Below, piece after piece: positions 1 through 64,000 of a DNA stretch of 64,000 bases. Within the stretch, counting starts at the first letter, position 1; each line of letters opens with the position of its first letter. The stretch spans positions 2,524,600 through 2,588,599 of the forward strand of contig NZ_KN046818.1 of the NCBI RefSeq assembly GCF_000742135.1, given 5' to 3'. Below the pieces are notes generated by a model that had not been told where the DNA came from, ran no database searches, and was given only the letters and a program-made list of their open reading frames with translations. Origin of the DNA: Klebsiella pneumoniae (GTDB lineage: Bacteria > Pseudomonadota > Gammaproteobacteria > Enterobacterales > Enterobacteriaceae). The position numbers and the translations under genes are program-made.

Positions 1-156
1 ACACTATAGTGTGCGCCCCCCCATTACACAACCATCCACCGAGACGCGTTATTCCCGGGTTAGCCGTTAAAATTATGCTGAAAACGGATGACAGCGTGAC
101 GTTCATTATTGTAATAATATTGTACTACTATAGTGTACGAAAAATTGAGGTTTGCT
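1..156. promoter_or_regulatory. mnaT upstream region with repeated ACTATAGTGT motif
   Basis: Two copies of ACTATAGTGT lie upstream of mnaT, at 3-12 and 127-136. The first sits inside a perfect 12-bp palindrome (1-12, ACACTATAGTGT). The second has a palindromic core ACTATAGT at 127-134 and ends 20 bp before the start codon. This looks like a paired operator covering the promoter, but no regulator gene is visible because the window begins here. The function is inference. Confidence 0.45.
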
Positions 157-675
157 ATGTCTATTCGCCCTGCCATTAAAGACGACTGCGCGGCGATCGC
201 CGAGATCTATAACCATGCCGTCGTCCATACCGCCGCCATCTGGAATGATAAAACTGTGGATACCGACAACCGCATCGCCTGGTTTGAAGCCCGCCAGCTG
301 GCTGGATTTCCGGTACTGGTGAGCGAGGAAGACGGCGTCATTACCGGTTATTCCTCGTTTGGCGACTGGCGGGCGTTTGACGGCTTTCGCCATACCGTGG
401 AGCATTCGGTGTACGTTCATCCCGAACATCAGGGGAAAGGGCTGGGCCGCAAGCTGCTGGTCGCCTTGATCGCCGAAGCGCGACGGCTGAATAAACATGT
501 GATGGTCGCCGGCATCGAGTCGCAGAATCACGCTTCGCTGCATCTGCATGAAACGCTGGGCTTTATCACCACCGGGCAGATGCCGCAGGTGGGCACCAAA
601 TTTGGCCGCTGGCTGGATCTGACCTTTATGCAGCTGCAGCTGGATGCGCGCCAGGACCCGGACGGCAAAGCATGA
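157..675 (+). CDS. mnaT: L-amino acid (methionine) N-acetyltransferase MnaT, GNAT family
   Basis: Cytosolic GNAT acetyltransferase of 172 residues, very close to E. coli MnaT (YncA), which acetylates methionine and its sulfone/sulfoximine analogues; this group also resembles phosphinothricin acetyltransferases. The acetyl-CoA loop reads HPEHQGKGLGRKL near residues 88-100, and the family C-terminal stretch VGTKFGRWLDL is present. The frame is open from a GTG at 133, but the ATG at 157 has a GAGG ribosome site six bases upstream and matches the E. coli start MSIR. Its last codon overlaps ydcZ by four bases (ATGA), so the two are probably translationally coupled, as in the E. coli gene pair. Confidence 0.93.
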   Translation: MSIRPAIKDDCAAIAEIYNHAVVHTAAIWNDKTVDTDNRIAWFEARQLAGFPVLVSEEDGVITGYSSFGDWRAFDGFRHTVEHSVYVHPEHQGKGLGRKLLVALIAEARRLNKHVMVAGIESQNHASLHLHETLGFITTGQMPQVGTKFGRWLDLTFMQLQLDARQDPDGKA

Positions 676-1121
676 ACGCGTCGCTCACTCTCGCCTGCCT
701 GATCGCCGCCGGCGTTGGCCTGGTAGTGCAGAACACTCTGATGGTGCGCATCACCCAGTCGGCGTCGACGATCCTTATCGCTATGCTGCTCAATTCGCTG
801 GTCGGGATCGTTATCTTCGTGACGATGTTACTGCTGCGCCAGGGCGTCGCCGGCTTTCAGGAGCTGGCCCTGAGCGTGAAGTGGTGGACGCTGATCCCCG
901 GCCTGCTGGGGTCCTTTTTCGTCTTCGCCAGCATCAGCGGTTATCAAAACGTTGGCGCGGCGACGACCATTGCGGTACTGGTGGCCAGCCAGCTGGTGGG
1001 CGGGTTGATCATGGATTTAGTTCGCGCCCACGGCGTGCCGCTGCGGGCGCTGATCGGACCGTTATGCGGGGCGGTGATGCTGGTGGTGGGCGCCTGGCTG
1101 GTGGCCAGACGCCAGTTCTGA
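672..1121 (+). CDS. ydcZ: YdcZ inner-membrane protein, DMT superfamily (DUF606)
   Basis: 149 residues, the same length as E. coli YdcZ and nearly collinear with it. It is almost wholly hydrophobic, with about five membrane segments and the conserved GLLGSFFVFASISGYQNVGAA stretch in the middle. DUF606 proteins are half-size drug/metabolite transporter relatives; no substrate is established. The ATG overlaps the mnaT stop by four bases, so it is the second gene of a two-gene operon and might export an acetylated product (inference). It ends 8 bases before the convergent ydcY. Confidence 0.9.
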   Translation: MNASLTLACLIAAGVGLVVQNTLMVRITQSASTILIAMLLNSLVGIVIFVTMLLLRQGVAGFQELALSVKWWTLIPGLLGSFFVFASISGYQNVGAATTIAVLVASQLVGGLIMDLVRAHGVPLRALIGPLCGAVMLVVGAWLVARRQF

Positions 1122-1129
1122 GCGCATCT

Positions 1130-1363
1130 TCAGAGGATCGCGCCGCCTTTGGTCAACTGCTCGCGGCGCGCGTCCTGCTCTTCCTGATGCTGTCGCCCAT
1201 GATGGGCGATGGCGGTGCGCAGACGCTGCTGTTGGATATAGCGTTCCTCACGACTGAGTTGCGCATCATCACTCAGGGCGATTAGCAGCTCATTCATATG
1301 CGCGATAACGCCCTCGGCCAGGGCGTCATCGACTTTGACGATAACCTCATCCAGATGTGCCAT
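1130..1363 (-). CDS. ydcY: YdcY, DUF2526 family small protein
   Basis: 77 residues, same length as E. coli YdcY and matching it over the whole sequence (MAHLDEVIVKVDDALAE at the N terminus, REQLTKGGAIL at the C terminus). It is soluble, charged and probably helical, with a Q/R/H-rich middle. Its function is unknown. It is convergent with ydcZ and directly downstream of the DppA-like gene on the same strand (16 bp gap), whereas in E. coli its upstream neighbour is ortT; the three-gene insertion separates them here. Confidence 0.9.
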   Translation of the reverse strand: MAHLDEVIVKVDDALAEGVIAHMNELLIALSDDAQLSREERYIQQQRLRTAIAHHGRQHQEEQDARREQLTKGGAIL

Positions 1364-1379
1364 CCTGTTCTCCTTTCGC

Positions 1380-2978
1380 TTAATTCAGCTTCGCTTTGGA
1401 AAAATCGCTCCCCATCATGCTGACGGTGTAGCCGCTGACGTTGCTGCGCGTCGCATAGAAGGTTTTACCGGTCGCCAGGGTGATCCATGGCGCCTGCTGA
1501 TAAAAAATCTCCTGCGCCTGTTCGTAGAGTTTGGCCCGCGCCTGCGGATCGCTCACCAACAGCGCTTTCTTTACCAGCGCGTCATAGGATTTATCACACC
1601 AGCGGGCGGCGTTGGAGCCGGTCTGGATATTATCACAGCTGAGCAATGTGCCAGCAAAGTTGTCCGGATCGCCGTTGTCCGACATCCAGCCATACAGGGC
1701 GCTGTCGTGCTCCCCTTTACGCATACCGGCAAGGTATTCGCCCCATTCATAGCTGACAATTTTGGCTTTCACCCCCACTTTCGCCCAGTCGTTTTGGATC
1801 ATTTCGGCAATGCGTTTTGAGTTTGGGTTGTAGGGGCGCTGGACCGGCATTGACCACAGGGTCACTTCCGCGCCTTGCTCCAGACCCGTCTGCTTGAGCA
1901 GCGCTTTGGCTTTCTGCGGATCGTAGTCATAGTCCGGGAGATCTTTCTTATACCCGAGCATCGTCGACGGGATCGGTGATTTCGCCACGCTGCCGGAATC
2001 GAGGAATACCGCCTTGACGATCGCCTGCTTGTCGGTAGCGTAGTTTAACGCCTGGCGCACCAGCACATTATCAAACGGTTTTTTCTCGGTGTTAAACGCC
2101 AGATAGCCGACGTTCAGCGCCTCAACCGCATGCAGCGCCAGATCTTTATTGCCCTTAATCACCGGGAACTGTACCGGCGACGGCGCGGGAATAATCTGGC
2201 ACTCGTTGGTCTGCAGTTTCGCCAGACGAGTCTCGACGTTCGGCGTAATGGAGAAGATCAGGTGCTTGGTCGGTACCTCGCCTTCCCAATAGTGGGGATT
2301 GGCAATATAGCGGATTTGCGAATCCACTTTATACTGCTGCAGCGCATACGGCCCGGTACCGACAGGCCAGTTATCAACGTTTTCCGGCGTTCCTTTCTTC
2401 AGCATCGCCTCACCATACTCTGCCGACAGAATAGAGGCGAAGTCCATGCCCCAGTCGGCAAGAAACGCCGCGTTCGGCTCGTTGAGCTCGAACTGGACAT
2501 GGTAATCATCCACCTTTTTCACCGATTTAATCAGCTTATCGAGGCCCACGTCGTGGAAGTATTCATAGTTCCCCTGCGACACCTTGTGATAAGGATGCTG
2601 AGGATCCATCTGGCGCAGCACGGAGAACAGAACGTCGTCGGCGTTAAAATCGCGGGTCGGTTTGAAGAATTTGTTGCTGTTGAACTTCACCCCCTGACGC
2701 AGAGTAAAGGTCCAGGTTTTGCCATCCTCAGAGACGTGCCACTCGGTGGCCAGCGACGGGATCGGCGTATTTTTCACCGGGTCAAAGCTCACCAGACGGT
2801 TATACAGTACCTGCGAGCTGGCGACGAACGACGGACCGGAGCTGGCGATCTGCGGATTGAAGGACTCCGGAGAGGCTTCTGAGCAGTAGACCAGAGTGTC
2901 ATTGCCTGCGGCCCAGGCGGCGCCGGCCGGCAGCAGTGCGCTCAGCAGCAGCGCCAGCGTGGTTTTCCCTGTAGACAT
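1380..2978 (-). CDS. DppA-like periplasmic peptide-binding protein (SBP_bac_5)
   Basis: 532-residue extracytoplasmic solute-binding protein for an ABC importer. It has a Sec signal peptide (LALLLSALLPAGAAWAA, about residues 7-24), then a DppA-like mature part: TLVYCSEASPESFNPQ at the N terminus, a GTGPY/QQYKVDS block, and MPVQRPYNPNSKRIAEMIQ near residue 385. It is a paralogue of the dipeptide/haem binding protein DppA by family resemblance. No permease or ATPase genes lie next to it, so it probably delivers ligand to a transporter encoded elsewhere (inference). AGGAC precedes the ATG. E. coli lacks this gene at this locus, so it belongs to an insertion with the next two genes. Confidence 0.85.
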   Translation of the reverse strand: MSTGKTTLALLLSALLPAGAAWAAGNDTLVYCSEASPESFNPQIASSGPSFVASSQVLYNRLVSFDPVKNTPIPSLATEWHVSEDGKTWTFTLRQGVKFNSNKFFKPTRDFNADDVLFSVLRQMDPQHPYHKVSQGNYEYFHDVGLDKLIKSVKKVDDYHVQFELNEPNAAFLADWGMDFASILSAEYGEAMLKKGTPENVDNWPVGTGPYALQQYKVDSQIRYIANPHYWEGEVPTKHLIFSITPNVETRLAKLQTNECQIIPAPSPVQFPVIKGNKDLALHAVEALNVGYLAFNTEKKPFDNVLVRQALNYATDKQAIVKAVFLDSGSVAKSPIPSTMLGYKKDLPDYDYDPQKAKALLKQTGLEQGAEVTLWSMPVQRPYNPNSKRIAEMIQNDWAKVGVKAKIVSYEWGEYLAGMRKGEHDSALYGWMSDNGDPDNFAGTLLSCDNIQTGSNAARWCDKSYDALVKKALLVSDPQARAKLYEQAQEIFYQQAPWITLATGKTFYATRSNVSGYTVSMMGSDFSKAKLN

Positions 2979-3247
2979 GGTTATAAGTCCTAATTATTGA
3001 TTATAAGAACAGTAATAACAGCACAGCCGCCTGACGGCGGCAAATAATCAATGGCTATCACCTTATGCAAAACGCGTGGAATTTGCTGGTTTAATCGACG
3101 TTGCGCTGCTTTTTACGCCAGAGGGCTTCGGGATGTTGTGAGCCACACAAAATTCCTGCAAAAAAATGTGCGATAACCGCCCGGCTCACGCTTCCCGTCA
3201 GTGCCGCCCGGTACACTGGGGGAACCGCAGAACAAGAGGTTTCCACC

Positions 3248-4681
3248 ATGACAATCACCTGCAATCTGTACATTGACGGCCAGTGGCACGATGCCGAAGG
3301 CCGCCGCACCTTTACCCGACGCCACCCGGCCCACGATGAGGCAGCCTCGGTGGCCGCTGCCGCCAGCCTCGCCGACGGCAAACGCTGCGTCGAAGCCGCG
3401 GCCTGCGCCTTTCCGCTGTGGCGCGATACTGCGCCGGCGGAACGACGTCGCTTACTGCTCGAGGCGGCGGAACAGATGCTGTTGCGGGAGGCGAAATTTA
3501 TCGCCGCCATGGCGGCGGAGACCGGCGCGACCGCGCACTGGGCCGGATTTAACGTTCATCTGGCGGCAGATATTCTGCGTGAAGCGGCGGCGCTGACCAC
3601 CCAGATTGAAGGGCAAATAATTCCGTCCAACGTGCCGGGTAACCTGGCGATGGGCGTCCGCCAGGGGGCGGGAGTGGTGCTGGGCATGGCGCCGTGGAAC
3701 GCGCCGCTGATTCTGGCCACCCGGGCCCTGGCGACGCCGCTGGCCTGTGGCAACACGGTGATCCTTAAGGGCGCCGAACTTTCCCCCGCCGCTCAGGGAC
3801 TGATTATCGACGCCCTTGACGCGGCGGGCTTCCCGCCGGGCGTGGTGAACTATCTTACCTGTGCGCCTGAAGATGCGCCGGCGCTGGTGGAATCGCTGAT
3901 CGCCCACCCGGCGGTGCGGCGCGTTAACTTTACCGGCTCCACACCGGTGGGGCGCATTATCGCCCGCACCTGCGGACAGTATCTGAAACCAGCGGTGCTC
4001 GAGCTCGGTGGAAAAGCGCCCCTGCTGGTGCTGGACGATGCTGATATTGAGCAAGCGGCGGCGGGCGCTGTTTTTGGCGCCTTCGCCAACGCCGGGCAGA
4101 TCTGCATGTCCACCGAGCGCATTATTGTCGACAATGCCGTAGCGGAGGCGTTTATCCCGCTGCTGGCCAGGCGCGCCGCCGCCCTGCCTGCCGCCCTCAC
4201 GGGCCCGGTTGTCGATATGAACACCATCGCCCGCTGCAACGCGCTCATTGACGATGCGTTAGCGAAAGGCGCTCGCCTGCTGACCGGTGGTAAAGCCAAC
4301 GATACCCATATGAGCCCGACCCTGCTGGACGGCGTGACCCGCGAGATGCGGCTGTGGCGTGAAGAGTCCTTCGGTCCGGTGAAAGCGATTATTCGCGTCC
4401 ATAGCGAAGAGGAGGCGCTGGCGGTGGCCAACGACAGCGAGTACGGTCTTTCCGCTGCGGTCTACAGCCGCGACAGCGCCAGAGCGTGGAACGTAGCGCA
4501 ACGTCTGCAAACCGGGATTTGCCATATCAATGGCCCAACGGTGCATGATGAGGCGCAAATGCCGTTTGGCGGCTGCAAAGCCTCCGGCTATGGCCGCTTT
4601 GGCGGCCGGGCCGGGATCGCGGAATTCACCGAGCTGCGCTGGATAACGATCCAGACCCAACCCCGCGAGCTTCCCTTCTGA
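3248..4681 (+). CDS. NAD(P)-dependent aldehyde dehydrogenase, vanillin/salicylaldehyde dehydrogenase-like
   Basis: 477-residue cytosolic aldehyde dehydrogenase oxidising an aldehyde to its acid. Visible motifs are MAPWNAP (coenzyme site), NFTGSTPVGR, ELGGKAPLLVLDDAD with the general-base Glu, and the catalytic Cys in FANAGQICMSTER. The pattern resembles the vanillin/salicylaldehyde dehydrogenase subgroup, which suggests an aromatic aldehyde, but substrate cannot be fixed from sequence. The frame is open upstream to 3101; the ATG at 3248 follows AAGAGG at 3233-3238 and begins the canonical MTITCNLYIDGQW. It is divergent from the DppA-like gene across 269 bp and convergent with the hydrolase. 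Confidence 0.85.
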   Translation: MTITCNLYIDGQWHDAEGRRTFTRRHPAHDEAASVAAAASLADGKRCVEAAACAFPLWRDTAPAERRRLLLEAAEQMLLREAKFIAAMAAETGATAHWAGFNVHLAADILREAAALTTQIEGQIIPSNVPGNLAMGVRQGAGVVLGMAPWNAPLILATRALATPLACGNTVILKGAELSPAAQGLIIDALDAAGFPPGVVNYLTCAPEDAPALVESLIAHPAVRRVNFTGSTPVGRIIARTCGQYLKPAVLELGGKAPLLVLDDADIEQAAAGAVFGAFANAGQICMSTERIIVDNAVAEAFIPLLARRAAALPAALTGPVVDMNTIARCNALIDDALAKGARLLTGGKANDTHMSPTLLDGVTREMRLWREESFGPVKAIIRVHSEEEALAVANDSEYGLSAAVYSRDSARAWNVAQRLQTGICHINGPTVHDEAQMPFGGCKASGYGRFGGRAGIAEFTELRWITIQTQPRELPF

Positions 4682-4694
4682 GGCCCAGCGCCTC

Positions 4695-5444
4695 TTAACT
4701 ATGGCTGGCGATAAGCTGCGCCAGCCCCTGCGGGTTTTCCCACGCCATCGAGTGTCCGGCATGGGGCACGATGCCGACCGGGATCCCTTGTGCCTGAACG
4801 AGGTCGCTATCCGCGTAAGGGAGCGACCGCTCTCCGACGATCAGCATTTTCTGGCAGCGCAGCTGGCATAGCTGGGTAAACCAGGGCGTGTCGCCTCCGC
4901 GTATCAGGCTGCTGGCGGCCCGCCAGACGGTCCAGGGGGCGCTGTTTTGTAAACAACCCGCCCACGGCGAGCGCTCCTCCGCCAGCAGCCTGGCATAGCC
5001 GTCAGCGACAAAGGTTGTCTCTGACTGCGCCGCAATGCGCCTGCTGTACTCGCCGCCGCCGGCGAACAGATTGGGTTCCGAGACCAGCAGCGTGGTCACC
5101 CGCTCGCCCAGTAGCCCCGCCGCTTCGATGGCGATGCTCCCTCCCATGCTATGCCCGAACAGCGCGAAGCGCTGCAGGCGCAGGTGGCTGAGGAACTGCT
5201 CCAAAACTAAAGCCTGCTCATGTATGTTGTAACTAAACAAGCGCGGTTTATCGCTATAGCCGAAGCCCGGCAGATCGATGAGTATTTTGCGCCGTTCGCG
5301 GAGCGCGGGATCGCTAGCAATGCGGGGATAATCGTAGGATGACGCGCAGCCAAGGCCGTGGATAAACACCACCGGAAGGCCATCTCCCGGGAAATCGTGC
5401 CAGCGCAGCGTGGCGCCAGCGACGGACGAATAAAAACCGTTCAC
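4695..5444 (-). CDS. Alpha/beta hydrolase
   Basis: 249-residue alpha/beta-hydrolase fold protein. The oxyanion-hole region is VVFIHGLGC (about residues 25-33), the nucleophile elbow is GHSMGGS (Ser near 98), and the catalytic His is in VPHAGHSMAWENP near the C terminus. The specific ester or C-C bond cleaved is unknown. The start is a GTG at 5442-5444 with GGAGG about eight bases upstream. A 12-bp-arm inverted repeat lies just upstream (5460-5493). Its 3' end faces the aldehyde dehydrogenase, so the two may serve the same pathway (inference). Confidence 0.8.
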   Translation of the reverse strand: MNGFYSSVAGATLRWHDFPGDGLPVVFIHGLGCASSYDYPRIASDPALRERRKILIDLPGFGYSDKPRLFSYNIHEQALVLEQFLSHLRLQRFALFGHSMGGSIAIEAAGLLGERVTTLLVSEPNLFAGGGEYSRRIAAQSETTFVADGYARLLAEERSPWAGCLQNSAPWTVWRAASSLIRGGDTPWFTQLCQLRCQKMLIVGERSLPYADSDLVQAQGIPVGIVPHAGHSMAWENPQGLAQLIASHS

Positions 5445-5459
5445 CTGTATGCCTCCATG

Positions 5460-5493
5460 ATAAGGTTACTGGTTTTTTATACAGTAACCTTAT
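5460..5493. promoter_or_regulatory. Perfect inverted repeat upstream of the hydrolase (candidate operator)
   Basis: ATAAGGTTACTG at 5460-5471 is repeated as its exact reverse complement CAGTAACCTTAT at 5482-5493, with a 10-bp T-rich spacer. It lies 16 bp upstream of the hydrolase GTG. Its size and dyad resemble a TetR-type operator. The lack of a following T run on the outgoing side argues against a plain terminator. The regulator is not identifiable in the window. Confidence 0.5.
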
Positions 5494-5532
5494 CCTTTGT
5501 GCTACCCTTTTCTGCCGTCTAGCGCCTGAGGG

Positions 5533-5706
5533 TTAAAACAGCGAGACGAGCAGCGCCATCGGGAAGCTGAACGGCCAGGTGGCGCCGATCAGCAGGGCCG
5601 CCAGCAGGCGGATCATCCGGCTCTCTTTGGTTAAAAACCAGCTAATCACGGCGCATATCACGCCCATAATGGCGTAAAACACCAACATTTTTTGATATAA
5701 CGTCAT
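5533..5706 (-). CDS. ortT: OrtT-like orphan membrane toxin (GhoT/OrtT family)
   Basis: 57 residues, the length of E. coli OrtT (YdcX), and very similar to it: LYQKMLVFYAIM at the N terminus and GATWPFSFPMALLVSLF at the C terminus. Two hydrophobic helices flank a short charged loop (KESRMIR). In E. coli OrtT is a membrane-damaging toxin without a partner antitoxin, linked to survival under folate-pathway stress. The frame extends to 5760, but the ATG at 5706 has AAGGA ten bases upstream and matches the family length. The locus order (patD, yncL, ortT, then ydcY) supports orthology. Confidence 0.85.
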   Translation of the reverse strand: MTLYQKMLVFYAIMGVICAVISWFLTKESRMIRLLAALLIGATWPFSFPMALLVSLF

Positions 5707-5901
5707 TCTTACTTTTTCCTTCCCTGAGGGGCGTTCCATGGTGGGATGATTATCTGCCATGACGTCGTGATTCAGAGATACCTGTATAACAAAATCAGAA
5801 ACGGGCTGAATATTCAGAATAAAGCCTGATTCGTCTTAATCTGATAGCGCAACCGCTGGCGCCGTACTATACCTTTAGGACTTCCTCATTAGGGTGGCGC
5901 T

Positions 5902-5994
5902 ATGGATGTCTCCAGTAAAACCGTCGTTATGATTAATGTCTGCGCCGCGTTCGCGCTTATCAGCCTGCTGTCCGTAAGATTTGGCTGGTTTTAA
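5902..5994 (+). CDS. yncL: YncL small membrane protein
   Basis: 30 residues, starting MDVSSKTVVMINV and ending SVRFGWF. It matches E. coli YncL (31 residues) in sequence and in position, between ortT and patD and on the opposite strand to both. It has a single predicted transmembrane helix. Its function is unknown; in E. coli it is a stress-responsive small inner-membrane protein. A purine-rich AGGGTGG precedes the ATG by four bases. A strong terminator follows at 6019-6047. Confidence 0.85.
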   Translation: MDVSSKTVVMINVCAAFALISLLSVRFGWF

Positions 5995-6018
5995 TCATTT
6001 AATTCAGCAACGAAACCT

Positions 6019-6047
6019 AAAAAAGCAGCCCCGAAGGCTGCTTTTTT
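6019..6047. terminator. Bidirectional intrinsic terminator
   Basis: AAAAAAGCAGCC, a 5-base loop, then GGCTGCTTTTTT. The stem is GC-rich with an A run on one side and a T run on the other, so it can end both yncL (+) and the following minus-strand gene, whose TAA stop lies at its edge. Confidence 0.85.
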
Positions 6048-6297
6048 ACGCGCGAACAACAGAGTTGTTATCTTGCTGTCGGGCGGCGGGGGCTAACTGC
6101 GCGGCAGCTATTACCTTATTAAGACCGGGGTTATAGCTCGGCAGTACATTGACTTTTTCACTATCCCATTCGGCGGCGGCGCAGACGGCCTGCCCTACGC
6201 CCATCTTCTCACAGCTTTGGATTCGTTTCGCCGGGGCATTACCATAGCTCAGCGCCACAGCGCCGATAGCCAGCAGAATAAAAGCAAAAATTTTCAC
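6046..6297 (-). CDS. Hypothetical small secreted or membrane-anchored protein
   Basis: 83 residues beginning MKIFAFILLAIGAVALSYG, a signal peptide or anchor, followed by a polar tail with two cysteines (QSCEKMG, AVCAAAEW) and a Q/N-rich end. I do not recognise the family. The start codon is GTG with only a weak ribosome site, but the signal-like N terminus and the terminator placed exactly at the stop support a real gene. Confidence 0.6.
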   Translation of the reverse strand: MKIFAFILLAIGAVALSYGNAPAKRIQSCEKMGVGQAVCAAAEWDSEKVNVLPSYNPGLNKVIAAAQLAPAARQQDNNSVVRA

Positions 6298-6434
6298 AGC
6301 GACATCAACGTCAAAACCTAATATGCCCTAAATGATCGCATGAGCGGCGGCGGAAAGTCAAACCCGGGGCGCGCTACCTGGCGGCATCCGGTATTTGCCT
6401 CTGCCTCAGGGCTATAAAATATTCAGAACAAATA

Positions 6435-6632
6435 TCATGCGATAACCGTAAATATTAAAAGCTTATCTCTAGCCGTGAAATACTTTCTGTTCAGGGGAGT
6501 TAATTTCGCTAATAAGGAAAATATTTCGCCGTCGGCAAGGGGAAAAGGATCGCCGCCTTCGCCACAGGCGCAATATATCGCGCGGGCCGTCATCGTAAGA
6601 AGATAAATGGCGATGGCAAGCCGTTGTAACAT
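6435..6632 (-). CDS. Possible hypothetical small protein
   Basis: 65-residue open frame with a hydrophobic N terminus (LAIAIYLLTMTARAIY) and a GEGGDPFPLADGE segment. Purine-rich GGAGATGAAGAGG precedes the ATG, though the nearest GAGG is only two or three bases away. No family is recognised. It may be a chance frame in a low-constraint gap. Confidence 0.3.
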   Translation of the reverse strand: MLQRLAIAIYLLTMTARAIYCACGEGGDPFPLADGEIFSLLAKLTPLNRKYFTARDKLLIFTVIA

Positions 6633-6780
6633 AACCTCTTCATCTCCGTCATCACGGATAAGAGCCAGAAATAGCGCTAAATGACAACAAATATCATTTG
6701 CCTTCGCGTCAGATAATACTTACATTCATAACCATTGGTAATGCTTTAGCGCAGTTCGCGCTGTGAATTTCGAGGTGGAT

Positions 6781-6903
6781 ATGTCCGGAATCATCACGCT
6801 GGTCATCGCGCTAATCCTGCTGGTCGCGGCGGTGTATAATCTTATTTCCTACATTCGTGACCGGCGCAGCGCCAGCCTGCCCAGCAAAAAAACCAAGCGC
6901 TGA
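6781..6903 (+). CDS. Small membrane protein, 40 residues
   Basis: Open frame MSGIITLVIALILLVAAVYN followed by a basic tail (YIRDRRSASLPSKKTKR). This is one transmembrane helix with a strongly positive cytoplasmic end, a pattern common among Klebsiella small membrane proteins. The ribosome site GAGGTGG lies just upstream of the ATG. No specific function is known to me. It stands alone, 357 bp from the end of patD. Confidence 0.7.
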   Translation: MSGIITLVIALILLVAAVYNLISYIRDRRSASLPSKKTKR

Positions 6904-6974
6904 AAGTAGTTAAAGCGGTATTCTCGTTATCCCGGCGCGACTGGCCGGCTCATCTCTTCGCTCTTCTGCGAGCA

Positions 6975-7003
6975 CAAAAAAGCCCCTGCCGACAGACAGG
7001 GGC
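6975..7003 (-). terminator. Intrinsic terminator downstream of patD
   Basis: On the minus strand a CAGGGGC/GCCCCTG stem is followed by TTTTTT (the A run at 6976-6981 on the plus strand). It would end minus-strand transcripts about 260 bases past the patD stop. The gap between patD and this hairpin contains no gene I can support. Confidence 0.7.
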
Positions 7004-7260
7004 CGCAATTCGGTCGCGAACCGCGATGTTGCCGCCCCACCCGCCGGGCGCTGTGCGCCCAGGGTGACTGGCGGACCCCATCCGGCGCTTATCTCCGGCA
7101 CTCATGATGGCTTAGCTCTTGAAGGGGCATCAGAATAATCTCATATCCCCTGGGTTGAGTTTTGACAATTTTTGCCATTGTGACTATTAGCGGCCTAACA
7201 CACCCATCGCGCAATAGTCGCCTGGCGCTGAATGGTCAATCCTTTAGCTATGCTTAACCA

Positions 7261-8670
7261 TCACATGGCGGCCACGGTATAATCCTCAAGGCCATACATC
7301 GACATGTCCTTGCCGTAGCCTGACAGCTTCTGGCCACCGTGCGGCATTTCGCTGACCAGCATAAAGTGGGTATTGACCCAGGTGCAGCCGTACTGCAGCC
7401 TGGCGCTAAGACGATGGGCGCGACCGACATCTTTCGTCCATACCGAGGAGGCCAGACCATACTGAGAGTCATTCGCCCAGCTCAGGGCCTGCGCTTCATC
7501 GCTGAAAGGCGTCACGCTGACTACCGGACCAAACACTTCGCGCTGGACAATAGCGTCTTCCTGCCGGGCGCCGGCGAGCAGCGTCGGCTGGAAGTAATAG
7601 CCCGCGCCGTCAGCCCGACTGCCGCCGGTGACCACCTTAATGTGCGGCAGCGCCCTTGCGGCTTCCACCGCCGCGCTAACGCGCTCAAGATGGGCCAGCG
7701 AGCTCAGCGGACCCAGTTCGGTGGCAGCGTCCTCCGGCGCCCCCATTTTCAGGCTGGCCACCGCCGCCCCAAGTTTCTCCACCAGCTGGTCATAGATACC
7801 CTGCTGGGCGTAGATCCGGCAGGCGGCCGTGCAGTCCTGGCCGGCGTTGTAAAAACCGAAGGTCCGCACCCCATCCACCACCGCATCGATGTCCGCATCG
7901 TCAAAAACGATCACTGGCGCCTTACCGCCCAGCTCCATGTGGGTGCGTTTAATCGACGAGGCGGTATGGCCAATGATATGGGCTCCGGTGGCAATCGATC
8001 CGGTCAGGGAGACCATTCGCACTTTAACGTGGGCGGTCAAGGGGTCGCCCACCGTTTTACCGCGGCCAAACAGCACGTTGATAACCCCCTCCGGGAAGAT
8101 ATCTTTTGCCAGCTCCGCCAGCTTCAGCGCCGTCAGCGGGGTGATCTCCGAGGGTTTTATCACTACGCAGTTGCCCGCCGCCAGCGCCGGGGCCAGCTTC
8201 CAGGCCGCCATCATCAGCGGATAGTTCCACGGCGCGATGGAGGCCACCACGCCCACCGGATCGCGGCGGATCATTGAGGTATGCCCTTCGAGATACTCTC
8301 CGGCCGCCATCCCCGGCAGGCAGCGAGCGGCGCCGGCGAAGAAGCGGAAGACGTCGGCGATGGCCGGCATTTCATCATTAATCACGCAGTGCAGCGGCTT
8401 GCCGCAGTTCAGCGACTCCAGCTGCGCCAGGGTTTCAGCCTGCGCCGAGATGGCGTCCGCCAGCTTCAGGAGACATTCCGCACGCGTCTTCGGCGTCGTC
8501 TGACTCCAGGCATCGAATGCCCGGTCCGCCGCCTCAACGGCGGCATCGACCTGGGCCGCTGTCGCTTCGGCAATCTCCAGGATCACTTCGCCGGTTGCAG
8601 GGTTATATACCGGAACCTTCTCGCCTTCACCTGCCACTAACTTACCGTTTATCAATAGGTTGTGTTGCAT
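7261..8670 (-). CDS. patD: Gamma-aminobutyraldehyde dehydrogenase PatD
   Basis: Oxidises 4-aminobutanal to GABA with NAD in putrescine breakdown. Close to E. coli PatD (YdcW) along its length, except that the extreme C terminus is shorter here (ends DYTVAAM). Motifs are [28 protein letters not shown] with the base Glu, and the catalytic Cys in [13 protein letters not shown]. The frame opens at 8688, but ATG 8670 has AGGA at the right distance and begins the E. coli-like [12 protein letters not shown]. It is the last gene of the ydcS-T-U-V-patD operon, which links polyamine uptake with degradation. Confidence 0.95.
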
Positions 8671-8692
8671 AGCATTATCCTGTTTCATGGTT

Positions 8693-9499
8693 TTATTTCC
8701 CGTTTCCGGCGTCGTTATCGCCGTCGCGGGTGAGCCACCAGGCCCCTAAGATTGGTATCATCGTTACCAGCATCACCAACAGCGCGACAACGTTGGTGAC
8801 GGGCACATCTCGCGGCCGCCCCAGCTGATTCAGCAACCACAGCGGCAAGGTGCGTTCATGCCCCGCGGTAAAAGTGGTAACGATAATTTCATCAAACGAC
8901 AGAGCGAATGCCAGCATTCCCCCCGCCAGCAGCGCCGACCCCAGATTGGGCAGCACTACGTAACGAAAGGTCTGCCAACCGGTAGCGCCTAAATCCATCG
9001 AGGCTTCCACCATACTCCACGAAGTCCGGCGGAAGCGGGCGATGACGTTGTTAAACACCACCACCACGCAGAAGGTCGCGTGCCCCACCACGATCGTCAG
9101 CAGGCCAGGCTCAAGGCCGACCGCTTTGAACGCCGTCAGGAGTGCCAGGCCGGTAATGATCCCCGGCAGGGCGATAGGCAGCAGCAGCAGTAGCGACACC
9201 GCATTTTTGCCAAAAAAGGCGCTGCGCCACAGGGCTCCTGCAGCCAGCGTGCCAAGCACTAAGGCAATGGCGGTCGACAGGGCCGCGATCTTAAGTGACA
9301 GTGTCACTGCCTGCAGAATGTCGCTGCGCCCGGCCGCCTCGCTGAACCAGCGCAGCGTCAGCCCCTGCGGCGGAAAGCTAAAGGCTGCATCTTCCGTATT
9401 AAAAGCATAGATGGCGATAATCAGCAGCGGAAAGTGGAGGAATATCACCCCGCCCCAGGTCGCCAGTCGCAGATACCAGGGCGCGCGTTCAGAGTGCAT
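8693..9499 (-). CDS. ydcV: ABC transporter permease YdcV
   Basis: 268-residue inner-membrane permease, PotC-type, nearly identical in layout to E. coli YdcV. It has six hydrophobic segments. The EAA loop that docks the ATPase is [19 protein letters not shown] near residue 168. It overlaps ydcU by 11 bp and leaves about 22 bp to patD, consistent with one transcript. With YdcS, YdcT and YdcU it makes an importer predicted to carry polyamine-like substrates. Confidence 0.93.
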
Positions 9500-10418
9500 C
9501 GAAGGCTCCCAGACGTTTCACGAACGCCAGATAGAGGGCAATCAAGACGATAGGCACCAGGGTAAACGCCGCCGCCATCGGCATATTGCCGATCGCCCCC
9601 TGCTGCGAGTAAACCATATTGCCGATAAAGTATCCCGGCGGGCCCACCAGCTGCGGCACGATAAAGTCGCCTAGCGTCAGCGAAAAGGTGAAGATCGACC
9701 CAGCGGCGATGCCGGGAATGGCCAGCGGCAGCACCACGTAGCGAAAGGTCTGCCGCGGGGCCGCGCCGAGATCGGCCGAGGCCTGTAGCAACGATCCCGG
9801 AATACGCTCCAGCGCCGCCTGCACCGGCAGGATCATAAACGGCAGCCAGATGTAGACGAACACCAGAAAGCGTCCAAGGCCGGAGGTGGACAAGGTATTG
9901 CCGCCGACCGCCGGGACGCTCAACAGCGCGTTCAGCGCCCCCTCCAGTCCAAGATGACCGAGGAACCACTGCGCCACGCCATCTTTCGCCAGCAGCAGCA
10001 CCCACGCATAGGCTTTGACGATATAGCTGGCCCACATTGGCAGCATGACCGCGATATAAAAGAAGGCCTTCATTTTGCCGCTGGTGTAGCGCGCCATATA
10101 CCAGGCCATCGGCAGCGCCAGCAGCGCGCTGGCCAGCGTGACGCACAGCGCCATCACCAGGGTCCGCACAATAATGTCGTAGTTGGCAGGGTTGAACAGC
10201 GCCCGCAGGTTAGCCAGCGTGAAGTCGCTGGTCACCGACATGGTGAAGTCGTCAAAGGTATAAATGCTCTGCCACAGCAGGGTCAGCAGCGATCCCAGAT
10301 AGACGATGCCAAACCACATCAGCGGCCCGAGCAGCAGTAAAAACAGGGCCAGCGCCGGTCGGCGCCAGAAGATCCCCGATATGCGCCCGGTCTGCGCAGG
10401 AATTATTGCCATGGTCAT
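9489..10418 (-). CDS. ydcU: ABC transporter permease YdcU
   Basis: 309-residue PotB-type permease, close to E. coli YdcU. After a cytoplasmic N terminus, hydrophobic segments run from about residue 22. The EAA docking loop is [21 protein letters not shown] second in-frame ATG two codons in (MAII) could also serve as the start. It sits one base after ydcT and overlaps ydcV, which shows tight operon coupling. Confidence 0.93.
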
Positions 10419-10419
10419 C

Positions 10420-11433
10420 TCAGCCTCCGCTTTCCAGCGGGGTCATCGCCGAGCGCGACCATGACGCCTGTACTATTTGCCCGGTTCGCGGAACGCTGGC
10501 CGCCGCCGCGCCATCGATGTTGGCCTGGCTGACCAGCAGTTTGTCGCCATCCGCGAGGCGGAGCTCGATCCGCGTCGCCGCCCCCTGATACTGCACCGCC
10601 TGCACCACACCCTGCACCTGCACCTCGCCGCCGCCCTGCAGGCGAACATGCTCCGGACGCAGCGACCAGCTGCCCGCCATCCCGCACAATCGTCGGGCCG
10701 CCTCGGCTGCAAAAACGTTGGCGGTGCCGACAAAACCGGCCACAAACGCGGTCCTGGGATGCAGATAGAGATCCTGCAGGGCATCCACCTGCTCAATGCG
10801 CCCGTTGTTAAACACCGCCACGCGATCCGACATCGACAGCGCTTCGCTCTGGTCGTGGGTCACGAAGATGAAGGTGATCCCCAGCGACTGCTGCAGCTTT
10901 TTCAACTCCACCTGCATCTGCTCGCGTAGTTTCAAATCCAGAGCGCCCAGCGGCTCATCGAGCAGCAGCACCCGCGGCTGGTTCACCAGCGCCCGGGCAA
11001 TCGCGACCCGCTGCCGCTGGCCGCCGGAGAGCTGGGAGGGCTTGCGATGATGAGCATAGCCAAGGGCCACCTTCTCCAGCGCCTCCTGGGCGCGGGCATG
11101 GCGCGCTTTCTTCGCCATGCCTTTGACCATCAGGCCGTACGCGACGTTGTCAAGGATCGACATGTGGGGAAATAGCGCGTAGTCCTGGAACACGGTATTC
11201 ACATCCCGCTGCCAGGGCGGCAGTTCGCTGGCCGGCTGACCAAAGATATGGATGGTTCCGCCGGAGAGCTGCTCAAAACCGGCAATCAGCCGCAGGCAGG
11301 TGGTTTTACCCGAGCCGGACGGACCCAGCATCGAGAAAAATTCTCCATCGCGTATGCCAATGCTAACCCCATCCACCGCCCGCACATCGCCATACAGGCG
11401 CGATACATTCTGGAACTCGACCGCGTACGTCAT
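10420..11433 (-). CDS. ydcT: ABC transporter ATP-binding protein YdcT
   Basis: 337-residue ATPase of the PotA type. Walker A is GPSGSGKTT (about residues 39-47), the signature is LSGGQRQRVAIARAL, Walker B is RVLLLDEPLGALD, and the H-loop His is in IFVTHDQSEA. The C-terminal third is a TOBE-type regulatory domain containing WSLRPEHV. It powers the YdcUV permease with YdcS. It starts 16 bp after the ydcS stop. Confidence 0.94.
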   Translation of the reverse strand: MTYAVEFQNVSRLYGDVRAVDGVSIGIRDGEFFSMLGPSGSGKTTCLRLIAGFEQLSGGTIHIFGQPASELPPWQRDVNTVFQDYALFPHMSILDNVAYGLMVKGMAKKARHARAQEALEKVALGYAHHRKPSQLSGGQRQRVAIARALVNQPRVLLLDEPLGALDLKLREQMQVELKKLQQSLGITFIFVTHDQSEALSMSDRVAVFNNGRIEQVDALQDLYLHPRTAFVAGFVGTANVFAAEAARRLCGMAGSWSLRPEHVRLQGGGEVQVQGVVQAVQYQGAATRIELRLADGDKLLVSQANIDGAAAASVPRTGQIVQASWSRSAMTPLESGG

Positions 11434-11449
11434 TGTTTGCCTCCGATCC

Positions 11450-12595
11450 TTAGCGGCCGCCCATTATCGCAATATAGTCCTGAGTCCAGCGGCTATAGGG
11501 CACGTATTTCCCGCCTTCCGCAACCGGCGTTTTCCAGAAGTGAATGCGGTTAAACTGCTCATAGCCGTTGGTCTCACAGCCTTTATCACCGAGCAGCGCG
11601 CTGGCTTTACAGCCCTCAGGCACCACCGGCAGCGAACCGAACCAGGCCGCCACATCGCCCTGCACCTTCGGCGTGAGCGACCAGTTCATCCATTTATAGG
11701 CGCAGACCGGGTGCTTCGCCTCGCTGTGCAGCATGGTGGTATCCGCCCAGCCGGTTACCCCCTCCTTCGGGAACACGGTGGCGACCGGCTGGCCTTCCGC
11801 CTTCAGGCCGTTGGCTTGATAGGGCCACGAACTGGAGGCGGCTACCCCTTCGTTTTTGAAGTCGTTCATCTGTACGGTGGCGTCATGCCAGTAGCGATGG
11901 ATCAGCGGTTGCTGGTCGCGCAGGACTTTCAGCACCGCGTTGTACTGGGTTTCGGTCAGTTGATAGGGGTCTTCGATCCCCAGCTGCGGCTGGGTGGCTT
12001 TGACAAACAGCGCGGCGTCGGCGATATAGATCGGGCCATCATAGGCCTGCACCCGCCCCTGGTTGGTTTTACCATCCGGTAGATCCTGCTTGACGAACAC
12101 CACGCGCCAGCTGTCCGGCGGCGTCGGGAATACGCGGGTGTTGTACATCAGCAGGTTCGGCCCCCACTGATACGGCGTGCCATAGACTTTACCGCCGACG
12201 TTAAACCACGCCCCCTTCGCAATACGCGGATCAAGGGAGCCCCAGCCGGCAATCAGCGCCGTGTTGATCGGCTGCACGCGTTTGCCCATGATCAGGCGCA
12301 GCGAAGCATCACCCGAGGCGGTGACCAGATCGTAGCCGCCTTTGGCCATCAGACTGACCATCTCGTCAGAGGTGGCAGCGGTTTTGACATTAACCTGGCA
12401 ACCGGTGTCCTTTTCGAACTGACTCACCCAGTCGTACTGTTTGTCGGTCTGCCCGCGTTCGATATATCCCGGCCAGGCAATAATATCGAGCCGCCCTTCC
12501 GGTTTATCCAGCGAGGTGAGCGGCTCTGCCGCCTGAACGGTCAAACAAGCCATACCCAGCACATAAAGGCTGCAACGGGCAATTTTTTTGCTCAT
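11450..12595 (-). CDS. ydcS: Periplasmic binding protein YdcS
   Basis: 381 residues, same length as E. coli YdcS, with a signal peptide (residues 1-22, ending VQAAE). PotD-like features include LDIIAWPGYIERG and YGTPYQWGPNLLMYN. In E. coli the protein is also reported to have poly-3-hydroxybutyrate-related activity and a role in DNA uptake; that is literature and cannot be seen here. It is first in the operon, with 304 bp of non-coding sequence upstream. Confidence 0.95.
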   Translation of the reverse strand: MSKKIARCSLYVLGMACLTVQAAEPLTSLDKPEGRLDIIAWPGYIERGQTDKQYDWVSQFEKDTGCQVNVKTAATSDEMVSLMAKGGYDLVTASGDASLRLIMGKRVQPINTALIAGWGSLDPRIAKGAWFNVGGKVYGTPYQWGPNLLMYNTRVFPTPPDSWRVVFVKQDLPDGKTNQGRVQAYDGPIYIADAALFVKATQPQLGIEDPYQLTETQYNAVLKVLRDQQPLIHRYWHDATVQMNDFKNEGVAASSSWPYQANGLKAEGQPVATVFPKEGVTGWADTTMLHSEAKHPVCAYKWMNWSLTPKVQGDVAAWFGSLPVVPEGCKASALLGDKGCETNGYEQFNRIHFWKTPVAEGGKYVPYSRWTQDYIAIMGGR

Positions 12596-12899
12596 CAGGT
12601 GTTACTCCTGTCACAAAGGAATTAGCGGCAGCCGTGCCGTAAAAATATCTCCTGAAATAAGGGTAGTCAGCGGATTAACGCCCCCAGGGGAATTTATTCA
12701 GGTTGTGACCCGGGACGCATTACGTAAAAATCGCCAACACAAGCAGGACTTTATGGATTATAGACAACGAGTTAGGGAATGAGGAGGGGTATGCATATTT
12801 CCTATGGTGAGCGCCGGTAAAATAATGACCGGCCTCGATAAAAATCCTCTTTCGCTTATTTTCGCAGAATGTTTATGATGAGAAAAATAAACGACAGGG
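12596..12899. promoter_or_regulatory. Intergenic region carrying the ydcS operon promoter
   Basis: 304 bp between the end of ydcR and ydcS, both on the minus strand. No gene is supported here; a 64-codon plus-strand frame lacks family resemblance. The operon promoter must lie here, and in E. coli ydcS is RpoS-dependent, but I cannot place a -10 with confidence. Confidence 0.5.
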
Positions 12900-14312
12900 T
12901 CAGGCAAGCTGTTCGCGAATAAGCTCCCCCAGGCGCTTCACCCCCTGCTCTTCGCGTTCCCCCCAGCCCCAGGCGGTATTAAAACGGAAAAACGAGGTCC
13001 AGCTGTCGGAGGTGGAGAACATTTTCCCTGGGGCAATGCTGATGTGCGACGCCAGCGCCCGGGCGCTAAGTGCGCTAGCGTCGGCCCCTTCCGGTAGTTC
13101 GATCCACAGAAAGTAGCCGCTGTCGCTGTGGTGGACGATGACCTCCGGCGGCAGATGGCGCAGCAGCGCCTGCCAGGCCTGCTGTTTACGCTCCGCCAGC
13201 TGACGACGTAGACGGCGCAGGTGGGCGTCATAGCGCTTGGTGGACAGGTAATCCACCAGGGCTAACTGCATCGGCGAACTGGTGGAAAGCGTACTCATCA
13301 GCTGGAGCTGCTGGATCCGCCGCGCCTGTTTGCCGGCCGCCACCCAGCCGATACGAAAGCCGGGTACCAGACATTTTGAGAACGAGCTGCAGTGCAGCGT
13401 CATCTCCTGGCGATCCCAGAACTTAGCCGGTAACGGCTTTTCGCGGCCAAAATAGAGCTCGCTGTAGACATCATCTTCGATCAACATCACGTTATAGCGC
13501 GCCAGCAGCGCCACCAGCGCCGCTTTTTTTTCAGCGCTGAGTGTGAAGCCGAGCGGATTCTGGCCGTTGGTCATCAGCCAGCAGGCCTTCACCGGATAGT
13601 TTTGCAGGGCCGCCTCCAGCGCCGTCAGATCAATGCCTTCCCTGACGTCAGTGGCCACCGACAATGCTTTCAAACGCAGCCTCTCCAGCGCCTGCAGGGC
13701 GCCGTAGAAGCAGGGGTTTTCCACCACCACCCAGTCTCCCGGCTCGGTCACCGCCTGCAGGCTGAGGTTAAGCGCCTCCAGCGCCCCGGCGGTGATGACG
13801 ATCTCGTCCGGCGAGACGTTCATCCCCTGCAGGGCATAGCGACGGGCAATGGCATGCCGAAGTTCTGCATTGCCCGGCGGCAGATTCTCAATGACGCTCA
13901 TGGCGGTGGCGGTTTTACTCACCTGCGCCAGCGAGCGGTTGAGCTGCTGCAGCGGGAAGAGACGCGGGTCCGGAAAGGCCGAGGCAAAGGGCAGCATCGA
14001 CGCCTGGCGGCTGGCCTGGAGCACCTCAAAGATATAGGTATTGATATCGACGGCTTCATCGCGAGTGACCTGGGCAGGCGGCGCCGGCTGGCGGAGCTTC
14101 ACCGGCTGGGGGGCAACATAATAACCCGACTGCGGACGGGCGACGATGCGCCCCTGGCTTTCCAGCAGCTGATAGGCATGGCTGACGGTCATAAAGCTCA
14201 TGCCGCTGCTGATCACCTGCTCGCGCAGCGACGGCAGCCGATCGCCAGGCAACCAGACGCCAAGGGCGATCTGCTCGGTCAGTTGCTGCGCTAACTGTTG
14301 ATACTTTTTCAT
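12900..14312 (-). CDS. ydcR: MocR-type transcriptional regulator YdcR
   Basis: 470 residues: an N-terminal GntR winged helix (about 1-70, MKKYQQLAQQLTEQI...PSLREQVISSGMSFMTVSHAYQ) fused to a fold-type-I aminotransferase-like domain. The PLP-binding Lys is in HCSSFSKCLVPGFRIGW. Closely matches E. coli YdcR. The frame opens at 14348, but ATG 14312 gives the E. coli N terminus. It probably senses an amine or PLP adduct and controls ydcSTUV-patD, though the target is inference. TAACTGTTATAT-like elements lie upstream at 14352-14392. Confidence 0.93.
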   Translation of the reverse strand: MKKYQQLAQQLTEQIALGVWLPGDRLPSLREQVISSGMSFMTVSHAYQLLESQGRIVARPQSGYYVAPQPVKLRQPAPPAQVTRDEAVDINTYIFEVLQASRQASMLPFASAFPDPRLFPLQQLNRSLAQVSKTATAMSVIENLPPGNAELRHAIARRYALQGMNVSPDEIVITAGALEALNLSLQAVTEPGDWVVVENPCFYGALQALERLRLKALSVATDVREGIDLTALEAALQNYPVKACWLMTNGQNPLGFTLSAEKKAALVALLARYNVMLIEDDVYSELYFGREKPLPAKFWDRQEMTLHCSSFSKCLVPGFRIGWVAAGKQARRIQQLQLMSTLSTSSPMQLALVDYLSTKRYDAHLRRLRRQLAERKQQAWQALLRHLPPEVIVHHSDSGYFLWIELPEGADASALSARALASHISIAPGKMFSTSDSWTSFFRFNTAWGWGEREEQGVKRLGELIREQLA

Positions 14313-14432
14313 TGCGGCCGTCCCCGTACGATAACGTCCCATTATCATATATCAGTTATAAAAAAATCATAGTTTCCTGTAACTGTTATATCTGCAGCGG
14401 CGGCCGCGTCGCCGTGATAGCACGGGATGGGT

Positions 14433-14531
14433 TTAAAATATCACCACCCAGAATAGCGAGATTAAAACAAACCAGAAGATAATCATTACGCCAAGCGTAA
14501 TGCACAGACTCTGTAATCCTTTTTCAGACAT
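14433..14531 (-). CDS. Small membrane protein, 32 residues
   Basis: Open frame MSEKGLQSLCITLGVMIIFW and onward to VVIF. It has a short polar N terminus and one long hydrophobic helix. AAGGGA sits about eight bases before the ATG, a good ribosome site. It lies between ydcR and the oxidase operon, on the ydcR strand. No family is recognised. CydX-like proteins are similar in size, but this one is on the opposite strand to the oxidase. Confidence 0.6.
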   Translation of the reverse strand: MSEKGLQSLCITLGVMIIFWFVLISLFWVVIF

Positions 14532-14999
14532 TGGCATTCCCTTTTATTTATTCCCGAGCTCATACAGTACAAATTAGCCGCGGAGCCGACAATTTATTAT
14601 TATTTAATTTACGATTAACCGGCTCAGCGTTTTTACTTATTCTCATACTAATGAGTGACAATAAATCATAGTAAAAATCCGTGGCGGATTTCGTAAGCCA
14701 AAATATGAGCTACGGCGGGTGGTAAGGATATATTATGCCGACCAGGTGACTACGCCATACCGGCGGCAGGGCCGCGTAGCCAGCCGTTAGCAATAATATG
14801 ACAGACAGCGGAATAGACGCCTAATCACCTTCCGCAGGGATTAATCAAGGTTGCGCAAGGATATTTTCTCGCCTTGGCAACAGCTGAAAAATCATAACAG
14901 CGGCCAACTGTTATGATAAAAAATGGCGTGACTGCCTCTGCCCCTCAGTCGTCACTCCACCTAAAATTGCGCTGAATCAATTTTGTTGTGGAGTCCTGC
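14532..14999. promoter_or_regulatory. Oxidase operon upstream region with inverted repeat
   Basis: 468 bp without a supported gene. It holds a perfect inverted repeat ATCATAACAG / CTGTTATGAT (14891-14900 and 14908-14917, 7-bp spacer), 83 bp before the subunit I start, which is a good operator candidate. AACTGTTAT within it (14906-14914) also occurs at 14381-14389 upstream of ydcR. GGAG at 14990-14993 is the ribosome site of the oxidase gene. Confidence 0.5.
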
Positions 15000-16472
15000 A
15001 TGTTCGGTCTTGATGCATTCCATCTGGCGCGAGTTCAATTCGCTTTTACGGTCTCATTTCATATTATCTTCCCCGCCATTACCATCGGACTGGCCAGCTA
15101 TCTGGCGGTGCTCGAAGGCTTATGGCTAAAAACAAAAAATCCCGTCTGGCGCTCGCTGTACCATTTCTGGTCGAAGATTTTCGCCGTCAACTTCGGTATG
15201 GGGGTCGTTTCCGGGCTGGTGATGGCCTACCAGTTCGGCACCAACTGGAGCGGTTTCTCACAGTTTGCAGGCAGCATAACCGGCCCTCTGCTGACCTATG
15301 AAGTCCTGACGGCATTTTTTCTGGAAGCGGGCTTCCTCGGGGTGATGCTTTTCGGCTGGAACCGCGTTGGGCCGGGGCTGCACTTTTTCGCCACCTGCAT
15401 GGTGGCGCTGGGTACTATCATCTCCACCTTCTGGATCCTCGCCTCTAACAGCTGGATGCAGACCCCGCAGGGGTTTGAGATCGTTGATGGCCAAGTCGTG
15501 CCCGTCGACTGGCTGGCGGTGATCTTTAATCCGTCGTTCCCCTACCGATTATTGCATATGACAGTAGCGGCGTTTCTCAGTAGCGCGCTGTTTGTCGGCG
15601 CCTCGGCGGCCTGGCATCTGCTGCGCGGCAATCAGTCGCCGGCGATCCGTAAGATGTTCTCGATGGCGCTATGGATGACGCTGCTGGTCGCCCCCGTCCA
15701 GGCGCTGATCGGCGATATGCATGGCCTGAATACCCTGCAGCACCAGCCGGCGAAAATCGCCGCCATTGAGGGGCACTGGGAAAATCCGCCGGGTGAGCCA
15801 ACGCCGTTGCTGCTGTTTGGCTGGCCCGATATGGACCAGGAGCGCACCCGCTACGGGCTTGAGATACCGGCCCTGGGCAGTCTGATCCTCACCCACAGTC
15901 TTGATAAACAGGTGCCGGCGTTGAAAGAGTTCGCTCCTGAGGAGCGCCCGAATTCTACTGTGGTGTTCTGGTCATTTCGCCTGATGGCCGGGCTGGGCAT
16001 GTTGATGCTGCTGCTGGGCGTGCTGGCCCTGTGGCTGCGTCGCGGCGACCGGCTATACCACTCGCGGCCGTTTCTGCGTTTTGCCCTGTGGATGGGGCCA
16101 TCCGGCCTGATCGCTATTCTCGCCGGCTGGGTGACCACCGAGGTGGGCCGCCAACCCTGGGTGGTGTATGGCGTTCAGCGCACCGCCGATGCCGTTTCCG
16201 CTCATGGCGATCTGCATATGTCGGTCAGTTTATTGACCTTTATCGTAGTGTACAGCGCCGTCTTCGGCGTCGGCTACAGCTATATGCTGCGCCTGATCCG
16301 CAAGGGGCCGCAGGAGATGCTCCCGGCGACAACCGGTACGCCCGCCCGCTGTCCGCCGCCACTGAAGGTTATCTGCAGAAGGAGTCCCGCTAATGGGTAT
16401 CGAATTATCGGTGATCTGGTTCGTGATTATCGTCTTTGCCACGCTGATGTACATCGTCATGGATGGCTTTGA
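15000..16472 (+). CDS. cioA: Cytochrome bd-type (CIO) quinol oxidase subunit I, C-terminal frameshift
   Basis: Membrane quinol oxidase subunit of the short-Q-loop cyanide-insensitive class. It starts MFGLDAFHLARVQFAFTVSFH with the haem-ligand His region, keeps the GWVTTEVGRQPW motif, and has only a short loop where E. coli CydA has a long Q-loop. ATG 15000 follows GGAG. Near the end the frame shifts: the plus-one reading gives ARPLSAATEGYLQKESR and a stop at 16391-16393 that overlaps the subunit II ATG, the normal arrangement. Here the frame instead reads into unrelated sequence to 16472. Restoring a third GCCC at 16340-16347 would give 465 residues. The catalytic core is intact. Confidence 0.85.
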   Translation: MFGLDAFHLARVQFAFTVSFHIIFPAITIGLASYLAVLEGLWLKTKNPVWRSLYHFWSKIFAVNFGMGVVSGLVMAYQFGTNWSGFSQFAGSITGPLLTYEVLTAFFLEAGFLGVMLFGWNRVGPGLHFFATCMVALGTIISTFWILASNSWMQTPQGFEIVDGQVVPVDWLAVIFNPSFPYRLLHMTVAAFLSSALFVGASAAWHLLRGNQSPAIRKMFSMALWMTLLVAPVQALIGDMHGLNTLQHQPAKIAAIEGHWENPPGEPTPLLLFGWPDMDQERTRYGLEIPALGSLILTHSLDKQVPALKEFAPEERPNSTVVFWSFRLMAGLGMLMLLLGVLALWLRRGDRLYHSRPFLRFALWMGPSGLIAILAGWVTTEVGRQPWVVYGVQRTADAVSAHGDLHMSVSLLTFIVVYSAVFGVGYSYMLRLIRKGPQEMLPATTGTPARCPPPLKVICRRSPANGYRIIGDLVRDYRLCHADVHRHGWL

Positions 16473-17408
16473 TCTGGGCATCGGCCTGCTGTTCAGCACG
16501 GTGCGGGGCGGCGGGGATCGCGACGTAATGGTCAACAGCGTCGCGCCGGTATGGTATGGGATGGCAATGAAACCTGGCTGGTGCTCGGCGGCGCCGGCCT
16601 GTTTGGCGCCTTTCCCCTCGCCTACGCGGTGATCATCGACGCCCTGTCGATCCCCCTGACCCTGATGCTGATCGGCCTGATTTTTCGCGGCGTCGCCTTT
16701 GAGTTTCGCTTCCAGGCTACGCCGTCGCACCGGCCATTCTGGGATCGCGCCTTTTTTGGCGGCTCCCTGCTGGCAACCTTCAGCCAGGGCGTGGTGGTCG
16801 GGTCGGTGATCAACGGTTTCACCGTCAGCGGTCGCGCCTTCAGCGGCGGCATGTTTGACTGGCTGACCCCGTTCAGCCTGTTCTGCGGACTCGGACTATG
16901 CGTGGCCTATGCGCTGCTCGGCGCCACCTGGCTGGTGATGAAAAGTGAAGGCGCGCTGCAGCAGAGAATGCGCAGCGCATCGCGGCAGTTGCTGAGTGCC
17001 CTGCTGGCGGTGTTTGCCGTCATCAGCCTGTGGACTCCGCTGGCGCACCCGGCGATTGCTGCCCGCTGGTTCAGCCTGCCGAATCTCTATTTCCTGCTGC
17101 CGGTGCCGCTGCTGGTGATCCTCGTTAGCGGCTGGCTGTGGCGCACGCTGCATCAGCGCGACCGCCATGTTTCGCCCTTCACGCTGACGCTGGGCCTGGT
17201 CTTTCTCGGCTTCAGCGGACTGGGGATCAGCATCTGGCCGCATATTATCCCGCCGGCCATCACGCTGTGGCAGGCTGCCGCTCCCCCGCAAAGCCAGGGC
17301 TTTATGCTGGTGGGCGCCCTGCTGATTATTCCGGTCATTCTTGGCTACACCTGCTGGAGCTATTACGTGTTCCGCGGCAAAGTTCAGCCTGGGGAGGGAT
17401 ATCACTGA
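16393..17408 (+). pseudogene. cioB: Cytochrome bd-type (CIO) oxidase subunit II, frameshifted by a 5-bp duplication
   Basis: The first 55 codons encode a normal subunit II N terminus (MGIELSVIWFVIIVFATLMY, then MDGFDLGIG). At 16549-16558 GTATG is present twice in tandem, which breaks the invariant PVWDGNETWLV motif: the original frame ends at 16632, while the correct continuation (WDGNETWLVLGGAGLFGAFPL) runs in another frame to 17408. Removing one GTATG gives 336 residues, the usual family length. As it stands the oxidase lacks a complete subunit II, so the complex is probably non-functional unless this is an assembly error. Confidence 0.85.
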
Positions 17409-17533
17409 TGCGTACTGCCTGGCCTAAACGTCTGCTGTGGCTGATCGCGCTCTGGGGAGGCAGCGTACTGACGCTGGCCGCCATAAGCCTGCTGTTTCGC
17501 CTGCTGATGACCGCCGCAGGGCTAAAAGTCTGA
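17408..17533 (+). CDS. DUF2474 small subunit of the bd-type oxidase (CydX-like)
   Basis: 41 residues with one transmembrane helix (LLWLIALWGGSVLTLAAISLLF). DUF2474 proteins accompany CIO-type bd oxidases as the third, small subunit. The ATG overlaps the subunit II stop (TGATG), so it depends on translation of a frameshifted gene upstream. A hairpin follows at 17544-17567. Confidence 0.75.
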   Translation: MRTAWPKRLLWLIALWGGSVLTLAAISLLFRLLMTAAGLKV

Positions 17534-17543
17534 GTGGGATGCA

Positions 17544-17567
17544 GAGAGGTCCGAAAAGGGACTTCTC
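17544..17567 (+). terminator. Hairpin after the oxidase operon
   Basis: GAGAGGTCC pairs with GGACTTCTC (one G-U pair) across a 6-base loop. The following bases are only moderately T-rich, so it is a weak terminator candidate. Confidence 0.4.
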
Positions 17568-17628
17568 CATCTTATCTTCACTTTTGCCTGATGAAATACG
17601 GCGATACATCTGAAGAAAGGATATTGCT

Positions 17629-17934
17629 ATGAAGAAGTTAGCTTTACTCTCCGCCGTAATGACGCTGGGAATGTCGTCATGGGCTTTTGCTGCCGACAAC
17701 CCGCCGCCGCCGCCGGAAAAAGGCGCGCAGCATCAGGGTAAACCGCCGGTGAAAAACGGCCAACACGAAGGTAAGCAAGCGCAATACAACAGCAAACAGC
17801 CACAACGAGACGGCAAACAGCCGCAGCACGACGGTAAACAGCCGCAGCACGACGGTAAACAGCCGCAGCACAACGGCAAGCAGCCGCCAAAAGGGAGCGA
17901 GCACAGCGGGAAACCGCTGCCGCCGAAAGCGTAA
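17629..17934 (+). CDS. Secreted repetitive Gln/Lys/His-rich protein
   Basis: 101 residues. A clear signal peptide (MKKLALLSAVMTLGMSSWAFA, cleavage before AD) precedes a hydrophilic, probably disordered mature chain made largely of heptads of the type GKQPQHD, with a proline run PPPPPEKG at the front. AAGGA precedes the ATG and a strong terminator follows. I do not recognise a characterised family. The His and Lys content would allow metal or polyanion binding, which is speculation. It is absent from the equivalent E. coli locus. Confidence 0.75.
   Translation: MKKLALLSAVMTLGMSSWAFAADNPPPPPEKGAQHQGKPPVKNGQHEGKQAQYNSKQPQRDGKQPQHDGKQPQHDGKQPQHNGKQPPKGSEHSGKPLPPKA
17812..17874 (+). repeat. Three tandem 21-bp repeats in the secreted protein gene
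   Basis: Units begin at 17812, 17833 and 17854, each 21 bp (seven codons, GKQPQHD or GKQPQHN). They differ at one or two bases, and degenerate heptads flank them on both sides. Copy number changes would stay in frame. Confidence 0.9.
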
Positions 17935-17940
17935 CACTCT

Positions 17941-17968
17941 GGCCTGGCTTCCGCGTCAGGCCTTTTTT
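17941..17968 (+). terminator. Intrinsic terminator of the repetitive protein gene
   Basis: GGCCTG and CAGGCC form a stem across a 10-base loop, followed directly by TTTTTT, beginning six bases after the stop codon. Confidence 0.85.
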
Positions 17969-18082
17969 CATCCTTCGTCAGCCATCGTTGACAAACTCTT
18001 GCCGTTCTTTGAGATGCCCGAAAAAAAGCCTGCATTGCGCCTGACATAGTATGTCCACGCCATTGTTCCGTCGAGAAAAGGT

Positions 18083-18313
18083 ATGTTAAAGAGAAGCATA
18101 AGCGCCCTGCTGTTGCTGTGCGCATTATTTTCCGGGCATCTGTTGGCCCATCGTCAGGGACACGAGTACTTTCCGGTGCAAAGTCTCGAACAGCAGCTGC
18201 TGCACGAAGCGGATAGCGATGAGCTTCGCAGCCAGCACGAGGAGGCCGCCGCAGACCTGCGCGAACATCACCGCTGGCAGGACGACCGTAAACCGCGGGC
18301 ATCCTGCCAATAG
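18083..18313 (+). CDS. yncJ: YncJ, small secreted protein
   Basis: 76 residues, same length as E. coli YncJ. A signal peptide (LLLLCALFSGHLLA) is followed by a mature part containing LLHEADSDELRSQHEEAAADLREHHRW, matching the E. coli protein closely. Probably periplasmic; function unknown. It is convergent with rlhA (12 bp apart), as in E. coli. Confidence 0.85.
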   Translation: MLKRSISALLLLCALFSGHLLAHRQGHEYFPVQSLEQQLLHEADSDELRSQHEEAAADLREHHRWQDDRKPRASCQ

Positions 18314-18325
18314 CATCGACTCGAA

Positions 18326-20287
18326 TCAGGCCCCTTTGCGCTTCGGCAGCGTCTTCATCAGATCGTCCGGGCTGACGGAGGCCACAATGCTGCCCGGGTG
18401 CGGCATTTTGAGGATATGGTTTTTGATCTTGCCGACCACGTGCATTTCGCACGGACGGCAGTCAAACTTCAGGGTCAGGACCTCATCGCCATGGATCAGC
18501 TGCATCGGCGTGGCTTTCCAGCTCTTGATGGAGCCTTTCGCCTGCTTCGGGCAGAGGTTGAAGGCGAACCGCAAACAATGCTTAGTGATCATCACCGGCA
18601 CATCGCCCTTCTCTTCGTGCGCTTCATAGGCGGCGTCGATCAGCTGTACGCCATAGCGCTGGTAGAACGCCCGCGCCTTGTGGTTATAGACGTTGGCGAG
18701 GAAGGAGAGATGGGTCTCAGGGTAGACCGGCGGCGGTACGGAGACCGGCTTGCGGGTGCCGCGCTGCCAGGCGTTGAGGCGCGCTTCATCCAGCATCTCC
18801 GCAGTTTCCCGACGCAGCTGGTTGAGCAGGCTGTTGGGCACAAACAGCGGCGGCAGATTAACCTGCACCTCGCGCGCATAGTAAATGGTTTGCCCCAGTT
18901 TTGTGACACCGTCACGCAGGTTGGTCAGCGCTTTCTCCGCCTGGTTAGCTTCGGCGAACTCCCCGTCAAGGGTGTGGGTCACGCTGACGCCATCTTCACA
19001 GGTCATGGTGAGAACCAGCTGCTCCTGCCAGCCGCTCAACGTCACATCTACCGCGATGCGGCGTTCGCTGGAGGTCTTTAGCAGCGCCTGTTGCCAGTTA
19101 TGATCGAGGTTGCGGTTGAGCGGCTGATGGGGGCGCACTTTATGCAGATCCGCTGGCATCTCGTTCGGCCATACCCGATAACGGTTTTCGCCGGTTTTTT
19201 CCACGGTATTAGCACGGAAGCCCACCACTTCGCGCTTAATCATCACGTTGAGACCATCGCCGTTGGTTAACGGTTCACTGACTTCAACGTCGAGATGGTC
19301 TTTGCCTACCTTCAGAACTTCACCCACCGGCAGGCCGATAAATTTCGGCGAATCAAAGGCGCCGATATCGCCTTTGCGGGCATTAACAAAGTAGTCAGTG
19401 CTGCCGCGGTGGAAGGTTTTATCCGTGGACGGGATAAAGAAATGCTCGGTGCGTCCAGCCGAGGCGCGCGCCAGGTCGCCGCGATCTTCAATAATGGCAT
19501 CCAGCATTTGACGGTAGTGCGCAGTGATGTTTTTCACATAACTCATGTCTTTGTAACGGCCTTCAATTTTGAAGGAGCGTACGCCAGCGTCGATCAGCGC
19601 CGCCAGGTTGGCGGTCTGATCGTTATCCTTCATCGACAGGAGATGTTTCTCATAGGCCACCACCCGCCCCTGATCGTCCTTCAGGGTATACGGCAAGCGG
19701 CAAGCCTGCGAGCAGTCGCCGCGGTTGGCGCTGCGTCCGGTCTGGGCGTGCGAAATGTAACACTGCCCGGAATAGGCCACGCACAGCGCGCCATGGATAA
19801 AGAATTCGATAGTGGCGTCAGTGTGGTCGTAAATGGCTTTGATTTGACTGAGGTTCAGTTCGCGCGCCAGCACGATCTGACTGAAGCCGGCGTCGGAGAG
19901 AAACTTCGCTTTTTCCACACTGCGAATATCGCACTGGGTGCTGGCGTGCAGCTCAATCGGCGGCAGATCCAGCTCCATGATCCCCATATCCTGGACGATC
20001 AGCGCATCGACGCCTGCGTCGTAGAGATCGGTAATCAGCCGCTGCGCCGGCTCCAGTTCATCGTCATGCAGAATGGTGTTCAGCGTCACAAATACCTTTG
20101 CGCCAAAGCGATGAGCGAAAGGCACCAGCCCGGCGATATCGCTCAGACTGTTGCTGGCGTTGTGGCGGGCGCCAAAGCCAGGTCCACCGATGTAAACGGC
20201 ATCGGCGCCGTGAAGGATCGCTTCGCGAGCGATACCGGCGTCGCGGGCAGGACTAAGAAGTTCAAGACGATGATTGTGCAGGCGCAT
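18326..20287 (-). CDS. rlhA: 23S rRNA C2501 hydroxylation factor RlhA (U32 peptidase family)
   Basis: 653 residues, matching E. coli RlhA (YdcP), which is needed for 5-hydroxycytidine at position 2501 of 23S rRNA. The U32 family region includes HGADAVYIGGPGFGAR at the N terminus and the cysteine-bearing GQCYISHAQTGRSANRGDCSQACRLPY around residues 170-195, which with Cys further on is expected to bind an Fe-S cluster. C-terminal Cys residues occur in FNLCPKQ and KFDCRPCEMH. No frameshift is seen. It is downstream of sutR on the same strand with a 211-bp gap. Confidence 0.95.
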   Translation of the reverse strand: MRLHNHRLELLSPARDAGIAREAILHGADAVYIGGPGFGARHNASNSLSDIAGLVPFAHRFGAKVFVTLNTILHDDELEPAQRLITDLYDAGVDALIVQDMGIMELDLPPIELHASTQCDIRSVEKAKFLSDAGFSQIVLARELNLSQIKAIYDHTDATIEFFIHGALCVAYSGQCYISHAQTGRSANRGDCSQACRLPYTLKDDQGRVVAYEKHLLSMKDNDQTANLAALIDAGVRSFKIEGRYKDMSYVKNITAHYRQMLDAIIEDRGDLARASAGRTEHFFIPSTDKTFHRGSTDYFVNARKGDIGAFDSPKFIGLPVGEVLKVGKDHLDVEVSEPLTNGDGLNVMIKREVVGFRANTVEKTGENRYRVWPNEMPADLHKVRPHQPLNRNLDHNWQQALLKTSSERRIAVDVTLSGWQEQLVLTMTCEDGVSVTHTLDGEFAEANQAEKALTNLRDGVTKLGQTIYYAREVQVNLPPLFVPNSLLNQLRRETAEMLDEARLNAWQRGTRKPVSVPPPVYPETHLSFLANVYNHKARAFYQRYGVQLIDAAYEAHEEKGDVPVMITKHCLRFAFNLCPKQAKGSIKSWKATPMQLIHGDEVLTLKFDCRPCEMHVVGKIKNHILKMPHPGSIVASVSPDDLMKTLPKRKGA

Positions 20288-20498
20288 ACGCGTGTTGTTA
20301 TCCAGTATAAGGGGGTCGAAATGGCGGCTATTGTAGTCAGAACCGGGCGCAGACGAAAACCTTTTCCGCCGTCGCTGGACGACGAATTTTCACTTTTCAA
20401 CAAAGTATTGACGGAAAAGATATTTCCCTCAAATCACGGCGAAGAGTACTGTCATCACGTATTCCGGATTTTCCTCGTCACGTTGTGAGTGGTTATCA

Positions 20499-21068
20499 TC
20501 AGTCATCTTGTCTGGCCGCGGGTTCGCTCGCGGTTTTTTCTTTTGGATAATGGATAAGAGAATGGAAATGGGCCGCCTGGGCGCCGCGGTTACGATACGC
20601 ATGCGTCGCGTCGCCGGCGAAACGCCTACCCTCACCCGCTTGCAGCGAGTGCCACTCCCCTTGTAAGCACAAATCCAGCGTACCACTTATCACTACCACA
20701 TGCTCAATCACCCCTTTCTCATGCGGCGTTGATTCGCTCAGCGCGCCGGGGGCAAGGGTTATCGAAAAATGGTCAAAGCGCAGCTCGGGATCCCACGGGA
20801 ATACTGGCGTCACCACCATCGCCTGCTGCTGCGGATCAAACGCGGAGGGCGCGGCGCTGGCGTCCGGGACGATGAACGCCGAAAACGGTACGTTCAGCCC
20901 GGTGGCAATCTTCCACAGCGTCGCCACCGTTGGACTTGATTCATTCCGCTCAATCTGCCCGAGCATGGCTTTCGACACCCCGGTCTCTTCCGCCAGTCGC
21001 GACAGGCTCCAGCCTCGCTGCTGGCGCAGGGTTTTAAGCGTTGCCGCCAGATGTTGCGCAATATTCAT
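20499..21068 (-). CDS. sutR: Transcriptional regulator SutR (HTH plus cupin)
   Basis: 189 residues. An XRE-type helix-turn-helix occupies about residues 8-65 (RLAEETGVSKAMLGQIERNESSPTVATLWKI), followed by a cupin domain (about 95-175, with EKGVIEHVVVISGTLDL). Orthologous in order and sequence to E. coli SutR (YdcN), linked to control of sulfur-utilisation genes. It is divergent from benE across 185 bp that contain two palindromes suited to such a regulator. Its last codons overlap a plus-strand terminator-like hairpin (20517-20540). Confidence 0.92.
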   Translation of the reverse strand: MNIAQHLAATLKTLRQQRGWSLSRLAEETGVSKAMLGQIERNESSPTVATLWKIATGLNVPFSAFIVPDASAAPSAFDPQQQAMVVTPVFPWDPELRFDHFSITLAPGALSESTPHEKGVIEHVVVISGTLDLCLQGEWHSLQAGEGRRFAGDATHAYRNRGAQAAHFHSLIHYPKEKTASEPAARQDD

Positions 21069-21191
21069 CCTTCCTCCCGTTTTTACTGCGCAAAGTATAC
21101 CGCCATTTGTCTGATTTTTTCAGGACGTTTAACGGCATCGTACGCCACTGGCGGCGAGTTTTTCTCCCAGGGTAGCTGCGCGAACCACCGC

Positions 21192-21243
21192 TTGTGCGTT
21201 ATAACGCACAATGATACAGTGAATGGATGTTATAACGCACATG
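21192..21243. promoter_or_regulatory. Paired palindromes between sutR and benE (candidate SutR operators)
   Basis: TTGTGCGTTATAACGCACAA at 21192-21211 is a perfect 20-bp palindrome. A second copy, GTTATAACGCACA (21229-21241), keeps the core and right arm. The centres are 31 bp apart, about three helical turns, and the second is 21 bp from the benE ATG. This is typical of a dimeric repressor binding cooperatively. Assignment to SutR is inference from position. Confidence 0.65.
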
Positions 21244-21253
21244 AGAATCATCG

Positions 21254-22420
21254 ATGCGCTCGTTTAGTCTTCCGCTTCCCACTCTGTTCGCTGGCTTCGT
21301 CGCCGTGTTGGTGGGGTACGCCAGCTCCGCCGCCATCATCTGGCAGGCCGCCGCCGCGGCCGGCGCTACCCCCGGGCAGATCGCCGGCTGGATGACGGCT
21401 CTTGGCCTCGCCATGGGCATCAGTACTCTCGCGCTGAGCGCCTGGCGGAAAGTTCCTGTGCTCACCGCCTGGTCAACGCCGGGCGCTGCGCTGTTAGTTA
21501 GCGGCCTGCAGGGGGTGACCCTCGCCGAGGCCGTGGGGATCTTTATTTTCGCCAACGCGCTGATCGTTATCTGCGGCGCCACCGGCCTGTTTGCCCGGCT
21601 GATGAAGATCATTCCCCATTCGCTGGCCGCCGCGATGCTGGCTGGGATCCTGCTACGGTTTGGTTTGCAGGCCTTCGCCGGCTTACAGGATCATCTGCCG
21701 CTGTGCGGCGGGATGCTCGCCGCCTGGCTGCTGTGTAAAGCGCTGTGGCCCCGCTTCGCCGTGGTGGCCGCGCTGGTGATTGGAGCGCTGATTGCGGCGG
21801 CGTCCGGGGACGTGGCTAGCGCCGCCGTGCCGCTGGCATTTGTGACGCCGGAATGGGTCGCCCCGCAGTTTACTCCGGCGCTTTTGCTCAGCGTCGGTCT
21901 GCCGTTCTTCCTCGTCACCATGGCCTCGCAGAACGCTCCAGGGTTCGCCACCCTGCAGGCATCAGGCTATACCGTACCGGTCTCCGCACTGATCGTCGTT
22001 TGCGGGGGGTTGGCACTACTGCTGGCGCCGTTTGGGGTTTATTCCATCTGCATCGCGGCGATCACCGCCGCCATATGCCAGAGCCCGGAGGCGCACCCGG
22101 ATCCGAACCAGCGCTGGCTGGCGGCCATAGCCGCGGGCGGTTTTTATCTGCTGGCCGGTCTGTTCGGCGGGTCAATCACCGCCCTGATGTCGGCCCTGCC
22201 GCCGGCGTGGGTCCAGATGCTGGCGGGTCTGGCGCTGCTCGGCACCATCGGCGGGAGTCTGTTTCAGGCAGTGCATCAGGCCAGTGAGCGCGATGCGGCA
22301 GTGCTAACCTTCCTGGTCACCGCCAGCGGGGTGACGCTGGCGGGAATTGGCTCCGCCTTCTGGGGCGTGGTGCTCGGCGGGGTGAGTTACGGCGTGCTAT
22401 CCGCGCTGCGCCGCCCGTAG
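21254..22420 (+). CDS. benE: BenE-family benzoate/H+ symporter homologue (YdcO)
   Basis: 388 residues with about eleven or twelve hydrophobic segments, collinear with E. coli YdcO/BenE. Typical motifs are GYASSAAIIWQAA at the N terminus, AWSTPGAALL, HSLAAAMLAGILLRFG and MASQNAPGFATLQASGY. The family is annotated as benzoate transport, but the true substrate in enterics is not settled. It is controlled from the sutR-benE intergenic region. Its last 24 bp overlap the 3' end of the convergent AraC gene. Confidence 0.9.
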   Translation: MRSFSLPLPTLFAGFVAVLVGYASSAAIIWQAAAAAGATPGQIAGWMTALGLAMGISTLALSAWRKVPVLTAWSTPGAALLVSGLQGVTLAEAVGIFIFANALIVICGATGLFARLMKIIPHSLAAAMLAGILLRFGLQAFAGLQDHLPLCGGMLAAWLLCKALWPRFAVVAALVIGALIAAASGDVASAAVPLAFVTPEWVAPQFTPALLLSVGLPFFLVTMASQNAPGFATLQASGYTVPVSALIVVCGGLALLLAPFGVYSICIAAITAAICQSPEAHPDPNQRWLAAIAAGGFYLLAGLFGGSITALMSALPPAWVQMLAGLALLGTIGGSLFQAVHQASERDAAVLTFLVTASGVTLAGIGSAFWGVVLGGVSYGVLSALRRP

Positions 22421-23266
22421 CTGGGAGGGCGTCAGGCCGGTGGCGGCTTTGACCCGATGGCTGAAATGGCTGGGGGAGCTAAAACCACAGGCCAGCGCTA
22501 TCTCGGTTAACGGCAGCGCGCTATGGCAGATCAGGTTTTGCGCCTTCGCCATTCGCTGCTGCATGACGTACTGATGCGGAGCCATATTTAGCGACTGACG
22601 AAACATACGAGCAAAATGAAACTCACTCAGACCCGCCTGCTGCGCCAGGTCGGCCAGGGTCAAGGGCTGATCGAGATGAGCATCGATCCAGGCCAGTACG
22701 TGACGCTTTACGCCTGGCGCCAGCCCGCCGGTGACCGTCGGCAAACGCCACTGCACGGTGGAATAGGGCTGGATCAGATGGGTAAGCAGTAAGCTGCTGG
22801 CGGCGCTGAGGGTCAGCTGGTTCGCCGGCTGCCGCCAGTCGTTAGCCAGCAAAAACTGACGATACACTGCGGTGATTTTATCATCGCTGGCGAAGGTCTT
22901 TTCCTGCAGGGTGAAGTTCGCCGGGCTGCGGTCCCACACCTCCTCGCCGACGCGACGCAGGTGCGCATCGGTACAGTAAAGATGCACAAACGACAGATCG
23001 CCGCGGATATCCCATACGCTTTCATCGCCTTTCGGCATCAGACAAAAACGATCCGGGCCGCCGCCATTTTTCCAGCCGTGCGGCGTCTTTTGATAGCTTT
23101 CGTAGCCATCAGCCACGTACAGACTTAAAGTATGATGGTCGCTGCGCACCGTCACGGTATCGCAATTGTTATACCAGGCGGCCAGTTGAATACCGGAATT
23201 CAGCTCCACGGTTCCCTTCAGCACCGCGTTCTGTCGCCGTAATGTTTCAAATGTCCCGTAACCCAT
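22397..23266 (-). CDS. AraC-family transcriptional regulator
   Basis: About 289 residues. A C-terminal double helix-turn-helix (about the last 100 residues: LADLAQQAGLSEFHFARMFRQSLNMAPHQYV, then LTEIALACGFSSPSHFSHRVKAATGLTPSQLR) follows an N-terminal sensing domain of unknown ligand. I prefer ATG 23266; a GTG at 23275 is also in frame, and neither has a strong ribosome site. It is divergent from the EamA exporter and probably controls it (inference). It is not present at this place in E. coli. Confidence 0.85.
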   Translation of the reverse strand: MGYGTFETLRRQNAVLKGTVELNSGIQLAAWYNNCDTVTVRSDHHTLSLYVADGYESYQKTPHGWKNGGGPDRFCLMPKGDESVWDIRGDLSFVHLYCTDAHLRRVGEEVWDRSPANFTLQEKTFASDDKITAVYRQFLLANDWRQPANQLTLSAASSLLLTHLIQPYSTVQWRLPTVTGGLAPGVKRHVLAWIDAHLDQPLTLADLAQQAGLSEFHFARMFRQSLNMAPHQYVMQQRMAKAQNLICHSALPLTEIALACGFSSPSHFSHRVKAATGLTPSQLRAAQRG

Positions 23267-23291
23267 CGTCTTCACACATTGTCTGTAAAAG

Positions 23292-23304
23292 CCCTAGTCT
23301 AGGG
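23292..23304. promoter_or_regulatory. Short palindrome between the AraC gene and the exporter
   Basis: CCCTAGTCTAGGG is a 13-bp perfect palindrome around one base, 26 bp upstream of the AraC-type gene start, in a 180-bp divergent intergenic region. It could be an operator or overlap the promoter; no further support. Confidence 0.3.
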
Positions 23305-23446
23305 AGACTACGGCGCGGTTTCCAGTCCTCACCGCCAGCGGATAGCAAATAAGCGCAAGAATTTGCAAGCCGACAACAAACCGGTGAAAGCCGCAGCAGG
23401 CGGCAGCCGGCATACTCCTCCCATCAACAGGTAGAGGAGAACCAGG

Positions 23447-24343
23447 GTGAACGCATTACTCTATGCACTCGTTGTCGTGATCTGGGGTACAACGTGGATC
23501 GCGATTTTTTTACAACAGGGACCGGTGGCCGCGCCGGTATCGATTTTCTGGCGTTTCGCCGTAGCTAGCGTCACGATGCTGGCGATTCTGCTCGTCACAC
23601 GACGCCTGCGGCCGCTGGGCGCGAAAGATCATCTCTGCTGCCTGCTGCAGGGCTGCTGCGTCTTCTGCTTTAATTTCTGGTGTTTTTATACCGCCGCCGC
23701 CTGGATCAATACCGGTCTGGAATCGGTGATCTTTTCGATGGCGGTACTGTTTAACGCCATCAACAGCTTTCTCTTTTTTCGCCAGCAGCCGCCGGGCCGC
23801 TTCTGGGCCGCCGCCGCGCTGGGTCTCGCCGGTATCGTCATCCTGTTCTGGGACGACCTGCTGGCCAACGGACTGAACGCCTCGCTGCTGTGGGGGATCG
23901 GGCTGAGCGCCCTGGGCACCTACGGTTTTTCGCTCGGCAATATGTTCAGTATTCGCCACCAGCGCCGCGGGCTGGAAACGCTGACCACCAACAGCTGGGC
24001 GATGCTCTACGGCACGCTGGTGATGGGGGCGATCGCTCTGCTGCGCGGCGATAACTTTATGCCAGAATGGACCGTCAGCTATCTGGGCGCCCTGCTTTAC
24101 CTGGCGCTGTTCGGCTCGGTCATCGCCTTTGGCGCCTATTTCACTCTCGTGGGGCGCATCGGCGCCAGCAAAGCCGCCTACAGTACGCTGCTGTTTCCGC
24201 TGGTCGCCTTATCCATTTCCACCGTCTATGAAGGGTATGTCTGGCACAGCAGCGCCGTGATCGGGCTGGCGCTGATCCTGCTGGGTAACCTGGTGATGTT
24301 TGCCAAACCGGAACAGCTATTGCTGCGCCGAAGGCTGGCCTGA
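23447..24343 (+). CDS. EamA/DMT-family inner-membrane exporter
   Basis: 298 residues forming ten hydrophobic segments in two EamA repeats, with the family N terminus VVVIWGTTWIAI and the conserved C-terminal repeat containing YFTLVGRIGASKAAYSTLLFPLVALSISTVYEG. It probably exports an amino acid or small metabolite; substrate unknown. The start is GTG 23447 with GGAGAA upstream. Divergent from the AraC-type gene. Absent from the E. coli locus. Confidence 0.85.
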   Translation: MNALLYALVVVIWGTTWIAIFLQQGPVAAPVSIFWRFAVASVTMLAILLVTRRLRPLGAKDHLCCLLQGCCVFCFNFWCFYTAAAWINTGLESVIFSMAVLFNAINSFLFFRQQPPGRFWAAAALGLAGIVILFWDDLLANGLNASLLWGIGLSALGTYGFSLGNMFSIRHQRRGLETLTTNSWAMLYGTLVMGAIALLRGDNFMPEWTVSYLGALLYLALFGSVIAFGAYFTLVGRIGASKAAYSTLLFPLVALSISTVYEGYVWHSSAVIGLALILLGNLVMFAKPEQLLLRRRLA

Positions 24344-24358
24344 GGAGGCTGAAGAAAA

Positions 24359-24384
24359 CCAGCGCCGTCGTCAGACGGCGCTGG
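24359..24384. terminator. Hairpin between convergent genes
   Basis: CCAGCGCCGTC and GACGGCGCTGG form an 11-bp stem around GTCA, between the exporter and ydcL stop codons. There is no T run, so it may act as an mRNA-end-protecting or bidirectional stop structure. Confidence 0.55.
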
Positions 24385-24389
24385 CACGA

Positions 24390-25058
24390 TTAACGCTGAG
24401 AGGGATCGAATTTAACGGCGTCGACCGCCATATCATCGATAACCTGCTTCAGGGTATCGACGGTCAGCGGTGTATTCTCATTCGCCAGGGTTTTGCCTTC
24501 CCCTTTACGTACGACCTTGATGACCGGCTTATTGGTGCTGGCGTCAATGACCTCCGCCTCAAAGTACAGATCGGTGTCCATGGTACGATGGCCGGTGGCG
24601 GCCTGGGTGCCGGCGACAATCATAGCGACCGGGATCACTTCATAGAACTGCAGCCCCTCTTTGCTGGAGTCCACCCCGGTGATCGCCCCGCGGAAGATGA
24701 GGCTGCGCTTGCCGGCGGTAGTGGCCAGCGGTTTACGCTCGGAAATAGCCTGTTTCAGCTCTTTGTTGGTGTAGTTAAGAATATCCTGCAGCGCCTTCTC
24801 CCCTACCTGGGTGGTCGGCTTCGGTACCGGATAGTAGGTCACCGGGTGATAAACGATATTGTCATAGTTGGCCGGATTGAAGTTCGGATCGATCCAGCGC
24901 AGCTCCGGCTTGCCGGAGGCAGAGGTCGTTTCTTTCAAACTGGAATAATCTTTTAAGAAGCCCGAATACTGATCCGGTTGCGCCACTTTCGCCGCGCAGC
25001 CGGTCAACGCCAATATTCCCGCCAGAGCGGCGACTTTCAGTAAAACGCGAGTACGCAT
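24390..25058 (-). CDS. ydcL: YdcL lipoprotein (DUF3313)
   Basis: 222 residues, same length as E. coli YdcL and highly similar. The signal peptide ends in lipobox LALTGC with Cys 21 as the lipidation site. The mature part has the DUF3313 pattern (YSGFLKDYSSLKE, LRWIDPNFN, FRGAITGVDSSKEGLQFYEV). It is probably anchored in the outer membrane facing the periplasm, function unknown. The start follows AGAGAGATCC-type purines. Confidence 0.92.
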   Translation of the reverse strand: MRTRVLLKVAALAGILALTGCAAKVAQPDQYSGFLKDYSSLKETTSASGKPELRWIDPNFNPANYDNIVYHPVTYYPVPKPTTQVGEKALQDILNYTNKELKQAISERKPLATTAGKRSLIFRGAITGVDSSKEGLQFYEVIPVAMIVAGTQAATGHRTMDTDLYFEAEVIDASTNKPVIKVVRKGEGKTLANENTPLTVDTLKQVIDDMAVDAVKFDPSQR

Positions 25059-25318
25059 AGAGAGATCCCTGTAAATGCAGTTTTTTTTCGGCAGACGTTA
25101 TAGCAAATAGGACCCACTAGTTTTGTGACAAAAAAAGGGCTTCGTCAAGGAAGATTTATAAATATTGATGGCCTGAACATTACTTTAATAAATAATCACT
25201 TAAAAGGGGTATCGCGCGGTTTTCCAGGCTCATTTTCGCCGCAACGGGTCTCTGTCTTGCCCAGGCTCTGGCGGGGAATGCGGCGCGGGCCATGCTCAGC
25301 TTCCCACGCCGCGGCGAA

Positions 25319-25915
25319 TCAGGCAGGCTTGCGCGCCAACAGGGTGGCGAAGCGCAATTTGATGCGATTGCCGTTGGCGTCGGTGCGATGCAGCTCGCCG
25401 ACGTCCTCATTGTATTTCAGCAGCTCCCAGCCCTGGTAATAATCACGAAGCTCATCAGGTTTAAAGGCAAACGGGAAGCCGACGGTGCAGGGATAGTCTT
25501 CGGTATCCATCGCCGCCACAATCAGGTTATAGCCGCCGGCGGCGGTGCAGCGCTGCATATTGGCGATCAGGCCCGGGATGGTGTCAGGCTCGAGGAACAT
25601 CATCACTACGGTGGAGAGGATCAGGTCATACTCGCCGTCAAAGCTCAGGCTGTTGAGGTCTTTCACCGCCGTTTGCAGATTATCCAGTCGCTCGGCGGCG
25701 CGAATACTTTCCAGATTGTTGACGCTCATCGGATTTTTATCCCACGCCGTCACCGCGAAGCCGTTCGCCGCCAGATAAAGGCTGTTACGCCCGTTGCCGC
25801 AGCCCAGATCCAGCGCCCGCCCCGGCGGCACAATCGTCGCGGCATGCAGCACCTCGGAATGGGTGCGGGTCAGGCTGTATTTTTGACTAAAATAATCCGC
25901 GTCACGCTTTGTCAT
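25319..25915 (-). CDS. tehB: Tellurite methyltransferase TehB
   Basis: 198 residues, close to E. coli TehB, an SAM-dependent enzyme that methylates tellurite to a volatile product. The SAM-binding motif is [19 protein letters not shown] (about residues 33-51) and the family signature [19 protein letters not shown] is intact. It overlaps tehA by four bases, so they form one operon. 260 bp separate it from ydcL without another supported gene. Confidence 0.94.
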
Positions 25916-26916
25916 GATCCTTCCTTCTTATTCAGGAGTGTTTCCCGGTCGACCTGGAGCAACAGTTTCCCGCTGACCAACAGCAACGCTGTACGCAGCA
26001 GCAGCAGGCCGACAACCAGATTGCTAAAAATAAATAGCGGCATCGCCAGATGATGAAAAAAGCCGTCTCCCCTGGCCTGGCCGAGATGCAGACCGGTGGT
26101 GGCCAGCGCGGAAATGCCGAACGAAAAGCTCCAGAAAGAAGCATTGAACGGCTGACGAAGATACCAGGGCATCAGACGGAGCATAAACAGCAGCTGCAGC
26201 AGGCCGTAACCAAACAGCAGCTTAGCGAAGGTATCGGCCTCCCCGCCGTTGACGCTGAGCCAGGCGCTGCAGGCCACCAGCGCAGGCGCCAGCTGGATCC
26301 CCAGCGAGGTGCGCAGCGGCGTCGGCAGCTCGCCTGCGCTGCGCAGACGCTGGAGGATCGCCGGCTCGAGGCTCAGCCAGGAGAAGACCCCGGCGCCGAG
26401 GAACACCAGTCCGGCATCGGAAAATCCCAGCGCGCCGCAGGCCATCGCGCTGATAAAATTATTGGCTACTGTCGGCAGATACAACCCCGGCGTGGTGGCC
26501 TCGCGAGGATGGTTCCCCCGCCATAGCCCACCGCTTTGCCAGGCGGCATAGGCGAGCTGCAGCGCCACGCCCGGCACAAACAGCCCGATCGCCAGCGGCC
26601 TGCACCAGGGAGCCAAACCAATCGCCACCAACAGCGTGGTGGCCGGAAACAGGCTGACGAAGCTGCTGCTCACCGGATGACGCATCTCCCGCAGCACGCT
26701 CGCCGGAAAGCGGATCGCCCGGCTGATAAACGCCATGCTGAGCAGGACCCACATCGCCATCGCCAGCGTCACCAGCCCATCACCAATGCTGCGGCTGACC
26801 GGCCAGAGGGTGCTGGCGTAACGCCAGGCGAAGCCCATTCCGATAGTGCCGAGCACCATGCCAAAATAACCCGCCGGCAGGTTTAGCACCTGCCGCGGCG
26901 TTTGCGTTTTATTCAT
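25912..26916 (-). CDS. tehA: TehA, SLAC1-type anion channel / tellurite resistance protein
   Basis: 334 residues with ten hydrophobic helices, closely following E. coli TehA ([24 protein letters not shown] at the N terminus, [13 protein letters not shown] in the middle). TehA belongs to the SLAC1/TDT channel family; bacterial homologues are trimeric anion channels gated by a conserved Phe. It is first gene of tehAB, divergent from ydcK across 111 bp that must hold both promoters. Confidence 0.94.
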
Positions 26917-27027
26917 TTTATTGATGATATCAATTTAATTTGAAGTTGCATTCTAAAGGAACCTTATCCCGCGCGCTATGGCGATCTTTGCTATGTTTAT
27001 GTTAACCATAAGTAATAAGGATCGGCC

Positions 27028-28008
27028 ATGCGTAAATACCGTCTCAGCGAACAGACCCGGCAGTATTGTTATGAGGAAGAGCATGGCAAACAAAGCGTCA
27101 CCCTGCGCCAGATCGTGGCGCTTATTGATTTCGCTGACGTTAAAGCGGGCAGCGAAGGCGGCTGGGTGGATGAGGAATGCGCTCTCAGCCAGCAGGGGGA
27201 GTGCTGGATCTACGATGTCAACAGCGTGGTCTTCGCCGGGGCGCGCATCCGCGACGACGCCCGCTTAACCGGGTTCTGCGTGGTCAGCCATGAGGCCACC
27301 ATCGGCGGACGGGCCTGCATTCACACCTCGCAGATCAGCCATCACGCGCAGATCAGTGACAACGTCACGGTTACGCAGAGCCAGGTGCGCGGTTATTGTC
27401 GCCTTGCCGACGAGGCGCGTCTTCTCCCCCACTGCCAGGTGATTGCCGCGCGCGGGTTAACCGCCGATCGCGACAAAGTCCTGCAGATCTATCAGCGAGC
27501 CACCGTCAGCGCCTCGCGCATTCTCCACCAGGCGCAAATCTACGGCGATGCCTTCGTTGAGCATGCGTTTGTCGAACATCGGGCGGAAGTGTTTGACCAG
27601 GCAAGACTTGAAGGGAACGAAGAAAACGACGTCTGGGTGTGCGATAACGCCCGGGTATACGGGAACGCGCGCCTGATCGCCGGTCGCGGAGAGGATGCCA
27701 TTCCCACCGTACGCTACAGTTCGCAGGTGGCAGAGAATGCGGTGATTGAAGGCAACTGCCTGCTGAAGCATCGGGCGATGGTCGGCGGCGAGGCGCAGCT
27801 GCGAGGTGGTCCGATTCTGCTCGACGACGATGTGCTGATCCAGGGGCGGACAGTCATCATCGGCGATGTGATCGTTGAGCACCAGGTCTCCATCAATGAC
27901 GAGGTGCAGATTGCCGCACAGGAGGGAGAGGCCATTCATCTGCGCGGCCCGAAAACGCTTGACGGCCAGCAGCACATCACCCGCACGCCGCTGTTAGGCG
28001 CGCTTTAA
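27028..28008 (+). CDS. ydcK: YdcK, left-handed beta-helix (hexapeptide-repeat) protein
   Basis: 326 residues, same length as E. coli YdcK. The sequence is dominated by imperfect hexapeptide repeats (ISDNVTVTQSQV, DNARVYGNARL, ENAVIEGNCLL), which fold as a left-handed beta-helix as in acyltransferases. No catalytic His of the usual transferases can be assigned with confidence, so the reaction is unknown. The last 15 bp overlap the convergent rimL. Confidence 0.9.
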   Translation: MRKYRLSEQTRQYCYEEEHGKQSVTLRQIVALIDFADVKAGSEGGWVDEECALSQQGECWIYDVNSVVFAGARIRDDARLTGFCVVSHEATIGGRACIHTSQISHHAQISDNVTVTQSQVRGYCRLADEARLLPHCQVIAARGLTADRDKVLQIYQRATVSASRILHQAQIYGDAFVEHAFVEHRAEVFDQARLEGNEENDVWVCDNARVYGNARLIAGRGEDAIPTVRYSSQVAENAVIEGNCLLKHRAMVGGEAQLRGGPILLDDDVLIQGRTVIIGDVIVEHQVSINDEVQIAAQEGEAIHLRGPKTLDGQQHITRTPLLGAL

Positions 28009-28572
28009 TGCCTCATCGCGGTCAATAATGCGGGCGTAGATATTCTGATCGTCATAGCTACCGTTCAGATACTCGGCTTGTCGGAGACAGCCTTCCAGAA
28101 CAAACCCGTTGCGCAACGCTACCTGGTTGCTGCGGGTGTTCGCCACCCGGCATTTGATCACAAACCGGCGCACCAGCCCGCTGGCGGCATAATGGCGGAT
28201 AAAGGCCTGTAATGAACGGGAAAGCAGCCCTTGCCCCTGGTGCTCTTCATCGATCCAGTAGCCAATATAGGCCGTTTTATTCTGCGGCTCGATCTGATTG
28301 AACGACAGGACCCCGACTAGCTGCTTATCGAGAAACAGCAAAAACATTTTGGCGTAATCCCGCTGATGCAGCATCACGTTGCCCTGCACATGGCGGCGGG
28401 TCTCGTCTTCGCTGCGCACCTCGGCGGGCCAACTGAGCGACTGCTGTAGCCAGCGCTGGTTTTTGACCACCAGCTGGTGCAGGTCGCTAACGTAGCGCTC
28501 ATCAATGGCGATTAGCGTCAGCGCGTCGGTTACCGGGATCGACTCAGGTACTGCTGGGATATCTGCGGTCAT
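27994..28572 (-). CDS. rimL: Ribosomal protein L12 serine N-acetyltransferase RimL
   Basis: 192-residue GNAT enzyme matching E. coli RimL, which acetylates the N terminus of L7/L12 to convert L12 to L7. The acetyl-CoA loop is DEEHQGQGLLSRSL, with the RimL-specific VIKCRVANTRSNQVALRNGF near the C terminus. The N terminus is about 13 residues longer than in E. coli and an internal start cannot be excluded. Convergent with ydcK. Confidence 0.9.
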   Translation of the reverse strand: MTADIPAVPESIPVTDALTLIAIDERYVSDLHQLVVKNQRWLQQSLSWPAEVRSEDETRRHVQGNVMLHQRDYAKMFLLFLDKQLVGVLSFNQIEPQNKTAYIGYWIDEEHQGQGLLSRSLQAFIRHYAASGLVRRFVIKCRVANTRSNQVALRNGFVLEGCLRQAEYLNGSYDDQNIYARIIDRDEALKRA

Positions 28573-28586
28573 AGCGCTCTCTTCTG

Positions 28587-28609
28587 GCCCGCAGGGACTG
28601 CCTGCGGGC
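28587..28609 (-). terminator. Hairpin downstream of rimL start side / before opgD end
   Basis: GCCCGCAGG pairs with CCTGCGGGC across five bases, in the 53 bp between the opgD stop and the rimL start. It most likely ends the opgD transcript. No clear T run is present. Confidence 0.5.
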
Positions 28610-28625
28610 GTCGGGTGACTCAGGG

Positions 28626-30718
<2,093 letters not shown>

Positions 30719-31807
30719 ATGCAAGTGAAAGCAGCCGTCACGCTGGGCTACCAGCAGCCTTTTGTCATCAAAGACGTCGAGGTCGCCCCGCCGGGGAAGG
30801 ACGAGATATTAGTGAAAATTGTCGCCACCGGCGTCTGCCATACCGACGCCGTGATGCGCGACAACCCCGGGGTGGTGCCTATGCCGGCGATCCTCGGCCA
30901 TGAAGGCGCCGGGATCGTTGCCAGCGTCGGCGAGGCGGTTAGCGGCATCAGAGTAGGAGACCACGTGGTGCTCAGCTACGCCGCCTGCCACCACTGCGAA
31001 AATTGTTTAAGCAACCACCCTTCGGCTTGCGAAGATTTTAATACGCTTAATTTTGGCGGCCGACGCGAGGATGGCACCACCCCCTACCGGCTGGGAGACC
31101 AGGATCTGTCCCTGTTCTTTGGCCAGTCGTCTTTCAGCCAGTATGTGGTCACCCGCGCCAGCAACGCGGTCGTGGTCGACCCGGAGGTTGATCTCACCCT
31201 GCTCGGCCCGCTGGGCTGCGGTATCCAGACCGGTAGCGGGACGGTGCTCAACCGCCTGAAACCGGTGGTCGGCGAATCGCTGGTGGTGTTTGGCTGCGGC
31301 GCGGTGGGGCTCAGCGCCATCATGGCAGCGAAATTAACCGGCTGTTCACAGATTATCGCGGTGGATATCCATGCCAGCCGCCTCGCCCTGGCGGGCGAAC
31401 TGGGCGCCACCCATCAGATCAACGGCAAGGAACAGGATGCCGTCGCCGTGATTAAACAAATCACCGGTAAAGGCGCCCACTACGCGGTGGAAACGACCGG
31501 CGTCTCCGCTATCGTTCTGCAGGCCGTACACGCGGTGAAACCGCTGGGAACGGTGGCGATTGTAGGCTTTACCGGAGATATCACCCTTAACGTGCAGAAC
31601 GACCTGATGGCGGAGGGAAAATCGCTGGTCGGGGTGATTGAAGGCGACGCCGTGCCGGCGCTGTTTATTCCGCTGTTGGTGCAACTCTATAAACAGGGAA
31701 AATTCCCTATCGATAAGCTTATCGCCCGCTATCCGTTGGCCGATATCAACCAGGCCTTCGCCGATTCGGCGTCCGGCAAGGTGATCAAGCCGGTGGTGGT
31801 CATGTGA
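30719..31807 (+). CDS. Zinc-dependent aryl-alcohol dehydrogenase-type enzyme
   Basis: 362-residue medium-chain dehydrogenase. Catalytic zinc ligands lie in GVCHTDAV and GHEGAG, the structural-zinc cysteines in CHHCENCLSNHPSAC, and the NAD site is VVFGCGAVGLSAIMAA. Overall it resembles XylB/aryl-alcohol (benzyl alcohol) dehydrogenases, including LLGPLGCGIQTGSGTVLN. It would interconvert an aromatic alcohol and aldehyde; substrate is inferred. Its 3' end faces the esterase gene across a hairpin, which suggests two separate transcripts. Confidence 0.85.
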   Translation: MQVKAAVTLGYQQPFVIKDVEVAPPGKDEILVKIVATGVCHTDAVMRDNPGVVPMPAILGHEGAGIVASVGEAVSGIRVGDHVVLSYAACHHCENCLSNHPSACEDFNTLNFGGRREDGTTPYRLGDQDLSLFFGQSSFSQYVVTRASNAVVVDPEVDLTLLGPLGCGIQTGSGTVLNRLKPVVGESLVVFGCGAVGLSAIMAAKLTGCSQIIAVDIHASRLALAGELGATHQINGKEQDAVAVIKQITGKGAHYAVETTGVSAIVLQAVHAVKPLGTVAIVGFTGDITLNVQNDLMAEGKSLVGVIEGDAVPALFIPLLVQLYKQGKFPIDKLIARYPLADINQAFADSASGKVIKPVVVM

Positions 31808-31813
31808 GATAAC

Positions 31814-31835
31814 GTCGCCACCGGTCGGTGGCGAC
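31814..31835. terminator. Bidirectional hairpin between dehydrogenase and esterase
   Basis: GTCGCCACCG and CGGTGGCGAC form a 10-bp perfect stem with a two-base centre, between convergent stop codons. Confidence 0.6.
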
Positions 31836-31853
31836 AGTTGCGCATTATGGGAT

Positions 31854-33365
31854 TTATTCCAGCGTCACGTGATGCTTCATCACCCGGCGAAACAGCGCCA
31901 GTCTGGCGCGCATAAAGCGGTTCTCCACTTTAAACCCGGCGCGCTTATGCAAGCCAATGCGCAACAGGCGATCCCGCCCGCGCAGGCACGCCGGCCAGCG
32001 CACCGCGCCGGAAAGCGTCTGCTCGCCGCTGGCGAGGCGGGCAAACTGCGTCCAGTAGTCAGCGACCTGAGCGGCGAAGGCCAGATCCGCTTCGCTGGCG
32101 TACTGCCGCACCGGGTCGGTCAACCGCAGGTTATCAAACACGTAGGGCACCTCGTTGCCATGCCAGGCCCCATGCGGGTAGGCGTCATGCTCCGCTTCCG
32201 CGACATAATCAAACCAGTAGCGCCAGCACGGCTGACCCACGCGCTGTTGCGCCTGCATCACTACATAACCAAGGGTGGTGAAGGCCATGTCGCGGCATAC
32301 TTCCCGCCCCAGCGCTTCATCGCCCTTCACGCCGGGATAGAGGAGTTTGATCAGCCCCAGCCCCAGACGGCGCTCTCGGCGCAGCTTCTGGATCTGCCCG
32401 GCAATATCGACGCCGAACACGGCCATCACGCTGGCTTCATCGCTATTGGAGCCGATCATCACCGGTATCGGATGCTGGCGGCCGGCAAAGAAGGTCTCCA
32501 GCATCTGCTGCGGCAGCACCGCGTCTCCGGCAATAGGCGCTGGCCCGGTATTCAGCGGCGCGGTGAGCGACCAGAAGGCCTCCGCGGGGATCGCCCGCAA
32601 TTCCTCAGCGCTGGCTTGCGGTAAGGCGAAGTGTTCCGCCAGCAGGCGCCCTTTGTCCAGCGCTTTTTCCCGCGGCAGATCGGGTAGCGTATACCCGCTC
32701 TGAATAATCGCTTTATGAAACAGCCCTTTCGCTTTCGGGGAGGCCATTAGCGACAGCACGCTGCGCGCCCCGGCGGATTCGCCAAACAGCGTGACGTTGG
32801 CGGCATCCCCGCCGAAGGCGTGGATATTCTCCTGAACCCACTGCAGAGCGGCAATCTGATCGAGCAACGCGAAATTATAGAGACGTTCGCCCGCCTCTTC
32901 TTCCAGCGCCGGATGGGCGAAAAAACCGAGATGGCCCAGCCGGTAGTTAACTGTCACCACCACCACGTCGCGGCTGGCAAGCGCTTTGCCATCGTAAGGC
33001 GGCAGGCTGCCGGCGCCGATGGTAAACCCGCCGCCGTGCAGCCAGACCATCACCGGCAGCGGCTGCGGCTGCGCTGCGCTGGCCGGGGCCCAGACGTTGA
33101 GATATAAGCAGTCTTCGCTGAAGGCGCCAGGATCGCCGCCGCCGAGCTCGCGGCAGTAGTCAATGTCCTGCCAGCTGGCGGCGGAAAAGGTCTCGGCTGG
33201 ACGTACCCCCTGCCAGCGGGCGGCTGGCTGCGGCGCGCGCCAGCGCAGCGGGCCCACGGGCGGCGCGGCGTACGGAATGCCGCGCCAGATATGAATCCCC
33301 TGTTCTGCGCTCCCGGCCAGCGTTCCCTGACGGGTTTTCGCCAACGGTTTCGACGGATGTTGCAT
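31854..33365 (-). CDS. Type B carboxylesterase (p-nitrobenzyl esterase-like)
   Basis: 503 residues of the carboxylesterase/cholinesterase family. The nucleophile Ser is in LFGESAGARS, the acidic member in GSNSDEAS, and the His in YPHGAWHGNEVPYVF; the oxyanion motif is WLHGGGFTIGAGS. No Sec signal is visible, so it is probably cytosolic. The frame opens at 33422, but ATG 33365 has AGGGAG upstream. Substrate unknown; the aromatic neighbourhood suggests aryl or hydroxycinnamate-type esters (inference). Confidence 0.87.
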   Translation of the reverse strand: MQHPSKPLAKTRQGTLAGSAEQGIHIWRGIPYAAPPVGPLRWRAPQPAARWQGVRPAETFSAASWQDIDYCRELGGGDPGAFSEDCLYLNVWAPASAAQPQPLPVMVWLHGGGFTIGAGSLPPYDGKALASRDVVVVTVNYRLGHLGFFAHPALEEEAGERLYNFALLDQIAALQWVQENIHAFGGDAANVTLFGESAGARSVLSLMASPKAKGLFHKAIIQSGYTLPDLPREKALDKGRLLAEHFALPQASAEELRAIPAEAFWSLTAPLNTGPAPIAGDAVLPQQMLETFFAGRQHPIPVMIGSNSDEASVMAVFGVDIAGQIQKLRRERRLGLGLIKLLYPGVKGDEALGREVCRDMAFTTLGYVVMQAQQRVGQPCWRYWFDYVAEAEHDAYPHGAWHGNEVPYVFDNLRLTDPVRQYASEADLAFAAQVADYWTQFARLASGEQTLSGAVRWPACLRGRDRLLRIGLHKRAGFKVENRFMRARLALFRRVMKHHVTLE

Positions 33366-33406
33366 AACCTGCTCCCTGTAAGGCTGATGCCAGCAGGGTA
33401 CTGATT

Positions 33407-34750
33407 TTACAGCAGACCGCAACGTCGTTTGCTGCGCTCCTCCGCCTGTCGGTATAGTTCAAACTCATCCTGCACCGGGCAGCCCAGAGCTGCCTCAAAC
33501 GCCTCGCGACTGGCGTTCCCGTGGCTGCGCGCCTGGGTTTCGTTGCCCAGATTGGACTGAAAAATGCCCGCCGCGCTGACCGGTAAAAAATCTTCATAAA
33601 TAATCGGCTGGGCGACCACCCACCCGCGCTCAATCAGCGGCTGCGGATCGTCGCCCGGGCGAAACGCCTGGCGATGTGCCTCACCCGTGGGCGTCAGGCG
33701 GTAGCGAAACCAGGCCAGCCCCTGCTGACGGAGCAGAAATTCGCTGTCGGGAAATTCGCTAAACACCTCCTGTAGATGCTGCTGGTGGCTGAGATTGTCT
33801 TTCCCGGTTCCTGCCGCCTGCAGCAGCCGATCGTACAGCGCGCGCCCTTTCGGCGTCAGCGCCACGCCCCGCTGCTCAATTTCGCCAAAGCGGGCGCTAT
33901 GGGTGCCTCGGTGTTCTCCGGCGAACATCACCGGCTCCTCAAGCGCCTTAAAGCTGGTCTGCCGCAGGAGGATCGGGACCTCCCGGCGCGGTGGCCCTTC
34001 AATCAACGCTTTGGGTTCAATACCGCACTCCGGCATCAGGGACTGGACGCGGTCAATATCCAGCGTCCGCGGCGTGAGATGGTTGATATGACACCCCGGG
34101 AAACAGACCACATCGGCAATCAGGCGGTGCTCGCGATGCAGAGCATGGTAAGTCTCCTCATCGACGGTGGCTTGCCGGTGCCAGCGGAACGTCTCCAGCG
34201 CCTCCTGGACAAACTCGCGCGCGTCGGCAGAGGTGAATTCGCCCTCTGCTTCATACTGCGCAATCAGCGCCAGGCAGCGGGGGGTGAAGATTTTGCGCCG
34301 CGCGAGGATCGCCTCGGCCCGCTCGCGCAGGGCGCGATTTTCAATCAGCTCCAGGCGCAGCAGCGAGGTGAAAATCCGAAATGGATTGCGCGCCAGCGCG
34401 GCATCGTCGATGGGACGAAACGCCGTGGAGTGGACCGGCACGCCGGCCTGCGAGAGATCGTAATAGCTAACGGGATACATTCCCATGATGGCAAACATGC
34501 GACGGAGCGTCGCCAGTTCTTCCGCTGTGCCCACGCGAATCGCGCCGTGGCGCTCCACGTTTAAGCGCGCCAGCTCGTCAGCGTTAGCGAGCTGTTCATG
34601 CAGCTGCGGATTATTTTCCAGTACCGCCAGGTTGACGTCAGCCACCAGATCCAGCAGCGTTCCGTACTGCGGAACTTCCTGCTGGTACATGGCCGACATG
34701 GCCTGCGAAAAGTGCTCCCGAATCTCATCAGCCGTGATGGTGTTCGCCAT
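33407..34750 (-). CDS. ydcJ: YdcJ, 2-oxoadipate dioxygenase/decarboxylase family (DUF1338)
   Basis: 447 residues, the same length as E. coli YdcJ. DUF1338 enzymes are Fe(II) enzymes; characterised HglS converts 2-oxoadipate to 2-hydroxyglutarate. Likely metal and substrate residues lie in VERHGAIRVGT (His near 70), HINHLTPRTLD and ARFGEIEQRG. In E. coli ydcJ is next to opgD; here it is pushed 3 kb away by the dehydrogenase and esterase. It is divergent from pcaH. Confidence 0.9.
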   Translation of the reverse strand: MANTITADEIREHFSQAMSAMYQQEVPQYGTLLDLVADVNLAVLENNPQLHEQLANADELARLNVERHGAIRVGTAEELATLRRMFAIMGMYPVSYYDLSQAGVPVHSTAFRPIDDAALARNPFRIFTSLLRLELIENRALRERAEAILARRKIFTPRCLALIAQYEAEGEFTSADAREFVQEALETFRWHRQATVDEETYHALHREHRLIADVVCFPGCHINHLTPRTLDIDRVQSLMPECGIEPKALIEGPPRREVPILLRQTSFKALEEPVMFAGEHRGTHSARFGEIEQRGVALTPKGRALYDRLLQAAGTGKDNLSHQQHLQEVFSEFPDSEFLLRQQGLAWFRYRLTPTGEAHRQAFRPGDDPQPLIERGWVVAQPIIYEDFLPVSAAGIFQSNLGNETQARSHGNASREAFEAALGCPVQDEFELYRQAEERSKRRCGLL

Positions 34751-34868
34751 GATGTGTTACCTCCAGTGAATACTTCCTGGAGTGTAGGAAAGCTGCCTCG
34801 CGGCGGGGGGAAGAATTTACAAACTGTGATGGCGATAACCTGCCGCCGGCCCAGGTCATTGCGCAAAA

Positions 34869-34885
34869 CATAACCCATAGTTATG
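34869..34885. promoter_or_regulatory. LysR-type dyad upstream of pcaH (candidate PcaQ site)
   Basis: CATAAC, 5 bases, GTTATG: a 17-bp perfect inverted repeat containing the LysR T-N11-A pattern. It is similar to the ATAAC/GTTA half-sites described for PcaQ in rhizobia. It lies 105 bp upstream of the pcaH start, a sensible activator position, and between ydcJ and pcaH. Confidence 0.6.
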
Positions 34886-34911
34886 AAAAACACCCGGTAA
34901 TTTCACTTTAA

Positions 34912-36347
<1,436 letters not shown>

Positions 36348-36367
36348 CCGTCGCGGTGACCACCACC

Positions 36368-36391
36368 TTCGCCCCGTTTCTGCGGGGCGAA
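36368..36391 (+). terminator. Terminator after pcaG
   Basis: TTCGCCCCG and CGGGGCGAA form a 9-bp stem with a six-base loop, followed by GGCGTTTTC. Located 21 bp past the pcaG stop. Confidence 0.7.
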
Positions 36392-36524
36392 GGCGTTTTC
36401 AACCACAGGGAAAGATCTTGTCATGTAACCAACTCAAATGTTAATAATATTTTGCTATCTGGTTATCAAATTTAAACAAGTTCGCTTGTCTCTTTCACCG
36501 CTGTGTTTTTAACATCATCTTACT

Positions 36525-37448
36525 ATGGAAAAAAATGGTCTCTTCAGTCAGCGCATTCGCTTGCGCCATCTACACACCTTCGTGGCCGTCGCTCAACAGG
36601 GAACGCTGGGGCGCGCGGCTGAAACATTAAATCTGAGCCAGCCAGCACTCTCGAAAACGCTTAACGAGCTAGAACAGCTGACCGGTACCCGGCTGTTCGA
36701 GCGGGGTCGTCTTGGGGCGCAGCTAACCCTGGTCGGCGAACAGTTTCTGACGCATGCCGTTAAGGTGCTTGACGCCCTTAATTCGGCCGGCCAGGCGCTG
36801 AACCGCAAAGAGGGCCTGAATAACGATATCGTGCGCATCGGCGCGCTGCCCACCGCCGCGCTGGGGATCCTACCGACGGTGATCGGCCAGTTTCACAAGC
36901 AGCAAAAAGATATCACGCTGCAGGTCGCCACTATGAACAACACCATGCTGCTCGCCGGCTTAAAATCCGGGGAGATCGACATCGGCATTGGACGTATGTC
37001 CGACCCGGAGCTGATGAGCGGGCTGCATTACGAACTGTTGTTCCTTGAATCCCTGAAGCTGGTGGTTCGCCCGGGACATCCTCTGCTTCAGGAGACGGTG
37101 ACCCTTAGTCGGGTGATGGAGTGGCCGGTGGTGGTCTCACCTAAAGGCACCGTGCCGCGGCAAAACGCCGAAGCGCTGCTCCAGAGCCAGGGCTGTAAGA
37201 TGCCCGCCGGCTGCATCGAGACCCTTTCCGCCTCCCTGTCGCGCCAGCTGACGGTGGATTTTGACTATGTCTGGTTTGTCCCTTCCGGGGCGGTAAAAGA
37301 CGATCTTCGCCGTGGCGTGCTAACCGCCCTGCCGATCGCCACCCAGGGCGCCGGAGAGCCCATCGGCATTTTAACCCGCGTCGATGCGACACTGACCCCG
37401 GGTACGCAGACGCTGCTCAGCGCTATCCGTAAGTCCATGCCTGCCTGA
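36525..37448 (+). CDS. pcaQ: LysR-type regulator, PcaQ-like
   Basis: 307 residues. The N-terminal winged helix runs over about residues 10-70 (LRHLHTFVAVAQQGTLGRAAETLNLSQPALSKTLNELE), followed by a LysR inducer-binding domain with ILTRVDATLTPG near the end. It resembles PcaQ, which activates pca genes in response to carboxymuconate-type intermediates. Here it lies downstream of pcaG on the same strand and not divergent, as in rhizobia. The effector is unconfirmed; it could also control the downstream dehydrogenase. Confidence 0.85.
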   Translation: MEKNGLFSQRIRLRHLHTFVAVAQQGTLGRAAETLNLSQPALSKTLNELEQLTGTRLFERGRLGAQLTLVGEQFLTHAVKVLDALNSAGQALNRKEGLNNDIVRIGALPTAALGILPTVIGQFHKQQKDITLQVATMNNTMLLAGLKSGEIDIGIGRMSDPELMSGLHYELLFLESLKLVVRPGHPLLQETVTLSRVMEWPVVVSPKGTVPRQNAEALLQSQGCKMPAGCIETLSASLSRQLTVDFDYVWFVPSGAVKDDLRRGVLTALPIATQGAGEPIGILTRVDATLTPGTQTLLSAIRKSMPA

Positions 37449-37458
37449 CCCCCTTTCT

Positions 37459-37480
37459 CCCCGGCCCGCAGCGGCCGGGG
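37459..37480 (+). terminator. Hairpin after pcaQ
   Basis: CCCCGGCC and GGCCGGGG form an eight-bp GC stem with a six-base loop, 11 bp past the stop. No strong T run follows. Confidence 0.55.
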
Positions 37481-37747
37481 AACCTGCAAACGCGCCGACG
37501 CCGCTCCCCATGACGTTAGACATATTCGGCAAAATAATCATTTAGTGCGAAATTATTTATTAACATTTGCGCAAACTTCTTTAACAGATCTATCATGTCT
37601 CGATTTCACCAAATGGTTCACTCGAAATCTAATCAAGCAACAAATACAGTTTTATGAAGGTTAAAACCACTTCATTCAAAAATGATTCAAAAGCAACATG
37701 TTTCATTTGGTTCGCAGTGAGGTGGCTGGTGTGGTTAAGGAGATTAC

Positions 37748-40120
37748 ATGGCAACTGGCAACGCGCCGCGCGGATTCCCCCGGATCCTGCAGTGGCTTCT
37801 CGCCGGACTGATGCTCATCATCGGTCTGGCTGTGGGTATTCTTGGGGCAAAACTGGCCCTCGTCGGCGGTACACTGTACTTCGCGCTGATGGGCGTGGTC
37901 ATGGTCATCGCGGCGGTGTTGATTTTCCGCAACCGCCGCGGCGGTATTCTGTTATACGCCGTGGCGTTTATCGCCTCGGTGATCTGGGCGATTAGTGACG
38001 CTGGCTGGAACTACTGGCCGCTCTTCTCGCGCCTGTTTGCGCTCGGCGTACTGGCCTTCCTGGCCGCCCTGGTCTGGCCTTTCCTCGCCAGCCCACCGGC
38101 GAAAAAAGGCCCGGCCTATGGCGTCGCCGCCGTTCTCGCCGTGGCGCTGGCGGTGAGCTTTGGCTGGATGTTCAAATCCGCACCGCTGGTCAGCGCGACT
38201 GAAGCGGTACCAGTCAAGCCCGTCGCGCCAGGCGAACAGCAGAAAAACTGGGCGCACTGGGGCAACACCACCCACGGCGACCGTTTCGCCGCCCTCGACC
38301 AAATCAACAAACAAAACGTCAACCAGCTGCAGGTTGCCTGGGTAGCGCATACTGGCGATATCCCACAGAGCAACGGCTCGGGCGCAGAAGATCAGAACAC
38401 CCCGCTGCAGATTGGCGATACTCTCTATGTCTGTACCCCTTACAGTAAAGTGCTGGCGCTGGATGTGGACAGCGGAAAAGAGAAATGGCGCTATGACTCC
38501 AAATCCTCTTCACCCAACTGGCAGCGCTGCCGCGGCTTAGGGTATTACGAAGATAGCCAGGCGCAAACCGCGCCAGCGTCAGGCACGCAGCCGGCCGCCT
38601 GTTCCCGTCGTCTGTTCCTGCCGACCATCGACGCCCGCCTGATCGCCATTGATGCCGATACCGGCAAACTGTGCGAAAACTTCGGCGATGGCGGTATTGT
38701 CGACCTCAGCGTCGGCATGGGTGAAGTGAAAGCGGGTTACTATCAGCAGACCTCCACCCCGCTGGTGGCGGGCAATGTGGTGGTGGTGGGCGGCCGCGTC
38801 GCGGATAACTACTCCACTGGCGAACCGCCGGGCGTGGTCCGCGCGTTTGATGTCCACACCGGCAAACTGGCATGGGCGTGGGATCCGGGCAATCCAGCGC
38901 TGACCGGTGTTCCGCCGGAAGGCCAGACCTACACGCGCGGTACGCCAAACGTCTGGTCGGCGATGTCCTACGACGCGAAGCTGAATCTGATCTATCTGCC
39001 CACCGGCAACGCCACGCCAGATTTCTTTGGCGGCGAACGTACCGCGCTGGACGATAAATACAGCTCCTCTATCGTGGCTGTGGATGCCACCACCGGCCAG
39101 GTGCGCTGGCACTTCCAGACCACACACCACGATCTGTGGGACTTTGACCTGCCTTCTCAGCCGCTGCTGTACGATCTGCCTGACGGCAAGGGCGGCACCA
39201 CCCCGGTGCTGGTGCAGACCAGCAAGCAGGGCATGATCTTTATGCTCAACCGCGAGACCGGCGAGCCGGTGGCCAAAGTGGAAGAGCGTCCGGTGCCGGC
39301 GGGCAACGTCAAAGGTGAACGCTACTCGCCGACGCAACCTTACTCGGTAGGGATGCCGATGATCGGCAACCAGACGTTGACCGAGTCCGATATGTGGGGA
39401 GCGACACCGATCGACCTGCTGCTGTGCCGTATTCAGTTCAAAGAGATGCGCCATCAGGGCGTCTTTACCCCGCCAGGTGAAGACCGTTCCCTGCAGTTCC
39501 CGGGCTCGCTCGGCGGCATGAACTGGGGCAGTGTTTCGCTGGATCCAAACAACAGCCTGATGTTTGTCAACGATATGCGTCTGGGCCTGGCCAACTATAT
39601 GGTGCCGCGCGCGAAGGTGGCGAAAGACGCCAGCGGGATCGAGATGGGCATCGTGCCGATGGAAGGCACGCCGTTTGGCGCGATGCGCGAACGTTTCCTG
39701 TCGCCGCTGGGCATTCCGTGCCAGAAGCCGCCGTTCGGCACCATGTCCGCGGTGGATCTGAAAACCGGGAAACTGGTGTGGCAGGTGCCGGTTGGCACCG
39801 TAGAAGACACCGGGCCGCTGGGCATACGTATGCACATGCCAATTCCAATCGGCATGCCGACCCTTGGCGCATCGCTGGCAACGCAGTCCGGACTGCTGTT
39901 CTTCGCCGGCACCCAGGATTTCTACCTGCGCGCCTTTGATACCGCGAACGGCAAAGAGATCTGGAAATCGCGTCTGCCGGTCGGCAGCCAGTCCGGCCCG
40001 ATGACCTACGTCTCACCGAAAACCGGTAAGCAGTACATCATTATCAATGCCGGCGGCGCCCGCCAGTCACCGGTTCGCGGCGATTACATCATCGCCTACG
40101 CGCTCCCAGACCATCACTGA
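37748..40120 (+). CDS. quiA: Membrane-bound PQQ quinate/shikimate (glucose-type) dehydrogenase
   Basis: 790 residues. About five N-terminal transmembrane helices (residues 15-140) anchor a large periplasmic PQQ beta-propeller passing electrons to ubiquinone. PQQ-enzyme signatures include DDKYSSSIVAVDATTGQVRWHFQTTHHDLWDFD and repeated tryptophan-docking strands. It differs from E. coli Gcd in many places, and the protocatechuate neighbours favour quinate/shikimate as substrate, oxidised to dehydroquinate/dehydroshikimate. A glucose role cannot be excluded. The GGAGATTAC ribosome site precedes ATG. PQQ synthesis genes are not in the window. Confidence 0.87.
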   Translation: MATGNAPRGFPRILQWLLAGLMLIIGLAVGILGAKLALVGGTLYFALMGVVMVIAAVLIFRNRRGGILLYAVAFIASVIWAISDAGWNYWPLFSRLFALGVLAFLAALVWPFLASPPAKKGPAYGVAAVLAVALAVSFGWMFKSAPLVSATEAVPVKPVAPGEQQKNWAHWGNTTHGDRFAALDQINKQNVNQLQVAWVAHTGDIPQSNGSGAEDQNTPLQIGDTLYVCTPYSKVLALDVDSGKEKWRYDSKSSSPNWQRCRGLGYYEDSQAQTAPASGTQPAACSRRLFLPTIDARLIAIDADTGKLCENFGDGGIVDLSVGMGEVKAGYYQQTSTPLVAGNVVVVGGRVADNYSTGEPPGVVRAFDVHTGKLAWAWDPGNPALTGVPPEGQTYTRGTPNVWSAMSYDAKLNLIYLPTGNATPDFFGGERTALDDKYSSSIVAVDATTGQVRWHFQTTHHDLWDFDLPSQPLLYDLPDGKGGTTPVLVQTSKQGMIFMLNRETGEPVAKVEERPVPAGNVKGERYSPTQPYSVGMPMIGNQTLTESDMWGATPIDLLLCRIQFKEMRHQGVFTPPGEDRSLQFPGSLGGMNWGSVSLDPNNSLMFVNDMRLGLANYMVPRAKVAKDASGIEMGIVPMEGTPFGAMRERFLSPLGIPCQKPPFGTMSAVDLKTGKLVWQVPVGTVEDTGPLGIRMHMPIPIGMPTLGASLATQSGLLFFAGTQDFYLRAFDTANGKEIWKSRLPVGSQSGPMTYVSPKTGKQYIIINAGGARQSPVRGDYIIAYALPDHH

Positions 40121-40131
40121 TCGACATACAC

Positions 40132-40157
40132 AAAAGGGCCCATCCGGGCCCTTTTTT
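40132..40157. terminator. Bidirectional terminator, quiA / frmA
   Basis: AAAAGGGCCC, four bases, GGGCCCTTTTTT. A strong symmetric terminator between convergent quiA and frmA. Confidence 0.9.
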
Positions 40158-40188
40158 ATGGGTGACGATTCGCCTTCAGCGTCGGCGA

Positions 40189-41331
<1,143 letters not shown>

Positions 41332-41607
41332 TTATTTTAAATAGGATCGTAGCAGATGACCGACCTCTGCCATTCTCGCGGCCCGCTGCTCAGGGGTGGT
41401 GTCGCCGCTGACCAGCTCGTCCTGCAGGTGGATCTCCACCATTTCGCCCATCAGGCCGTTCGCCGCCCCGCGAATCGAGGCGATCTGCTGCAGAATAGTC
41501 ATACAGGGCTCGCCGGACTCCAGCGCGCGCTCAAGGGCTTCGACCTGGCCGCGGATGCGTCTTACGCGGCTGAGCGCCCGTTTTTTATCTTCAGGTGAAT
41601 GTGGCAC
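41332..41607 (-). CDS. frmR: Formaldehyde-responsive repressor FrmR
   Basis: 91-residue CsoR/RcnR-type all-helical repressor. The conserved sensor Cys near residue 35 is in EPCMTILQQIASIRGAANGLM, and the N-terminal Pro2 that forms the formaldehyde-derived methylene link in E. coli is present (MPHSPEDKK). It represses its own frmRA operon from the upstream G-tract operator. Confidence 0.93.
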   Translation of the reverse strand: MPHSPEDKKRALSRVRRIRGQVEALERALESGEPCMTILQQIASIRGAANGLMGEMVEIHLQDELVSGDTTPEQRAARMAEVGHLLRSYLK

Positions 41608-41618
41608 GATTACGCCTC

Positions 41619-41646
41619 CGTATCATATAGGGGGGTATACTATATT
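41619..41646. promoter_or_regulatory. FrmR operator/promoter
   Basis: On the plus strand TATCATATAG at 41621-41630 runs into a GGGGGG tract, then TATACTATAT. AT-rich inverted flanks around a G/C run match the operator form recognised by the FrmR/RcnR class and resemble the E. coli frmR promoter. Starts 12 bp upstream of frmR. Confidence 0.75.
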
Positions 41647-41663
41647 CTATTAACGGTGAAGGC

Positions 41664-41690
41664 AAAAAAAAACCCCGTCGCGGGACGGGG
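41664..41690 (-). terminator. Terminator of cybB
   Basis: On the minus strand CCCCGTC/GACGGGG stem is followed by a run of nine T residues. It lies 23 bp past the cybB stop. Confidence 0.88.
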
Positions 41691-41712
41691 TCAGGAAGTG
41701 AAAGAGGATGAT

Positions 41713-42240
41713 TTAGCGCTTACGAGGCATCATTCGCAGCAGAGTATTATCCTTCCACCAGTAATGATGGAGCAGCGCGGCGAGAGCATGCAGGCCAATC
41801 ACAAAGTACCCGGCATTGGCCAACCATTCATGGATCGCCTTCAGGGTATCCACCCGCTCAAAATCGCTCTGCGGGGCATACGGCATGGTCAGACCAAAGG
41901 CATACCAGGGGTTACCGCGCCAGTACATCATCACCATGCCGATCAACGGCAAGGCAATGAACAGCAAATAGATCGCCAGGTGACCAAGATGGGCGAAACC
42001 GGTCATCATCGGCGATGGTTTCGGTACGATCGGCGGCGCCGGCGATTTCAGCCGCACCAGCAGACGCGCCACCATCAGCACGAAAATGGTGATCCCGCAG
42101 GAAACATGCACCATATTAATCAATGGCCGTTCACTGCGGGGAAAAAACCCGCGCAGCTCCATCGCCGCATAGGCTACTACTACCAGCAAAAAAACCAGCC
42201 AGTGAATCCCAATCTGCAGGCCGGAATATTTATCGCGCAT
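41713..42240 (-). CDS. cybB: Cytochrome b561 (CybB)
   Basis: 175 residues, four transmembrane helices, close to E. coli CybB, a di-haem quinone-oxidising (superoxide:ubiquinone) protein. Candidate haem ligands are the His in IGIHWLVFLL, MVHVSCG, IHEWLANAGYFVIGLHALAA. Its E. coli partners downstream (rydC, ydcA, hokB) are not found; the collinearity with that part of the E. coli map ends here. Confidence 0.93.
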   Translation of the reverse strand: MRDKYSGLQIGIHWLVFLLVVVAYAAMELRGFFPRSERPLINMVHVSCGITIFVLMVARLLVRLKSPAPPIVPKPSPMMTGFAHLGHLAIYLLFIALPLIGMVMMYWRGNPWYAFGLTMPYAPQSDFERVDTLKAIHEWLANAGYFVIGLHALAALLHHYWWKDNTLLRMMPRKR

Positions 42241-42499
42241 GGCATATCCTTTATGGAAAGTATGATGCTGCCAACATAGCGGCGTTCCCTTAAATTTTCA
42301 TTAACCTTTACGTAGAATTAACAATTGATTACCGCTTTCTGCCGAGCCGCTATGCCACGCTTAACGCACGCTCTTTCCTGGCCGAACGACAAACCGTCCA
42401 CCGGTCATTACAAAATTACACAGTTTTGTTACTTACCGCGCTACTGCCGCCGCTATAGTACAGAATGTCTGGCAGACCACACGGCCCTGGGAGATAAGA

Positions 42500-42862
42500 A
42501 TGAAGGAAATCGGCTTACCGTTATTGCTACTGACCGCGCTGGCCAGTCCGGCTTTTGCTGCAGACTGTCAGCCAAACGGCATTGGCGGCTCTTTTTGCAT
42601 TAACGATGACGGTACGACTACCGACACGGTGCCTAACGAAGTCAACGGCATGGATACGTACTCGAATAATGGCGGCTATACCAGTTCCCTGCCCGATCGG
42701 TCAGGGGCGGATGAAGCACTGGAAGGTTCATCGCTGTCGACGCAGCAAGGCGTCGGCAGCGGACAGAGCGACAGTGCGCTGGCGGGTCGCGACTGGCATT
42801 CGCCCGCCAATCTGAATGATGGCGCCGCCACCTCCAGTATGAGCCTGCTGGATAAACCCTGA
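42500..42862 (+). CDS. Hypothetical secreted protein, 120 residues
   Basis: A signal peptide (MKEIGLPLLLLTALASPAFAA) precedes a polar, Gly/Ser/Asn-rich chain with an N-terminal cysteine pair (ADCQPNGIGGSFCIND). No family is recognised; it appears periplasmic and partly disordered. GGGAG precedes the ATG at 42490-42494. Convergent with the small membrane protein gene. Not found at this locus in E. coli. Confidence 0.65.
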   Translation: MKEIGLPLLLLTALASPAFAADCQPNGIGGSFCINDDGTTTDTVPNEVNGMDTYSNNGGYTSSLPDRSGADEALEGSSLSTQQGVGSGQSDSALAGRDWHSPANLNDGAATSSMSLLDKP

Positions 42863-42871
42863 GGCCAGCGG

Positions 42872-43057
42872 CTAAGCGAGACTCCAGCCTGCGGCGCCGA
42901 TGGCGAGGGCGAAAAGCAGGCAGGCCAGCGCCGTCTTGCGTAACAGCATGGTATAGAATGAAATTGCGACGCCAATGAATACCACCAGCAGAATCGGCCA
43001 CATGCTTAATAACAACAGCAGAAAACCCTCAATATTGTTATGGATTACGCTCTCCAC
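42872..43057 (-). CDS. Small membrane protein, 61 residues
   Basis: Two hydrophobic helices (GFLLLLLSMWPILLVVFIGVAI and ALACLLFALAIGAAGWSLA) separated by a short basic turn. Start GTG 43057 with AAGGA about ten bases upstream. No family recognised. Convergent with the secreted-protein gene. Confidence 0.5.
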   Translation of the reverse strand: MESVIHNNIEGFLLLLLSMWPILLVVFIGVAISFYTMLLRKTALACLLFALAIGAAGWSLA

Positions 43058-43300
43058 ATCCGCATCCTTGCCTCATCGTCGATAAAGTAAGCAGAATTTA
43101 ATATGTAACATGAATACATTCAAATAAAATATAATTGTAAATGGTTATGCACCGCCTCCTGCGGTTGGCGGTGGGTCACTTTCACGCGTCCGGAGCTTTG
43201 GCATCAGAAGCAGTTCGCAAAAAAACACGTCAGGATTGTTCCATGACCCTTTAGCGGTACGCTCGTATTCTCGCTGGTATCCTGCAAATTCTTCACGCCA

Positions 43301-43765
43301 TTATTCGGCGCGGGTATCGGACACAATGCGCCGGCGATGACAGTCGCCTGGTTGCAGTTTATCCCCCTGAGCGGAACGCACATCCAGATACTGAAGGGGC
43401 TGGCCGTGCGCGTTATCCAGCAGGACCGAATAGGTTTCCCCTTGCTCAAACATATAACGCTCTCCCCATTGCCGCAGCGCCACAACAATGGGAAACACGG
43501 AGCGCCCCTTTTCAGTCAGGACATATTCCTTGTATGCGCTGCCATCCGATGCCGGTAAAATCTCGAAAATACCGATATCAACCAGATGCTTCAGCCGCGA
43601 GGCAAGGATATTTTTGGCCAGCCCCAAATTTTTTTGAAACTCGCTGAATCTCCGCACATCGTCAAATGCTTCGCGGATAATCATCAGGCACCAGCGTTCA
43701 CCAATTGATTCCAACGTTCTCGCCACCGGACATTCACTGGTTCTAAGTGATTCCTGCTTTGCCAT
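43301..43765 (-). CDS. HxlR/DUF24-family transcriptional regulator
   Basis: 154 residues with the HxlR signature CPVARTLESIGERWCLMIIREAF and LASRLKHLVDIGIFE wing region. These small winged-helix dimers often respond to aldehydes, thiol stress or disinfectants through the N-terminal Cys (here Cys in SECPVA). ATG 43765 has AAGGAG eight bases upstream; an upstream ATG at 43783 lacks this. Divergent from the MFS gene, which it likely controls. Confidence 0.85.
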   Translation of the reverse strand: MAKQESLRTSECPVARTLESIGERWCLMIIREAFDDVRRFSEFQKNLGLAKNILASRLKHLVDIGIFEILPASDGSAYKEYVLTEKGRSVFPIVVALRQWGERYMFEQGETYSVLLDNAHGQPLQYLDVRSAQGDKLQPGDCHRRRIVSDTRAE

Positions 43766-43895
43766 CTGCGCGCTCCTTATCAATTTATCTACTGATCTAG
43801 CTTAATCCTCACCTTTACCAGTTGCAAAAAAAAACCAGCAAGGCTAATTCTATAGGTACACTAGTTTTAAAAAGCAACCAGACAGAGGATCTCTT

Positions 43896-45107
43896 ATGAA
43901 ATGTAAGGCAAGTAGATGTACCGGCCAAAGGATCCAAACTGCGTCAGTCCCTGACACGATGCTGACCACAGGGATAACGGCGTTGTTTTCACTAACCTGC
44001 GCGCTGGCAGTAGCCAATGTTTATTCAGCACAGCCTTTACTCGACTCGATGGCGGTCAGCCTGAAGGTGTCGCCAGGCATGATTGGCAGCGTCATCACCG
44101 CTACGCAGGCGGGCTATGCCATTGGCCTGCTGTTCCTGGTTCCGCTCGGGGACTGGTTGAACCGTAAATACGTGGTGATGAGTCAACTGTTGCTTTCAGT
44201 AGCGGCGTTAGTCGCGGCAGGGTTATCCCCCAATATAGCAACTCTGCTTGGCGCCATGCTGATCGTCGGCCTGATGGCCGTTGTGGTGCAGGTGCTGGTG
44301 GCCTGGGTGGCAATACTGGCGACGCCGCAGAAACGAGGCCAGGCGGTGGGTACCCTGACCAGCGGCATTGTTTCAGGCATCCTGTTATCTCGGTTTATCT
44401 CAGGCGCGATAGCCGATATCGCCGGCTGGCGAGCCGTGTATCTCACGGCTGCCTGTCTGATGTTGATGATTGCCGGGATCGTCTGGAAAATCATGCCTTC
44501 GCCCCCGCAGCAGCCGCAAAAGCCGACTTACCTTTCCTTATTGAAGTCCGTGTTTCAGCTGTACCTCACCGAGCCGCAACTGAGAAAGCGCGGGATCCTG
44601 GCGCTATTTATCTTCGCCGCTTTCAGCATGCTATGGACGACCATGGTCATGCCGCTCACCGCCCTTTCCCTCTCGCACACCCAGACGGGGATGTTTGGCT
44701 TAGCCGGCTTCGCTGGCATGCTGGCCGCCGCCAGAGCGGGCAAGTGGGCTGACCAGGGATGGGCTCAGCGCACTACCGGCCTGGCGCTGGCGCTGCTGAC
44801 CATCTCATGGCTTCCTATCGGCTATGCCGAAACCTCTCTGCTTTGGCTGATAGCTGGCGTCATTGCGCTGGACTTTGCGGTACAGGCCGTTCATGTCTCC
44901 AGCCAGAGCCTGATCATTGCCGCCAGGCCTGCAGCGGCAAGCCGCCTGGTTGGGGCTTACATGTGTTTTTATTCGCTGGGCAGCGCGGCAGGGGCTATCG
45001 TTGCCACACAGCTTTATTCCCACTGGGGATGGCAGGCGGTCTGCCTTGCGGGCGCCGCGGTCAGCGCGTGTGCATTTCTGATCTGGTCAGGATCGCGTCA
45101 ATCATGA
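43896..45107 (+). CDS. MFS drug/metabolite efflux transporter
   Basis: 403 residues with about twelve transmembrane helices, YnfM/AraJ-like. The A-motif is GDWLNRKYVVM (about residues 86-96). Pairing with a divergent HxlR regulator suggests an inducible exporter; the substrate is unknown. AGAGG precedes ATG 43896; an internal ATG at 43959 (MLTTGI) would remove a polar N-terminal extension of 21 residues and is an alternative. Confidence 0.82.
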   Translation: MKCKASRCTGQRIQTASVPDTMLTTGITALFSLTCALAVANVYSAQPLLDSMAVSLKVSPGMIGSVITATQAGYAIGLLFLVPLGDWLNRKYVVMSQLLLSVAALVAAGLSPNIATLLGAMLIVGLMAVVVQVLVAWVAILATPQKRGQAVGTLTSGIVSGILLSRFISGAIADIAGWRAVYLTAACLMLMIAGIVWKIMPSPPQQPQKPTYLSLLKSVFQLYLTEPQLRKRGILALFIFAAFSMLWTTMVMPLTALSLSHTQTGMFGLAGFAGMLAAARAGKWADQGWAQRTTGLALALLTISWLPIGYAETSLLWLIAGVIALDFAVQAVHVSSQSLIIAARPAAASRLVGAYMCFYSLGSAAGAIVATQLYSHWGWQAVCLAGAAVSACAFLIWSGSRQS

Positions 45108-45202
45108 TATTCGTTCTGCGTTTTAAAGGGGCCAGTCAAAAAGACCGTAACACTGACCTGATTGCTGCCAGCTATTTGTATCGCATACATTTTTTCAATG
45201 CT

Positions 45203-45263
45203 TTTAAACAGTTATGTTCATGTTGTATAATGACGTGCACTTTAACTAAAAAAGAGTGCGACC
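45203..45263 (+). promoter_or_regulatory. add promoter and leader
   Basis: A consensus -10 TATAAT at 45226-45231 lies 17 bp downstream of TTTAAA (45203-45208, weak -35). The short leader contains GCACT...AGTGC arms (45237-45256) that can form a small hairpin just before the start codon. Confidence 0.55.
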
Positions 45264-46265
45264 ATGATTGATTCCTCATTGCCATTAACCGACATTCATC
45301 GTCATCTTGACGGTAACATCCGGGCCCAAACCATCCTCGATCTTGGCCGCGAATTTAATATCGCTCTTCCCGCAACCACCCTCGACACGCTGCGTCCGCA
45401 CGTCCAGGTCACCAGCCTTGAGCCCGATCTGGTTAGTTTCCTCGCCAAGCTCGACTGGGGGGTAAAGGTCCTGGCCTCGCTGGAAGCCTGTCGCCGCGTG
45501 GCGTATGAGAACGTCGAAGACGCGGCGCGAAATGGCCTGCACTACGTTGAGCTGCGCTTCTCTCCCCGCTATATGGCGATGACCCACCGGCTGCCGGTCG
45601 ACGGCGTGGTAGAGGCGGTAATTGCCGGGGTTCAAGAGGGATGCCGCGATTTCCAGGTCGACGCCCGGCTGATCGGTATTCTGAGCCGCACCTTCGGCGA
45701 AGCCGCCTGTCAGGAAGAGCTGGCGGCGCTGCTCGCCCACCGCGAGGGCATCACTGCCCTCGACCTCGCAGGCGATGAGCTCGGCTTCCCGGGTACGCTG
45801 TTCCGCAACCATTTTAACCAGGCCCGCGACGCCGGGTGGCATATCACCGTCCACGCGGGCGAAGCGGCCGGCCCGGAAAGTATCTGGCAGGCCATTCGTG
45901 AGCTGGGCGCGGAGCGCATCGGCCATGGGGTTAAAGCGGTAGAGGATCCAGCCCTGATGGACTACCTGGCCGAGCACCGCATCGGGATTGAATCCTGCCT
46001 GACCTCGAACGTGCAAACCAGCACCGTGGCCTCCCTGGCCCAGCATCCGCTGAAGCAGTTCCTTGAGCACGGCGTGCTGGCGAGCCTCAACACTGACGAT
46101 CCGGCGGTCCAGGGTGTGGACATCATTCACGAGTATACCGTGGCGGCGCCGGCGGCAGGGCTGAGCCGGGAGCAGATCCGTCAGGCGCAGATCAACGGCC
46201 TGACCCTGGCGTTCCTCGGCGAACAGGAAAAAGCCGCCCTCATTCAGCGGGTTGCCAAAGGCTGA
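45264..46265 (+). CDS. add: Adenosine deaminase
   Basis: 333 residues, same size as E. coli Add. Hydrolyses adenosine to inosine in purine salvage, cytosolic. Zn and catalytic residues are in [13 protein letters not shown] (HxH), HAGEAAGP (His and Glu), HGVKAVEDP, and [10 protein letters not shown] (Asp pair). Starts the E. coli-like add-ydgJ-blr-cnu-rsx block. Terminator-like hairpin follows. Confidence 0.96.
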
Positions 46266-46271
46266 TAACCG

Positions 46272-46294
46272 GCCCGGCAGCCGTGCTGCCGGGC
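46272..46294. terminator. Bidirectional hairpin, add / ydgJ
   Basis: GCCCGGCAGC and GCTGCCGGGC form a 10-bp stem with a three-base loop between convergent genes. No T run. Confidence 0.6.
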
Positions 46295-46300
46295 TCCTCC

Positions 46301-47341
46301 TCAGACCAGGCTGAGCGTGGCGCGATGTCTGGCCGACTCGATACCCAACTCAATCAGGGTCATTATCTGAATCGCCTCGCTGGCCGGGACCGGGTTTTCC
46401 CCTACGCCGTTAAGCGCGTCGCGGATAGCGGCATAGTAAGCGGGATAATTACCCGGTAGCGTCAGCCATTTCTCCTGACTACGTTCATCCCCTTCCGCGC
46501 GGGTCAGGGTACCGTCGCGCATATCATATCCCCAGTCCTCCTGCGGCAGCCGTTCACCGTTTTTTAGCCGCTCCTCCTGCGGGTCAAGGCCGTACTTAAT
46601 ATAGCTGGCCCGCGAGCCGTGAACGATAAAGCGCGCGCTCTCCGCGGCGGCGAGTAACGTACCATGCAGTACTACCCGCCGCTGCGGATAGGCCAGCACG
46701 GCGTGAAAATAGTCGGTGGATTGCGCGCCGGGCCGAAGCTGCGCGAGGTCCACCGTGATGCTTACCGGCAGGCCAAACAGCACCACGACCTGGTCGAGCA
46801 GATGCGGCGCGAGGTCATACCATATGCCGCTGCCAGGACCTGCCTGCTCACGCCAGCGCTGGCGCACCTGTGGTCGGAAGCGATCGAAATGCGACTCGAA
46901 GTAACACACCTCCCCCAGCTGACCTTCGTTGATCAACGCGCTGACCGTTAAGAAATCGCTGTCCCAGCGCCGGTTATGAAACACCGAAAGTATCCGACCG
47001 CAGTGCTTCGCCAGGCTTTCCAGCTCGCGAGCTTGTGACAGTGTCACGGTAAAGGGTTTATCCACCACAACATGCTTTCCCGCCTCCAGCGCCGCTTTCG
47101 CCAGCGGAAAGTGGGTGTCGTTCGGGGTGGCGATGACCATCAGATCGATATCCGGGTCGTCCAGCAGATCCCCCGGCGCACTCATTACCTTCACGCCAGG
47201 CCAATCGGCATGGACCTTATCGGCGTCGCTGCTGGCGACCGCCTTCAGCGCCATACCCGGCGTGCCGCCGATCAACGGCGCATGAAACGTTTTGCTGGCG
47301 TAACCGAACCCCACCAGCCCCACCCGGATCGCATCGCTCAT
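46301..47341 (-). CDS. ydgJ: YdgJ, Gfo/Idh/MocA-family oxidoreductase
   Basis: 346 residues, matching E. coli YdgJ. NAD(P) Rossmann motif IRVGLVGFGYASKTFHAP at the N terminus; the family Lys is in VVDKPFTVTLSQA (EKP-type motif); substrate-side residues in GIWYDLAPHLLDQ. Substrate unknown, probably a polyol or sugar derivative. The ATG 47341 matches the E. coli start and has AGGCGGT upstream. Convergent with add. Confidence 0.92.
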   Translation of the reverse strand: MSDAIRVGLVGFGYASKTFHAPLIGGTPGMALKAVASSDADKVHADWPGVKVMSAPGDLLDDPDIDLMVIATPNDTHFPLAKAALEAGKHVVVDKPFTVTLSQARELESLAKHCGRILSVFHNRRWDSDFLTVSALINEGQLGEVCYFESHFDRFRPQVRQRWREQAGPGSGIWYDLAPHLLDQVVVLFGLPVSITVDLAQLRPGAQSTDYFHAVLAYPQRRVVLHGTLLAAAESARFIVHGSRASYIKYGLDPQEERLKNGERLPQEDWGYDMRDGTLTRAEGDERSQEKWLTLPGNYPAYYAAIRDALNGVGENPVPASEAIQIMTLIELGIESARHRATLSLV

Positions 47342-47531
47342 CTTACCGCCTCGCTTATGCAACTGATATCAACACCAGGTTAATGAGAATAATTTTAAAA
47401 ACCGTGAGCAAAACTTATCATTCCTTACTTTGCGACTTACATGCAAGTGTGAGAAATCAGACAGATACCCCTTGTGATCTGCTGACCATCGAGTAACATT
47501 TCACGCTGTGTTCAAAGGATATTGAAGTGTT

Positions 47532-47669
47532 ATGACAACTGTTTTTACCCGTATTGTAGAACTTATTGGCTGGGTTGTTTTTGGTATTTCGGCACTGCTT
47601 TTGGTTATCGCACACCATATAGATAACTATCAGTCCCCACCGCCAGCGGATGTGGTGCACACGAAGTAG
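47532..47669 (+). CDS. blr: Blr small membrane/divisome protein
   Basis: 45 residues: MTTVFTRIVELIGWVVFGIS, a single transmembrane helix, then the signature HHIDNYQSPPPADVVHTK. E. coli Blr is 41 residues, interacts with divisome proteins and affects beta-lactam susceptibility. GAAGTG precedes the ATG. Between ydgJ and cnu as in E. coli, except that a beta-glucosidase gene is inserted after it. Confidence 0.88.
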   Translation: MTTVFTRIVELIGWVVFGISALLLVIAHHIDNYQSPPPADVVHTK

Positions 47670-47688
47670 CTCCGCGTTAAAACAGTGA

Positions 47689-49155
<1,467 letters not shown>

Positions 49156-49166
49156 TCTTCTCTTGC

Positions 49167-49184
49167 GGGCGCCATTCGGCGCCC
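49167..49184 (+). terminator. Hairpin after the beta-glucosidase
   Basis: GGGCGCC and GGCGCCC with a four-base loop, followed by GGTCTGATTTTAG. Moderate terminator. Confidence 0.6.
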
Positions 49185-49371
49185 GGTCTGATTTTAGAAT
49201 ATTCTTAAACTTCTCCCTGCTCTTCAAGGCTGGCTTTGCCCCTTGTCATGGGTTTATATAACCTGATTCATTCCACGCGGCCCCAGCAGAAGGCGCCGTT
49301 GGTTGAGAGTAGGTTTAGTGAATGCTGATAATATTCAACGCAATAATTCCGATTATAAAATGGATACGAAA

Positions 49372-49587
49372 ATGACCGTGCTGGACTACTTATTAAAATT
49401 TCGCAAAATCAGTTCGCTGGAAAGCCTTGAAAAACTATTTGATCACCTTAACTACTCCCTGACTGACACCCAGGAGATCGTGAATATGTATCGCGCCGCC
49501 GATCATCGTCGCGCAGAGCTGGTCTCCGGTGGTAAATTGTTCGATGTGGGCCAGGTTCCTAAATCCGTTTGGCGATTCGTGCAGTAA
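49372..49587 (+). CDS. cnu: OriC-binding nucleoid protein Cnu (Hha/YmoA family)
   Basis: 71 residues, same as E. coli Cnu (YdgT). Small helical protein that binds H-NS and StpA and modulates silencing of horizontally acquired genes. Conserved stretch [22 protein letters not shown] and the family end [16 protein letters not shown]. The frame opens upstream at 49303, but ATG 49372 gives the exact family length. Confidence 0.95.
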
Positions 49588-49662
49588 GGCTGTCATCCTT
49601 CACGCCAGTTGCTTATACTTCCCGGCCTGATTTTATTCACTGGCGTTGAATAGGGGAGAAAC

Positions 49663-50103
49663 ATGACGTCTCAATCTGCAGAGCGCATCGGCGGATGGCT
49701 GCTGGCTCCGCTGGCCTGGTTGCTGGTGGCGCTGCTGAGCGCCTCGTTATCGCTGCTGTTTTTTGCCAATGCGCTGATGTCGCCGCAGACCTATACACTA
49801 CTGCGCGCCATGAGCGCGGGCCATATGGCGCTGTGGGTCGCCTCGCTGCTGTTTGCCCTCGCCATGTGGTATTACACGCTCTGGCTGACTATCGCCTTTT
49901 TCAAGCGGCGCTCGGTGGTGCCGAAACACTACATTATCTGGCTGCTCATCACCCTGCTGCTGGCGATAAAGGCTTTTGCCTTCTCGCCGGTCTCGGATGT
50001 GCTTGCCCTGCGTCAGCTGCTGTTTCCGCTGCTGGCCGCTGCGCTGCTGGCGCCCTATTTTCGCCGTTCGCAGCGGGTAAAACGGACTTTTGTTAATCCG
50101 TAA
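49663..50103 (+). CDS. ydgK: YdgK inner-membrane protein (DUF2569)
   Basis: 146 residues with four predicted transmembrane helices and a basic C terminus (RRSQRVKRTF). DUF2569; function unknown. Position between cnu and rsxA is as in E. coli. GGGGAG precedes the ATG. A terminator-like hairpin separates it from rsxA. Confidence 0.9.
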   Translation: MTSQSAERIGGWLLAPLAWLLVALLSASLSLLFFANALMSPQTYTLLRAMSAGHMALWVASLLFALAMWYYTLWLTIAFFKRRSVVPKHYIIWLLITLLLAIKAFAFSPVSDVLALRQLLFPLLAAALLAPYFRRSQRVKRTFVNP

Positions 50104-50126
50104 TACCCCCACACTTAACCTGTTGT

Positions 50127-50165
50127 CGCTGGTATCGTTTTATTCGATAATAAGCGGCTTTTTTT
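50127..50165 (+). terminator. Terminator between ydgK and rsxA
   Basis: CGCT and TATCG pair with CGATA and AGCG around TTTTATT, followed by a run of seven T residues ending 17 bp before rsxA. It would separate cnu-ydgK transcripts from the rsx operon, at least partly. Confidence 0.6.
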
Positions 50166-50181
50166 CGTTTCAGGTCGCATG

Positions 50182-50763
50182 ATGGCTGATTATTTACTGC
50201 TCTTTATTGGTACAGTCCTGGTCAATAACTTCGTTCTGGTGAAGTTTCTTGGTCTGTGCCCGTTTATGGGGGTTTCCAAAAAGCTGGAAACCGCAATGGG
50301 GATGGGGCTCGCTACCACCTTCGTGATGACCCTGGCCTCTATTTGCGCCTGGCTGATTGATACCTGGATCCTTATCCCGCTAAATTTGGTTTATTTGCGT
50401 ACCCTGGCCTTTATTCTGGTTATCGCCGTGGTGGTTCAGTTTACTGAGATGGTGGTGCGTAAAACCAGCCCGGCGCTCTATCGCCTGCTGGGGATCTTTC
50501 TACCGCTGATCACCACCAACTGTGCCGTACTCGGGGTAGCGCTGCTGAATATTAATCTGGGCCACAATTTCCTGCAGTCGGCGCTGTACGGCTTTGCCGC
50601 CGCCGTCGGCTTCTCGCTGGTAATGGTGCTGTTCGCGGCGATCCGTGAACGCCTGGTGGTGGCCGATGTCCCCGCGCCGTTTCGCGGTAATGCCATCGCG
50701 CTGATTACCGCCGGTTTAATGTCTCTGGCCTTCATGGGCTTTAGTGGTTTGGTGAAGTTGTAA
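50182..50763 (+). CDS. rsxA: Electron transport complex subunit RsxA (RnfA)
   Basis: 193-residue inner-membrane subunit with six helices, nearly identical to E. coli RsxA. The RSX/Rnf complex couples ferredoxin/NADH electron transfer to ion movement and keeps SoxR reduced in E. coli. Highly conserved [19 protein letters not shown] with the Cys that helps hold a membrane Fe-S centre with RsxE. ATG 50182 matches E. coli; an ATG one codon earlier is possible. Overlaps rsxB (TAATG). Confidence 0.95.
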
Positions 50764-51341
50764 TGAGCGCAGTCTGGATAGCCGTGATCGCCATCAGCCT
50801 GTTAGGGCTGATTTTCGGCTTAATACTGGGATACGCCTCGCGTCGTTTCGCTGTGCAGGACGACCCGGTGGTGGAAAAAATTGATGAGCTATTGCCGCAG
50901 AGCCAGTGTGGGCAGTGCGGGTACCCTGGGTGTCGCCCCTATGCGGAAGCAGTCGGCGTGCAGGGTGAGAAAATAAACCGCTGCGCGCCGGGTGGCGAAG
51001 CGGTGATGTTAAAAATCGCCGCCTTGCTGAACGTCGACCCGCAGCCTGTCGACGGTGACGCACAGGAAGCGGAGCCGGCCCGCATGCTCGCGGTAATTGA
51101 CGAGCCGAACTGCATTGGCTGTACCAAGTGTATCCAGGCCTGTCCGGTGGATGCCATCGTTGGGGCGACCCGCGCCATGCATACCGTGATGAGCGACCTG
51201 TGCACCGGCTGCAATTTGTGCGTCGCCCCCTGCCCGACCCAGTGCATTTCACTCGTTCCGGTGGCCACCACCCCGGAGACCTGGAAATGGGATCTGCATA
51301 CGATCCCGGTGCGAAATATTCCTGTGGAACAACATGTTTAA
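50763..51341 (+). CDS. rsxB: Electron transport complex subunit RsxB (RnfB)
   Basis: 192 residues. An N-terminal membrane helix is followed by a four-Cys cluster motif ([10 protein letters not shown] and INRCAPGG) and two 4Fe-4S ferredoxin motifs ([28 protein letters not shown]). It is the ferredoxin-like electron carrier of the complex. Its last bases overlap rsxC by 8 bp, indicating coupling. Confidence 0.96.
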
Positions 51342-53289
51342 GCTATTTTCCGCTTTCCGAAAAGACAAGGTCTGGGATTTCAACGGCGGTATTCACCCGC
51401 CTGAAATGAAAACCCAGTCTAACGGCACCCCGCTGCGTCAGGTTTCCCTGCCGCAGCGCTTTGTTATCCCGTTGAAGCAGCACATTGGCGCCGAAGGCGA
51501 ACTGTGCGTTAAAGTGGGCGACCGGGTGCTGCGCGGCCAGCCGCTGACCCGCGGCTGGGGAAGAATGCTGCCCGTTCACGCCCCGACCTCCGGCACCATT
51601 GCCGCCATCGCTCCGCACACTACCGCGCACCCGTCGGCGCTGGCGGAGATGAGCGTGATCATTGACGCCGACGGCGAAGACCGCTGGATCGAGCGCGATG
51701 GCTGGAGCGACTATCAGACCCGCACGCGTGAAGCGCTGATCGAGCGTATCCACCAGTTTGGCGTTGCTGGCCTCGGCGGCGCAGGCTTCCCCACCGGCAG
51801 TAAACTGCGCGGTGGCGGAGATAAAATTAAAACGCTGATCATTAACGCCGCCGAGTGCGAGCCCTATATCACGGCGGATGACCGCCTGATGCAGGACTGC
51901 GCGGCGCAGATTGTCGAGGGTATCCGCATCCTCGCTCATATACTGCAGCCTGAAGAAGTGCTGATCGGCATTGAAGACAATAAGCCGCAGGCCATCTCAA
52001 TGCTGCGGGCGGTGCTCTGCGACGCCCATGGCATTTCGCTGCGCGTGATCCCCACCAAATATCCCTCCGGTGGCGCCAAGCAGCTCACCCAAATTCTCAC
52101 CGGCAAACAGGTACCGCACGGCGGTCGTTCATCGGACATTGGCGTGCTGATGCAGAACGTCGGTACGGCTTATGCGGTGAAACGCGCGGTGATTGACGGT
52201 GAGCCGTTAACCGAGCGCGTGGTCACCCTCACCGGCGAAGCGGTAACCAGACCGGGCAATGTCTGGGCGCGTCTTGGCACGCCGGTGCGCCATCTATTGA
52301 ACGATGCCGGCTTCTGCCCCAGCGCCGAGCCAATGGTGATCATGGGCGGCCCGCTGATGGGCTTTACCCTGCCGTGGCTCGACGTCCCGGTGGTGAAGAT
52401 CACCAACTGTTTGCTGGCGCCTTCCGCCAGCGAGATGGGCGAACCGCAGGAAGAGAAAGGCTGCATTCGCTGCAGCGCCTGTGCTGACGCCTGCCCGGCC
52501 GATCTGCTGCCGCAGCAGCTGTACTGGTTCAGCAAAGGTCAGCAGCACGATAAAGCCACTGCCCATAATCTGGCGGACTGCATCGAGTGCGGCGCCTGCG
52601 CGTGGGTATGTCCAAGTAATATTCCGCTGGTGCAGTACTTCCGTCAGGAAAAGGCCGAGATCGCGGCGATTCGTCAGGAAGAGCAGCGCGCTGCGGAAGC
52701 CAAAGCCCGATTCGAGGCCCGACAGGCGCGCCTGGAGCGTGATAAAGCCGCGCGCGCCGAGCGGCATAAAAAAGCCGCCGTTCAGCCTGCCGCCAAAGAT
52801 CAGGAGGCGATTAGCGCCGCCCTGGCCCGGGTACGGGATAAACAGCGCGATGCCGCGCAGCCGATCGTGATCCAGGCCGGCGCCAAACCTGACAACAGCG
52901 AGGCGATTGCCGCCCGCGAAGCGCGTAAGGCTGAGGCCCGGGCGCGCAAAGCGCAGCAGCAGGCCGCGCCGATGGTAGCCCCGGCCGCCGAACCGGTCGA
53001 TCCACGCAAGGCGGCGGTGGAAGCCGCTATCGCCCGCGCCAAAGCGCGTAAAGCCGAACAGCAGGCCGCGCCGGTGGAAGCCCCGGCCGCCGAACCGGTC
53101 GACCCGCGCAAGGCGGCGGTGGAAGCCGCCATCGCCCGCGCTAAAGCGCGTAAAGCCGAACAGCAGGCCGCACAACAGGATCTCGCGTCAGCCGCAGCCA
53201 ATGACGACCCGCGCAAAGCGGCCGTCGCCGCGGCTATCGCCCGCGTTCAGGCGCGTAAAGCAACACAGCAGGCAGTTAACGAGGAATAA
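51334..53289 (+). CDS. rsxC: Electron transport complex subunit RsxC (RnfC)
   Basis: 651 residues. The first ~440 hold the Rnf-C core, with [16 protein letters not shown] (NADH/FMN-binding site) and two 4Fe-4S motifs ([14 protein letters not shown] and [14 protein letters not shown]). The C-terminal ~200 residues form an Ala/Lys/Arg-rich, likely helical tail with tandem repeats of [19 protein letters not shown] type. E. coli RsxC is 740 residues with more tail repeats, so this one is shorter by repeat number. Third gene of the operon. Confidence 0.95.
52963..53166 (+). repeat. Two tandem 102-bp repeats in the rsxC tail
   Basis: Units at 52963-53064 and 53065-53166, 34 codons each, differ at a few bases ([15 protein letters not shown] versus [15 protein letters not shown]). 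A third, diverged unit follows from 53167. Repeat number is in frame and probably length-variable. Confidence 0.85.
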
Positions 53290-54342
53290 ATGGTTTTCAG
53301 AATCGCAAGCTCCCCCTATACCCATAACCAGCGGCAGACCTCGCGTATTATGCTGCTGGTGCTGCTCGCCGCTGTGCCTGGCATTGTGGTCCAGACCTGG
53401 TTTTTCGGCTGGGGCACCGTACTGCAGATTGTCCTCGCCGCCCTGACGGCCTGGGCGACCGAAGCCGCTATTCTCAAACTGCGTAAACAGCCTGTTGCTG
53501 CCACGCTGAAAGATAATTCCGCCCTGCTCACCGGCCTGCTGCTGGCGGTGAGTATTCCGCCACTGGCCCCGTGGTGGATGGTGGTGCTCGGCACTGCCTT
53601 TGCCGTAGTCATTGCCAAGCAGTTGTACGGAGGCCTGGGCCATAACCCCTTCAACCCGGCAATGATCGGCTATGTCGTGCTGCTGATTTCGTTCCCGGTG
53701 CAGATGACCTCCTGGCTGCCTTCCTATGAGATAGCCGCCCATATCCCGGCATTCAGCGACGCGCTGCAGATGATCTTCACCGGTCATACCGCCGCCGGAG
53801 GCGACATGGCCAGTCTGCGGCTGGGTATCGACGGCGTCAGCCAGGCCACCCCGCTGGATACCTTTAAAACCTCCCTGCATGCCGGACATAGCGTTCAGCA
53901 GGTGCTGCAATTGCCGGTCTACGGCGGCGTGCTGGCAGGTCTGGGCTGGCAGTGGGTGAATATCGCCTGGCTGGCAGGCGGCCTTTTCCTGCTGTGGCAG
54001 AAGGCGATCCGCTGGCATATCCCGGTCAGCTTCCTTGTTAGCCTCGGCCTGTGCGCCACCCTCGGCTGGATTTTTTCGCCGCAGAGCCTGGCCTCACCGC
54101 AGATGCATTTGCTCTCCGGGGCGACCATGCTTGGCGCCTTCTTTATCCTGACCGATCCGGTGACGGCCTCAACAACCAACCGCGGCCGTCTGATCTTTGG
54201 CGCCCTCGCTGGCCTGCTGGTCTGGCTCATCCGCAGCTTCGGTGGTTATCCGGACGGCGTGGCGTTTGCCGTTCTGCTGGCGAATATTACCGTGCCGCTG
54301 ATCGATTACTACACGCGCCCGCGCGTATATGGCCACCGTTGA
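53290..54342 (+). CDS. rsxD: Electron transport complex subunit RsxD (RnfD)
   Basis: 350-residue polytopic membrane protein that carries covalent FMN. The flavin-attachment Thr is in [30 protein letters not shown], present as [12 protein letters not shown], is conserved. One base separates it from the rsxC stop. Overall match to E. coli RsxD. Confidence 0.95.
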
Positions 54343-54352
54343 GAGAGCAATG

Positions 54353-54973
54353 ATGTTAAAAACGATGCGTAAACACGGCGTCACGCTGGCGCTGTTTGCC
54401 GCCGGTTCCACCGGGCTGACGGCGGCGATCAATGAGCTGACCAAAAGCACCATCGACCAGCAGGCGGCCCTGCAGCAAAAGGCGTTATTCGACCAGGTTT
54501 TACCTGCCGACCGCTATAATAACGATCTGCTTAAGAGTTGCTATCTGGTCAGCGCCCCGGCGCTGGGCAAAGGCCAGCATAAAGTGTGGATCGCCAAAAA
54601 TAACGATCGACCGATCGGCGCGGTGATGGAAGCCACCGCGCCGGACGGCTACTCCGGAGCAATACAGCTGCTGGTTGCCGCCGATTTTAGCGGCACGGTC
54701 CTCGGCACCCGCGTAACTGAGCATCATGAAACGCCGGGCCTGGGTGATAAAATCGAACTTCGCCTGTCGGACTGGATTACCCATTTTGCCGGGAAAGTCA
54801 TCCACGGCCAGGGCGATAGCCACTGGGCGGTCAAAAAGGATGGCGGCGATTTTGACCAGTTCACCGGCGCCACCATCACCCCCCGGGCGGTGGTCAATGC
54901 CGTTAAGCGCGCAGGCTTATATGCACAAACGCTGCCTGCGCAACTTCCTGAATTCACCGCCTGTGGAGAATAA
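54353..54973 (+). CDS. rsxG: Electron transport complex subunit RsxG (RnfG)
   Basis: 206 residues, with an N-terminal anchor and periplasmic domain bearing covalent FMN at the Thr of [17 protein letters not shown]. The frame opens at 54329 inside rsxD, but the E. coli-like start MLKTMRKHG is at 54353 with GAGAG upstream (another ATG is at 54350). Confidence 0.93.
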
Positions 54974-54975
54974 CC

Positions 54976-55674
54976 ATGAGCGAAGTTAAAGACGTCATCG
55001 TCCAGGGCCTGTGGAAAAATAACTCCGCCCTGGTTCAGCTGTTAGGTATGTGTCCTCTGCTGGCGGTCACCTCGACCGCCACCAACGCCCTCGGGCTGGG
55101 TTTGGCCACCACCCTGGTGTTAACCCTGACCAACCTGACCATCTCCAGCCTGCGCCGCTGGACGCCGGCGGAGATCCGGATCCCCATCTACGTAATGATT
55201 ATCGCCTCGGTGGTGAGCGTCGTGCAGATGCTGATCAACGCCTATGCCTTCGGCCTCTATCAGTCGCTGGGGATTTTCATCCCGCTTATCGTGACCAACT
55301 GCATCGTGGTCGGCCGCGCCGAAGCCTTTGCCGCCAAAAAAGGGCCGGCGCTGTCGGCGCTGGACGGTTTCTCGATCGGCATGGGCGCTACCTGCGCGAT
55401 GTTTGTGCTGGGCTCCCTGCGCGAGATCCTTGGCAACGGCACCCTGTTTGACGGCGCCGACAGTCTGCTTGGCAGCTGGGCGAAGGTTCTGCGCATCGAG
55501 GTTTTCCACACCGACACCCCTTTCCTGCTGGCTATGCTGCCGCCAGGCGCCTTTATTGGCCTCGGCATGATGCTGGCGATTAAATACCTTATCGATGAAC
55601 GTAGCAAACAGCGGAAGGCGCAAGCGGCCCGGGCCGTCTCTGTCGCCCCGTCCGACGTGACAGGGAAAGCATAA
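54976..55674 (+). CDS. rsxE: Electron transport complex subunit RsxE (RnfE)
   Basis: 232 residues with six membrane helices, homologous to RsxA (both NqrD/E-type). Conserved [21 protein letters not shown] contains the Cys for the membrane Fe-S centre. Two bases after the rsxG stop; nth starts one base after its own stop, as in E. coli. Confidence 0.95.
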
Positions 55675-55675
55675 T

Positions 55676-56311
55676 ATGAACAAAGCCAAACGCCTGGCGA
55701 TCCTTACCAGGCTGCGGGAAAACGATCCCCACCCCACCACCGAACTGCATTTCAGTTCGCCATTCGAGCTGCTGATTGCCGTCCTGCTTTCTGCGCAGGC
55801 CACCGACGTAAGCGTCAACAAAGCGACAGCCAAACTCTATCCGGTGGCCAATACGCCCGCAGCGATGCTGGCCCTGGGGGTGGATGGGGTGAAATCGTAT
55901 ATCAAGACTATCGGCCTGTTTAACAGCAAAGCGGAAAACGTCATCAAAACCTGCCGCATCCTGTTGGAGCAGCACAATGGTGAGGTGCCGGAAGACAGAG
56001 CGGCGCTGGAGGCGCTGCCCGGCGTGGGCCGTAAAACCGCCAACGTGGTGCTGAATACCGCCTTTGGCTGGCCGACCATCGCCGTGGACACGCACATCTT
56101 CCGCGTCTGCAATCGGACGCAGTTCGCCCCGGGCAAGAATGTTGAACAGGTGGAAGAGAAGCTTCTGAAGGTGGTCCCCGCCGAGTTTAAGGTCGACTGT
56201 CATCACTGGCTGATCCTGCATGGGCGTTATACCTGTATTGCCCGCAAGCCGCGCTGCGGCTCCTGCCTGATTGAAGATCTTTGCGAATACAAAGATAAAG
56301 TCTACGCCTGA
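55676..56311 (+). CDS. nth: Endonuclease III (Nth)
   Basis: 211 residues, same as E. coli Nth, a bifunctional DNA glycosylase/AP lyase for oxidised pyrimidines. Helix-hairpin-helix LPGVGRKTANVVLN carries the catalytic Lys, with the catalytic Asp in AVDTHIFRV. The 4Fe-4S cluster Cys set is CIARKPRCGSCLIEDLC. Terminal gene of the rsx operon. Confidence 0.97.
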   Translation: MNKAKRLAILTRLRENDPHPTTELHFSSPFELLIAVLLSAQATDVSVNKATAKLYPVANTPAAMLALGVDGVKSYIKTIGLFNSKAENVIKTCRILLEQHNGEVPEDRAALEALPGVGRKTANVVLNTAFGWPTIAVDTHIFRVCNRTQFAPGKNVEQVEEKLLKVVPAEFKVDCHHWLILHGRYTCIARKPRCGSCLIEDLCEYKDKVYA

Positions 56312-56917
56312 CTGTCTCGTCTCTATTGCGGTCATAGCTTAACTCTGGGTTATGGCCCGCATTCATCTATTTCACCGGCCATTAACACCACATAATCATC
56401 ATGATTATGGATGATTATCCGGTTATATAACAAACAACTAGTTCATTCATTTTTTATCAGCGCAAAATTTCTATGCATTTGTGATCCAGATCATGCTCGC
56501 AACTTTATGTTGATTGAATGTTACTGGAATGAAAATAAATGTCAGGCAATACAACGGATGAGTAAAGATCGTCAGGATAATGACCCATGATTTTTTAAGA
56601 TAATGGACCATATCACTATGCTTACGCCAGATCAGTAGAATATATCGCCTTTTCCCGGAAAACCGGCGAACCCAAAAGATAAAAATACCAACGATATCGA
56701 AACGGTAAAATTTAACGCTGTATAACATTCATATGTCCGGAGCATTATACCACCCTGATTATGTGTAACAGATTATTACAAAAGCCTTGCCTGATGCGCC
56801 AGGATAGTGAACATTACTTGCCGTTTTCCCTCCAAGAATAACTATAAAGGCGGCGGTCCAACGAGATTGCGCCCCGAACACCCCCAGTAAATATGGGATG
56901 TAAAAAAAGAGGTATAT
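56312..56917. promoter_or_regulatory. Long non-coding region upstream of dtpA
   Basis: 606 bp, noticeably AT-rich compared with the flanks. It contains no gene I can support: an 85-codon minus-strand frame (56471-56728) is hydrophobic but matches no family. The dtpA promoter and leader lie here; in E. coli dtpA (tppB) is under OmpR control. AGAGG at 56908-56912 is the ribosome site. Confidence 0.5.
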
Positions 56918-58423
56918 GTGTCTACTGCAAACAATAAACCAGCAGAAAGCGTGAGTCTGAACGCTTTCAAACAACCACGCGCGTTCTATCTCATTTTCTC
57001 GATCGAGTTGTGGGAGCGTTTTGGTTACTACGGCCTGCAAGGGATCATGGCCGTTTACCTGGTAAAACAGCTGGGTATGTCGGAAGCGGATTCCATTACT
57101 CTGTTCTCCTCCTTTAGCGCGCTGGTTTATGGCCTCGTCGCCATTGGCGGCTGGCTGGGTGATAAAGTGCTGGGTACCAAGCGTGTCATCATGCTGGGCG
57201 CTATCGTGCTGGCGATTGGCTATGCGCTGGTGGCCTGGTCCGGCCATGACGCCGCTATCGTCTATATGGGTATGGCGACCATCGCCGTCGGTAACGGCTT
57301 GTTTAAAGCCAACCCGTCCTCCCTGCTTTCTACCTGCTATGACAAAAACGACCCACGTCTGGACGGTGCATTTACCATGTACTACATGTCCATCAACATC
57401 GGTTCGTTCTTCTCTATGCTGGCAACCCCGTGGCTGGCCGCACGTTTTGGCTGGAGCGTAGCGTTTGCCCTCAGCGTGGTGGGGATGGTGATCACCATTA
57501 TTAACTTCGCCTTCTGTCAGAAATGGGTTAAACAGTACGGCTCTAAACCGGACTTTGCCCCGGTACACATGGGTAAACTGCTGGCGACGATCGCTGGCGT
57601 GGTGGTGCTGGTCGCTATCGCCACCTGGCTGCTGCATAACCAGGGTATCGCACGTATGGTGCTGGGCGTCGTCGCACTGGGTATCGTCGTGATTTTCGCC
57701 AAAGAAACCATAGGCCTGAAAGGCGCTCCGCGTCGTAAAATGATCGTCGCTTTCCTGCTGATGGTAGAAGCGATTGTCTTCTTCGTGTTGTACAGCCAGA
57801 TGCCGACCTCGCTGAACTTCTTCGCCATCCGTAACGTGGAGCACTCGATCCTCGGTCTCGCCTTTGAACCGGAACAGTATCAGGCGCTGAACCCGTTCTG
57901 GATCATGATTGGTAGCCCGATTCTGGCCGCCATCTACAACAAGATGGGCGACCGCCTGCCGATGCCGCACAAATTTGCTATCGGTATGGTACTGTGCTCT
58001 GGCGCATTCCTCGTCCTGCCTTTAGGGGCGAAGTTCGCCAGCGACGCCGGTATCGTCTCGGTCAACTGGCTGATTCTGAGCTACGCGCTACAGTCTATCG
58101 GTGAACTGATGATTTCCGGCCTCGGCCTGGCGATGGTCGCTCAGCTGGTTCCTCAGCGTCTGATGGGCTTCATCATGGGCAGCTGGTTCCTCACCACGGC
58201 AGGCGCGGCGATCATCGCCGGGAAAATCGCTAACCTGATGGCAGTCCCGGAGAATGTCACCGATCCGCTGGTGTCGCTGGAAGTGTACGGTCACGTATTC
58301 CTGCAGATTGGTATCGTCACCGCGGTTATCGCCGCCCTGATGCTGCTGACCGCGCCGAAACTGAATCGTATGACTCAGGACGACAGCGCGGACATTAAAG
58401 CACGCGAAACCGCGGCTGCCTGA
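56918..58423 (+). CDS. dtpA: Di-/tripeptide proton symporter DtpA
   Basis: 501 residues, about 14 helices, POT/PTR family, close to E. coli DtpA (TppB). The proton-coupling ExxERFxYY motif is [11 protein letters not shown] (about residues 31-41), and [19 protein letters not shown] is the second PTR signature. Start is GTG 56918 with AGAGG upstream. Monocistronic, with a strong terminator after it. Codon usage is strongly biased towards common codons, fitting high expression. Confidence 0.95.
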
Positions 58424-58449
58424 CGCCGCAGGGAAAACTAATTATTTTT

Positions 58450-58482
58450 AAGCCGCTAACGTTAGTTTAGCGGCTTTTTTTT
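58450..58482 (+). terminator. dtpA terminator
   Basis: AAGCCGCTAA, seven bases, TTAGCGGCTT then a continuous T run. Strong intrinsic terminator 27 bp past the stop. Confidence 0.92.
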
Positions 58483-58532
58483 ACCCCTGGCAGGACTAAC
58501 ATACAGAAAACTGCAGCCACGAGGAGTCACGC

Positions 58533-59138
58533 ATGAAACTGTTCTACAAACCCGGCGCCTGTTCCCTTGCCTCGCATATTGCCCTGCGCGAAAGCGGTCT
58601 GGATTTTACCCTGCAGAGCGTGGATCTGGCCCAAAAACGGCTGGAAAACGGGGAAGACTATCTGCTGATCAACCCGAAAGGTCAGGTGCCGGCGCTGCTG
58701 CTGGATGATGATATCCTGCTCACTGAGGGCGTAGCCATCATGCAGTACATCGCAGACCAGGTGCCGGATCGTCATCTGCTGGCGCCGGTGGGCTCGATTG
58801 CGCGCTATCAGACTCTCGAATGGCTGAACTATGTGGCCACCGAGCTGCATAAAAGCTTTACCCCGCTGTTCCGCCCGGATACCCCGGAGGACTATAAGCC
58901 TGTCGCGCGGGGGCTGCTTGAGAAAAAGCTGCAATACGTTGATGCAGCGCTGGCAGACAAACAGTGGCTGACCGGCCATCGCTTCACCATTGCCGATGGT
59001 TATCTGTTTACGGTGCTGCGCTGGGCCTATGCTATAAAACTGGATATGGCTGCCTATGGTCGTATCGGCAGCTGGATGACGCAGGTGGCAGCGCGTCCGG
59101 CGGTGGCGGCCGCACTGGCGGCTGAAGGCTTAAAATAA
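58533..59138 (+). CDS. gstA: Glutathione S-transferase GstA (beta class)
   Basis: 201 residues, same length as E. coli GstA. N-terminal thioredoxin-like domain with the beta-class Cys in [13 protein letters not shown] (Cys 10), glutathione-binding [13 protein letters not shown], then a helical domain. Cytosolic. GAGGAG precedes the ATG. Convergent with pdxY. Confidence 0.95.
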
Positions 59139-59146
59139 GGCCTGAA

Positions 59147-59171
59147 CCTGCCCGGCGGACCGTCGGGCAGG
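59147..59171. terminator. Bidirectional hairpin, gstA / pdxY
   Basis: CCTGCCCG and CGGGCAGG form an eight-bp stem around nine bases, in the 42-bp gap between convergent stop codons. Confidence 0.6.
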
Positions 59172-59180
59172 CCCTGGGAG

Positions 59181-60041
59181 TTACAGCCGGGTGGCGCTGA
59201 AGCAGTGCTCCGGTACGGCGATGCGATCCTGCGCCGCTACTACCTGCAGTTCGTATTCCTGCATATTTTTGGTGGCGAGCATAATCTCGTACACCGCGGC
59301 GGTGACGTGTTCCAGCGCATCGCGCAGACTTGCCCCCTGCAGCAATTTAACCAACAGCAGACCGCTGGTCACATCGCCGACCCCCACCGGCTGACGCAGG
59401 CCGAAATCCACCAGCGGCCGACTAATATGCCAGGCTTCTTCGGCCGTCACCAGCAGCATCTCAAAACGATCCATACTCAGACCCGCACGGGCAAGATGCT
59501 TAACTAATACCACTTCCGGCCCCTGGGCAATCAGCTCCCGCGCGGCGGCCACTGCCTCGCTGACGCTGGCGACCGGATGACCGCACAGGATCTCCAGCTC
59601 AACCAGATTCGGCGCAATAATATCGCTGGTCGGCAGCGCATAGCGCACGTGGAACTCCGCCACGCCCGGCGCGACGATGCAGCCCTTCTCCGGGTGACCC
59701 ATCACCGGATCGCAAAAATATTTCGCCGCCGGATTGGCCGCCTTAACCTGACGCACGATACCGAGGATATGCTCTCCCTGCTCAGCGGAGCCAAGATAGC
59801 CGCTCAGTACCGCATCGCAGGTCTGCAGCTTGTCGATATCGGCAATGCCCTGAACGATCTCCGTCAAATGCGAAGGCGGCATGACGCAGCCGGTCCATTT
59901 GCCGTACTGCGTATGGTTAGAGAACTGTACGGTATTCAGGGGCCAGACATTGGCGCCCAGACGGCGCATCGGAAATTCGGCGGCACTGTTGCCGGCATGG
60001 CCAAACACAACGTGAGACTGAATGGCGAGGATGTTCTTCAT
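59181..60041 (-). CDS. pdxY: Pyridoxal kinase PdxY
   Basis: 286 residues, ribokinase family, E. coli PdxY-like. Phosphorylates pyridoxal in B6 salvage. [17 protein letters not shown] near the N terminus and the anion-hole/catalytic Asp region [17 protein letters not shown]. Downstream of tyrS (61 bp) on the same strand with an intervening terminator. Confidence 0.95.
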
Positions 60042-60057
60042 TTTCTTACCACAACCC

Positions 60058-60090
60058 TAAAAAGAAAAAGGGCGTGGTTTCCCACGCCCT
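60058..60090 (-). terminator. Terminator between tyrS and pdxY
   Basis: On the minus strand AGGGCGTGG/CCACGCCCT stem is followed by CTTTTTCTTTTT. It probably attenuates transcription from tyrS into pdxY. Confidence 0.8.
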
Positions 60091-60102
60091 GGCAGTATTT
60101 TT

Positions 60103-61377
60103 TTATTTCCAGCAGACCAGGCAGTAATTTTTCTTACCGCGACGCAGCAAGGTGTAGCGGCCAAACAGGCGATCGCTGTCACTGAATACATATTCCGGGT
60201 CGGCCTGTTTTTCGCCGTTGATGGTTACCGCGTTAGAGGCAACGGTTTTACGCGCCTGACCGCGGGACGGCTGCAGCTCGGAATCAACCAGCGCCTGCAG
60301 CAGATCGGCGCCTTTTTCCATTTCGATCATCGGCACGCCATCCTGGGCCAGCTGTTCGAAGTCTGCTTCGCTCAGGTCGCTCAGGTTACCGTTGAACAGG
60401 CTTTCGGTAATGCGCTTCGCCGCTTCCAGGCCTTCTTCACCGTGAACAAGGCGCGTCACCTGCTCTGCCAGCACGTACTGGGCGCGCGGCGCTTTACCGC
60501 TGTTTTTGTCTTCTTCTTCCAGGGCATTGATCTCCGCAATGTCCATAAAGGTGAAGAATTTGAGGAAGCGATAGACATCAGCATCCGCGGTGTTGATCCA
60601 GAACTGGTAGAATTTGTACGGACTGGTTTTCTTCGGATCCAGCCACACGGCGCCGCCTTCGGTTTTACCGAATTTGGTGCCGTCCGCTTTGGTGATCAGC
60701 GGTACGGTCAGGCCAAACACCTGGTTCTGATGCAGACGACGGGTCAGATCGATGCCGGAGGTGATGTTGCCCCACTGGTCAGAACCGCCAATCTGCAGCG
60801 CCACGCCGTGCAGCTTATTCAGGCAGGCAAAGTCGTAACCCTGCAGCAGATTGTAAGAGAACTCGGTAAAGGAGATACCCTGATCGTCACGATTCAGACG
60901 CTGCTTCACCGCTTCTTTGTTGATCATCTGGTTAACAGAGAAGTGTTTACCGATATCGCGCAGGAAGGTCAGCACGTTCATGCTGCCAAACCAGTCATAG
61001 TTATTCGCCGCGATCGCCGAGTTGTCGCCGCAGTCAAAATCAAGGAACGGAGCCACCTGTTTGCGGATTTTATCCACCCACTCCTGCACGGTATCCTCGG
61101 TGTTTAGTTTACGCTCAGCGGCTTTGAAGCTTGGGTCGCCAATCAGACCGGTTGCGCCGCCCACCAGCGCCACAGGTTTATGACCTGCCTGCTGGAAGCG
61201 TTTCAGGCATAACAATGGAACAAGATGCCCCAAATGCAAGCTGTCAGCGGTAGGATCGAAGCCGCAATAGAGCGCGATCGGGCCTTGCGCCAGTCGCTCT
61301 GCTAACGCTTCCTCGTCCGTCACCTGGGCTACCAGCCCCCGCTCTTGCAATTGTTTAATCAAGTTACTGCTTGCCAT
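60103..61377 (-). CDS. tyrS: Tyrosyl-tRNA synthetase
   Basis: 424 residues, E. coli TyrS type. Class I motifs: HIGH as HLGH in [12 protein letters not shown] and KMSKS as KFGKT in [12 protein letters not shown]. Tyr-binding residues lie in [10 protein letters not shown] and LLQGYDFA, and an S4 RNA-binding domain closes the C terminus ([18 protein letters not shown]). The frame opens at 61419; ATG 61377 gives [14 protein letters not shown], the E. coli start. Confidence 0.97.
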
Positions 61378-61501
61378 CAAATTCTCCATGTATAAACGAC
61401 TGCACCTCTGCCGGTACACGACTTTTCGCCAGATGCGAAAAGTACATAGAATAAAGCGCCGGCCCTTTCAGCGCCAGCGCTTCGATAACTAATTTCGGCG
61501 T

Positions 61502-62158
61502 TTACGGCGCCAGACGGTCTATTTTCCAGGCGCCGCTATCGCGCTGGTATAAAAAGCGATCGTGCAGACGGTGTTCTCCCCCCTGCCAGAACTCCATCTG
61601 CTCAATGCTGACGCGGAATCCGCCCCAGAAGCTCGGCAACGGCACTTCACCCTGCTGGAACTTCTGCTTCAGCTCAAGGAATTTGCTTTCGAGGATGCCG
61701 CGGGCTGAGATCCGGCTCGACTGCTTCGAGACCCAGGCGCCAATCTGGCTGTCGCGCGGACGGCTGTGGAAATATTTGACCACTTCCAGCGTCGACAGAC
61801 GCTCCGCTTTGCCGATTACCATCACCTGGCGCTCCAGCATATGCCACGGGAAAAGCAGGCTGACCTGCGGGTTGTTTTCAATTTGATGCGCTTTGCGGCT
61901 GCCAAGGTTGGTATAAAACACCAACCCTTTTTCGTCGTAGTGCTTCAGCAGCACAATGCGCTGGTAGGGCTGGCCGCGCTCATCGACGGTGGCAACCACC
62001 ATAGCCGTTGGGTCGGCAAGTTTCGCATCGCAGGCCTGACGCAGCCAGCGTTCAAACAGCGGCAGGGGTTCAGCAGGAAGATCGTGGCGACGCAAACCGC
62101 CACGGGTGTATTCACGGCGCAAATGCGCAATTTGCTGGAGTTCGTCGTTATCAGACAT
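61502..62158 (-). CDS. pdxH: Pyridoxamine/pyridoxine 5'-phosphate oxidase PdxH
   Basis: 218 residues, as in E. coli. FMN-dependent oxidation of PNP/PMP to PLP. FMN and substrate-site segments are [19 protein letters not shown] and [10 protein letters not shown]; the C-terminal WKIDRLAP motif is intact. The frame opens at 62179; ATG 62158 (MSDNDELQQ) matches the E. coli start. Grouped with tyrS and pdxY. Confidence 0.96.
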
Positions 62159-62215
62159 GGCCATTGAGGATGTAGTCATAAGGTGGCGTTATTGTGCGCC
62201 CCCCGGACAGAAATC

Positions 62216-62539
62216 TCAACGTTTGGCCGTCTGCAGCTGACAGTTATCAAGGACGATGCGGTCGCGCTTATAGACGGTGGCGGTATCGCCTTTTGACCAG
62301 AACACATAGACGCCGTCGGTGTAGCGCGCCCCGGAAGCCGACAGCCCCTCAGACAGGTTCAGTTGCTGATTATCATAGATAAAACTGACCTGCTGGCGTG
62401 CGTTATTGCGATGGACCGTCAATGGTTTCTGGTCGCATTGATACTCCAGCGTGTCCGTCTGCATCCGCTCGACAAACTGGTTGTAGTAGCTACAGCCCGC
62501 CAGCATAAAAGGTACAACTGCGATAAGAATTTTTTTCAT
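62216..62539 (-). CDS. mliC: Membrane-bound lysozyme inhibitor MliC
   Basis: 107-residue lipoprotein. Lipobox PFMLAGC with Cys 15; the MliC domain carries [15 protein letters not shown] near the lysozyme-binding region and a disulfide-forming Cys pair. It blocks host c-type lysozyme. The frame opens at 62575; ATG 62539 with the lipobox is right. In E. coli it is likewise between pdxH and anmK. Confidence 0.92.
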
Positions 62540-62631
62540 TCGTTTGCCTTCGACTTTCCCGGTCACGGCGGGCACTCCGCCCTCCGCTTAACTTGTCCAG
62601 TTTACCGGTCGCGTCGTATTTAAGATTTCAG

Positions 62632-63756
62632 TTAACTCCGATTCTGCGGCGGGTTAGCCGGAAAAATGGCGCCCAGCACCGAGGCTTCGCTGGCGCCGGT
62701 CACGGAGGGCAGATTGCCCGGCAGACCAGCCAGCGTTCGCCAGGCCAGCCAGGCAAAGGCCAGCGCTTCCATATCATCGCCGCTGATCCCCGCCTCATCG
62801 GTGGTGGAGACCTCGGTTCCCGGCAGCAACGCCGCCAGGCGCGCCATTAACAAGGGGTTACGCGCGCCGCCGCCGCACACTAACAAACGCTCGCAGCCGC
62901 CGCTTAACAATACCTGCTCACTGATGGTGACGGCGGTCAATTCCGCAAGCGTAGCCTGAACATCCTCCCCGCGTAGCCCCGGATAGCGGGCCATATGCTG
63001 CTCCAGCCAGCCGTAATTGAAATATTCCCGACCGGTGCTTTTTGGCGCCGGCAAGGCAAACCACGGATCGCTCAGCATGTCCTGCAGCAGCGGCAGCAGC
63101 ACTTTACCTTCGCTAGCCCATTGGGCGTCCTTGTCGTACGGTTTGCCCTTCTGGCGCCAGATCCAGGCGTCCAGCAACATATTTCCCGGCCCGGTATCAT
63201 AGCCGCGCACCGGCTGCCCTGGCGCCAGCAGCGACACATTAGCGATCCCGCCGATATTGAGCACCATACGTCGCTCAACGGGGTGGGCCAGCAGCGCATG
63301 ATGAAAAGCCGGCACCAGCGGCGCCCCCTGCCCGCCTAGCGCCATATCCCGGCGACGAAAATCCCCCACTACGGTTATCCCGGTGTGGGCGGCGATCTGG
63401 TTGTTATCACCAATTTGCAGGGTATGCGGAGCCTCTCCCTGCGGTTCATGCCATACGGTCTGTCCATGGCAGCCGATGGCGATGACGTCGGTGGGTTTGA
63501 GACTTTCCTGGCGCATCAGCGCCAGTACGGCATCGGCAAACAGCCGTCCCAGACGGGTGTCCAGACGACCTAGCTGCGAAAGGGTCAGCGACTGCCCCTG
63601 GCAAATCGCCAGAATCTCTTCTTTTATCGCGTGTGGAATGGGCCAGGTGAGACTAGCCTGCTGCGCCACCATGTTTTCAGTAATGGTGGCCAAAACGACA
63701 TCGATACCATCCAGGCTTGTACCAGACATAACGCCAATAAAGCGACCCGATCTCAT
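62632..63756 (-). CDS. anmK: Anhydro-N-acetylmuramic acid kinase AnmK
   Basis: 374 residues. Converts 1,6-anhydroMurNAc to MurNAc-6-phosphate in cell-wall recycling. ATP/sugar-site motifs are [12 protein letters not shown] (N terminus), [31 protein letters not shown], and [11 protein letters not shown] 63756 has AAGGA upstream; the frame continues to 63795. Divergent from the expected slyB at the window edge. Confidence 0.95.
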
Positions 63757-63882
63757 ACGTTTTCCTTCATTCCATGACCCTTGTATGCCCTTCACTCCAT
63801 CATAAAGTGTCGGTTAATGCTATGTTGTACTAATACTTTTTAACAATAGAGCGACAAATCAGAGAACATCGTAAAGAACCGG

Positions 63883-63929
63883 TGTTTAGTTGAGGTTGAA
63901 GCACCAGTGTTTATTATTTTTTGTATAGT
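63883..63929 (+). promoter_or_regulatory. PhoP box and promoter, expected for slyB
   Basis: TGTTTA (63883-63888), five bases, GGTTGA (63894-63899): a PhoP direct repeat. TATTAT at 63912-63917 is 12 bp downstream, the spacing of class I PhoP-dependent promoters. In E. coli and Salmonella slyB is PhoP-regulated and divergent from anmK, which fits. slyB itself begins beyond the right edge. Confidence 0.75.
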
Positions 63930-63942
63930 CCAGGGAGAACCT

Positions 63943-63960
63943 ATGCCCGCCGACGACTAA
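63943..63960 (+). CDS. Five-codon leader open frame (MPADD)
   Basis: ATG at 63943 encodes MPADD then TAA. AGGGAG at 63932-63937 is a good ribosome site for it. It would be in the leader of the PhoP-driven transcript upstream of slyB. It may be chance; no other support. Confidence 0.3.
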   Translation: MPADD

Positions 63961-64000
63961 ATGCCATATAATTAACCGTATGGACGTTCAATTGAACACC

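Follow-up and report, generated by a model that had tools for sequence, protein, structure and literature searches.

The operon described here lies in a window of 64 kb of Klebsiella pneumoniae DNA (the whole stretch that was analysed, G000:C1:2524600-2588599, from a genome of 5.55 Mb in 5 contigs). It comprises the genes for both subunits of a bd-type oxidase and for a small CydX-like protein, and a regulator gene is divergently oriented to it (Table 1). PdxR was the best NCBIfam model for the regulator, but its score was below the cut-off (255.3 versus 320 bits). Beyond the operon, at 17629-17934, a small protein contains a repeat of 7 residues (21 bases) that varies in copy number but stays in frame, with one unit more in the K. 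pneumoniae record CP125156.1 and one unit fewer in K. variicola CP064321.1.

Table 1. Features of the bd oxidase operon and its divergent regulator, in window positions
Feature	Position	Strand	Basis
MocR-like regulator, open, divergent from the operon	12900..14348	-	GntR and aminotransferase class I/II domains
cydA/cioA-like, bd oxidase subunit I	15000..16472	+	PF01654 and comparison with the CP125156.1 product
Site 1, window 4 bases shorter than compared relatives	16340..16347	+	alignments
cydB, first piece, 79 aa	16393..16632	+	PF02322 positions 1-51
Site 2, five-base tandem duplication, not in compared relatives	16549..16558 (16548-16558 in alignment)	+	alignments
cydB, remainder, 285 aa	16551..17408	+	PF02322 positions 50-302; first ATG inside the duplication
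DUF2474 small subunit (CydX-like), open, 41 aa	17408..17533	+	PF10617, 60.5 bits

Class of the oxidase

Subunit I matched PF01654 over the entire profile (570.5 bits, positions 1-418 of 418). Structure-chain alignments revealed that the long Q-loop extension seen in the solved bd-I and bd-II structures is missing from it. Against 7ose_A, the first aligned stretch ended at chain residue 317 (query 318) and the second started at chain residue 381 (query 317), while the corresponding residues for 6rko_A were 313 (query 314) and 373 (query 309), leaving about 60 chain residues of both structures without counterpart in subunit I. According to PMC5322542, the CIO is marked by the missing Q-loop extension, and subtype C is characterised by DUF2474. 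A preliminary description of this DNA had called the operon CIO-type, which is borne out by the PF01654 match, the short Q-loop and the DUF2474 gene after cydB. Judged by its sequence, the operon is that of a CIO-type (subtype C) bd quinol oxidase by descent, and a broken member of this class rather than a working one. With CIO subtype C operons it has in common a subunit I that is free of the long Q-loop extension, a subunit II and the appended DUF2474 protein, but in the present genome, unlike in those operons, the frame is broken in the tail of cydA and in cydB. Subunit II is not complete, its PF02322 match being split across two ORFs.

Two frame breaks in adjacent genes

At site 1 (letters GCCCGCCC at 16340-16347), close to the 3' end of cydA, all relatives examined have 4 bases more than the window, and the deletion sits between short similar stretches. 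The loss of one of three identical GCCC units had been proposed as its history, but the relatives do not have three identical units: their extra unit is not identical to the neighbouring GCCC units, and there is no third GCCC copy at this place. The cydA ORF of the window encodes 490 aa from the ATG at 15000, versus 465 aa in CP125156.1, and extends 80 bases beyond the start of cydB. The last 15 residues of CydA are replaced by 40 others. Since the Pfam domain is complete and the tail alone is altered, the predicted effect of the cydA lesion is mild.

At site 2, GTATG occurs twice after cydB codon 54 and makes the window 5 bases longer than all compared relatives; the extra five bases are a tandem copy. 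The cydB ORF stops after 79 codons, with the first 54 residues native and the following 25 altered, and the first hydrophobic segment of CydB (assigned by eye) falls within the lost N-terminus. For the ATG of the remainder ORF at 16551, no Shine-Dalgarno-like pairing was found (best value +0.6 kcal/mol), compared to -8.3 kcal/mol for cydB, -5.9 kcal/mol for cydA, -11.7 kcal/mol for the DUF2474 gene and a median of -2.2 kcal/mol at positions sampled along the window. The cydB lesion should thus be null, with a 79-residue product and a 285-residue remainder without ribosome-binding site, and we infer that the operon yields no assembled oxidase. Both frame breaks and their coordinates had been given in the preliminary description and hold after checking of letters and ORFs, with which the alignments agree. 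The two are indeed separate lesions, neither of them a homopolymer slip.

Comparison with relatives

The window was 99.3% identical to CP125156.1 across 53.3 kb and across 11.1 kb, and 99.4% identical to NZ_CP079635.1 across 37.6 kb, while the operon alone was 98.9% identical to each of these two K. pneumoniae records. Neither indel was present in any of the 19 congeneric orthologues, in the two conspecific records or in K. variicola CP064321.1, and on these grounds we reject a species-wide or genus-wide lesion. By this comparison both indels are derived in the present genome and the relatives, which include two conspecific records only, are intact. Decay, put forward earlier as the leading reading, is a fair one. 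Derived frame-changing indels in one lineage, found in none of the compared relatives, are also the features of a strain-specific frameshift pseudogene; unlike the typical case, there are two lesions here, in adjacent genes and 208 bases apart.

Among the CydB-family places in 20 genomes of the genus, 50 of 52 were unbroken and free of stops, the remaining two being the two parts of the present split gene; the lesions therefore exceed chance. The repeats do not. The GCCC and GTATG pairs are present as described, but the 64 kb of the window hold 172 such tandem pairs with a 4-base unit and 56 with a 5-base unit, so that two-copy short repeats at both sites are ordinary.

Compared to CP125156.1, cydA contains eight codons with silent changes and one with a replacement, and cydB six and one. 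Versus NZ_CP079635.1 these numbers are nine and one for cydA, and one and five for cydB, where three of the five replacements are derived in NZ_CP079635.1, one is common to CP125156.1 and one is found in the window only. Altogether six coding changes were scored as window-only, namely four silent ones (three of them common to the genus genome G013) and two replacements. Beyond the two lesions, no nonsense change was seen in the operon. The substitutions, as far as coding sequence can tell, show no long decay and are too few to speak for either relaxed or kept selection. If real, the lesions are probably recent.

Several observations concern the records themselves. CP125156.1 and NZ_CP079635.1 (L103-L105) are filed as plasmids of 5.37 Mb and 1.04 Mb, yet carry this chromosomal region, and they look like mislabelled chromosome sequence. 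CP125156.1 shows many single-base or short homopolymer losses compared to the window. At 24314, in a gene annotated in CP125156.1 as a DMT family transporter, the window has one base more than NZ_CP079635.1; this change belongs to NZ_CP079635.1, since two other members of the genus match the window. At 7272, towards the 3' end of patD (so named in CP125156.1), the window has lost a single base versus both conspecific records and two other members of the genus.

Other bd oxidases and wider relatives of the operon

The genome encodes three PF01654 subunit I proteins, all without internal stops, and two whole PF02322 subunit II proteins besides the split one. One of the other loci is a second CIO operon (G000:C1:1842091-1844492) with the same two-subunit arrangement and 74% DNA identity, which differs from the operon in the window in having uninterrupted frames for its two subunits (471 and 336 aa). 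Four bd-type operons, termed two bd-I and two bd-II, are described for K. aerogenes in PMC11576283, according to which membrane proteomes, in the conditions of that study, showed one bd-I operon alone. This case lends support to redundancy of bd oxidases solely by analogy.

Operon relatives were also found on E. coli and Salmonella plasmids, with 78.2-78.3% DNA identity among the matches listed. The E. coli plasmid NZ_CP061102.1 (IncFIB/IncFIC, 78.3% DNA identity) carries a similar regulator, subunit I, subunit II and DUF2474 gene in equal order. Its operon differs from that of the window in being annotated as whole, on a plasmid typed as conjugative and near IS3, IS26 and Tn3-like elements. 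Within 4476-23047 of this plasmid (L107), the operon relative has its own PLP-dependent regulator-like gene. Of the complete E. coli genomes, 26 of 5,426 contained a match, all on plasmids and 25 of them in the 60-80% identity band, which is uninformative on the lesions. No match was obtained in the phages collection and none among viral contigs.

A scan covered 114 loci, which are not independent: besides orthologues they include paralogues and regions in which the genes were not expected. In 102 of these loci cydB was whole, in 4 it was partial and in 8 it was not found; for cydA the corresponding numbers were 100, 4 and 10. Apart from the window itself, which is among the partial cases, stops and frame changes affected both subunit genes in Kluyvera genomosp. 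3 (CP022114.1, L102), a frame-changing gap was present in cydA of K. variicola (CP064321.1, L106) and one stop in cydB of V. cincinnatiensis (L058), and Falsochrobactrum (L082) showed a partial cydB with a stop while its cydA was not found. In L075 and L098, cydA counted as partial because the alignments were merely short. These breaks elsewhere in the family differ in place from those of the window, and some may be sequencing errors.

Indels around the locus

We surveyed 264 kb around the locus against NZ_CP079635.1, of which 144.6 kb aligned. Indels were polarised with G013 throughout and with a second genus genome, G019, for the window and its edges (72 kb), so that most of the flank rests on G013 alone. 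Of 28 indels, 13 were derived in the present genome and 6 in NZ_CP079635.1, while 4 were mixed and 5 unpolarised. Seven of the 13 were single-base changes, two falling in long homopolymer runs; the others were three tandem gains (5, 6 and 7 bases), two 3-base changes and a 4-base loss. Some caution is due in reading the survey. By eye, five indels near -34 kb (three among the 13 derived) resemble short repeated motifs. Part of the ORFs used are spurious: the change about 62 kb before the window belongs to a gene on the opposite strand, near its 3' end, and that at -2794 (mixed polarity) is probably ahead of the true start of its gene. Outside the operon, there were two derived frame changes in genes, both near gene ends (patD at 7272 and the gene about 62 kb before the window), which are too few to argue from. 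With five events placed at random in 144.6 kb, the chance that two fall as close together as the 208 bases observed in the operon was 0.028, and with three events it was 0.008; these two estimates bracket the doubt over the motif-like indels near -34 kb.

Discussion

We consider it probable, with appreciable room for doubt, that a redundant CIO-type bd quinol oxidase operon has recently and in this strain specifically lost its function. Two small indels would have arisen at short direct repeats, their derived state being evident from the comparison with relatives. The first would change only the tail of CydA, whereas the second would cut CydB after residue 54 and leave no assembled oxidase. 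This loss may be tolerable because the genome keeps two other open bd loci, the second CIO operon and a third one, which could stand in for it. Once null, the operon would be free to collect another lesion.

The principal alternative is that the operon is intact in the strain and that both indels were made by assembly or consensus error in a single poorly resolved stretch of about 210 bases. We regard this as a serious though rather unlikely explanation. It was formerly argued that two lesions speak against assembly error, but this is weak, since at a distance of 208 bases one such stretch could yield both. The spacing fits decay of one operon and one badly resolved stretch equally. The confinement of both indels to the present genome among those compared, the lack of any nonsense change elsewhere in the operon and the share of single-base changes among the derived indels (7 of 13, some of which could be errors) all suit an error. 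On the other hand, there is no excess of mismatches between the sites, where the only two differences are silent and both derived in CP125156.1. The derived indels over 144.6 kb are also mixed in kind, with 2 of 13 in long homopolymer runs, which speaks to the general quality of the assembly rather than to this stretch. A generally poor assembly is not indicated, because this mixture is unlike the homopolymer losses of CP125156.1, although single errors are possible.

Reversible slippage that turns the oxidase on and off, as raised in the preliminary description, appears very improbable. In its favour, each site consists of a short unit in two copies, and the loss of a 5-base tandem duplication is possible in principle. 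But two-copy units are frequent in the window, and when the GCCC and GTATG copy numbers were compared, neither site varied in length in the 19 congeneric orthologues or the three named records. In addition, the relatives' unit at site 1 differs from its neighbours, and both sites would need to be in frame simultaneously. Multi-copy identical simple repeats in or before the gene, the feature of contingency loci, were not found, each site having two copies, and no title on a bd oxidase that is switched on and off appeared among the literature matches listed. We therefore reject phase variation on repeat number, repeat frequency and the constancy of both sites in the compared relatives.

Even less credible is a working CydB in two pieces, in which the remainder starts in frame at the ATG of the duplication, keeps PF02322 positions 50-302 and pairs with a first piece that keeps positions 1-51, since the pairing test gave this ATG no Shine-Dalgarno-like support (+0.6 kcal/mol), the arrangement is absent from the 19 congeneric orthologues and the first piece carries 25 altered residues beyond residue 54. 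It is accordingly highly doubtful that a conditional or altered CIO oxidase has been kept here, be it through low-rate reversal of the 5-base duplication or through a two-piece CydB from the new start.

The consequence is foremost one of caution: the broken CIO operon has no parallel in the two conspecific records, and the number of bd oxidases that the species uses should therefore not be judged from this genome alone. If the lesions are real, the operon would provide a small natural example of a genome with three bd oxidase loci losing one of them.
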